A DNA stretch of 35,011 bases from the NCBI GenBank assembly GCA_019261985.1, contig JAFAQY010000105.1, positions 1-35,011 of the forward strand. Reading direction: 5' to 3'. The stretch comes from Bryobacterales bacterium. Lineage in GTDB: Bacteria; Acidobacteriota; Terriglobia; Bryobacterales; Bryobacteraceae. Positions within the stretch are counted from its first letter, which is position 1; every line of letters starts with the position of its first letter. Below, piece by piece: positions 1 through 35,011 of the stretch. A program made the position numbers and the translations under genes. The notes beneath the pieces are model-generated. The model saw only the letters and a program-made list of their open reading frames with translations. It searched no databases and was not told the origin of the DNA.

Positions 1-1
1 C

Positions 2-1147
2 GAGACACGAATGATGATCCACCGGCGCGTGCTGGACCGGTTATCCACGCTCGCGGGCTTCATTCACTGGGACAACGACCCTTATTTGGTAATTACGAAC
101 GAAGGAAAGCTGGTCTGGATCGTCGATGGTTATTTGACCAGCGACGCCCATCCCTACGCGCGCGATGCCGAGTTCCAGGACGGCGAGACGTATAACTACA
201 TTCGCAACTCTATCAAGGCTACGGTGGATGCCTACGACGGAACGGCGCGGCTATACGTGTTCGACAATGAAGACCCGCTCGTGCGAGCGTATCAGCGTCT
301 GTTCCCGAATCTATTTACTCCCGCGTCGGAGATGCCGGACAACCTGCGCGAACATACCCGGGCGCCGGAAATGTTGTTCCGCGTGCAGGCGGAGGTGTAC
401 CGCACTTATCACATGCGCGATCCCGAATCGTTCTACAACCGCGCCGACTTATGGGACATCGGAACCTACACGCAAAATCAAGCCGGGACGGCTCAGACCG
501 TCGCGCCCACCTACATGATCATCAGCTTGCCGGGCGAGACCGCGCCCGAATTCGTGCTGATGATTCCGTTCACGCCTCGAGCCAAGCAGAATCTGATTGG
601 GTTAATGGTGACGCGCTGCGACGGCCCGCACTTGGGCGAAATTGTCTTCCTGCAATTACCGAAACAAGAGATCATCCCCGGTCCGCTGCAAATCGAAGCG
701 CTGATCAATCAGGATCAGGTTATCTCAAAAGATTTGAGTTTATGGAATCAGCAGGGTTCGCAGGTGCTGCGCTCGCAGATTCTGACTCTGCCGGTTGATA
801 ATACGTTTCTATTCGTCGCGCCGATTTACATTCAGGCATCGCAAGCGCGGATGCCACAACTGCAGAAGGTTGCGCTCGTTTCCGGCAACAACCTGGTGTA
901 CGAGGACACATACGAGAAGGCGCTGAAGACGCTGGAAGCAATTCAGAAAGGCCGGCCCGCGCCCGCGCCTGTGCCGATTCCCGAAACCACCGCCGCTCCG
1001 CCGCCGGCGATCTCATCGACGGCCGGCGCCGATCCGCGCATCACGCAGATTCGCGAGCACATGGAGCGCTACCGGCAGTTGTCGTCTCAGGGTAAGTGGT
1101 CGGAAGCGGGCAAGGAATTGGAAGCGATCGAAGCAGCGGTGAAGTAG
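2..1147 (+). CDS. UPF0182 family membrane protein, C-terminal part (5' end outside window)
   Basis: The reading frame is open to the left edge (codons GAG ACA CGA precede the first ATG at 11), so this is the 3' part of a longer gene. The visible residues match the C-terminal soluble part of UPF0182 (COG1615) proteins, large bacterial membrane proteins of unknown function. Family-like segments are DNDPYLVI followed by GKLVWIVDGYLTS near the start, then FPNLF, EMPDNLREH and the PESFYNRADLW block. Near the end are a Pro/Ala-rich linker (about residues 315-345) and a final basic/acidic helix of the sort seen at UPF0182 C-termini. Full-length members are about 900-1000 residues, so more than half is missing here. 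It converges on the SDR gene with a 12-bp gap. The family call is strong; the cellular role is unknown. Confidence 0.9.
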   Translation, partial: ETRMMIHRRVLDRLSTLAGFIHWDNDPYLVITNEGKLVWIVDGYLTSDAHPYARDAEFQDGETYNYIRNSIKATVDAYDGTARLYVFDNEDPLVRAYQRLFPNLFTPASEMPDNLREHTRAPEMLFRVQAEVYRTYHMRDPESFYNRADLWDIGTYTQNQAGTAQTVAPTYMIISLPGETAPEFVLMIPFTPRAKQNLIGLMVTRCDGPHLGEIVFLQLPKQEIIPGPLQIEALINQDQVISKDLSLWNQQGSQVLRSQILTLPVDNTFLFVAPIYIQASQARMPQLQKVALVSGNNLVYEDTYEKALKTLEAIQKGRPAPAPVPIPETTAAPPPAISSTAGADPRITQIREHMERYRQLSSQGKWSEAGKELEAIEAAVK

Positions 1148-1159
1148 CAGCTTCGAGGC

Positions 1160-1909
1160 TCATCGTCCGCCAGATACCGTGAGGATGCTCCCGGTAACGT
1201 ACGACGCCTCATCCGATAGCAGCCATAGAATTGCGGCAGCCACCTCTTCAGGCCGTCCGCCGCGTTGCATGGGCACCGATACCTTCACTCGATCCACTCG
1301 ACCGGGCTCTCCACCTTTCGCATGGAGATCCGTGTAGATGAAGCCCGGTTGGACCGCGTTCACGCGGATACCTTCCTCCGCGACTTCTTTCGCCAGTCCC
1401 ACCGTAAGGGTTTCAACGGCCCCCTTGCTTGCGGCGTAGTCGATATACTCGCCCGGCGAGCCGAACCGCGCGGCCCCCGAGGAAACGTTGACGATTGCTC
1501 CACCTTCCCCGCCGTGGCGTCGAGACATTCTGCGCACCGCCTCCTTCGAGCACAGAAAAGGGCCGGAGATATTCGTGGTAAACACTCGCTGGAGCCGCGC
1601 GGCATCCATCGACTCGAGCCGCATTTGCGCTTCCAGAGTGGCTGCGTTGTTGACCAGCGCGTCACATCGGCCTAGTTCGCGATCCACTGTTCCGAATAAA
1701 CCGGCCACTTGCGGTTCCGACCCAATGTCGGCTTGAACGATAATTGCCTTTCCGCCGCCTATGTGGATCTCATTGGCCACAGCTTCCGCGGCGGCGCGAT
1801 CTTTCAGATAGTTGATACAGACGGCGTAGCCAAGGCGGGCGGCCGCGCGCGCCGTAGCTGCTCCAATTCCGCGGCTCCCGCCCGTGATTACGATGACGCG
1901 CCCGGTCAC
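1160..1909 (-). CDS. SDR family NAD(P)-dependent oxidoreductase
   Basis: A classical short-chain dehydrogenase/reductase of 249 residues, the usual length. Visible motifs are the cofactor-binding TGGSRGIG at residues 9-16, the NNAA motif, the catalytic Ser in NVSSGA, and the YAASK active site (Tyr-x3-Lys). The C-terminus VTGSILTVSGGR resembles 3-oxoacyl-ACP reductase (FabG)-like and glucose-dehydrogenase-like members. It would act in the cytoplasm and reduce or oxidise a carbonyl/hydroxyl group; the substrate cannot be told. The start codon overlaps the stop of the upstream amidohydrolase gene by 4 bp (ATGA), which indicates translational coupling. It is the last gene of the minus-strand operon that starts at the GntR regulator. 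Confidence 0.9.
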   Translation of the reverse strand: MTGRVIVITGGSRGIGAATARAAARLGYAVCINYLKDRAAAEAVANEIHIGGGKAIIVQADIGSEPQVAGLFGTVDRELGRCDALVNNAATLEAQMRLESMDAARLQRVFTTNISGPFLCSKEAVRRMSRRHGGEGGAIVNVSSGAARFGSPGEYIDYAASKGAVETLTVGLAKEVAEEGIRVNAVQPGFIYTDLHAKGGEPGRVDRVKVSVPMQRGGRPEEVAAAILWLLSDEASYVTGSILTVSGGR

Positions 1910-2748
1910 GCCAAGCCGAACAACCGCATCGCGTTTTCCTTCAAAATCAGCGGACGCACTTCGTCCTTAATCGCGATCGCAGCGAAGTCCGACATCCAGC
2001 GGTCGGGCGTAATCAACGGGTAATCCGACCCGAAGAGCACCTTTCGCTTCAGCAGCGTGTTCGCGTACTGAATCAGATTCGGGGGAAAGTATTTCGGCGA
2101 CCAACCCGATAGATCGATGTACACCTGCGGCTTATGCAGGCAGACGGAGATGGCTTCGTCCTGCCACGGAAACGAGGGATGCGCAAGGATGACCGGCATA
2201 TCCGGAAAATCTACCGCGACGTCGTCGATGTCCATCGGGTTGCCGTACTTCAGCCGGATGCCGCCGCCGCCGGGCATCCCCGTCCCGATACCGCTGTGGC
2301 CCGTATGAAAGACCACGGGCATCTTCGCCTCATTCAGCACTTCATAAAACGGATAGGCGATCTTGTCATTCGGGTGGAACTGCTGCAAAGGCGGGTGCAG
2401 CTTAAATCCACGGATCCCCCCCGAAGCGATTAACCGCCTCGCTTCGGCTACGGCGGCGGGGCCGCGCGTCGGATCGACGCTCGCGAACGCCATCACGATA
2501 TCGCTGTTGTCGGCCGCGAACGCCGCGACTTCGTCGTTGGGCACCTGCGGCCGGCCAGTGATCCGTTCATCTACGGAAAAAACCACGCACCCGATCTTCC
2601 GTGAACGGTAATACTCGGCCAACTGCTTCCGGCCGTAACTCACTCCGGTGTTGCCGAAGTACTTCCTCGCCGCCTCGCCCGCCGCGCCCTGGTCTTCCGA
2701 CTCAATATGTACGTGAGTGTCGATTGCAATCAGATTTTGTATGTCCAT
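1906..2748 (-). CDS. Amidohydrolase family protein (amidohydrolase_2 type)
   Basis: A 280-residue metal-dependent hydrolase or decarboxylase of the amidohydrolase superfamily (PF04909-like TIM barrel). The N-terminal metal-binding His-x-His lies in IDTHVHIE (H12, H14). Further motifs are FKLHPP, VVFHTGHSG and VILAHPSFPW, and the metal-binding Asp is in LFGSDYPL near the C-terminus. Members act on lactones, 2-pyrones, aromatic acids or related ring compounds, either as hydrolases or non-oxidative decarboxylases, in the cytoplasm. The gene lies 3 bp after the methyltransferase gene and overlaps the SDR gene by 4 bp. Next to beta-oxidation-type enzymes and a GntR/FCD regulator, a role in degrading a cyclic or aromatic acid is plausible, but this is inference. 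Confidence 0.88.
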   Translation of the reverse strand: MDIQNLIAIDTHVHIESEDQGAAGEAARKYFGNTGVSYGRKQLAEYYRSRKIGCVVFSVDERITGRPQVPNDEVAAFAADNSDIVMAFASVDPTRGPAAVAEARRLIASGGIRGFKLHPPLQQFHPNDKIAYPFYEVLNEAKMPVVFHTGHSGIGTGMPGGGGIRLKYGNPMDIDDVAVDFPDMPVILAHPSFPWQDEAISVCLHKPQVYIDLSGWSPKYFPPNLIQYANTLLKRKVLFGSDYPLITPDRWMSDFAAIAIKDEVRPLILKENAMRLFGLA

Positions 2749-2751
2749 CAG

Positions 2752-3831
2752 TTAGGGTTTTGCCTCGAATACCAAATTAAACGGAGTCTGGGCGGCGCGC
2801 CGGAAACGCGTGAAGCCGCCCGCCTGCACTGTTTCCCGGAGCTTGGCCTCGCCTGCCTGGGCGCCCAGGGCCGCCCCCACGTCTTGCGCCAGAGAGGCCG
2901 GGACGCAAACTAACGTCGATGCGGAATAGCAAAGCCGTCCAAGAGGAGTGTGGTTTGCTTCAGGCGTATCTTCGGCATATGGCTCGACAATCATCCATGT
3001 GCCATCCGGTTGCAACGCCTGACGGACGTGCGCCGCTGCTCCGGCCGGATCGCCCATATCGTGCAGGCAATCGAAAACCGCGATGAAATCATAGTCCGAA
3101 CCAGGGAAGCTTTTCGCCGGAGCGACTTCGAATTGAATGCGATCCGCGATGCCGGCCGTTTGGGCCGATTCGCGCGCCATCTGTATCGATGCCCCGTGAT
3201 AATCGAAGCCAAAGAATGTGGATTTCGGGTATTCCTTCGCCATCAGGATCGTCGACGAGCCGAGCCCGCAGCCGACGTCGGCTACTTTCGCTCCGCGGCG
3301 TAGTTTCGCTTCAACGCCGTCGAGCGCGGGGATCCAATTCGGGACCAGATTCGCGTTGTAATTGGGCCGGAAGAATCGCTCCGTGCCGCGGAACAAGTCG
3401 TGGTGGTGCTCGTGCCAGCCCACGCCTTTGCCGGTTTGGAATGCAGACTCCACTTTAGGCAAATCGTGGTACAGCGCTCCAAGAAGTTGAAACGCGCCCG
3501 GAATGAATGCCGGACTTTCCTCGATGGCAAGCGCGAACGCCTGCTCAGGCGGGAGCGTGAAGGCTTTCGTTCGGGGATCGTAGGTCACATACCCGCCCGC
3601 CGCATTGGCGTTTAACCATTCGCGGAGATATCGCTCGTTTAGGCCGGTGCGCTCGGCGAGCTGCGCCGGAGTCACGGGGCGGCTGTCGGCCATCGCTTTA
3701 TAGATCCCAAGGCGATCCCCAAGCAGGATCAGGACCGCATGCGCGGCGGCGCCCATATCGTCAAGCGCCTTTTCCATGAAGGCGTTCAGTTTGGCTTCAT
3801 CGACCGGCAGACTTGCACTCGTTGAACTCAT
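2752..3831 (-). CDS. Class I SAM-dependent methyltransferase with N-terminal winged-helix domain
   Basis: A 359-residue protein. Residues about 25-100 form a winged-helix/dimerisation domain of the O-methyltransferase kind (DRLGIYKAM, then LAERTGLNERYLREWL). Residues about 180-300 form a Rossmann methyltransferase with motif I VADVGCGLGSS (183-193) and the acidic loop FFGFDYH. The layout resembles Mycobacterium Rv2258c-type methyltransferases, whose substrates are not settled. A ribosome binding site GGAGGAA lies 9 nt before the ATG. The gene is 79 bp downstream of the fadJ-like gene and 3 bp upstream of the amidohydrolase gene, so it is probably cotranscribed. The fold is clear and the substrate unknown. 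Confidence 0.88.
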   Translation of the reverse strand: MSSTSASLPVDEAKLNAFMEKALDDMGAAAHAVLILLGDRLGIYKAMADSRPVTPAQLAERTGLNERYLREWLNANAAGGYVTYDPRTKAFTLPPEQAFALAIEESPAFIPGAFQLLGALYHDLPKVESAFQTGKGVGWHEHHHDLFRGTERFFRPNYNANLVPNWIPALDGVEAKLRRGAKVADVGCGLGSSTILMAKEYPKSTFFGFDYHGASIQMARESAQTAGIADRIQFEVAPAKSFPGSDYDFIAVFDCLHDMGDPAGAAAHVRQALQPDGTWMIVEPYAEDTPEANHTPLGRLCYSASTLVCVPASLAQDVGAALGAQAGEAKLRETVQAGGFTRFRRAAQTPFNLVFEAKP

Positions 3832-3910
3832 TAGGTGGTTCCTCCAAGGAGATATTACAGAAGAATCACGCTGTCCGGCGCGGTTTCAGTTCGAACCTGC
3901 GCGGGGACGT

Positions 3911-6022
3911 TCATGCACCGGCGGCGGTGCCCGCGGCAAATGTCCCGCCTTGCTCCGCCAATTTCTTCAATAGCGGCGCTGGCTCCCACCACTCGCCGGC
4001 AGTGTGGCGGAACTCGCAGATACGGTCGTAGATTTTCTTTAACCCGATCGTGTCCGCATACCACATGGGCCCGCCGCGATATGCCGGGAAACCATAACCG
4101 GTGAGGTAAATCACATCGATATCCGCCGCGCGCTGCGCGTAGCCTTCCTGGAGAATTCGCGCGCCCTCGTTGATCAAGGTATAAATGCAGCGCTCGACGA
4201 TCTCGTCATCCGAAATGGCGCGGCGTTTGATTCCAGCTTCGCGCGCGGTGTTCTCGATCAGCGCCTCCACTTCGGGGTCGGGAGTGGCTTGGCGGTTCTC
4301 ATCATACTTGTACCAGCCCGCGCCCGTTTTTTGGCCCAGACGACCCATGTGGTAAAGCTTGTCGTGCACCAGCGGCTGGCGTCTGCCGGGTTTTTCCAGA
4401 TGCTTGGCTTCCTGCCGGACACGATATAGGACGTCGATTCCGCCCATATCGTCCACGGCAAAAATTCCCATAGCCATTCCGAAATCGTATAGCGCTTTAT
4501 CGATCTGCCAGGGCGTCGCGCCATCTTCGGCGAGCAGTTGCGCTTCCCGCATGTAAGGAATCATCATGCGGTTGCCGACGAACCCGCGGCAATTCCCAAC
4601 TACGACTCCGACCTTGCCCAGCTTCTTCGCGATCGCCAGAGCGGTGGCCAGCACTTCTTTGCTGCTGGCCTTCCCGCGCACGATCTCCACCAGCCGCATC
4701 ACATGCGCCGGGCTGAAAAAATGCAGGCCTGTAACCATCTGCGGCCGCGAGGTGGATGCCGCGATTTCATCGATATCGAGAGTCGACGTATTCGTCGCCA
4801 GCACACAGTCCGGTTTCGCGATCTTATCGATGGCGGCGAAAATCTCCCGCTTCAGGGCCATGTTTTCGAACACGGCTTCGACAATGAGATCCGCATCGTC
4901 AAATCCGTCATAGCCGAGTTGCGGATGAATCAGGGCCATGCGGTGGTCCATTACGTCCTGCGAAAAGCGGCCGCGCTTGACGGAGCTTTCGTAATTCCTG
5001 CGAACGGCTGCGATGCCGCGATCCAGTCCGGCCTGTTCGGAATCCTTCAGCACGACCGGAATCCCGGCATTGGCGCATGCCATGGCGATACCGCCGCCCA
5101 TCGTACCCGCGCCGATGATCGCGACCTTGCGAATTTCGTAAGGGCGAGTCTCCGGAGGAATGTCCGCCACTTTGGAAACCGCGCGTTCGGCAAAGAACGC
5201 GTGAATGAGTGCCCGCGCCTGGTCTGACGCCAGGCACTCCTTCATAATTTCGCGTTCTTTCTTCCAGCCTTCCTCGTATGGCAGAGTGGCCGCGGCTTCA
5301 AGCGCATCCACAACCTTCGACGGAGCCGTCTGATTCCGCCGCGTTTTGTTGGCTTGCGCTCGGCCCGAAGCGAGGATTGCGGCGATGTCGCCGGCCGCTA
5401 CCGGCCGCTCACGAGTCTTCACCATCGGACGGCCCGCTTTTTCTCGCGCGAACTCCACCGCTCCCGAGAGCAGATCGCCTTCGATGATTTTATCGATCAA
5501 ACCGAGGCTCAAAGCTTCGGGGGCCTTGACCGGCTTGCCGGAAACGCACATATCGACAGCCGCCGCTAATCCAACCAGACGTGGAAGCCGCTGCGTTCCC
5601 TCGGCGCCCGGGATGATGCCGAGGTTTACTTCAGGCTGACCCATCTGCGCACTCGGGCTCGCTACGCGGAAATGGCCGGCCATCGCGACTTCCAAGCCGC
5701 CGCCAAGCGCGGTGCCATGCATCGCCATCACTACCGGTTTCGGACAGTCCTCCATCTGCTGCAGCAGCGCGTGAATATCGGGACCGGCGCTTCCACCGCC
5801 CGGCGCGGCGGCTTTTTCCAATTCTTTAATATCCGCGCCGGCAATGAAGGTTTTCCCGCCGCCGATGATCACCACCGCTTGAATGGCAGCATCCTGCGCC
5901 ACTGAGCGGATCGCTTCGCCGATGCCTTCCGGCACTCCCGGGCTCAGCGCATTTACGGGCGGATTATCGATGGTAACCACGGCCACATTATTGTGGCGGG
6001 TGAGAGAAACGAGTTGGCTCAT
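3911..6022 (-). CDS. Bifunctional enoyl-CoA hydratase / 3-hydroxyacyl-CoA dehydrogenase (FadJ/peroxisomal multifunctional type)
   Basis: A 703-residue multifunctional beta-oxidation enzyme that hydrates 2-enoyl-CoA and then oxidises 3-hydroxyacyl-CoA with NAD. The N-terminal crotonase domain (about 1-190) has the oxyanion-hole segment FIAGADIKEL and both catalytic-Glu regions (GGGLEVAMAGH and GQPEVNLGIIPG). The Rossmann domain begins near residue 300 with VAIIGAGTMGGGIAMA. The catalytic His lies in LHFFSPAHVM, and NRMMIPYMREA leads into two C-terminal dehydrogenase domains. Length and order match FadJ and the peroxisomal L-bifunctional enzyme rather than FadB with its partner FadA; no thiolase gene is present here. 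It starts 5 bp after the GntR regulator's stop codon, which suggests control by that regulator. Confidence 0.93.
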   Translation of the reverse strand: MSQLVSLTRHNNVAVVTIDNPPVNALSPGVPEGIGEAIRSVAQDAAIQAVVIIGGGKTFIAGADIKELEKAAAPGGGSAGPDIHALLQQMEDCPKPVVMAMHGTALGGGLEVAMAGHFRVASPSAQMGQPEVNLGIIPGAEGTQRLPRLVGLAAAVDMCVSGKPVKAPEALSLGLIDKIIEGDLLSGAVEFAREKAGRPMVKTRERPVAAGDIAAILASGRAQANKTRRNQTAPSKVVDALEAAATLPYEEGWKKEREIMKECLASDQARALIHAFFAERAVSKVADIPPETRPYEIRKVAIIGAGTMGGGIAMACANAGIPVVLKDSEQAGLDRGIAAVRRNYESSVKRGRFSQDVMDHRMALIHPQLGYDGFDDADLIVEAVFENMALKREIFAAIDKIAKPDCVLATNTSTLDIDEIAASTSRPQMVTGLHFFSPAHVMRLVEIVRGKASSKEVLATALAIAKKLGKVGVVVGNCRGFVGNRMMIPYMREAQLLAEDGATPWQIDKALYDFGMAMGIFAVDDMGGIDVLYRVRQEAKHLEKPGRRQPLVHDKLYHMGRLGQKTGAGWYKYDENRQATPDPEVEALIENTAREAGIKRRAISDDEIVERCIYTLINEGARILQEGYAQRAADIDVIYLTGYGFPAYRGGPMWYADTIGLKKIYDRICEFRHTAGEWWEPAPLLKKLAEQGGTFAAGTAAGA

Positions 6023-6027
6023 GCAGA

Positions 6028-6801
6028 TTAAACAGCAGCCGGAAGCTTGATCAACGAACCACCCGGAACCTGGCTGAGCATGCTCTTGTCTCCTAGTATG
6101 GCTTCCAGATTGCGACGGGCCAGGCGCGAATGCTCGCGCGCCAGCCCCTCGGCGCGGGCAGCCTGGCGCAGCTCAATAGCTTCCACGATGGCTGAGTGGT
6201 GCTCCTGCCCGATTGCGAAATTTCGGACCGCATTGGGAACTCGAACATTCGCGAAGACAACGGAGCTGGGAGCGGCAAAGGGAAGAGCGGTAACGCGCTC
6301 CAAACTCTCTCGCAACAGAGGACTCTTCGCCAGCGCGACGATTTCCGCGTGGAATGCTTCGTTCATGTCCATGTAATGCGCGAAAGCTTCAATCGGCGGC
6401 GGAGAACCCGCAAAGGTATGGGCCTCCATTGCATCGCGGAAATGCCGCAGTCTGTTCAGATCACTTATCGCGATCAAGCGCTCGCAAGCAAGCCTTGCCG
6501 CGCTACCTTCCAAGATTCCGCGCAGCTCGATCGCGTCCCAAATATCGTCCACGGTAAAGCCTCGAACGACGAATCCGCCCGCGGGGGCGACCTCGAGAAG
6601 GCCTTCGTGACAGAGCCGGTCTAGCGCAAGGCGGATCGGAGTGCGCGATACGCCGAGCCTTGCAACCAGGGGGAGTTCCGAAATACGATCGCCGGCCCTA
6701 AAATCGCCGCGCAAAATCATTCCACGCAGATTCAACAGCGTCCTCGCGGTTTGCGAATCTTCCGAGGGCGCAATGCTCCGTGTTTTCGGTTGTGGGTTCA
6801 A
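6028..6801 (-). CDS. GntR family transcriptional regulator with FCD domain (TTG start)
   Basis: The regulator is probably 257 residues, starting at a TTG (first base 6801). A strong ribosome binding site AGGAGG (6814-6809) sits 7 nt upstream. An ATG-started extension to 7089 is open but would read through the structured RNA region and adds no family-like sequence. Residues about 15-80 form the GntR winged helix (LGVSRTPIRLALDRL, then GGFVVRGF). The rest is an FCD ligand domain: ELRGILEGSAARLACER, and metal-binding-type residues in MDMNEAFH, QEHHSAIV and AREHSR. FCD regulators usually sense organic acids and repress an adjacent catabolic operon. Here the regulator is the first gene of the unit it would control, which implies autoregulation. 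Confidence 0.88.
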   Translation of the reverse strand: MNPQPKTRSIAPSEDSQTARTLLNLRGMILRGDFRAGDRISELPLVARLGVSRTPIRLALDRLCHEGLLEVAPAGGFVVRGFTVDDIWDAIELRGILEGSAARLACERLIAISDLNRLRHFRDAMEAHTFAGSPPPIEAFAHYMDMNEAFHAEIVALAKSPLLRESLERVTALPFAAPSSVVFANVRVPNAVRNFAIGQEHHSAIVEAIELRQAARAEGLAREHSRLARRNLEAILGDKSMLSQVPGGSLIKLPAAV

Positions 6802-6831
6802 GGCGGGACCTCCTTCAATTCTGTCTATAGC

Positions 6832-6862
6832 TATCACAGGACATTGTCGGATGGTATCACAG
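6832..6862 (-). promoter_or_regulatory. Paired direct repeat CTGTGATA, candidate operator
   Basis: The octamer CTGTGATA (minus strand) occurs twice, at 6862-6855 and 6839-6832, with a 23-bp period. The pair ends about 30 nt upstream of the regulator's start codon. Two identical sites about two helical turns apart in front of an autoregulated GntR gene could be its operator. This is inference: GntR sites are usually short palindromes and these repeats are not clearly palindromic. Confidence 0.3.
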
Positions 6863-6978
6863 CGTTTGGGAGGGGTCGCTGAGCGGACACGAGGCATCGC
6901 CGGTCCGCGCTCAAAGCCTTTGGCGCTGCGACATGGAAACATGCGCCTGCCCACCGAATCGCGCGCGCTGGCGTTCGC

Positions 6979-7085
6979 AAAAAAACCCGGGTCTGACAAC
7001 TGCACGTTGGCCGGCGTCCGTCGGAGGTCAGACGCCGGTCCAAATAGACCGGCTGGCGCCAGTTGTGCAGCACAGGCCCGGGTTG
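6979..7085 (-). ncRNA. Candidate structured small RNA or leader attenuator with terminator-like U tract
   Basis: Read on the minus strand, this segment folds into one long rod. Outer helix: 12 pairs, 7084-7073 with 6995-6984, AACCCGGG-type arms including one G-U pair. Middle helix: 7 pairs, ACAACTG at 7066-7060 with CAGTTGT at 7002-6996. Apical helix: TTGG at 7043-7040 with CCAA at 7010-7007, then CCGGCGTC at 7038-7031 with GACGCCGG at 7018-7011, with one bulged base. The 12-nt loop (7030-7019) shows ACCTCC. The closing arm runs directly into seven T residues (6985-6979), as in an intrinsic terminator. A TATAAT box ends 6 nt upstream of the first paired base. The segment could be a free sRNA of about 106 nt, or a leader controlling the downstream GntR gene. 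I do not recognise the family. Confidence 0.55.
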
Positions 7086-7090
7086 CCAAT

Positions 7091-7096
7091 ATTATA
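7091..7096 (-). promoter_or_regulatory. -10 box TATAAT of the candidate small RNA
   Basis: A perfect TATAAT reads on the minus strand at 7096-7091. Transcription would begin around 7086-7084, exactly where the first helix of the structured RNA starts. No convincing -35 hexamer is present 16-18 bp upstream (GC-rich sequence), so the promoter may be weak or activator dependent. The match of predicted start to structure is the main support. Confidence 0.4.
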
Positions 7097-7318
7097 CTTC
7101 GAGAGGACCGATCCCGCGCGGTGGGCCGAACCGGAGGCCACCTCCCCCGAGACTGACCGACCAGCCCGGCTCCGCGCAGAAATCTGATATCCGTTGTACC
7201 AGGAGACGCCCCGCGCGCAAATAGCTAAATCGCAATTTCAACAAGAATTTTTTCCGCGTGATTACGCGAACTTAGCGGGGCGCTGTTGTGATTTTGTTGT
7301 GCATAAAACGGGAATGGC

Positions 7319-8443
7319 ATGACATGTAAAGATGGTTACATTTTTTCGAATGAACTTATTGACTTAGAGTTCGACCGGACGATTTCCCACGTAGATCCGG
7401 TCTTGAATGCTCGCGCGGAAGCCGCGCCAACCTGGCTTGCGCCGGGCTTTATCGACCTGCAGGTGAACGGCTTCGCGGGCGTGGACTTCAATTCTCCAGC
7501 TACACAGGGAGAATCGATGGCCGCTGCAATGGACGCAATCTTTGCCACGGGAGTAACGCGCTTTTTTCCCACGGTGATCACGGCTTCTCCCGAACGCATC
7601 TTGTCGGCGCTTGCGAATCTTGCGCGCATACGCGAAACGCTGCCTCGCGGCGAGGCAATGGAAGCGTTCCACGTTGAAGGCCCGCATATTTCGGCCGAAG
7701 ATGGCCCGCGCGGCGCCCATCCAGCGGCGTGGGTCCGCGCTCCGGATATCGAGGAGTATAAACGCTGGCAAGATGCAGCTGGCGGAGACGTGCGCCTGAT
7801 TACGCTCGCGCCGGAATGGCCGCAAGCGACACGCTACATCGAGCACATCACGGGCGAGGGCGTGGTGGCGAGCATTGGGCACACCGCGGCGACGGCCGAA
7901 CAGATCCGCGATGCCGTCCATGCCGGCGCGACTTTGTCAACGCACCTTGGCAACGCGGGCCATCCTACTTTGCCGCGGCATCGCAACTACTTGTGGGAGC
8001 AGCTAGCGGAAGATCGTCTGGCGGCGAGCTTTATCGTAGACGCCTTCCATTTACCGGATGCTTTCTTGCGCGTCGCGCTCCGTTCTAAGGGCGTTGATCG
8101 CAGTGTGCTGGTAACCGACGCGGTAGGGCCCACAATCGGCGAGGTTGAACTCGACCACCTGGCGGATGATCGTGTAGTTTTGAAAGGGGGCAGCCGGTTG
8201 GCGGGTTCCGGACTGCGTATGGATCGCGCCATCGCGAACACGGTGCGCCGGACGGGCGTTGGCCTCGGTGAAGCGGTGGCCATGGCGACCATAAATCCAG
8301 CGCGGGTGGGACGCGTCCGCGGACGGCTGCGCGGTTTGCAACCCGGCGAGCGGGCCGATGTGGTCCGGTTCCGGTGGGACGACGGCGTTCTTTCCATCCT
8401 TGAGACTTACTTGAGTGGCGAGCGCGTTTTCGGAGAGGTGTGA
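7319..8443 (+). CDS. nagA: N-acetylglucosamine-6-phosphate deacetylase
   Basis: A 374-residue amidohydrolase-fold enzyme that removes acetate from GlcNAc-6-phosphate to give glucosamine-6-phosphate, in the cytoplasmic amino-sugar and peptidoglycan recycling pathway. It shows the NagA hallmark APGFIDLQVNGFAGVDFN (residues 41-58). A metal-binding Glu lies in FHVEGPHIS (E120), His in IGHTAAT (H188) and STHLGNAGHP (H209), and the catalytic Asp in LVTDAVGP (D267). The spacing H188 to H209 is 21, as in E. coli NagA. The start ATG follows a weak GGGA box. No nagB, nagE or murQ gene is nearby. The gene is followed after 3 bp by the ICMT-like gene. Confidence 0.9.
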   Translation: MTCKDGYIFSNELIDLEFDRTISHVDPVLNARAEAAPTWLAPGFIDLQVNGFAGVDFNSPATQGESMAAAMDAIFATGVTRFFPTVITASPERILSALANLARIRETLPRGEAMEAFHVEGPHISAEDGPRGAHPAAWVRAPDIEEYKRWQDAAGGDVRLITLAPEWPQATRYIEHITGEGVVASIGHTAATAEQIRDAVHAGATLSTHLGNAGHPTLPRHRNYLWEQLAEDRLAASFIVDAFHLPDAFLRVALRSKGVDRSVLVTDAVGPTIGEVELDHLADDRVVLKGGSRLAGSGLRMDRAIANTVRRTGVGLGEAVAMATINPARVGRVRGRLRGLQPGERADVVRFRWDDGVLSILETYLSGERVFGEV

Positions 8444-8446
8444 GCT

Positions 8447-9040
8447 TTGATCCCAGCCTGGTATTTAGTCTTGGTTGGATTGATTGCCGTGGACCGGCTG
8501 GTGGAGATGGCCTACTCGCGACATAACCAGCGCGCGATGAGCGAGCGCGGCGCCCGAAAAGTCCGCGACCCGGCATTCATGGGAATGGTGCTCCTTCACG
8601 CCGGCTATCTCTGCGCCGCGCCCCTCGAAGTCGCTCTGTTGAGCCGGCCATTTCTCCCGTGGCTCGGATATCCGGCACTGGCGGTTTTGGCCGGCGCAAA
8701 CATGTTGCGAGTTTGGGCCATCCGCTCGCTCTCGCTGCATTGGAATATGCAAATTGTGGCGTCGCAGTCGCTGGGCCCCGTCGCAACAGGCCCGTACCGG
8801 TGGATTCGTCATCCCAACTACGTCGCCGTCTTCTTCGAGGTGCCGGCGCTGCCGTTAGTTCACACGGCCTGGATCACCGCGGTTACCGCGACGCTGGTGC
8901 ACACGCTTCTGCTTAAGCGCCGCATAGCAGCCGAGGAGCGGGTCTTAATGAGCGATCCTGTCTATCGCGCCCGAATGGGTGAAAAGCCGCGGTTTGTTCC
9001 CGCGACAATGCTGGCATTCCTGCGCGGAATTGTGAATTGA
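8447..9040 (+). CDS. Isoprenylcysteine carboxyl methyltransferase (ICMT) family membrane protein
   Basis: A 197-residue integral membrane protein with four to five hydrophobic segments. It carries the ICMT/phospholipid-methyltransferase signature GPYRWIRHPNYVAVFFE (about residues 112-128) and the C-terminal SAM-site elements RIAAEERVL and YRARMG. Bacterial members are often beside polyketide synthases or of unknown substrate. Translation probably starts at TTG 8447, with GGAGAGG 8 nt upstream inside the end of nagA. Tight spacing implies cotranscription with nagA, although no functional link is obvious. The family is sure and the substrate is not. Confidence 0.85.
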   Translation: MIPAWYLVLVGLIAVDRLVEMAYSRHNQRAMSERGARKVRDPAFMGMVLLHAGYLCAAPLEVALLSRPFLPWLGYPALAVLAGANMLRVWAIRSLSLHWNMQIVASQSLGPVATGPYRWIRHPNYVAVFFEVPALPLVHTAWITAVTATLVHTLLLKRRIAAEERVLMSDPVYRARMGEKPRFVPATMLAFLRGIVN

Positions 9041-9135
9041 AGTTCAAAGACCTCCCTGCAGGGCGCGACTTTCAGAATTCATTGTTGGCGAACCTCGGCG
9101 TTGTGGGGTTAAATAGGAGTTTATCGATCCTAACC

Positions 9136-10995
9136 ATGCATAGCACCGTGAAGAAACTTATTGGAGCCTGCGCTGGCTTCGCAGGCCTGTGTGCCTACGG
9201 CCTACTGGCCCAGACGCAACCGAACGCAGGCAACGTTGGAAGCGATCTGTTTGCGCGCGAGTGCGCCATGTGTCACGTGGCCGGGAACAATGACCGGGCA
9301 CCGTCGCTACAAGCGCTACGGGAGCTTGCGCCCGAAGCGATTGTGACCGCGTTGACCACGGGCAGGATGGCGGCGCAGGCGCAACGACTCTCTCCCGCCG
9401 ATCGTGTAGCGGTCGCGGAGTTCGTCTCGGGACGGGGCATCGCGGCAGTGCGTGGCAGTAGCACTGGCCTATGCGCCTCCACTACTTCCAGCACAAGCTT
9501 CGAGGTCGCATTCAATCGACCCTCGTGGAATGGATGGGGTGGCACGCTTGGGAGCGCCCGCTATGCGAAGGACGGCGGCATCGCCGCTGCCGACGTTCCG
9601 CGTTTGAAGCTTGCGTGGGCCTTTGGTTTTCCCAGGGCTTTATCAGCGCGCACGCAGCCTACCATCGTCGGCGATTGGCTGTTTACCGCGAGCGATACGG
9701 GCGAAGTTTTCGCCTTGGATGCGAAGACGGGATGCATACGCTGGACCTACACGGCCAAAGCAGGCGTGCGGGGCGCGCTGAGCGTCGCGTCATTAGGCTC
9801 GGGCAAATATGGTGTCTTCTTCGGCGACGGACAAGCGAATGCCTATGGCGTGGACGCTCAGACGGGCCGGCAGCTTTGGATCCTCAAGGTGGACGCACAT
9901 CCGAATGCCGTGATTACCGGCGCGCCGGCGGTCTATGACGGGCGCCTTTACGTTCCGACTTCGGGTGTCGGCGAAGAATCGCGCGGGCAAGATCCCAATT
10001 ACGCCTGCTGCTCCTTTCGCGGCAGCATTTCGGCGATCGACATTCGGAATGGCGAGCTTCGCTGGAAGAGCTATGCGATCCAGCCGGAGCCGCGCCCGCG
10101 CGGCCAAAGCAGCCAGGGCGTACAGTTACTCGGCCCGGCTGGAGCCGGCATCTGGAGTTCGCCGACAATTGACGCATCGCGCGGAGTTTTGTATGTGGGC
10201 ACCGGAAACGGCTATGCGGGTCCGGAGCAGCCAACGATGAATGCGATCATCGCCATGGACCTGAAGACCGGGGCGCACAAATGGGTGCGGCAGACCGTCC
10301 CCAACGACATTTGGCTCATGCAGTGCCAGAGCCAAGCCGCGGGCAAAGCCCCCACGCGACCGAACGCGAATTGTCCCGATCAGGAAGGTCCCGATTTCGA
10401 TTTTTCCTCCGCGCCGCTGCTCACCAAGACCGCGTCCGGCCGCGAGTTGCTGGTGGTCCCGCAAAAGTCCGGCGTGCTGTGGGCTTTGGATCCGGATAAA
10501 CAAGGGACGGTGGTGTGGCAGTATCGTTACGGACGCGGCAGCGGCTTAGGCGGCCAGTGGGGCGCGGCCGCGGACGGTGGGAACGCTTACATCGGCACGG
10601 GCGATGCATTGTCTCCACAGCCGGGCGGCATGCACGCGGTGAACCTCGAAACCGGCCAGCGAGCCTGGTTCGTACCGCCGCAGGAGAAGCTATGCAACGC
10701 GAGCGACAGGCGCTGCTCGGCTTCGCAAGGCGCGGCTATTACGGCGATTCCGGGCGTGGTCTTTTCAGCCGGCGGTGACGGCGGCCTGCGGGCATATGCG
10801 GCAAAGGATGGCGCCATCCTGTGGAGCTTCGACACGAACCGGCCCTTTCAAACAGTCAATGGAGTGCCTGCGAACGGAGGAACCATGGACGCTTCCGGCG
10901 CAGTGGTGGCCGGAGGGATGGTGTTCGTAAATTCCGGCTATAACAGCTTCGTGGGGCGAGCGGGCAATGTCCTGCTCGCGTTTCGTGTGGAGTAG
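9136..10995 (+). CDS. Secreted cytochrome c / PQQ-type beta-propeller dehydrogenase (polyvinyl-alcohol-dehydrogenase-like)
   Basis: The protein is probably 619 residues from ATG 9136, which is followed by a clear signal peptide (KKLIGACAGFAGLCAYGLLA). An in-frame TTG at 9037, inside the ICMT stop region, would add 33 residues before that signal and is rejected. The N-terminal domain binds one haem c (ECAMCH, C43-C46-H47). The rest is an eight-bladed PQQ-type propeller with repeats such as VFALDAKTG, AIDIRNGELRWKS and HAVNLETGQRAW. Adjacent cysteines in YACCSFRG recall the vicinal disulfide of quinoprotein dehydrogenases. The order haem c then propeller fits PVA dehydrogenase-like periplasmic enzymes that oxidise alcohols and pass electrons to the haem. 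A terminator follows directly. Confidence 0.85.
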   Translation: MHSTVKKLIGACAGFAGLCAYGLLAQTQPNAGNVGSDLFARECAMCHVAGNNDRAPSLQALRELAPEAIVTALTTGRMAAQAQRLSPADRVAVAEFVSGRGIAAVRGSSTGLCASTTSSTSFEVAFNRPSWNGWGGTLGSARYAKDGGIAAADVPRLKLAWAFGFPRALSARTQPTIVGDWLFTASDTGEVFALDAKTGCIRWTYTAKAGVRGALSVASLGSGKYGVFFGDGQANAYGVDAQTGRQLWILKVDAHPNAVITGAPAVYDGRLYVPTSGVGEESRGQDPNYACCSFRGSISAIDIRNGELRWKSYAIQPEPRPRGQSSQGVQLLGPAGAGIWSSPTIDASRGVLYVGTGNGYAGPEQPTMNAIIAMDLKTGAHKWVRQTVPNDIWLMQCQSQAAGKAPTRPNANCPDQEGPDFDFSSAPLLTKTASGRELLVVPQKSGVLWALDPDKQGTVVWQYRYGRGSGLGGQWGAAADGGNAYIGTGDALSPQPGGMHAVNLETGQRAWFVPPQEKLCNASDRRCSASQGAAITAIPGVVFSAGGDGGLRAYAAKDGAILWSFDTNRPFQTVNGVPANGGTMDASGAVVAGGMVFVNSGYNSFVGRAGNVLLAFRVE

Positions 10996-10998
10996 AAA

Positions 10999-11042
10999 AT
11001 GGCGGCATCCCGATAGCGGGAGAAGTCGCCGCCATGGTTTTT
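10999..11042 (+). terminator. Rho-independent terminator after the quinoprotein gene
   Basis: ATGGCGGC (10999-11006) pairs with GCCGCCAT (11028-11035), with an inner helix TCCCG/CGGGA (11008-11012 with 11017-11021), followed by a T5 run at 11038-11042. It starts 4 nt after the stop codon at 10995. Confidence 0.75.
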
Positions 11043-11628
11043 GCCTTGGATGTTTAGACGCAAAGCGCACCTGCGGGGGGGATGCAGAGTCTCGACTTCG
11101 GCAACAGGCTCCCGAGTTGCTCCTGAAATTTGTTCCAGCTCCAGCGGCTCCTGGGCTGCGCCGGCGAAGTTGCCACCACCACATGCGCAGCACTTCCTTC
11201 CGAAACGCTTTCATTTGCTCCTCGTTGTGCGGTACCGTCATATTGGAAATAAACGCGAACCACCGATGGCAGCCACTTTCCCGCGTCCTTGGCTTGGCCG
11301 CCATGCGCTTGCCCATCGTCTTCCGCAGCACCAGGAAGTATCCACTCTTGTGATTCTTCCTACAGATGTGAGTGAAATCCAGAAAATTAAAGGTCTCCGA
11401 CCTCCCTTCCCCACGTTTCGCACGCCGTTCAGCGGCATAGCCGCCCAAACTCAATCAGGCGCGTCTTCTCTGGATGCAGTTCCAGCCCGAACTTCCGCAC
11501 CCGCTCCTGCAAATCCGCCAGGAACCGCTGGGCTTCTTCCCGGTGCTGAACCTCAGCACGGCGTCATCGGCGTATCCCGCCGCGATGACATTGCCGTGCG
11601 CCACCTTCTTCCGCCATGCATGGGTCAT
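11038..11628 (-). pseudogene. Group II intron reverse transcriptase/maturase, degraded C-terminal fragment
   Basis: Pieces of a group II intron-encoded protein can be read in alternating frames on the minus strand. The first is WRKKVAHGNVIAAGYADDAVLRF with the catalytic YADD at 11575-11564. The frame then slips by one base to QHREEAQRFLADLQERVRK and LELHPEKTRLIEFGR. After another slip come GYAAERRAKRGEG and FLDFTHICRKNHKSGYF, then KWLPSVVRVYFQY, EEQMKAFRKEVLRMWWWQLR, SRWSWNKFQEQLGSLLPKSR and VRFASKHPRQKP. At least four frameshifts plus internal loss make it non-functional. The fingers/palm start (RT motifs 1-4) is absent and the fragment stops abruptly at the ABC permease relic. I saw no recognisable domain V ribozyme hairpin. 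Confidence 0.8.
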
Positions 11629-11639
11629 CGCGGATTACT

Positions 11640-11881
11640 TATGTCAGGCGAATACTGCTACCCGGAGCGTTTCCAAGCATCCTTACCGGACTGAAGGCGG
11701 GCTGGGTATTCGCGTGGAGAACGCTGATCGCGGCAGCAGCTGGTATTCGGGGTCAGTTCAGGCTCGGGGGGGAGTGTTCGGCGGCCTGCTCACGGTGATC
11801 CTCGTCGGCCTGCCGATCGACAATCTGGTCTTCAGAGCCATTGAGAATCGGACTGTTCGGAAGTGGGGCATGCAGGTTTGA
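11640..11881 (+). pseudogene. ABC transporter permease (nitrate/sulfonate/taurine NrtB-SsuC type), 3' relic
   Basis: Two frames on the plus strand give the C-terminus of an ABC importer permease of the nitrate/taurine family. From 11640 the text is YVRRILLPGAFPSILTGLK then FAWRTLIAAA, typical of the segment after the EAA loop. After a frame change near 11735-11770 it continues GGVFGGLLTVILVGLPIDNL and VFRAIENRTVRKWGMQV, ending in TGA at 11881. The 5' two thirds of the gene, with its partner ATPase and binding protein, are absent, and the reverse-transcriptase relic abuts the break. It overlaps the last 50 bp of hemD on the opposite strand. Its position next to a nitrate operon suggests an ancestral ABC nitrate importer. 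Confidence 0.7.
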
Positions 11882-12704
11882 TCCCACGCTTGCGAATCAA
11901 CACATCCGGGGCGAGCTCCGCGGCGGCCTTGACCAAAGCCCACATTTTCGGATGCTGCGGAATTATGTCCGGCGTAATGCCGCGCGCTTCAAGCGATGAT
12001 GTCATCACCGGGCCGACGGAGGCCACCGCTATATCCTCGCGCAAGCTTTTGAGCACCTGCTCCTCTAAGCCTTCCGCGAGCGCGATTTCCAGCAAGTGAT
12101 CGAGTTGAATCGACGACGTGAAAACGGCCACATCACACTCGCCCGCGGCCAGCTTTCGCGCCGCTGCGCGCAAGGGCGCGAGGTCGGCCGGAAGTTCCCA
12201 GCGGTAAATCGCGACTGGGGTCACGCTGGCCCCCAACCGCTCCAGCGCCGCATTCATCTCCGGATTCGGACGGCCGTACTCCTGCACGGCGATCCTTCGT
12301 TCGGGCCGGCCGGCCACGGCCTGCACGATCTCCTTCCATGTATTCGGCTCGGGAATGACGATTTCTACAGGCACGCTCAATGCCCGTAAGGCCGGGAGCG
12401 GTTTGGGGCCGCGGGAAACGATGGTCGCCTTCCGCAATGCGGAAGCGAAGCGGTCCAGCGGCATGTGCGCCGCCGCCGCTTCCCGCAGGAACTCCAGTCC
12501 CGCGCCGGTCATGCAGATCAGCATGTCGAATTCGCCGCGCTCCAAACGTTGCACGAAATGAACAACCTCGCCGTGCTCCTCCAACGCGCGCTCCTGTACC
12601 GATGGCGCGACAAAGGGATCGCCTTGCAGGCGGCGAATGAAGGCCTCGATCTCTTTGGCGCGCCGGCTTTCCAGGCTAAGTACGCGCAGTCCGGCGAATG
12701 ACAT
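11832..12704 (-). CDS. hemD: Uroporphyrinogen-III synthase
   Basis: A 290-residue HemD-family protein that cyclises hydroxymethylbilane to uroporphyrinogen III, precursor of haem and of the sirohaem used by NirB. It shows the two-domain HemD pattern: N-terminal LRVLSLESRRAKEIEAFIRR, linker IVSRGPKPLPALR, C-terminal VAVFTSSIQLDHLLEIA and the closing IAVASVGPVMTSSLEARGI. The family is poorly conserved, so the call rests on this pattern and context. It is the last gene of the nitrate operon, 30 bp after the porin gene. Its final 16-17 codons (after LIRKRG) are antisense to the permease relic, so the natural C-terminus may have been extended by the rearrangement. No CysG/SirC gene is seen in the window. 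Confidence 0.82.
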   Translation of the reverse strand: MSFAGLRVLSLESRRAKEIEAFIRRLQGDPFVAPSVQERALEEHGEVVHFVQRLERGEFDMLICMTGAGLEFLREAAAAHMPLDRFASALRKATIVSRGPKPLPALRALSVPVEIVIPEPNTWKEIVQAVAGRPERRIAVQEYGRPNPEMNAALERLGASVTPVAIYRWELPADLAPLRAAARKLAAGECDVAVFTSSIQLDHLLEIALAEGLEEQVLKSLREDIAVASVGPVMTSSLEARGITPDIIPQHPKMWALVKAAAELAPDVLIRKRGIKPACPTSEQSDSQWL

Positions 12705-12734
12705 GTCTAATACGAAAGTAGCGTGGCGAAGTTG

Positions 12735-14264
12735 TTAGAACCGGTACATCATCTCCAAGTAACCGAATTTTCCATCCTTTCCTCGCGGATAAATCTGCTC
12801 CATGGCGGCCAGCCCTTGCGTGTATCCGAAATAGCCGGTCCATGCGATTTGGCGCGTCATACGATACTCGACGCTGGTATCGTACAGATTGCCCAACGAG
12901 CGCCGTCCCGATGTCGAGCGGCCTGTATACCCGAAGCTCCACGGCTGGTAAATGCCGCCGCCGCTGTACCACAGGTCATTCGCGTTAGCGAGGCGCAGCG
13001 CGTGGAATTCGCTTGAAATGGTTAGTTTGGCATGTGGCCGCAGAATCAAGCTTGCCCAGCGATCCTCATTGTTCATCATGTTGAAGAACGGAAAACGCGC
13101 GTACGGCCGGGGCGTCGGCAGGACTTGAAAGAAGGTTTCATGTGTGGAGTCGTTCGGATTTCCGTCGCCGGAGCCGTACGTGTAGCCACCGCGAATCCAC
13201 GGCTTCACCCGGGGCAAAATTTTAGGCTGGAAGCCGCCTTCGAAATCCGCGGCGAAGGCGCGCTGTGTCTGCGTTCCCCAACGCCCCGTCTGCGCCGCTC
13301 CCCACGCGATCGCATCGATTGTGCCGGCAGCGGTAGTAAACGCATGCATGCTGTGCCCGCCGAACGTCTGGATCTGGATGTTATACAGATCGCCCCGGCG
13401 CGCAGCCAAGGACCGGTTATCGGTTTTCAGAATGTGCCGCCAGTCCTGGTAGTCGAGAAAGAAGAATCGCGTGTCAGCCGCGTGTCTTCCTTTGCCCCAC
13501 TCTTTCGTGTAGGCGCCATATGCGAAAGCAGCTCGATTCCATCCCCACCCGTCCACTTGGAATACGCCGCGCGTGGGGATCGCGCTCACGAACGTGAAAT
13601 CGGATGTGGATTTCGTGTAGGAATAATGTACGCCATCAAAGCTCCGCCCCACGTCGCTCCAACCAAAGTCTCCTAAAAGCCTCTGTGCAACCCGGCTGGC
13701 CTTCAGATTGGCGAGCGTGGCGTTCTTGGGGGTGATTTCGCTTCCATCCAGAAACGTGAACCGTCCGATATACAAGGAGTGCGCTTCATCGCCACCCAGC
13801 CCGCGAAAGTGCACGTAGAGCTGCTTCGGAAATATCATTGCCGTGTTTTGCGTGTTGTGATTGGCCGAGTAGTAATTCGACCCGAGTCCTAACGCCCCCT
13901 GTGGAGCGGGGGCTGTCGCGTTGGAAGGCAGAGCGAGCAGAAAGGGAACTGCAAATTCCGCATTCCAGTCCCAAGTTTTCAGCCGCTCGGACAAGCTCAG
14001 GCGTAAGATGTTGCCGGAGTACTGGTATTCATTCCCGGCCGGCGGAGCTGCGAACCAGTCCCAAGCATAAAGCCGCGCCCGCAGGCTGCCGGTGATGGTG
14101 ACAGGACCAAGTTGAACCGGCTTTGTAGCCGGAGTTGTTGAAGCGGGCGCGGGCGCCGCAGCCGGGCTTGCAGCGCCACCAGGGTCCGCAGCGGGCGCCG
14201 GAACCGCGTTCTGGGCCACGCCATTCGCCGCCAGTCCGAAGAATGCGAGGTACACGAATCGCAT
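12735..14264 (-). CDS. Alginate-export (AlgE-like) family outer-membrane porin, putative nitrate/nitrite porin
   Basis: The protein is probably 509 residues from ATG 14264, which has AAGGAAG 4-5 nt upstream; a TTG 15 bp earlier is the other option. A signal peptide (MRFVYLAFFGLAANGVAQ) is followed by an Ala/Pro-rich stretch (about 20-55). A beta-rich body with alternating aromatic residues follows, ending in the outer-membrane signature YLEMMYRF with a terminal Phe. Segments such as QLYVHFRGLG, RFTFLDGSEI and LANLKASRVAQRLLGDFGWS match alginate-export family porins. In this operon it lies 55 bp after narK, so a role as the outer-membrane entry for nitrate or nitrite is inferred from context rather than from an alginate link. 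Confidence 0.82.
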   Translation of the reverse strand: MRFVYLAFFGLAANGVAQNAVPAPAADPGGAASPAAAPAPASTTPATKPVQLGPVTITGSLRARLYAWDWFAAPPAGNEYQYSGNILRLSLSERLKTWDWNAEFAVPFLLALPSNATAPAPQGALGLGSNYYSANHNTQNTAMIFPKQLYVHFRGLGGDEAHSLYIGRFTFLDGSEITPKNATLANLKASRVAQRLLGDFGWSDVGRSFDGVHYSYTKSTSDFTFVSAIPTRGVFQVDGWGWNRAAFAYGAYTKEWGKGRHAADTRFFFLDYQDWRHILKTDNRSLAARRGDLYNIQIQTFGGHSMHAFTTAAGTIDAIAWGAAQTGRWGTQTQRAFAADFEGGFQPKILPRVKPWIRGGYTYGSGDGNPNDSTHETFFQVLPTPRPYARFPFFNMMNNEDRWASLILRPHAKLTISSEFHALRLANANDLWYSGGGIYQPWSFGYTGRSTSGRRSLGNLYDTSVEYRMTRQIAWTGYFGYTQGLAAMEQIYPRGKDGKFGYLEMMYRF

Positions 14265-14319
14265 CTGTCTTCCTTTCAAATGTTCGATCGGATCCGGCAG
14301 CGTGGCCGTCGAGGTTACA

Positions 14320-15663
14320 TTAATCTCCAGCTACGGCCGGCACAGGAACCAACGTGTCCGCCAGCCGCGCGGCGATCTCTTCTTTCGCGGCACGCTCGTC
14401 GTTCTCCGAAAAACGGACGAGTATCGCCAATGAGGAGCTAACCGCAATAATTACTCCGAGAATCAGAAACGCCTGCGGCCACGTCAAGCTGGAGGTTTTG
14501 AACAAAAACCCCGCCAACACCGCTCCCAGATTGCCTCCCGCTCCGACAATGCCCGCTACCGCGCCCAGAGCGCGCTTGTTCACAAAAGGCACCAGCGAGT
14601 AGGTAGCGCCGTTGGACATCTTCACGAACAATCCCGCGAGCAGCATGGTGGCTATCGCCAATGGCAGGGCGCGCATCCGCGAGAACAGCATCAAACCCAA
14701 GCCTTCGCCCAGGATGGTCGCAAACAGCAGCCAGGCGCGTCCGCGCAAACCCCAGCGCCGGCTGAAGCGGTCGCTAACGATGCCGCCCAGAGCGCGCGCG
14801 AAAAGATTCATCATGCCGAACGTCCCGGCGACGAAGCCCGCCGCCGTCAGCCCCAATTTGAAGTAATCAACGAAGTACAGAGCGGCATTGTTATCGATGG
14901 TCAGCTCCATTCCAAAGCAGCAGCCATAGAGCAGCGCCAACGCCCACACGCGGGGATCTCGCAGGGCCTCGGCGAACGCTCCAGCAGCCCTGGCGCGCTG
15001 CAGCCGGCCTTGTGCGCGTAACTCCGAGAAGCTGCCGTCGGCGGTGTCCTGCGTCAGAAAGTAATACGCGATTCCGGCCGCGAACATCACAGCGCCCGGC
15101 ACGAACATCGCCATGCGCCAGCCCCACCAGGCGCTGGCGCCCAAGCTGACGAAGGCAGTGAAGAGCAACGGCATAACCATCTGCGTTACGCCGCCTCCCA
15201 AATTTCCCCAGCCCGCGGCGGCGGCGTTCGCCGTTCCAACGACATTAGGGGCGAACATGATCGAGGTGTGATATTGCGTAATGACGAACGATGCTCCGAT
15301 GGCTCCGATTGCCAGCCGGAACATCAGAAACGACGTGTAATCGTGCGCCAGCCCGATCGCCATCACCGGCAGCGATCCCAAAACCAACATTCCGGTGTAG
15401 GCTTTTCGCGGCCCGAACCGGTCGCATAGCCAGCCCGCCAGCATCCGCGCCACGATCGTGATCGCAACGGCGGCAATCGCGGAATTGCCGACTTGCGCCT
15501 TCGTTAAGTGAAGTTCCTCGCGGATCACCGGCATTAACGGCGCTACGCCAAACCAACCAAAGAAGCACAGGAAAAACGCCAGCCAGGACATGTGGAACGC
15601 CCGCATGGGAGCGCTCTTGAAATCGGATAGACGAATTTCGACCGCTTTGTTGCGGAGGTTCAT
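14320..15663 (-). CDS. narK: NarK-type nitrate/nitrite transporter (MFS)
   Basis: A 447-residue MFS permease with about 12 hydrophobic helices. The nitrate-porter signature GWGNLGGGVTQMVMPLLF appears in helix 5, and the second Gly-rich signature VAGIVGAGGNLGAVLAGFLF in helix 11, as in NarK/NasA proteins. The MFS loop motif AGWLCDRFGPRKAY follows helix 2, with RFSRRWGLRGR at the mid-protein repeat. It would carry nitrate in, or exchange nitrate for nitrite, across the inner membrane. It lies 3 bp after nirD and upstream of the porin gene. For an assimilatory cluster the name nasA would be equally apt. Confidence 0.93.
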   Translation of the reverse strand: MNLRNKAVEIRLSDFKSAPMRAFHMSWLAFFLCFFGWFGVAPLMPVIREELHLTKAQVGNSAIAAVAITIVARMLAGWLCDRFGPRKAYTGMLVLGSLPVMAIGLAHDYTSFLMFRLAIGAIGASFVITQYHTSIMFAPNVVGTANAAAAGWGNLGGGVTQMVMPLLFTAFVSLGASAWWGWRMAMFVPGAVMFAAGIAYYFLTQDTADGSFSELRAQGRLQRARAAGAFAEALRDPRVWALALLYGCCFGMELTIDNNAALYFVDYFKLGLTAAGFVAGTFGMMNLFARALGGIVSDRFSRRWGLRGRAWLLFATILGEGLGLMLFSRMRALPLAIATMLLAGLFVKMSNGATYSLVPFVNKRALGAVAGIVGAGGNLGAVLAGFLFKTSSLTWPQAFLILGVIIAVSSSLAILVRFSENDERAAKEEIAARLADTLVPVPAVAGD

Positions 15664-15666
15664 AAT

Positions 15667-16011
15667 TTACGCGGCTTCTCCTTCTATTTCGATGCGGCTT
15701 CCAGCGGTCACATCGACGAGGACGATGCCGTTTTCGACGCGCGTGGGATATGTCGTGATACAGGCGGGCAACGAAGCCCGCGACGCTATTCCGCTCTCAA
15801 GATCGAAGCGCCAGCCGTGCAGCGGGCAGACGACCGTCGTTCCGGACACAATTCCGTCGCACAGCGGACCGCCCTTGTGCGGGCACCGGTTATCGATTGT
15901 GAGGAAGCGTCCATCGATATTGAAAATCGCGAGTTCCTGGCCGCCGAGGGAAACGGAACGCCCCTCGCGCGCCGGAATATTTTCGATTGGAGTGATCTTC
16001 GTCCAGTTCAT
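15667..16011 (-). CDS. nirD: Assimilatory nitrite reductase small subunit (Rieske protein NirD)
   Basis: A 114-residue Rieske [2Fe-2S] protein with the cluster ligands in CPHKGGPLC and CPLHGWRFDL, typical of NirD, the small partner of NirB. The start is taken as ATG 16011 because it overlaps the nirB stop in an ATGA quartet, the usual coupling arrangement. A TTG at 16026 would lengthen it by five residues but lies within a palindromic repeat. The narK gene begins 3 bp downstream. NirD helps NirB reduce nitrite to ammonium in the cytoplasm using NAD(P)H. Confidence 0.93.
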   Translation of the reverse strand: MNWTKITPIENIPAREGRSVSLGGQELAIFNIDGRFLTIDNRCPHKGGPLCDGIVSGTTVVCPLHGWRFDLESGIASRASLPACITTYPTRVENGIVLVDVTAGSRIEIEGEAA

Positions 16012-18494
16012 ATTGAAGTAGGACAAGCTTCGGCTTGTCTATTTGTAGGACAAGCTTCAGCTTGTCTATTTGTTGGACAAGCTAAAGCATGTCCTACCGG
16101 TTCCATCGGCTGAATCTGCAAAAACTGCGTCGCTTCCACCGGCGCGTCGCGCTCGAGCCAGGCATCCTTTGCCAGCGCCTTGGACCGGTGCAGCCGCTCT
16201 AACAATTTGGCGCGGTCCGCCTCCGGCGCGTACACCGTCTCCTTACGGACCTTCTCGATGCCGAGCCGCTCGACAAAATCGTAGGTGCGCTCAAGGTAAT
16301 TCGCGTTCTCGCGGTAATACTGGAAAAACAGTTCGCACGCTTCGAGCGCCTGCTCGGTTGTATCGACGGTAATCAACAAATCCGCCTTGCGCACGCTCTT
16401 GCCCGCCGCGCCGCCGACCACGACCTGCCAGCTTCCGTCCTGCCCCACCATGCCGATGTCCTTCACGGTGGCCTCGGCACAATTGCGCGGGCAACCGACC
16501 GCGCCCATCTTCACCTTGTGCGGCGTGAAAAGATTTTCGAGCCGCCGTTCAAGCTCAATCCCCGCGCGGGTCGAATCCTGCACTCCAAAACGGCAGAACT
16601 CCGTGCCAACACAGGTTTTCACCATGCGGACACCTTTGGTGTATGCCTGTCCGGACGGCATGCCGAGATCGGCCCAGACCTTCGGCAAGTCCGCCTTCTT
16701 GACGCCGAGCAGATCGATGCGCTGGCTCCCAGTGACCTTGACCATCGGAACTTCGTATTTTTCCGCCACATCGGCGATGCGCCGCAGCTCGGCCGGCGAT
16801 GTTACGCCGCCGCGCATGCGGGGAATCACGGAAAAGGTTCCGTCCTTCTGGATATTGGCGTGGACGCGATCGTTGATGAAGCGCGCCGAGCGGTCCTCAT
16901 CGTGCCCGCCGCACCACAGCATGTCGAGCATGTAACTCAGCGCCGGTTTGCAAACCTCACAGCCTTTGCGATTGCCGTAGACGTTTAGAACCTCTTGCAC
17001 GGACTTCAGCTGTTGGCCGCGCACGATGTCACGAAGCTGCTCAAAGGAAAACGGCAGGCAAGCACAAAGCGTCGTCTTGGTTTCCTCGCGAAAGTCCGGC
17101 GCGACGGCCCGCATTAACTGCTGGCATAGGCTCGTGCAGCTACCGCAGCTAGTGGATGCCCGCGTGCATTCCTTCAAATGCGAAAGGGTTGTGATTCCGT
17201 GCTCGTGGATGGCGCGGATGATGTCGCCCTTGCGGACGCCGTTGCATCCGCAGATGGTGTCGCTGTCAGGCATTTCCGCGATCTCCCGGCCCGGATCGGC
17301 GACCGGCGGGGGCGACAGAAGTTGGCGGCGCAGGGGAGCCAAATCCGTCGCGCTCCGCATCCATTCCATATAGCGGCGCTCGTCTTCGGTATCGCCGACA
17401 AGGATCATGCCCTGCAGCCGGTTGTCTTTGAGAAGAAGCTTTTTGTAAATGCCGGCAGCGGGGTCTTCATAACGAATCGCTTCGACGCCCGGCGCCGTTT
17501 CATCGATCGACCCCGCCGAAAAAATATCCACGCCCATGATCTTGAGCTTGGCCGCGGGCGCCGCGCCCGAGAAGACTGCGTCATGATTGCCCGTAATCGC
17601 CGAAGCGAGCACGCGTCCCTGCTCGTATAACGGCGCGACCAGGCCAAACGTCTGCCCCCGGTGTTCCGTGCACTCCCCGACCGCGAAAATATCGGGATCG
17701 GATGTCCGCATGCGATCGTCGACCACGATGCCGCGCCGCACCGCCAGACCCGCCGCACGGGCCACTTCGGTATTGGGCTTGATCCCTGCCGCGATCACCA
17801 CCAGGTCCGCTTCCAGTTCTTCTCCGGAGGCGAAGCGCAGCCCCTCCACGTGGCCATTTCCGCAGATGGCGGCGGTTTGCTTCGGGAGCATCACGCGGAT
17901 ACCGAGACTGTGAATCTTGCGCTGAAGATATTCGCCGCCGGTCGCGTCTAGCTGCCGTTCCATCAGGGTTTCCATCAGATGTACGACGGTGACGTCGCAG
18001 CCGCGCAGTTGCAAGCCTCGGGCGGCTTCCAATCCGAGCAAACCCCCGCCGATCACGACGGCCTTCAGGCCTTTGCGCGCCTTGGTTACCAAAGCGCGCG
18101 TATCGTCTAGGGTCCGGAACACATGCACGTTGCCCTTATCCACGCCCGGAATCGGAGGAACAAACGCGCTGCTGCCGGTCGCGAGAATCAGGTTGTCGTA
18201 GGGCGTTTCGCCGCCGGTTTCATCCAGAACCAGCCGTTCGCTGCGATCGATAGCGGTCACGCGCGTACCCAGCCGCGCGCGTATGCCGTTTTCCTGATAC
18301 CAGTTGCGGCCGTTGAGAACGATGTCGTCGGCGGTCTTTTCCCCCGCGAGAACCATGGACAGAAGAATGCGGTTATAGTTGACGTGCGTCTCGTCGCCGA
18401 AGATCGTGATTTCGAAATCGTGGCGGAGCTTGAGGATTTGCTCGACGCACGCCACGCCGGCCATGCCGTTGCCGACCACCACCAGTTGCTTCAT
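16008..18494 (-). CDS. nirB: Assimilatory nitrite reductase [NAD(P)H] large subunit NirB
   Basis: An 828-residue nitrite reductase that makes ammonium from nitrite with six electrons. The N-terminal FAD domain has VVGNGMAGVACVEQIL, and the NAD(P)H domain VIGGGLLGLEAARGL near residue 150. Two BFD-like [2Fe-2S] regions follow: ICGCNGVRKGDI with CTRASTSCGSC, then TLCACLPFSFEQL with GCEVCKPAL. The sulfite/nitrite reductase core binds sirohaem and 4Fe-4S through TCVGTEFC and GCPRNC. A start ATG at 18494 has AGGTGG 6 nt upstream. The last 29 or so residues, with two QAEACPTNR-like nonapeptides, are encoded by a 27-bp tandem array of palindromic repeats and are not part of the enzyme family. Confidence 0.95.
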   Translation of the reverse strand: MKQLVVVGNGMAGVACVEQILKLRHDFEITIFGDETHVNYNRILLSMVLAGEKTADDIVLNGRNWYQENGIRARLGTRVTAIDRSERLVLDETGGETPYDNLILATGSSAFVPPIPGVDKGNVHVFRTLDDTRALVTKARKGLKAVVIGGGLLGLEAARGLQLRGCDVTVVHLMETLMERQLDATGGEYLQRKIHSLGIRVMLPKQTAAICGNGHVEGLRFASGEELEADLVVIAAGIKPNTEVARAAGLAVRRGIVVDDRMRTSDPDIFAVGECTEHRGQTFGLVAPLYEQGRVLASAITGNHDAVFSGAAPAAKLKIMGVDIFSAGSIDETAPGVEAIRYEDPAAGIYKKLLLKDNRLQGMILVGDTEDERRYMEWMRSATDLAPLRRQLLSPPPVADPGREIAEMPDSDTICGCNGVRKGDIIRAIHEHGITTLSHLKECTRASTSCGSCTSLCQQLMRAVAPDFREETKTTLCACLPFSFEQLRDIVRGQQLKSVQEVLNVYGNRKGCEVCKPALSYMLDMLWCGGHDEDRSARFINDRVHANIQKDGTFSVIPRMRGGVTSPAELRRIADVAEKYEVPMVKVTGSQRIDLLGVKKADLPKVWADLGMPSGQAYTKGVRMVKTCVGTEFCRFGVQDSTRAGIELERRLENLFTPHKVKMGAVGCPRNCAEATVKDIGMVGQDGSWQVVVGGAAGKSVRKADLLITVDTTEQALEACELFFQYYRENANYLERTYDFVERLGIEKVRKETVYAPEADRAKLLERLHRSKALAKDAWLERDAPVEATQFLQIQPMEPVGHALACPTNRQAEACPTNRQAEACPTSI
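16021..16094. repeat. Palindromic repeat array A (three units, 27-bp period) at the nirB/nirD junction
   Basis: Three 20-bp palindromes start at 16021, 16048 and 16075 with an exact 27-bp period. The best unit reads GGACAAGCTTCAGCTTGTCT; the third has GCTAAAGC in the centre. The period is a multiple of three, and the array lies inside the nirB reading frame, giving repeated nonapeptides at the protein's end. Each unit can form a hairpin in the mRNA. Confidence 0.9.
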
Positions 18495-18510
18495 ATGTTG
18501 CCACCTGGTA

Positions 18511-18558
18511 GAACAAACTTCAGCTTGTCCTCACTGGTGGACAAGCTGAAGCTTGTCC
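18511..18558. repeat. Palindromic repeat array B (two units, 28-bp period) between nasC and nirB
   Basis: Two units of the same family occur at 18511-18530 (decayed left arm GAACAAAC) and 18539-18558 (perfect GGACAAGC...GCTTGTCC). They fill most of the 73-bp gap between the nasC stop and the nirB start. Confidence 0.88.
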
Positions 18559-18567
18559 AACTCCGAT

Positions 18568-20724
18568 TCATTCTCTTGCTCCTGAGCGCTCTACTCTGAC
18601 CGCGCACTGCTTATAGTTCGGTTCCCGCGAGATCGGATCGAACGCGCTCTGCGTGACCTCATTCACGTTGGTTTCCGCGTAATGGAACGGCATGAACACC
18701 TGCCCGGGCGCGATGATCTCCGTCAATCGAAGCTCCACGCCGCGCACGCGCCCGCGCCTTGAAACCACATCCACCCGGTCGTGGCTGCGCAGATTGAGCT
18801 GCTTCGCGTCGCGCGGGTTCATCTCCAGCCAGGCCTGCGGCGATAACCGCTCTAAAATCGGCACCTCGCGGGTTTTCGTGCGCGTGTGCCAGTGCTCTAC
18901 GGTGCGCCCTGTGTTGAGCACCAGTGGAAAGTCTTTGCCGGGCTGCTCGGGAAACGACTTCCATTCCGAGCAAATAAGTTTGGCGCGGCCATCCGCGGTT
19001 TGAAAAACTCCATCCGCATAAAGCCGCTCCCCGCCCCACTGCATCGCGCCTTCTTCGGCGAGCCGCTTGTAAGTGATCCCGGAGTAGTCGCACAAACGGC
19101 CTCTCGAAACCCGCCGCCATTCTTCGAATGCGTCCTCCACTGTTTGCCAGCCCGGATAAAGCTGCTCGCGCGCGCCAAGCTTCTCCGCGACAGCGAGAAA
19201 AATGTCGAAATCCGCGCGAGCCTGACCCGGAGGATCGACGGCCTTGTTGACCTTGCTCACCCGGCGTTCCGAGTTCGTATACGTGCCCTCTTTTTCTCCC
19301 CACACCGCGGCGGGCAGAACCAGGTGCGCCAGTTCGGTTGTCGGCGTGGGATGGTAGCCGTCCTGGACAACCAGAAAATCGAGGTTCGAGAGCGCCTGCT
19401 TCAAGACCTCCTGATTCGGAAACGAAACCAGCGGATTAGTCGCGATAATCCACAACGCGTGAATCTTCTTGCCCACGGCCGCTTCGACGATGTCCGGATA
19501 AGCCAGTCCCCGTTTTGCCGGCAGCCGCGATTCCTCGATGTTCCACAGGCCGGCCAGTTCGGCGCGATCTCGCGCCTCATCGAACTTCCGGTAGCCCGGC
19601 ATGCTGGAAGTGAAACCCGACTCGCGCGTACCCATCGCGTTGCATTGCCCGGTGATGGAGAAGGGCGCCGCGCCGGCGCGTCCCATATTTCCCGTCATTA
19701 GCGCGAGGTTGCAGAGCGCGTTCACGGTGGCGGTGCCTTGCGAGCTATGATTCACGCCCATCGTCCAAGCGATGAAACCCGCCTTGGCGCGCCCGTACAG
19801 AAACGCTGTCTTGTACAGCAACTCGACGCTAAGCCCGGTGATTTCGGATACGCGCTCCGGCGTGTAAGCCTTCAGAAATTCCGCAAGCTCGTCAAAACCG
19901 TTCGTATGGTGGCCAACGTATTCGCGGTCGATCAGGCCCTGCCGGATCAGAATGTGCGCAATGCCGTTGGCCAGCGCCAGATCCGACCCAGGCCGAAGGG
20001 GGAGGTGCAGATCGGCCATCATCGCGGTTTTTGAGACGCGCGGGTCCGCGACGATCAGGGTCCGGCGCGGATTGGAATCCAGATACTGGCATAAGATCGG
20101 ATGGTTGTCGGCGATGTTCGCCCCCACCAGCAGGACCACGTCCGCTTGTTCCAGGTCGGCATACGCCCCGGGAGGCCCGTCGCTGCCGAAGGAGATCTTG
20201 TAGCCGGAAACCGCCGTGGCCATGCACAGAGTCGTGTTCCCGTCATAGTTATTGGTGCCGAAGCCGAGCTGCACCAGCTTGCCAAGGGCGTAGAACTCCT
20301 CGGTCACAAGCTGTCCGGTACTGATCACGCCGAGTGAATTCGGACCGTACTTCGCTTGCACGGAACGGAAGCGCCCGACCATGGCATTGAGCGCTTCATC
20401 CCATCCAACGCGCACAAGTTTTCCGTTCTTGCGCAACAGGGGATAGCGGAGCCGGTTTTCGGCGGCGATCGTATAGTGTTCCGAAAGGCCCTTCGGGCAC
20501 AGCTTGCCGCGATTGACGGGGTGCGACGCCAGTGGCCGGGTAGCGATAGCCGCGCCGGCCTTAACGCCAATCTCTATGCCGCAACCGACAGAACAATAGC
20601 CGCAGGTCGTGGGGACCCACTTTTCAGGAATCTTCTTGGCGGAAGTATAGCCGGTTGTTTCGCCGCGCGAGTAGGCGTAGTCTTTCTGCAGCGTGTCGAT
20701 GCCGGAAAGGCGTAAGAAGTTCAT
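18568..20724 (-). CDS. nasC: Assimilatory nitrate reductase catalytic subunit (molybdopterin oxidoreductase)
   Basis: The protein is probably 718 residues from ATG 20724, which has GGAG 7 nt upstream. A TTG-started version to 20748 would include part of a palindromic repeat. The N-terminal [4Fe-4S] site is TTCGYCSVGCGIEIG (C-x2-C-x3-C). Molybdopterin-family blocks follow: KLCPKGLSEHYTI, GNTTLCMATAVSGYK, NHPILCQYLDSNPRRTLIVAD and NALCNLALMTGNMGRAGAAP. The dinucleotide-binding end has LNTGRTVEHWHTRTKTREV and MPFHYAETNVNEVT. These are typical of cytoplasmic NasA/NasC enzymes that reduce nitrate to nitrite. No NADH-binding NasB or ferredoxin gene is present; electrons probably come from the fused DmsBC-like protein encoded upstream. 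Confidence 0.93.
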   Translation of the reverse strand: MNFLRLSGIDTLQKDYAYSRGETTGYTSAKKIPEKWVPTTCGYCSVGCGIEIGVKAGAAIATRPLASHPVNRGKLCPKGLSEHYTIAAENRLRYPLLRKNGKLVRVGWDEALNAMVGRFRSVQAKYGPNSLGVISTGQLVTEEFYALGKLVQLGFGTNNYDGNTTLCMATAVSGYKISFGSDGPPGAYADLEQADVVLLVGANIADNHPILCQYLDSNPRRTLIVADPRVSKTAMMADLHLPLRPGSDLALANGIAHILIRQGLIDREYVGHHTNGFDELAEFLKAYTPERVSEITGLSVELLYKTAFLYGRAKAGFIAWTMGVNHSSQGTATVNALCNLALMTGNMGRAGAAPFSITGQCNAMGTRESGFTSSMPGYRKFDEARDRAELAGLWNIEESRLPAKRGLAYPDIVEAAVGKKIHALWIIATNPLVSFPNQEVLKQALSNLDFLVVQDGYHPTPTTELAHLVLPAAVWGEKEGTYTNSERRVSKVNKAVDPPGQARADFDIFLAVAEKLGAREQLYPGWQTVEDAFEEWRRVSRGRLCDYSGITYKRLAEEGAMQWGGERLYADGVFQTADGRAKLICSEWKSFPEQPGKDFPLVLNTGRTVEHWHTRTKTREVPILERLSPQAWLEMNPRDAKQLNLRSHDRVDVVSRRGRVRGVELRLTEIIAPGQVFMPFHYAETNVNEVTQSAFDPISREPNYKQCAVRVERSGARE

Positions 20725-20742
20725 GCACATGCTCCGGCAGTA

Positions 20743-20828
20743 GGACAAGCTTCAGCTTGTCCGGACATTAGTAATGGACAAGCTGAAGCTTGTTCAGACG
20801 TTAGCAATGGACAAGCTGAAGCTTGTCC
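20743..20828. repeat. Palindromic repeat array C (three units, 33-bp period) between dmsBC and nasC
   Basis: Three units start at 20743, 20776 and 20809 with an exact 33-bp period. They read GGACAAGCTTCAGCTTGTCC, GGACAAGCTGAAGCTTGTTC and GGACAAGCTGAAGCTTGTCC. They occupy nearly all of the 118-bp gap between the two genes. Confidence 0.9.
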
Positions 20829-20842
20829 TACTGAGCTTCCCG

Positions 20843-22387
20843 TCATGCGGCCACCTTTCCCGGCGCCGTAAACGCTGCGGCGATGTTCTTTGGCACTACG
20901 CTCACGAAGAATAGCCATCGCCCGATCAACTCCCCTCCGAGCGCTAGGAGCAGAACTAGCGGTGAAAAACTCACCACGGAAAGCACGATCACGGCAACCA
21001 GCACGGCCCCCCGAACCAGGAATGCACGCCGCAATCTGCCCGACAGCAGCAACGCCGACCCGCGTAGCTCAAACTGCTCCGATCGCGCCATCCACAAAAA
21101 CTTCAGCACTTGAGTGAAAAGTTGCGCCGCCCCGCCGGCCGCCGCCGCGTGTCCGAGCCATACCGTACCCGCCGGATCCATCGAGCGAACGAACAGAGGC
21201 CCCAGCAGCAACATGGTGGAGAAAAATTCCGCGGCCGTGTAGCGGCTATGCCATGCGGGCCTCGCCGGAACCATGTAAATCCGCGCCGAACAGAACACTC
21301 CCGCCGCGCCGCACACTGCCGTCAGTAGACCTATCCAGGCGCGGCCCGGCAAATTCAACAGCAGCATGCCCGCGTACACACCCGCGACGCCGGCGAAAAC
21401 CGAGAGCATCGCCACCTCGCGGCTCAGCCAGCTCCGCCGCAGCCCTCGCAAAGCTCGCCATGCGAACGCCGGCCGGCCCAAATGCAGTGTCGCGGCGCCC
21501 AAACTAATTCCCGCCAATGCCAGCGAGCCGAGCGCGGGCAGCAGCAATCCCGCGTGTGCTTTCAAGATGTCCAGCATCCATAACGCGGCAAATGCGCCCC
21601 CGGAAAGCTGCGTCAATACCAGCATCAAAACCAAAGGCCAATGGGGAGCTTCCGGCGCGATTCTTTGCGTATCCACGCGGCCCGTATCCGGCAGCAGGTC
21701 TTCCGGCAGCGTTACGCGCGTGGTAGAAGTACTGTCGCCGGCGGAGGGCAATCCGGGCGCTTCCGCCGCCACGAAATCGGCTCGCCATTGCGCGACGTTT
21801 ACGATTTCCACCGCGATCGCCCCTTCCGGGCAAGCCGCTACGCATGCGGGCGCCATGCCGTCGCTCAAACGGTTATGGCAGAGATCGCATTTACCCACCA
21901 CTCCCCGCTCGGGGTTGTATTGCGGAACTCCATACGAGCAGTTCCAGGTGCAATACTGGCAGCCGATGCAGGTATCGGCGTTATGGAGCACTACGCCCGT
22001 GCGCGAGTCCTTCGTATAGGCTTCCACCGGGCAGCCGATTAGACAGGATGGCTCCAGGCAATGATTGCAGCCCATCGAAAGGTGATACCGCTGCGTGTAT
22101 GGGTAATGGCCGCCTTCTACTTCGCCCACCCGCCGCCAGTTGATAGCGGCCGGGTTGCCGTTCTGCTCATTGCAAGCCACGACACAGCACTTGCAGCCGA
22201 TGCACTTTTGCATGTCGAAGTGGAAACGGTATTGTTCTCCCGCTTCGAGCGGCCGCTCGGGAATCAACGCTGCGCGGGCCTGCGTGCGCGGTTTCGTGGG
22301 TATGGCGCACAATTCGCTTTCAAACAACGGAAGGCTCGCCGTACCGTTGCGTATTGCGTCCGGATACACTATGACCGTTTGCGCCAC
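20843..22387 (-). CDS. DmsB-DmsC fusion: four-cluster ferredoxin subunit plus membrane anchor, electron donor to nitrate reductase
   Basis: The protein is probably 514 residues from GTG 22387, chosen because GGAG lies 5 nt upstream; a TTG at 22453 has no such site and would translate leader structures. The first 200 residues carry four cysteine groups of a DmsB/NrfC-type protein: CIGCKCCVVAC, CNHCLEPSCLIGC, CIGCQYCTWNC and CDLCHNRLSDGMAPACVAAC. After a linker, about eight hydrophobic helices resemble DmsC, the quinol-oxidising anchor (LVLMLVLTQLSGGAFAALW onward). In DMSO reductase these are two proteins. Here the fusion heads the nitrate operon, so it probably takes electrons from quinol and delivers them to NasC in the cytoplasm. 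Confidence 0.88.
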   Translation of the reverse strand: MAQTVIVYPDAIRNGTASLPLFESELCAIPTKPRTQARAALIPERPLEAGEQYRFHFDMQKCIGCKCCVVACNEQNGNPAAINWRRVGEVEGGHYPYTQRYHLSMGCNHCLEPSCLIGCPVEAYTKDSRTGVVLHNADTCIGCQYCTWNCSYGVPQYNPERGVVGKCDLCHNRLSDGMAPACVAACPEGAIAVEIVNVAQWRADFVAAEAPGLPSAGDSTSTTRVTLPEDLLPDTGRVDTQRIAPEAPHWPLVLMLVLTQLSGGAFAALWMLDILKAHAGLLLPALGSLALAGISLGAATLHLGRPAFAWRALRGLRRSWLSREVAMLSVFAGVAGVYAGMLLLNLPGRAWIGLLTAVCGAAGVFCSARIYMVPARPAWHSRYTAAEFFSTMLLLGPLFVRSMDPAGTVWLGHAAAAGGAAQLFTQVLKFLWMARSEQFELRGSALLLSGRLRRAFLVRGAVLVAVIVLSVVSFSPLVLLLALGGELIGRWLFFVSVVPKNIAAAFTAPGKVAA

Positions 22388-22560
22388 TAAGGCTCCGTAA
22401 GTCGAGAAAAAACTCGAGACAAATCTTTCGGCCCGCGACGAAGCAGGCGTCAATCTGTCGCTACAAGGGAACTGGCTCTGCGATGAGCCTTAGGGTGGGA
22501 TACAACAGGGTCCCGGATACTGCTACCGCCGGAAACCCGTTCGTTTCGCAAGCGAACTCA
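22388..22560 (-). promoter_or_regulatory. Structured leader of the nitrate operon, candidate antitermination element
   Basis: About 170 nt separate the predicted transcription start from the GTG start. Visible hairpins on the minus strand are GGGT...ACCC with inner CCGG/CCGG (22538-22508); GGCTC/GAGCC with hexaloop AUCGCA (22489-22474); and GCCTGC/GCGGGC with hexaloop UUCGUC (22448-22431). The last is enclosed by GACAGAT/ATTTGTC (22459-22453 with 22424-22418). A T6 run follows at 22412-22407, just before the ribosome binding site. Paired hexaloop stems ahead of a terminator are the design bound by ANTAR regulators such as NasR, which need A at loop position 1 and G at position 4. The first loop fits and the second has only the G. 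No ANTAR gene is in the window. Confidence 0.4.
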
Positions 22561-22566
22561 AAAGCA

Positions 22567-22595
22567 GTATAGCAGTGAACCGCGGATTTGTGAAG
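22567..22595 (-). promoter_or_regulatory. Sigma-70-type promoter of the nitrate assimilation operon
   Basis: On the minus strand TTCACA (22595-22590) and TATACT (22572-22567) are separated by exactly 17 bp, each one base from consensus. Transcription would start near 22560 and run through the structured leader into the DmsBC-like gene. It sits about 45 bp after the stop of the phospholipase-like gene. Confidence 0.6.
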
Positions 22596-22640
22596 TCACT
22601 TGACGAAAATAATTCTTATTGGCCCTATTTAAACAAACTT

Positions 22641-23810
22641 TTATTTGCTTCTGCCATTAGCGGGCGCGGGCGCCTTTTGAGATTCTTTAGCTCCCGGCAA
22701 CCATTCGGGACCCAAATCCTCCCGCTGCTCCACCACCTCCACAACGACGTCCTTCACAACCTCCCTGACGGCTTCCTTCACCGCTTCCTTCACGCTCTCC
22801 TCGACTTCCTTCGGATCCAACTCGACGTGCTTCTCGTCTCCCGCGATCTCGTGAATCACCGCCTGCAACACCGGCGCGACCGGCTGCAAATCCCTGGTGA
22901 CTGCCTTTGCCACCTTCTTGGCCGCTTTCGCCGCGGCGGCTTCTTCGTCCACCGCCGTTTGTTCCTTGGCTTTGTCCGCCGCCTGCCAGTCATGCTCGAA
23001 AATGGCGGCTATGCGGCTTACGATGCGCTTGTCCGGGAAAACAATTCCCACCTCCCGGCGCGCGTCGAGCTCCGCTTCCCGCAGACTCTGGCTGCCGATG
23101 AATGCATGCGTGCGATCGCGTATCATTGCCCGCGTGTGCAGACGCATGCGGTGCAGCTTCAATGCCCGAAGTGTCGCGCGCTTCTGGCCGAGCTCGCCTA
23201 GAATCCGGATATCCACCCCCGCCGCGGCGCGTTCCTCCAGAATCCGAATCATGGCGGAATCGCTGACCATCGGGTCATAGATCAGCAGCTCTTTCTTCGC
23301 GCCTTTTATGAAGCGCGCCAGTTCCTTACGCGCATTCACCGGGCTCACAATCAGCTTCTGATTACCGGCTTCGTAAACCAGTCTCTTGGTGTCGGCTTCG
23401 AATAGGCGGACCGCCTCGTGCACCAGGTTTCGATTGGTGGTGACGATGCCGAAACTGCGGCTCCGCTCGATGTCCAGATAGGTGAGATTGAAGGAGAGTA
23501 GATGCAGCTCACGCCGGTCGACGATCATCATCTTGCCGTGATAGCGCACCAAATCGTTCGACGTTCGCGCGACGTTGACACCTTCGGCCAGCAGCCGCAT
23601 TTCCAGGTCGCGCAGCCCATCTTCCCCGCCGCGATTGGCATGGGCCACCAGCGCGTGGACGAAGACTCCGCGCTTCACGGCGTTCGCCAGCGCCCGCTCA
23701 ATTTCGCTGCGGTCGAACCGGAAAATCACGATTTCGATGCTGCTCTTCGCGCTGTTAATTCCTTTAATCACCAAGCCTGGGCCGTCACCCGGCTGAATCA
23801 TCAATTGCAT
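22641..23810 (-). CDS. Phospholipase D-like (PLDc) domain protein with charged C-terminal tail
   Basis: The protein is probably 389 residues from ATG 23810, which follows GAGGGAGGG; an upstream extension to 23870 lacks support. Two PLD-like halves are visible. The first has a good HKD motif, RYHGKMMIVDRRELHLLSFN. The second reads LHTRAMIRDRTHAFIGSQS, where the motif Lys is replaced by Arg. Such proteins include cardiolipin synthases and nucleases. Residues from about 310 on form an Ala/Lys/Glu/Val-rich tail, likely helical, with repeated VKEAVKEAV-type text. No signal peptide is evident. The substrate cannot be told. It lies upstream of, and in the same direction as, the nitrate operon, which has its own promoter. 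Confidence 0.85.
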   Translation of the reverse strand: MQLMIQPGDGPGLVIKGINSAKSSIEIVIFRFDRSEIERALANAVKRGVFVHALVAHANRGGEDGLRDLEMRLLAEGVNVARTSNDLVRYHGKMMIVDRRELHLLSFNLTYLDIERSRSFGIVTTNRNLVHEAVRLFEADTKRLVYEAGNQKLIVSPVNARKELARFIKGAKKELLIYDPMVSDSAMIRILEERAAAGVDIRILGELGQKRATLRALKLHRMRLHTRAMIRDRTHAFIGSQSLREAELDARREVGIVFPDKRIVSRIAAIFEHDWQAADKAKEQTAVDEEAAAAKAAKKVAKAVTRDLQPVAPVLQAVIHEIAGDEKHVELDPKEVEESVKEAVKEAVREVVKDVVVEVVEQREDLGPEWLPGAKESQKAPAPANGRSK

Positions 23811-23924
23811 GGGATCCCTCCCTCGGCGCTGCTGAACCCCGCCCTTATGCGGCTGCAAACCGCTCGTCAACCCCGTCCCTTACGGCGGCGGTCACGCGCA
23901 GGGACTAGTCCGCGCGACTTACAC

Positions 23925-23951
23925 TTGTGCAGCTTGGTATCCGTTGTGCAG
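23925..23951 (+). promoter_or_regulatory. Direct repeat TTGTGCAG upstream of the exported kinase-like pair
   Basis: TTGTGCAG occurs at 23925-23932 and again at 23944-23951, a 19-bp period, 45 nt before the ATG at 23996, in the divergent gap with the phospholipase-like gene. It might be a regulator binding site. There is no other support. Confidence 0.2.
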
Positions 23952-23995
23952 TCGGGTTCCGTAGCTGGGTTCCCGTCCCAGCGAAAGAGTCTTGT

Positions 23996-25036
23996 ATGAT
24001 TTTGAAGCGAAGCTACTTCGCCGTGATTTTGACCATACTCGTGGTGAATATCGCGACCGTAGAGGCAAAGAAAAAAGGACACAAATCAGCCGGGGATGAT
24101 GTAGAAAATGCATCCCTCGGCCGTGCAGTTTTATGGACCAATCCCGGTGATATTTCCAGCCGGAATTTGTTGTATGGCCCAGGGGGCAAAGAGCATCAGC
24201 CCCATGGCGCAATGCAATTCGTAGAAGAAGACCCGGAAGGCACCAACCCCAAATTCGTGGTCCGCGATCAGGACGGAGTGAGGTGGAAGGTTAAGCTCGG
24301 CCTGGAGGCGCGGCCGGAAACCGCTGCCTCGCGTATCGTCTGGGCCGCGGGCTATTACACCAACGAAGATTACTTCATGCCTGACTTGCATGTGGACGGC
24401 ATGCCCGAACACCTCCAGCGGGGACAGGAATTCGTCGACGCAGGCGGGCTCGTACACAACGTTCGGCTGAAGCGATATTTGGAAGGCGAAAAGAAGATCG
24501 GGGAGTGGAAATGGGAGGATAACCCTTTCACGAACACGCGCGAGCTAAACGGCTTGCGCGTGATGATGGCGCTGATCAATAGCTGGGATCTGAAGGATGA
24601 AAACAACGCCATCTATGAAGAAAAATCCAACGCCGGGCGGCCCGAGCGAATATATATGATCAGCGATCTGGGGTCTTGCTTTGGCGCGCCCAATCTCACG
24701 TTTCCGCTCGGACACGCCAAGGGCGACCTGGACGTCTATCGCGGCTCCAAATTCATCGCGCACGCCGGCCCGAGTTTTATCGATTTTGCGACGCCGTCCG
24801 GCGCATCGTTGGCCGTCCAAGTTTTCAGGCCGCGCGAGGGCTTCATGCGAAGGCGGCTGGAGTGGATTGGAAAGGACGTCCCGCGCGCGGATGTAAAGTG
24901 GATCGCCGAGGTGCTGTCGCAGCTCACGCCGGAGCAGATCGCGGATGCATTTCGCGCCGCCGATTATCCTTTCGATAAGATCAACGGTTTTGTCGCGGTG
25001 GTGGTGAGCCGGATCGACGCCCTGAAGCGCATATGA
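23996..25036 (+). CDS. Exported protein of unknown function with kinase-like motifs (paralogue A)
   Basis: The protein is probably 346 residues from ATG 23996, chosen because it opens a signal peptide (MILKRSYFAVILTILVVNIA). It belongs to a family I associate with Acidobacteria but with no established function. The order of conserved spots resembles a protein or lipid kinase. A Lys-rich strand precedes an acidic helix (VRWKVKLGLEARPE, K98/K100, E105/E108). A catalytic-loop-like NSWDLKDENN has D198, K200 and N203/N204. A metal-binding-like SDLGSCFG has D224. These recall HRDLKxxN and DFG, or the HipA type N-x-D-x-H-x-x-N. The kinase assignment is my inference. The stop overlaps the start of its tandem paralogue by 4 bp. 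Only a weak ribosome binding site (AAAGAG) is present. Confidence 0.75.
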   Translation: MILKRSYFAVILTILVVNIATVEAKKKGHKSAGDDVENASLGRAVLWTNPGDISSRNLLYGPGGKEHQPHGAMQFVEEDPEGTNPKFVVRDQDGVRWKVKLGLEARPETAASRIVWAAGYYTNEDYFMPDLHVDGMPEHLQRGQEFVDAGGLVHNVRLKRYLEGEKKIGEWKWEDNPFTNTRELNGLRVMMALINSWDLKDENNAIYEEKSNAGRPERIYMISDLGSCFGAPNLTFPLGHAKGDLDVYRGSKFIAHAGPSFIDFATPSGASLAVQVFRPREGFMRRRLEWIGKDVPRADVKWIAEVLSQLTPEQIADAFRAADYPFDKINGFVAVVVSRIDALKRI

Positions 25037-26061
25037 GTCCGGCGCGAATCCTTGCTGCCTCAGCCGCGGTTTTATTTGTTCTTCCCGCCGGCGCGCATAT
25101 AAAGAAAGAACGAAAACCGTCCGCCGGGGTCCTGCGAACCGCCCCGGTGGTGAAAGTGTTGTGGCGGAACCCTTCGGATATCGCCTCGCGCAACCTCTAT
25201 TACGGACCCGGCGGAAAGCGCGATCGCCCCCATGGCCGGATGACCTTCATCAAAGAGGACCTGAACGACACCAATCCGAAATTCGACGTTCGCGATGAGG
25301 ACGGTGTGAAATGGAGGGTGAAGCTTGGCTTTGAGGCTCGCCCCGAAACCGTCGCGTCGCGGCTGGTCTGGGCAGCCGGATACTTCGCCAACGAAGATTA
25401 CTTCGTTCAAGATCTGCAAATCGCCAACATGCCGCAACATTTGCACCGCGGACAGAAACTGGTATCGCCGGACGGCTGGGTCCACAATGTCCGCTTGAAG
25501 CGGCTCCCCAAGGATGAGAAAAAGATCGGCTCCTGGAGTTGGGCGGAAAATCCATTTACCGGAACGCGGGAACTGAACGGATTGCGGGTCATGATGGCGC
25601 TGATAAACAACTGGGATCTGACGGACTGGAAGACCGCAATTTATGAGGAGAAGACAACCGGCGCGGCGGTAGAACAGATTTACATGGTCAGCGATCTGGG
25701 CGCCAGTTTCGGCACTCCGCGGCTCACCTGGCCATTGAAGCGAACCCGGGGCAATCTCGCAATGTACCGGAATTCGAAATTAATCGCCCATGAGGGACCC
25801 AGCTTTATCGATTTCACAAATCCCTCGCGTGCGTCCCTGTATCTTTTGGCGCAACCGCGTGAATACCGGCTTCGTCTTCGCCTCGACTGGATCGGCAAGC
25901 ACATTCCTCGCGGCGACGCGAAATGGATCGGAGGAGTATTGGCCCGGCTCTCGCCCGATCAGATCCGCGATGCGTTCCGCGCGGCGGGGTACTCGGAGGA
26001 CCAAATCGAGGCATTTACCGCGGCGCTGGAGAGCCGAATCTCTGAAATCCAGGATCTCTAG
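25033..26061 (+). CDS. Exported protein of unknown function, tandem paralogue B (degenerate kinase-like motif)
   Basis: A 342-residue protein with signal peptide (MSPARILAASAAVLFVLPAGAH). It aligns along its whole length with the preceding gene; shared blocks include SRNLxYGPGGK, FxVRDxDGVxW, EARPETxASR, NPFTxTRELNGLRVMMALIN and WIGKxxPRxDxKWI. The SDLGASFG motif (D221) is kept. The catalytic-loop-like segment, however, reads NNWDLTDWKT, so relative to paralogue A the Lys (K200) becomes T197 and the two Asn become K200/T201, while D195 remains. If the family is kinase-like, this copy may be inactive or regulatory. The ATGA overlap with gene A implies coupled translation. The function is unknown. 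Confidence 0.75.
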   Translation: MSPARILAASAAVLFVLPAGAHIKKERKPSAGVLRTAPVVKVLWRNPSDIASRNLYYGPGGKRDRPHGRMTFIKEDLNDTNPKFDVRDEDGVKWRVKLGFEARPETVASRLVWAAGYFANEDYFVQDLQIANMPQHLHRGQKLVSPDGWVHNVRLKRLPKDEKKIGSWSWAENPFTGTRELNGLRVMMALINNWDLTDWKTAIYEEKTTGAAVEQIYMVSDLGASFGTPRLTWPLKRTRGNLAMYRNSKLIAHEGPSFIDFTNPSRASLYLLAQPREYRLRLRLDWIGKHIPRGDAKWIGGVLARLSPDQIRDAFRAAGYSEDQIEAFTAALESRISEIQDL

Positions 26062-26228
26062 TCCTGATTTCGCAAGCGGGTGCGTGTAAAAACTTCTGGA
26101 TCGATCCCCGTTTGCGAACGGAAATCATTCGATTTCAACACCAAAAATGTTGGCAAAGCAGGTGCACCTCCGCTCTCTGCGGCGCCATTTGCGGGTGATT
26201 GTTGACGAGCGCTGCGTGGAGGGTGGCG

Positions 26229-26876
26229 ATGCATCACAAAAGTCTGGTAGCGATCGGATTGATACCTCTGATAATGAGTCCGGTTCTCGCCGCGAAAGAT
26301 CCGGACGATGATACACGGCCGGCAGCTAAGCACGGCGTCCGAGGATTCATTCGAGGAACGTTCACGCCGACCGCCATCGGGATGGCTGGATTAGGGGCGG
26401 GAATCAATCAGGGCACCGACACACCTCACGAATGGGGGCAAGGCGCGGCGGGATTTGGGCGGCGGTTTGCATCGGCGATGGGTAAACACATCATCGGCCA
26501 CGGGATTCATTACGCAGTGTCCCGAGCGTTGCATGAGGAAATCGATTACCGGCCGTCCGGCAAGACCGGTTTCGCACCCAGGTTGGAGTACGCGCTTCTT
26601 AGCACGGTAATTACCCGTAAAACCACCACCGGCGACAAAACGATCAATGCAGGCGAACTTGCCGGCGCATTCGGAAGCGGATTGATTTCCCGGGCCTGGC
26701 AACCGGCCAGCACCGCGTCGATAGCGCATGGTTTCGCATCCGGAGGAATATCGTTGGGCGTAAATGCCGGATTGCACGTCACGCGCGAGTTCTGGCCTGA
26801 AATCCGCCATCCTCATCAGCACCAGCATCGGGGGCCTGTGGCGCCCGCCATCGCCGCGGATGCAGATAGTCGTTAA
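26229..26876 (+). CDS. Exported Gly-rich protein of unknown function
   Basis: The protein is probably 215 residues from ATG 26229, preceded by GGAGGGTGG; an in-frame extension to 26199 has no ribosome binding site. The signal peptide is SLVAIGLIPLIMSPVLA. The mature part has alternating small-residue and amphipathic stretches (GMAGLGAGINQG, GAAGFGRRFASAMGKHI, ELAGAFGSGLISRAW) and a His-rich end (HPHQHQHRG). These suggest membrane association or a small beta/helix-hairpin envelope protein. I do not recognise a named domain. The coding end overlaps the trehalase start by 17 bp. It is part of the plus-strand series of exported proteins. Confidence 0.7.
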   Translation: MHHKSLVAIGLIPLIMSPVLAAKDPDDDTRPAAKHGVRGFIRGTFTPTAIGMAGLGAGINQGTDTPHEWGQGAAGFGRRFASAMGKHIIGHGIHYAVSRALHEEIDYRPSGKTGFAPRLEYALLSTVITRKTTTGDKTINAGELAGAFGSGLISRAWQPASTASIAHGFASGGISLGVNAGLHVTREFWPEIRHPHQHQHRGPVAPAIAADADSR

Positions 26877-28407
26877 AAACCAAGCTTGCTCGTCGGTCCA
26901 GGAGGTCCGGCGCTATATAGAAAATTCTTGGAGTGCGCTGCGGCGCACCGAAGCGTCGGTAGTGAAGTTCGGAAACGATATTAAGGTTGCAGCCGACGAA
27001 CGTGTGCGGGTCTACGTGCCTCCCAATGTTTCGCCAGAGGCGATCGCGGACCGGTTCCGCAATCAACTCGATTCAAGCGACTTTCAAAAGATGGAAGTGC
27101 TGCAGCTGCCGGAGCGCGGCGAGCCTTCCAAGCCCGGGCTTCTGTACCTGCCTAACCCTTATATCGTCCCCGGCGGGCGATTCAACGAGATGTATGGTTG
27201 GGACAGCTATTTCATCGTTCGCGGCCTTCTTCAGGACGGGCAAATAGAACTGGCGAAGGGCATGACGGACAATCTGATCTTCGAAGTCCGGCACTATGGC
27301 AAAGTCCTAAATGCCAATCGAACTTATTATCTGACCCGCTCGCAACCGCCGTTTCTTTCTTCGATGGTGCGCGAGGTCTACGGCCGGACTCATGATCGGG
27401 CATGGCTCCAGGACACCATTCCCGCGCTCGAAGATTACTATCGCTATTGGACCAGCGAGCCACACCTCACCCCCGAGACGGGACTGTCGCGCTACGAAGG
27501 TGGCGCGGACACACCCGCGCCGGAAGTGCTGGCGAGCGAGAGCGATATTCACGGGCGGAACGACTACGAGCGCATACGGCGTTATTTCAGCACCCACAAT
27601 GTCGAGACCTATCAAAAGTCGCGCTTCTATGATGAGGCGACCGGCCAATTAACGCCGCTTTTCTACCGCGCTGACCGCGCGATGAGGGAATCGGGATTCG
27701 ACCCTTCCAGCCGCTTCGGTCCGTTCAGCGCGGCCATTCTCGACTACAATCCCGTCGATCTGAACTCGCTCCTCTACCTTATGGAGACCGATGTCGCGGC
27801 AATTCACAAGGAACTGGGGCGCGCTGGCGAAGCGGGCGATTGGACTGCGCGAGCGCAGCGCCGCGCGGAGGCAATCAACCGCTTGATGTGGGACGAGCCG
27901 GCGGGCCTGTTTTTCGATTACGATTTGCGCAATCACCGGCGCTCGCACTATAAGTTCCTAACCGCTATCTACCCTCTATGGACGGGTCTGGCGTCACAAG
28001 AGCAGGCCTCACGGGTGAACCGGAATCTGGCGCTGTTTGATCGGCCCGGCGGTCTTCAGACCAGCGCCCATCGCAGCGGCGATCAATGGGACGCGCCGTT
28101 CGGCTGGGCGCCGCTTCAACTGATCGCCGCGGAGGGCCTCCGCCGCTACGGCTTTGACCATGCCGCGGACCGCATCTCCATCGAGTTTCTGTCGATGCTG
28201 GTTCAGGACTTTCGGAAGCATAAAACTTTGCGAGAGAAATACGACGTGGTCACCTTGCGATCGGATCTCGCCGCTGGGCTCAAGTTCGGCTATTCCAGTA
28301 ACGAGGTCGGATTTGGTTGGACGAATGCCGTTTTTGAAGTGCTTTACGCCGAATTTTCGCCCTCCGCGCGCGAGCACCTGAACCAGACTTGCAGGACCGG
28401 GCACTGA
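26860..28407 (+). CDS. treF: Trehalase, GH37 family (cytoplasmic)
   Basis: The protein is probably 515 residues from ATG 26860. A longer ORF to 26764 would overlap the previous gene by over 100 bp and has no extra family sequence. It hydrolyses trehalose to two glucose. GH37 signatures are PGGRFNEMYGWDSYF and QWDAPFGWAPLQ. The catalytic acid region is ESGFDPSSRFG, and the catalytic-base region near the end is NEVGFGWTNAV. No signal peptide is seen, so it is assigned to the cytoplasm (TreF-like), unlike its exported neighbours. No good ribosome binding site precedes the ATG; the 17-bp overlap suggests translational coupling. A conserved-looking YIENSWSALRRTE starts the enzyme proper. Confidence 0.92.
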   Translation: MQIVVKNQACSSVQEVRRYIENSWSALRRTEASVVKFGNDIKVAADERVRVYVPPNVSPEAIADRFRNQLDSSDFQKMEVLQLPERGEPSKPGLLYLPNPYIVPGGRFNEMYGWDSYFIVRGLLQDGQIELAKGMTDNLIFEVRHYGKVLNANRTYYLTRSQPPFLSSMVREVYGRTHDRAWLQDTIPALEDYYRYWTSEPHLTPETGLSRYEGGADTPAPEVLASESDIHGRNDYERIRRYFSTHNVETYQKSRFYDEATGQLTPLFYRADRAMRESGFDPSSRFGPFSAAILDYNPVDLNSLLYLMETDVAAIHKELGRAGEAGDWTARAQRRAEAINRLMWDEPAGLFFDYDLRNHRRSHYKFLTAIYPLWTGLASQEQASRVNRNLALFDRPGGLQTSAHRSGDQWDAPFGWAPLQLIAAEGLRRYGFDHAADRISIEFLSMLVQDFRKHKTLREKYDVVTLRSDLAAGLKFGYSSNEVGFGWTNAVFEVLYAEFSPSAREHLNQTCRTGH

Positions 28408-28441
28408 AACTTCGGGCAGGCTGATCGCGTCAAAAAGGCAA

Positions 28442-29011
28442 ATGAAATTGTTTCCCTGTGCCCGCGTGGCCTCTATCGCGACATTTGTGGTTTCTTTTTC
28501 TTTCCCGGTCTTTTCCGCGTCTTCCGTGGAAGCGCCGGGTGTTACAAATTTTCATCAGATCAACGATCGCGTGTATCGGGGGGCCCAGCCAACCGCTGAA
28601 GGTTTCGCCAGCTTGGCGAAACTCGGCGTAAAGACGATCGTCGACCTACGCGGTAAGGACGAGCGCCGGGAAGTGGAGCGTCAGATCGTCGAAGCGGATG
28701 GAATGAAATATGTGAACTTGCCGATGAAAGGCATGACCACTCCCGCGGACGAGCAAGTCGCGAAAGCGCTGGCTCTGCTGGAGGACAGCTCCGCGGGCCC
28801 GGTGTTCGTGCATTGCCAGCGAGGCGCCGACCGCACGGGAGCGGTTATGGCCATTTATCGCATTGAGCACGACCACTGGTCGAACTCGGATGCCCTGAAA
28901 GAGGCGAAATCTTTCGGTATGAGCCCCTTTCAGCGCGCGATAGAGCATTACGTGCTGCGCTTCCAGCCGGCTCAGTTGTCGGCTTGGATTGTGGCACCGA
29001 CAATACAGTAA
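28442..29011 (+). CDS. Exported dual-specificity/tyrosine phosphatase-like protein
   Basis: A 189-residue protein with a signal peptide (FPCARVASIATFVVSFSFPVFSA). The phosphatase P-loop is VFVHCQRGADRTG (C125, R131 of Cys-x5-Arg), and VDLRG (D68) and the opening VYRGAQPTAEGFASL are typical of bacterial DSP-like enzymes acting on phosphotyrosine, phosphoinositides or other phosphate esters. It lies 34 bp after the trehalase gene on the same strand. An exported phosphatase a short distance from the exported kinase-like pair suggests phosphate-based signalling or modification outside the cytoplasm, but this is conjecture. The family call is firm. Confidence 0.88.
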   Translation: MKLFPCARVASIATFVVSFSFPVFSASSVEAPGVTNFHQINDRVYRGAQPTAEGFASLAKLGVKTIVDLRGKDERREVERQIVEADGMKYVNLPMKGMTTPADEQVAKALALLEDSSAGPVFVHCQRGADRTGAVMAIYRIEHDHWSNSDALKEAKSFGMSPFQRAIEHYVLRFQPAQLSAWIVAPTIQ

Positions 29012-29038
29012 AGATTAAGCGAAACAGCTCCAGAAGTT

Positions 29039-29058
29039 GGACAAGCTTGGGCTTGTCC
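29039..29058. repeat. Palindromic repeat unit D between convergent genes
   Basis: A single unit GGACAAGC (29039-29046), TTGG, GCTTGTCC (29051-29058) of the family also found at three junctions in the nitrate operon. It lies in the 83-bp gap between the convergent phosphatase and ABC exporter genes, where it might act as a weak terminator hairpin for either. Confidence 0.85.
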
Positions 29059-29094
29059 TACTTCCGCCACAGCGGGCTGTGTGCCAATTCTGTT

Positions 29095-30885
29095 TTAAGC
29101 CGCGGAGATTAAGGACGGCTGGACTTGCAGTTCGTACAACTCCGCGTACAAACCGCCCGCCTGCACTAGTTGATCGTGCGTTCCCCTCTCGATGATCTCG
29201 CCTTTATCGATCACGAAAATAATATTCGCGCGCTGAATCGTAGAAAGGCGATGCGCAATCACGATAGATGTCCTGCCCTCCATCAGCCGGTCGAGAGCCT
29301 CAAAGACCAGCTTCTCCGACTCGGCATCCAGCCCGGTGCTGGGCTCGTCCAAAATGAGAATCGGCGCATCGCGAATAATCGCGCGGGCGATTGCGATCCG
29401 CTGCCGCTGGCCGCCGGATAGAGTGACGCCTCGCTCGCCCACGATTGTGTCGTAGCCCTGCGGCAAGCGGTCGATGAACTCCTTGGCGTTGGCCAGCTCG
29501 GCCGCGCGCAGGATTTCCGCCCGCGTCGCCTCCGGCTTGCCGTAGGCGATATTGTTCCAAACCGTTCCGTGGAACAGTAGCGTTTCTTGAAGCACGAACC
29601 CAATGTGCTGCCGCAACGAGCGTTGCGTGAAAGAGCGGATGTCGGATCCATCGATCTTCACCACCCCGGATGCCGGATCATAAAACCGCGGGATCAAGCT
29701 GATGATCGTGGATTTTCCCGCGCCCGTGCGGCCCACCAGCGCGGCGAGCTGCCCCGGCTCGATTTTCAGGTCCACATTCTTGAGAATGGGACAATCTTCC
29801 TGATACTGGAAGTTGACGCGCGCGAACTCGATTCTGCCCTTGAGACTTCCTGCTCGGCGCGCACTGGGCAGATCCCGGATCTCGCCGTCGGTGTTCAGCA
29901 CTTCGCGAATGCGCTCGAATCCGACGGATGCTTTCGAATATGTGTCCGTCATCTTCGAAAGTTCCTGCATCGGTTTGTACATCTTGCCCAGGTACAACAC
30001 GAATACTACAAGAGCTCCCGCCGAGAGGCCGTTGCCCATCGACATGCGCGCTCCGAACCACAGGACGAGACAGGTACCCACGGCAACGATAATCTCCACG
30101 ATCGGCGCGAGTTTGGCCTTAAGACTCCGCGCCCGCAGGGCGATTTCGATGCCCTCGAGACTTTCTTCCTCCAGCCGGCGCTGCTCGTACTCCTCACGCG
30201 CGAAGGCCTTCACGACGCGGATTGACGAAAGCACCTCCTGGATAACGGAAACGATCTCGCCCTCTTTCTTACGGACCTCCCGGGATGCTTTCTTGATGCG
30301 CCGCGTGTACGAATACACGACCAAAAACAGCACCGGCGCTACGGAGAGAGCGATCAGCGTAAACCGCCAGTTGAGGTAAAGCATTACCCCGACCATTCCC
30401 ACCAGCGTGAGGCCGTTGATGAAGACGCCCAGCATACCCGACGCGATGAAACTCTGGATGGCGTCTATGTCACTGGTAACGCGGCTGATCAGGTCGCCTG
30501 TCCGAGTGTGGTCGTGGTAGGACAACGAGAGGCGCTGGATGTGCGAATAAAGGATGCGCCGGAGCTCGTGCATCACCCATTGGGAAACGCTTGTGGTGAC
30601 GTATTTTTCGGTGTAAGAGCAGATAGCTCCGATTACCGCAATCGCCAGAACCGCAAGTACGGCGAATTTCAGAATCGCGAGCTTGTCGTCGCCGATATAT
30701 GTGAGGACAAAATTCTGAGGCGGAGCGGGAAGCGCCTTCGAGCGCAAGACATTATCGAGTACGACCTTAAGAGGCCAAGGCTCCAGTAGATTTGCAACAC
30801 CTTCCCCGATCACCGCCACGAAGCCTATAGCCAAGGCTTTGGAATGCGGCTTCAGCAACTCCGCGAAGTTTAGCCCTTTTATCAT
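29095..30885 (-). CDS. ABC exporter half-transporter (MsbA-like, TMD-NBD)
   Basis: A 596-residue fused exporter. Residues about 20-310 are the transmembrane domain with six helices. From about 340 on is the nucleotide-binding domain with Walker A GRTGAGKST, Q-loop FVLQETLLF, signature LSGGQRQRIAIA, Walker B ILILDEPSTGLD and switch His in VIAHRLST. Such homodimers move lipids, peptides or drugs across the inner membrane; the substrate is not evident. The start overlaps the stop of the HEAT-repeat gene by 4 bp. It is the last gene of the minus-strand group that begins with the OmpA-like gene. Confidence 0.92.
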   Translation of the reverse strand: MIKGLNFAELLKPHSKALAIGFVAVIGEGVANLLEPWPLKVVLDNVLRSKALPAPPQNFVLTYIGDDKLAILKFAVLAVLAIAVIGAICSYTEKYVTTSVSQWVMHELRRILYSHIQRLSLSYHDHTRTGDLISRVTSDIDAIQSFIASGMLGVFINGLTLVGMVGVMLYLNWRFTLIALSVAPVLFLVVYSYTRRIKKASREVRKKEGEIVSVIQEVLSSIRVVKAFAREEYEQRRLEEESLEGIEIALRARSLKAKLAPIVEIIVAVGTCLVLWFGARMSMGNGLSAGALVVFVLYLGKMYKPMQELSKMTDTYSKASVGFERIREVLNTDGEIRDLPSARRAGSLKGRIEFARVNFQYQEDCPILKNVDLKIEPGQLAALVGRTGAGKSTIISLIPRFYDPASGVVKIDGSDIRSFTQRSLRQHIGFVLQETLLFHGTVWNNIAYGKPEATRAEILRAAELANAKEFIDRLPQGYDTIVGERGVTLSGGQRQRIAIARAIIRDAPILILDEPSTGLDAESEKLVFEALDRLMEGRTSIVIAHRLSTIQRANIIFVIDKGEIIERGTHDQLVQAGGLYAELYELQVQPSLISAA

Positions 30886-31739
30886 TTACGGCGGGGCAGC
30901 ACCGCTGTTGCGGCCGGCCCGCTAGTTTCGGATCCTCCTTGAGGTAGTTTTATGATTGAAGCGGCCGCGAGGTACCGCACGGCCTGATGATCGTCGGTGA
31001 GCAGCGGCACCAGCTTCATCGTGGAATCGCGGTTGCCGCGTTCGCCAAGCGCCTTCGCCGCGGCGCCCCGAACCTCCGGATTCTTATCGGAAAGCGCCCA
31101 TTCCAAAAATTCCAGGGCCGCCGGATCGGTATCTTCCCCGAAATACTCCACCACTGCCGCGCGGCCTGAGGGCCCGCCCTTGAGCTTTAATATTTCCTGC
31201 ACGGCGTCGATTGCCGGCCCCCCAGGCCCCGCGACTTCCCTGGCCGCCATGAATGCAAGCTGTTCAGGGCGCAGTCTGTGCTTGGCGTCCTTTAGCGCCT
31301 TTTGCATCTTCGTCGGAGTCTCCCTCCGCTCTCCAACTAGAATTTGTTCAAAGATGTCCCGCGCCGTCGCGGTGTCGCCAAGGTTCCACAGCGCCTTCGC
31401 TGCGCTGAACGCAACTTCCGGTTTGTCGTCCAACGCCGTCCGCAAGTCCGGAATCGCTTCCGGCGATCCGATCTGCCCCAATGCATCGGCCGCGGTCTGG
31501 CGCACCAGAATGTCTTTGTCGTTGGCGAGTCGATCTTTGGCCGCCTGCACCGCGCGAGGATCGCCGTGGATGGTTCCGGCGGCTGAGAGCGCTTCTTTAC
31601 GGTGAGCGCCGTCGCTGTTCTCAAGCCCGGCCTTGAGTGTTTGCCACGCTAGATTACTGTAATCCGCCGGCGGCTGAGCAAAAGTAACCGGGAGAAATAC
31701 CGCGGCTGCGATGGCGATCTGGCGAAAATTAGTTGCCAT
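30882..31739 (-). CDS. Exported HEAT-repeat protein
   Basis: The protein is probably 285 residues from ATG 31739, which opens a signal peptide (MATNFRQIAIAAAVFLPVTFAQ); a longer frame to 31775 would bury it. At least four HEAT/PBS-lyase-like repeats are visible, such as LVRQTAADALGQIGSPEAIP, VAFSAAKALWNLGDTATA, EVRGAAAKALGERGNRDS and AVRYLAAASIIKL. These form a helical solenoid used for protein binding. It overlaps the upstream gene by 11 bp and the ABC exporter gene by 4 bp, so the three are likely translated from one mRNA. The partner is unknown. Confidence 0.85.
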   Translation of the reverse strand: MATNFRQIAIAAAVFLPVTFAQPPADYSNLAWQTLKAGLENSDGAHRKEALSAAGTIHGDPRAVQAAKDRLANDKDILVRQTAADALGQIGSPEAIPDLRTALDDKPEVAFSAAKALWNLGDTATARDIFEQILVGERRETPTKMQKALKDAKHRLRPEQLAFMAAREVAGPGGPAIDAVQEILKLKGGPSGRAAVVEYFGEDTDPAALEFLEWALSDKNPEVRGAAAKALGERGNRDSTMKLVPLLTDDHQAVRYLAAASIIKLPQGGSETSGPAATAVLPRRK

Positions 31740-32031
31740 TGACTTCGATAGAAACAATTTCGGACGTGGTGACATGCAAGCCCTCCTCGGGCCGGCCGAA
31801 CACTAGGTGCATCCCCTTGCCGATGAAGCCTGGCTCCAGATGATCGTTATCGCGCGTGGAGCCTTCCAGCGTCATTTCAAGCGGCACGGGGCAGACCGAA
31901 GGATGACCCGAAATCCGTACCGCGTCCCCGGAGATGCACTCAATCCGGTATGGCCGGTTTCGCGTCTCCACGTTAATGACTGTGCCTGGCGATAAGCTCG
32001 GCACGAATAAGCAATCCGCCACCTGCTGCAT
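31729..32031 (-). CDS. Small protein of unknown function
   Basis: The protein is probably 100 residues from ATG 32031, which has TGGAGGT 6 nt upstream. The chain starts MQQVADCLFVPSLSPGTVIN. It is beta-rich in appearance (VINVETRNRPYRIECI, GMHLVFGRP, TTSEIVSIEVNGN) and has no signal peptide or membrane segment. I do not recognise the family. The strong ribosome binding site and the 11-bp overlap with the HEAT gene support a real, coupled gene. Confidence 0.7.
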   Translation of the reverse strand: MQQVADCLFVPSLSPGTVINVETRNRPYRIECISGDAVRISGHPSVCPVPLEMTLEGSTRDNDHLEPGFIGKGMHLVFGRPEEGLHVTTSEIVSIEVNGN

Positions 32032-32053
32032 GTTGCACCTCCACAAGCCCACC

Positions 32054-32103
32054 GTGGGGCGGGCTTCAGCCTACGGGTATCCCGCGCTGAACGCCCGCCC
32101 CGC
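32054..32103. repeat. Long imperfect palindrome, 15-bp arms, between small protein and YtxH-like genes
   Basis: GGGGCGGGC-TTCAGC (32056-32070) pairs with GCTGAA-c-GCCCGCCCC (32086-32101) with one bulged base. The 15-nt centre contains CGGG-TAT-CCCG (32074-32084). It lies between the stop of the YtxH-like gene and the start of the next minus-strand gene. No T run follows. It may be a second REP-like element, a processing site or a Rho-independent-like attenuator. Confidence 0.8.
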
Positions 32104-32110
32104 TACCTCG

Positions 32111-32383
32111 CTATGCGTTCACGCGCTGACTATATGCGCGCCTTCCAGCATCCCAACCAGCCGCCACGGCTCCGGCTTGGCTCGCGATTGCATCCGAGCC
32201 CTTCCGCGCCAAGCCCACCGCTTGGTCGCGCAAATCAGACCCGGATTTTTTCATGTACTGTGCACCGCGAGCGGCCTTTACCTTTATTTGGCGCCGCATC
32301 CTGTAGCCGGGATGCGGCGTCATCAGCATCGCCACTCCACCGCCTATTCCGATTCCTGCCAGAAATGTAAAGAACGTCTTCAT
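32111..32383 (-). CDS. YtxH-like small membrane protein
   Basis: A 90-residue protein with one N-terminal Gly-rich hydrophobic segment (TFLAGIGIGGGVAMLMTP) followed by a basic, helical, charged tail (RRQIKVKAARGAQYM, SDLRDQAVGLARKG). This is the layout of YtxH-domain proteins, envelope or stress-associated proteins of unclear action. It begins 18 bp after the OmpA-like gene. The family call is by overall pattern. Confidence 0.7.
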   Translation of the reverse strand: MKTFFTFLAGIGIGGGVAMLMTPHPGYRMRRQIKVKAARGAQYMKKSGSDLRDQAVGLARKGSDAIASQAGAVAAGWDAGRRAYSQRVNA

Positions 32384-32401
32384 GGATTTGATTTCCTCTC
32401 A

Positions 32402-34114
32402 TCAATTTCTCTGCCGCGCGTCAGGCGTTGAATACAACTGGCCTATGGAAGTCCCGATAATGTCGCCGGAAACTACCATCTCTACGCGCCGGTTTGCCTG
32501 CCGTCCGGCCGCGGTGGAGTTGTCGGCCACCGGGCGGGTTTTTCCAAAGCCGCGCGCCGTCACGATGTCGGGGCTGATGCCCTGCCCGGTCAAATAACTG
32601 CGGACCGAGTTCGCGCGGTTTTCAGAGAGCTTCATATTATAGTCATCGCCGCCAATGCTATCCGTATGCCCCTCCACTTGGATCTTTAAGCCCGGATGAC
32701 TCAAGATAATTCCGGCGACTTTCGCGAGCTTTTCGCGCGCCCCCGGCTTCAGCGTGTATTGCCCGGTGTCAAAAAGCACGTCGGACATGTTCACAATCAG
32801 TCCGCGCGCCGTATCGCGCGTTTGCAGGATCAGATTCAGCTGCTCCAGCAACTGCTTTCGCAACTGGACCTGATCGTCCTCCGCTTTTTGCCGCAAGGCC
32901 TCGGCTTGCGCCGCGGCTTGCCGGGCTTTATCGGTTTCAAGCGCCAACTGCTGCTGCTGTTGTATTGCGGCCTGGCGCGCCGCGTCCGCTTCAGCCTTCG
33001 CCTGTTCCGCTGCCTTTCGTGCCGCGTCCGCCTGATTGGCCGCTACCAGGGCTTCGGCTTTACTCTTCTCCGCGGCGGCACGCTCTGCGTCGGCTTGCGC
33101 GCGCTGAGCTTCGGCCTGCGCCCGCTGAGCCTCGGCCTGCGCGCGTTGCTTCGACTCTAGCTCGGCCTGCAATTTCGCCTGCTCAGCCTTCGCCTTTTCC
33201 GCATTTTCGCGGGCCAGGGCAGCCGCGCGCTCATTATCCAGTTCCTCTTGCTGTTCGCGCTTCAAGGCGACCACTCGTGCATCCTCCGCGCGCACGGCCG
33301 CTTCCCGCGCCATTGTGATTACAGGCTTTTGCCCTGGATGTTGGGCCTGATATGTTTCGGCTTGCTGCAAGGATGCCTGAGCCTTCGTGAAGCTGTCAGC
33401 GGCGTATTTCTGGGCGCCGGCCAACCTCGCCAGTTGAACTGCGTTTTCTGCTTCATATAACTCGAAGGGATTCTTCTTGCCCACTCGGATGGGTACGAAG
33501 CCGGGCGCCTTCCCCTCGAGAGTGTAGGCGCCGCGCGGCAGCAGCTCATAGTGCGCGTTTACGGATTCGATCACGCCGCGGGTATCGGGCCGGATGACGT
33601 TCTCCAACACCACCACATCACTGGGCGTTGTGACGGCGTAATACGGCTCGGCGGTCACCATCAATCCAAATGTTTGAATGTCGCTAGTGGTATCGATTTT
33701 GCTATTGGACCCCGCTCCGTAGCTATCCAGCGTCAACTCGCCCAAATTCACGGGACGCCCGTCCGGCGAAATCGCCCATAACACATACGTCAGGTACTCG
33801 GGGCCAAACATGCTGGGCTGAGCTAAATCCTTAAAGTCGGCCGAAACCTTTATGACCCCTCTTTCGCTCTCGACCTTGGCGCTACCTTTCGCTTGCGGCA
33901 TGAGCGCCGTTCCGGAAAAGTCGACCCTGGTCGATCCTCCGCGATGTAAAAAATTTACAGCCCGTATATCGCGAGCGACTACATTTATCCGAAATAGCGG
34001 TGTAGGCTCCAACTGCACCGCCGCGGTTTGTTTTTGCTGTGTTGGGTTGGGGATCGGTTGTTGGCCCAGGGCCAGCATCCCCGTTGTAAGGGCGCCTGCA
34101 ATTAGTGATTTCAT
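32402..34114 (-). CDS. OmpA-family protein with long coiled coil and peptidoglycan-binding domain
   Basis: A 570-residue exported protein (signal peptide SLIAGALTTGMLALGQ). Residues about 30-215 form a beta-rich domain (VNFLHRGGSTRVDFSGTALM, PEYLTYVLWAISPDG, YAVTTPSDVVVLENVI). Residues about 225-425 are a long Ala/Gln/Glu/Lys/Arg coiled coil with AQRAQAEAQRAQADAERAA-type heptads. The C-terminal OmpA domain has GHTDSIGGDDYNMKLSENRA and NRRVEMVV and should bind peptidoglycan. The coil could span the periplasm between the outer layer and the wall. It heads the minus-strand group OmpA, YtxH-like, small protein, HEAT protein and ABC exporter. Confidence 0.9.
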   Translation of the reverse strand: MKSLIAGALTTGMLALGQQPIPNPTQQKQTAAVQLEPTPLFRINVVARDIRAVNFLHRGGSTRVDFSGTALMPQAKGSAKVESERGVIKVSADFKDLAQPSMFGPEYLTYVLWAISPDGRPVNLGELTLDSYGAGSNSKIDTTSDIQTFGLMVTAEPYYAVTTPSDVVVLENVIRPDTRGVIESVNAHYELLPRGAYTLEGKAPGFVPIRVGKKNPFELYEAENAVQLARLAGAQKYAADSFTKAQASLQQAETYQAQHPGQKPVITMAREAAVRAEDARVVALKREQQEELDNERAAALARENAEKAKAEQAKLQAELESKQRAQAEAQRAQAEAQRAQADAERAAAEKSKAEALVAANQADAARKAAEQAKAEADAARQAAIQQQQQLALETDKARQAAAQAEALRQKAEDDQVQLRKQLLEQLNLILQTRDTARGLIVNMSDVLFDTGQYTLKPGAREKLAKVAGIILSHPGLKIQVEGHTDSIGGDDYNMKLSENRANSVRSYLTGQGISPDIVTARGFGKTRPVADNSTAAGRQANRRVEMVVSGDIIGTSIGQLYSTPDARQRN

Positions 34115-34224
34115 GGTTTGCGCTAATGCAAGTACATCACCGACTCTGTAACTGTTTGCCCGCGCGATACATCTGCATTAGCTCACGAAATTTTTGGATG
34201 GAAAAAGTTACCGTTAGCGACGGG

Positions 34225-34254
34225 TTGTTACGAAAACTCTTCGTCGGCTATCTT
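34225..34254 (+). promoter_or_regulatory. Candidate promoter of the WxxGYW protein gene
   Basis: TTGTTA (34225-34230) and TATCTT (34249-34254) with an 18-bp spacer lie 18 bp before the GTG start, within the divergent gap with the OmpA-like gene. Such a short 5' leader still leaves room for the GGAGGAA site. The match to consensus is moderate. Confidence 0.35.
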
Positions 34255-34272
34255 CCCTACGGAGGAAATTAC

Positions 34273-34620
34273 GTGAAAACAATAATAATCACGTTCGCTC
34301 TGGTAGCAAGCTCTTTACTCGCCGGTTCTATTGGAGTCGGAATTACCATTGGTCCGCCGCCGCCTCCGCGCGTTCTGGCGGCGCCGCCGGCTCCCGGGCC
34401 TGGATACGTCTGGGTCGACGGCTATTGGTACCCGGTTGGTCATCAGTACCGCTGGCACTCAGGGTATTGGACTCGCGCTCCTTATGAAGGGGCGGCGTGG
34501 GTGCGTCCTCGTTACGAAAGTGGTCGGTATTACAACGGCTATTGGGAGGGTTCGCACGGCCGGATCGAGCATAACCACCACTGGGACCGCGATCGCCGGC
34601 GCGATTACGACCGGCATTAA
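34273..34620 (+). CDS. Small secreted WxxGYW (YXWGXW-type) repeat protein
   Basis: The protein is probably 115 residues from GTG 34273, chosen for GGAGGAA 5 nt upstream and the signal peptide right after it (KTIIITFALVASSLLAGSIG). An ATG-started frame from 34105 would put 56 residues before the signal and is rejected. A Pro-rich stretch precedes aromatic repeats (GYVWVDGYWYP, RWHSGYWTR, YYNGYWEG), as in YXWGXW-repeat proteins of the periplasm or outer membrane. The end is His/Arg/Asp-rich (HNHHWDRDRRRDYDRH). The function is unknown. Confidence 0.8.
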   Translation: MKTIIITFALVASSLLAGSIGVGITIGPPPPPRVLAAPPAPGPGYVWVDGYWYPVGHQYRWHSGYWTRAPYEGAAWVRPRYESGRYYNGYWEGSHGRIEHNHHWDRDRRRDYDRH

Positions 34621-34637
34621 TTCCTTTAACGGATGAT

Positions 34638-34675
34638 CGGTTTTTGTCGTTCGCCGTCGCGGACTACAAAAACCG
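34638..34675. terminator. 10-bp perfect inverted repeat, probable terminator after the WxxGYW gene
   Basis: CGGTTTTTGT (34638-34647) is the exact reverse complement of ACAAAAACCG (34666-34675), with an 18-nt spacer. It lies 17 nt after the stop at 34620 and 15 nt before the next start. No T run follows on the plus strand, so it might act as a hairpin or as a protein-binding site instead. Confidence 0.45.
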
Positions 34676-34690
34676 GCTGTCCGCCTAAAT

Positions 34691-35011
34691 ATGCGTTTAA
34701 CTGCACGCCTTTGCGTCGCGCTCATATTTAGCGTCGCATGCGTGTCTCTTGTCTTCGCGTATTTCCAGACCCAGGAACAAACGCGCAATTTGCGGCAGGA
34801 TCTGGAGCACGAAGCGAGCGTCCTGGCCGAGAGTCTGGCTAAGTCTGTCGAGCCGTTGGTCGCCAACCACTCCTACAAGGAGTTGCAGCGCCTGGTAGAC
34901 CGCTTTCAAGACCGCGAGAAGATCGCGGGCATCGCGGTGTATAACCCCGCTTCCGCTCCGCTGGCGGTCAGCGCGGGATTAACCTCACGGCTGAAACAGC
35001 GGCCTACGCCG
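34691..35011 (+). CDS. Membrane-anchored sensor-like protein, N-terminal part (3' end outside window)
   Basis: An ATG at 34691 opens a frame to the right edge (107 residues). It begins with one hydrophobic helix (LCVALIFSVACVSLVFAYF) and continues with an extracytoplasmic helical segment (QDLEHEASVLAESLAKSVEP, YKELQRLVDRFQDREKI) and a strand IAGIAVYNPASAPLA. This is how HAMP-containing sensor proteins start. I recall similar N-termini on membrane-anchored trehalose-6-phosphate synthases of Acidobacteria, which would fit the trehalase in this window, but a histidine kinase or cyclase is just as possible. No clear ribosome binding site is seen. The gene is real but its activity is unknown. Confidence 0.7.
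   Translation, partial: MRLTARLCVALIFSVACVSLVFAYFQTQEQTRNLRQDLEHEASVLAESLAKSVEPLVANHSYKELQRLVDRFQDREKIAGIAVYNPASAPLAVSAGLTSRLKQRPTP

Follow-up and report, generated by a model that had tools for sequence, protein, structure and literature searches.

A tandem pair of predicted exported proteins from a soil acidobacterium belongs to an unannotated kinase-like family that recurs beside polyphosphate-type and phosphatase genes

Two adjacent genes in a 35,011-nucleotide stretch of DNA from a soil bacterium (Bryobacterales bacterium, GenBank assembly GCA_019261985.1, contig JAFAQY010000105.1, positions 1 to 35,011 of the forward strand; hereafter the window) encode paralogous proteins, A and B, of a family designated here F1. 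Sequence comparison indicates that F1 is an unannotated protein-kinase-like family, with no Pfam or NCBIfam family for A or B and no Pfam kinase family for the 33 members scanned. The reading that we consider probable is that A would be an envelope phosphotransferase of a HipA/CotH-related family with a link to polyphosphate, and that B would be a retained pseudokinase-like partner. What recurs across genomes is the wider gene neighbourhood, not the A/B pair itself. The features of the two genes are as follows.

23996..25036, plus strand: paralogue A, predicted exported kinase-like protein with the catalytic set intact, 346 aa
23996..24067, plus strand: signal-peptide-like N-terminus of A, approximately residues 1–24 (hydrophobic 12-mer, mean KD 2.8; predicted end point)
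24239..24319, plus strand: GTNPK (G82–K86), WKVK (K100), E104 and E108 of A, putative equivalents of the loop, β3 Lys and helix-C Glu, from the HipA family register and conservation
24584..24607, plus strand: WDLKDENN of A, catalytic-loop motif, residues 197–204
24662..24673, plus strand: SDLG of A, residues 223–226, DFG equivalent
25033..25036, plus strand: ATGA overlap of the A stop (25034–25036) and the B start (25033–25035)
25033..26061, plus strand: paralogue B, predicted exported kinase-like protein with K200→T, N203→K and N204→T (A numbering), 342 aa
25033..25095, plus strand: signal-peptide-like N-terminus of B, approximately residues 1–21 (hydrophobic 12-mer, mean KD 2.8; predicted end point)
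25612..25635, plus strand: WDLTDWKT of B, degenerate catalytic-loop motif, B residues 194–201

A and B share 58% identity across 337 aligned positions and are the only F1 genes found by a profile search of their own genome. The coordinates, lengths and ATGA junction given in the initial annotation were confirmed, as was its description of motifs in kinase order in A (K100, then WDLKDENN with D198, K200 and N203/N204, then SDLG with D224) and of a second copy that keeps both Asp residues and loses the Lys and Asn. A thus has the catalytic Asp, the metal-binding Asn at +5 and the DFG-type Asp (D198, N203, D224). B lacks this set through its three substitutions, with both Asp retained, and the β3 Lys (K100) and helix-C Glu (E108) are found in both proteins.

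The family was sampled in two ways. A pattern scan that covered 84,980 species genomes found 34 loci, each with an acidobacterial title. Since the scan patterns contained the catalytic motif and reached close relatives only, the search was repeated with a profile in 396 Acidobacteriota genomes, 62 of which had a match and 45 an F1-type match (cut 186 bits); the other 17 matched genomes had sister-family matches or fragments only. Alignment A1 contains 33 sequences, namely A, B and 31 of the 34 pattern-scan loci (L020 repeats L017, the match in L024 runs over two frames, and L034 is a fragment). The census contains 120 nonredundant members including A and B, after omission of L024, matches below 150 bits and sequences contained in another.

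Five residues are invariant in the census (K100, E104, D198, D224 and G226, 120/120 each), followed by E108 (119), N203 (114), K200 (104) and N204 (99). WDLKDENN was among the scan patterns, so that agreement at the Lys and Asn is built in for 31 of the 120 rows; among the 87 profile-found rows, which exclude those 31 as well as A and B, K200 is present in 72, N203 in 82, and all six key residues in 70. The pair of lysines first singled out, K98 and K100, reduces to K100, as position 98 is Lys in only 33 of 120 members, and conservation among the acidic residues falls on E104 and E108. K200 and N203 are both lost in four rows (B, L062, L063 and L065). The last three retain N204, which leaves B as the sole member of the census without an Asn at 203 or 204. 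L062, L063 and L065 form one F1 clade, with Leu/Ile at position 200, Gln at 203 and Asn at 204; here the catalytic loop has changed a second time, independently of B.

No kinase family of Pfam matched A, B or the 33 members scanned, and none of NCBIfam matched A or B; at the Pfam cut-offs, HipA_C (PF07804), HipA_2 (PF20613), CotH (PF08757) and Fam20C (PF06702) were each without a match in A, B and the 33 members. A match to DUF6544 (E 0.015; 6 of 33 members, best 0.0034) covers a short stretch and lies below the cut-off, and was taken as chance. No paper dealing with the F1 family, or pairing PPK1 with an exported kinase, was found among the open-licence papers searched.

The relationship to kinases emerged from profile comparisons through sister families F2 and F3, which were traced from weak matches of the F1 profile search in the 396 genomes. 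F2 proteins are mostly 530–650 aa, and 32 members have the Lys in 26, the catalytic-loop Asp in 29, the Asn in 30 and the DFG Asp in 32; F3 has 10 members of approximately 350–440 aa. With hhalign, F1 matched F2 at 99.5% (E 1e-22) and F3 at 99.9%. F2 in turn matched HipA_2 at 94% (E 8e-8) and HipA_C at 49% (E 2e-4), compared with a best score of 0.6% against 18 unrelated neighbour families. Among the known families, HipA_2 and HipA_C score 92% with each other, and CotH and HipA_C 89%. The direct scores of F1 (HipA_2 1.8%, HipA_C 2.9%, CotH 3.4%, Pkinase 0.3%) are at noise, the best of the 18 unrelated families being 2.1%, and the assignment of F1 to the kinases is therefore transitive, by a chain through F2. 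The reference profiles were built from 20 of 28 HipA_2 loci (L130 gave no ORF, and the seven weakest were omitted), 18 of 22 CotH, 17 of 23 HipA_C and 23 of 30 Pkinase loci. One F2 member (L153) matches Pfam HipA_2 with E 9e-4 and 19.0 bits (cut-off 27), and a whole-genome HipA_2 search finds the same gene.

The alignments agree at the level of individual residues. Seven key positions of F1 and HipA_C are in register (G82/G152, K86/K156, K100/K181, E108/E194, D198/D303, N203/N308 and D224/D326), including the GxxxK loop and the D-x-x-x-x-N loop; the key residues of F2 and HipA_C are likewise in register, and the F1–CotH alignment covers the catalytic loop and DLG region alone. Searches of solved structures with the query P0001 and with the F1, F2 and F3 profiles returned no credible match (the best for F2 being pyruvate carboxylases, E 0.89); in a comparison search, a HipA_C protein from L176 does match solved HipA/HipT chains. 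These structure searches and the noise-level direct scores are what could be said for a family that is not kinase-like at all, with motifs that resemble those of kinases by chance and a neighbourhood that is a lipid or polysaccharide export locus. Against such an account, the homology of F1 to F2 is secure, F2 scores with HipA_2 far above all 18 unrelated families, the key residues are in register in the F1–HipA_C, F1–CotH and F2–HipA_C alignments, and the K, E, D and D vary hardly or not at all across the 120 proteins. We consider it very improbable, and a kinase-like fold for F1 is predicted with high confidence.

Several observations concern the sister families. The F2 loci L074–L084 and L255–L284 appear by eye to have signal-peptide-like N-termini and DFG and HipA-like motifs, and have no Pfam family. 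At E 1e-6, an F2 search had matches in 27 of 119 genomes; a small number of these matches are F1 genes. In L044, an F3 gene adjoins an F1 gene (70–1137 and 1137–2156, both minus strand), and so mixed F1/F3 tandem pairs exist.

Compared with the HipA-like kinases (HipA_2, HipA_C; HipA/HipT), F1 has in common the GxxxK loop, the β3 Lys, the helix-C Glu, the catalytic Asp with Asn at +5 and the later Asp, with order and register preserved. It differs in having no Pfam HipA match and in its signal-peptide-like N-termini, HipA proteins being cytoplasmic. In Hanks-type Ser/Thr kinases (PF00069) the catalytic loop reads RDLKPEN, which WDLKDEN of A resembles; F1 differs in having no Pfam match, and classical membership was rejected on the F1–Pkinase profile score of 0.3%.

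The D-x-K-x-x-N and D-L-G elements are the usual arrangement for phosphotransfer, and phosphotransfer in the envelope by A is predicted with modest confidence. A and B might instead have a kinase-like fold and perform another transfer (AMPylation, glutamylation), or phosphorylate small molecules, lipids or glycans rather than proteins. Kinase-like families with such activities are known (SelO and SidJ, in the KINtaro paper), Fam20B is a xylose kinase according to PMC7948968, and a lipid or glycan substrate would fit the MsbA-kind exporter encoded nearby; with the ordinary phosphotransfer arrangement of the motifs standing against it, this alternative appears unlikely. Under the favoured reading, A would most likely bind a metal-phosphate donor via K100, E108, N203 and D224, with D198 as the catalytic residue, and may phosphorylate an envelope protein or glycan.

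Evidence for export comes from the N-termini. A hydrophobic 12-mer is found near the N-terminus in 108 of 120 F1 proteins, compared with 0 of 34 neighbouring PLD-like proteins, in a simple scan of our own (for frames of at least 420 aa, the last 400 residues alone were inspected). The proposal of an exported kinase-like pair stands as to the export-type N-terminus, the kinase order with D-x-K-x-x-N spacing and the degeneracy of B at K and N, with the kinase link itself predicted from profiles via one intermediate family. In L061 (1150–3612, plus strand), an F1 domain is joined to a segment that resembles an outer-membrane barrel of the Omp85 family (NCBIfam E 1.9e-10, 40.8 bits; curated cut-off 200), a fusion that fits an envelope location.

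The family tree places A and B as sisters (SH-aLRT 96) on branches of 0.42 and 0.43; the pair is the product of one local, lineage-specific duplication. Twenty-two columns are conserved to 95% or more in the rest of the census; A matches all of them and B all but N203. Of 58 columns at 80%, A loses four and B eight, and four of those in B (G82, K200, N203 and N204) belong to the loop and the catalytic motif. At the 95% columns, 37 of the 118 remaining rows match B or do worse in the number kept, so that B is unusual only in the location of its losses and not in their number. The remaining K100, E108, D198 and D224 suggest that B could still bind a donor.

The idea that B is a redundant copy without a separate function, now being lost, draws on those losses at G82, K200, N203 and N204, on a broken F1 copy in another genome of the genus (G414), and on tandem copies that come and go. 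It is harder to reconcile with a branch as long as that of A, with the 21 of 22 nearly invariant columns that B keeps, including K100, E108, D198 and D224, and with an open frame whose start overlaps the A stop. We judge it rather improbable. The pattern fits better with retained use, with lost or altered catalysis, than with decay, and the balance tips slightly toward B as a regulator or partner of A. Born by duplication in its own lineage, B has kept nearly all conserved positions and lost the metal-binding Asn and catalytic-loop Lys; it is most likely weakly active or inactive.

The secreted kinase Fam20C is activated by its pseudokinase paralogue Fam20A, as described in PMC7948968, and B may by analogy act on A as Fam20A does on Fam20C. 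A secreted, putatively active kinase accompanied by a degenerate paralogue is what the two cases would share, and the likeness is one of analogy only: the Fam20 proteins are eukaryotic, F1 has no Pfam Fam20C match, and a complex of A and B is conjectural. For the A/B case, a small natural experiment is offered in how a kinase becomes a pseudokinase. The residue lost in Fam20A is other than those lost in B.

An active/dead pair as the system itself, as initially proposed, was not supported. In three other tandem pairs (G411, G412 and G436), K100, E108, D198, K200, N203 and D224 are present in all six copies, and the changes affect N204 or lengthen the loop only; an active/degenerate pair was found in one genome only, that of A and B, and a conserved active/dead design was rejected. 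Two further loci carry remnants. In G130, a fragment of a second copy lies 3′ of the F1 gene, and in G414 (L249 and L253, contig C13) an F1 copy is split over two frames with stops and is apparently a pseudogene.

The genes around A and B that have relatives at other F1 loci, or are related to polyphosphate enzymes, are the following.

22641..23870, minus strand: c0, divergent neighbour, PLD-like protein related to PPK1 C-terminal domains (PLDc_2 E 7.7e-30; c0 family against PPK1 89%, E 2e-6)
26229..26876, plus strand: small protein with a signal-peptide-like start by eye; relatives at 7 F1 loci
28442..29011, plus strand: DSP/PTP-type phosphatase with a signal-peptide-like start by eye (PTP-NADK E 5.8e-27); relatives at other F1 loci
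29095..30885, minus strand: MsbA-like ABC exporter; relatives at other F1 loci

Across 97 loci, the PLD-like/PPK group is found at 39, the ABC exporter at 31, a calcineurin-like phosphatase accompanied by a 195-aa partner at 18, and the PTP-type phosphatase at 8, the window included. These counts are lower bounds, because neighbour genes were called with our own longest-ORF rule, some loci overlap and flank lengths vary. Relatives of the small protein at 26229..26876 are found at 0 of the HipA, CotH and Pkinase reference loci, most of whose flanks are shorter. Among 67 nonredundant profile-found loci, c0 is present at 18, PPK1 at 5, the exporter at 12, the metallophosphatase at 13, PTP at 7 and DUF4956 at 11; at least one of c0, PPK1, PTP, metallophosphatase and DUF4956 is present at 37 loci, and none at 30, within the fetched flanks.

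PPK1 lies directly upstream of F1 in L025, L026, L028, L029, L030 and L049/L086, and is full-length in a clade that includes Pyrinomonadaceae (L025 by NCBIfam, the rest by length and clustering). At other loci with a member of the PLD-like/PPK group, the place of PPK1 is taken by c0. In L028, F1 is preceded by a tandem of two PPK1-type frames (1087–5800, plus strand). DUF4956 lies directly downstream of F1 in L025, L113, L120 and L125, and all six DUF4956-group proteins tested scored over the Pfam cut-off; in L113, metallophosphatase, F1, DUF4956 and c0 are consecutive on one strand. A polyphosphate polymerase and DUF4956 are both in the F1 flanks at L025, L026, L028, L063 and L065. The scanned neighbours of A and B in the window include neither PPK1 nor DUF4956, the PPK1-like PLD gene being the only one of this kind.

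The c0 protein of the window scores 22.0 bits (cut-off 25.7) against the Pfam PPK C-terminal domains, and its relative in L097 scores 30.2 (cut-off 25.7) and 26.5 (cut-off 25.8). In the c0–PPK1 alignment, the HxK histidine of c0 falls on a PPK1 histidine, which we take to be the catalytic one. F1 is present in 33 of 36 c0 genomes compared with 45 of 396 overall (cuts of at least 236 bits for c0 and at least 186 bits for F1; hypergeometric P = 1.2e-34, a value that ignores shared ancestry), and two of the three c0 genomes without F1 have F3 and one has F2. With all 55 c0-matched genomes counted, F1 is present in 35. Of 40 c0 genes, 21 are within 2 kb of F1 and four more within 5 kb of F3; 15 are near neither, some of them on short contigs.

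Selected CotH loci provide a comparison. According to the survey PMC7112168, CotH, a polyphosphate polymerase, DUF4956 and DUF4832 form one accessory group of Pel clusters. CotH is an atypical kinase whose genes accompany those for a polyphosphate polymerase and DUF4956, a pattern that some F1 loci resemble, and the two families align locally on the catalytic motif; F1 differs in having no Pfam CotH match, a profile score at noise, and PPK1 or a PPK1-like PLD protein rather than VTC as its polymerase. Among 40 selected neighbours from 13 of 18 acidobacterial CotH loci, VTC was found three times, DUF4956 three times, a phosphate-selective porin twice and PLD once. The F1 loci look like a parallel to the CotH group, with another kinase-like family and another polymerase. 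In L290 (2242–7319, plus strand), a c0-like PLD gene, a phosphate-selective porin gene and a CotH gene lie in a row.

The F1 neighbourhood gives a hint of phosphate chemistry on the outer side of the cell membrane. In the wider module, F1 may be coupled with a polyphosphate polymerase or with a PLD enzyme related to it, and the phosphatases whose genes lie next to many F1 genes would undo phosphorylation by F1; a functional link of F1 to polyphosphate is put forward tentatively, at somewhat less than even confidence. To our knowledge, the periplasm is not known to hold ATP, which counts against the proposed envelope kinase and raises the question of where a kinase outside the cytoplasm would get its phosphate. 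That polyphosphate rather than ATP powers the F1 kinases is improbable in our estimation. In that scheme, cytoplasmic PPK1 or a PPK1-like enzyme would make the chain, a membrane protein such as DUF4956 would pass it across, and the exported F1 kinase would draw on it to phosphorylate targets in the envelope. Exported phosphatases would remove these phosphates, and B would regulate the kinase as a pseudokinase; the set of CotH, VTC and DUF4956 would then be a second, parallel form of this machinery. The recurrence of F1 with a polyphosphate-type enzyme and a phosphatase makes the question of the phosphate source testable in cultured acidobacteria, for example Terriglobus roseus DSM 18391, with relatives in L017 and L020, and the analysis brings to light an unannotated kinase-like family together with its two sister families.

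Two other parts of the window were noted. A trehalase gene (26764–28407, plus strand) lies between B and the phosphatase gene and is a singleton among the neighbour groups. Three large genes at 16008–22453 (minus strand) resemble by eye a nitrite reductase, a molybdopterin oxidoreductase and an iron-sulfur/membrane subunit.
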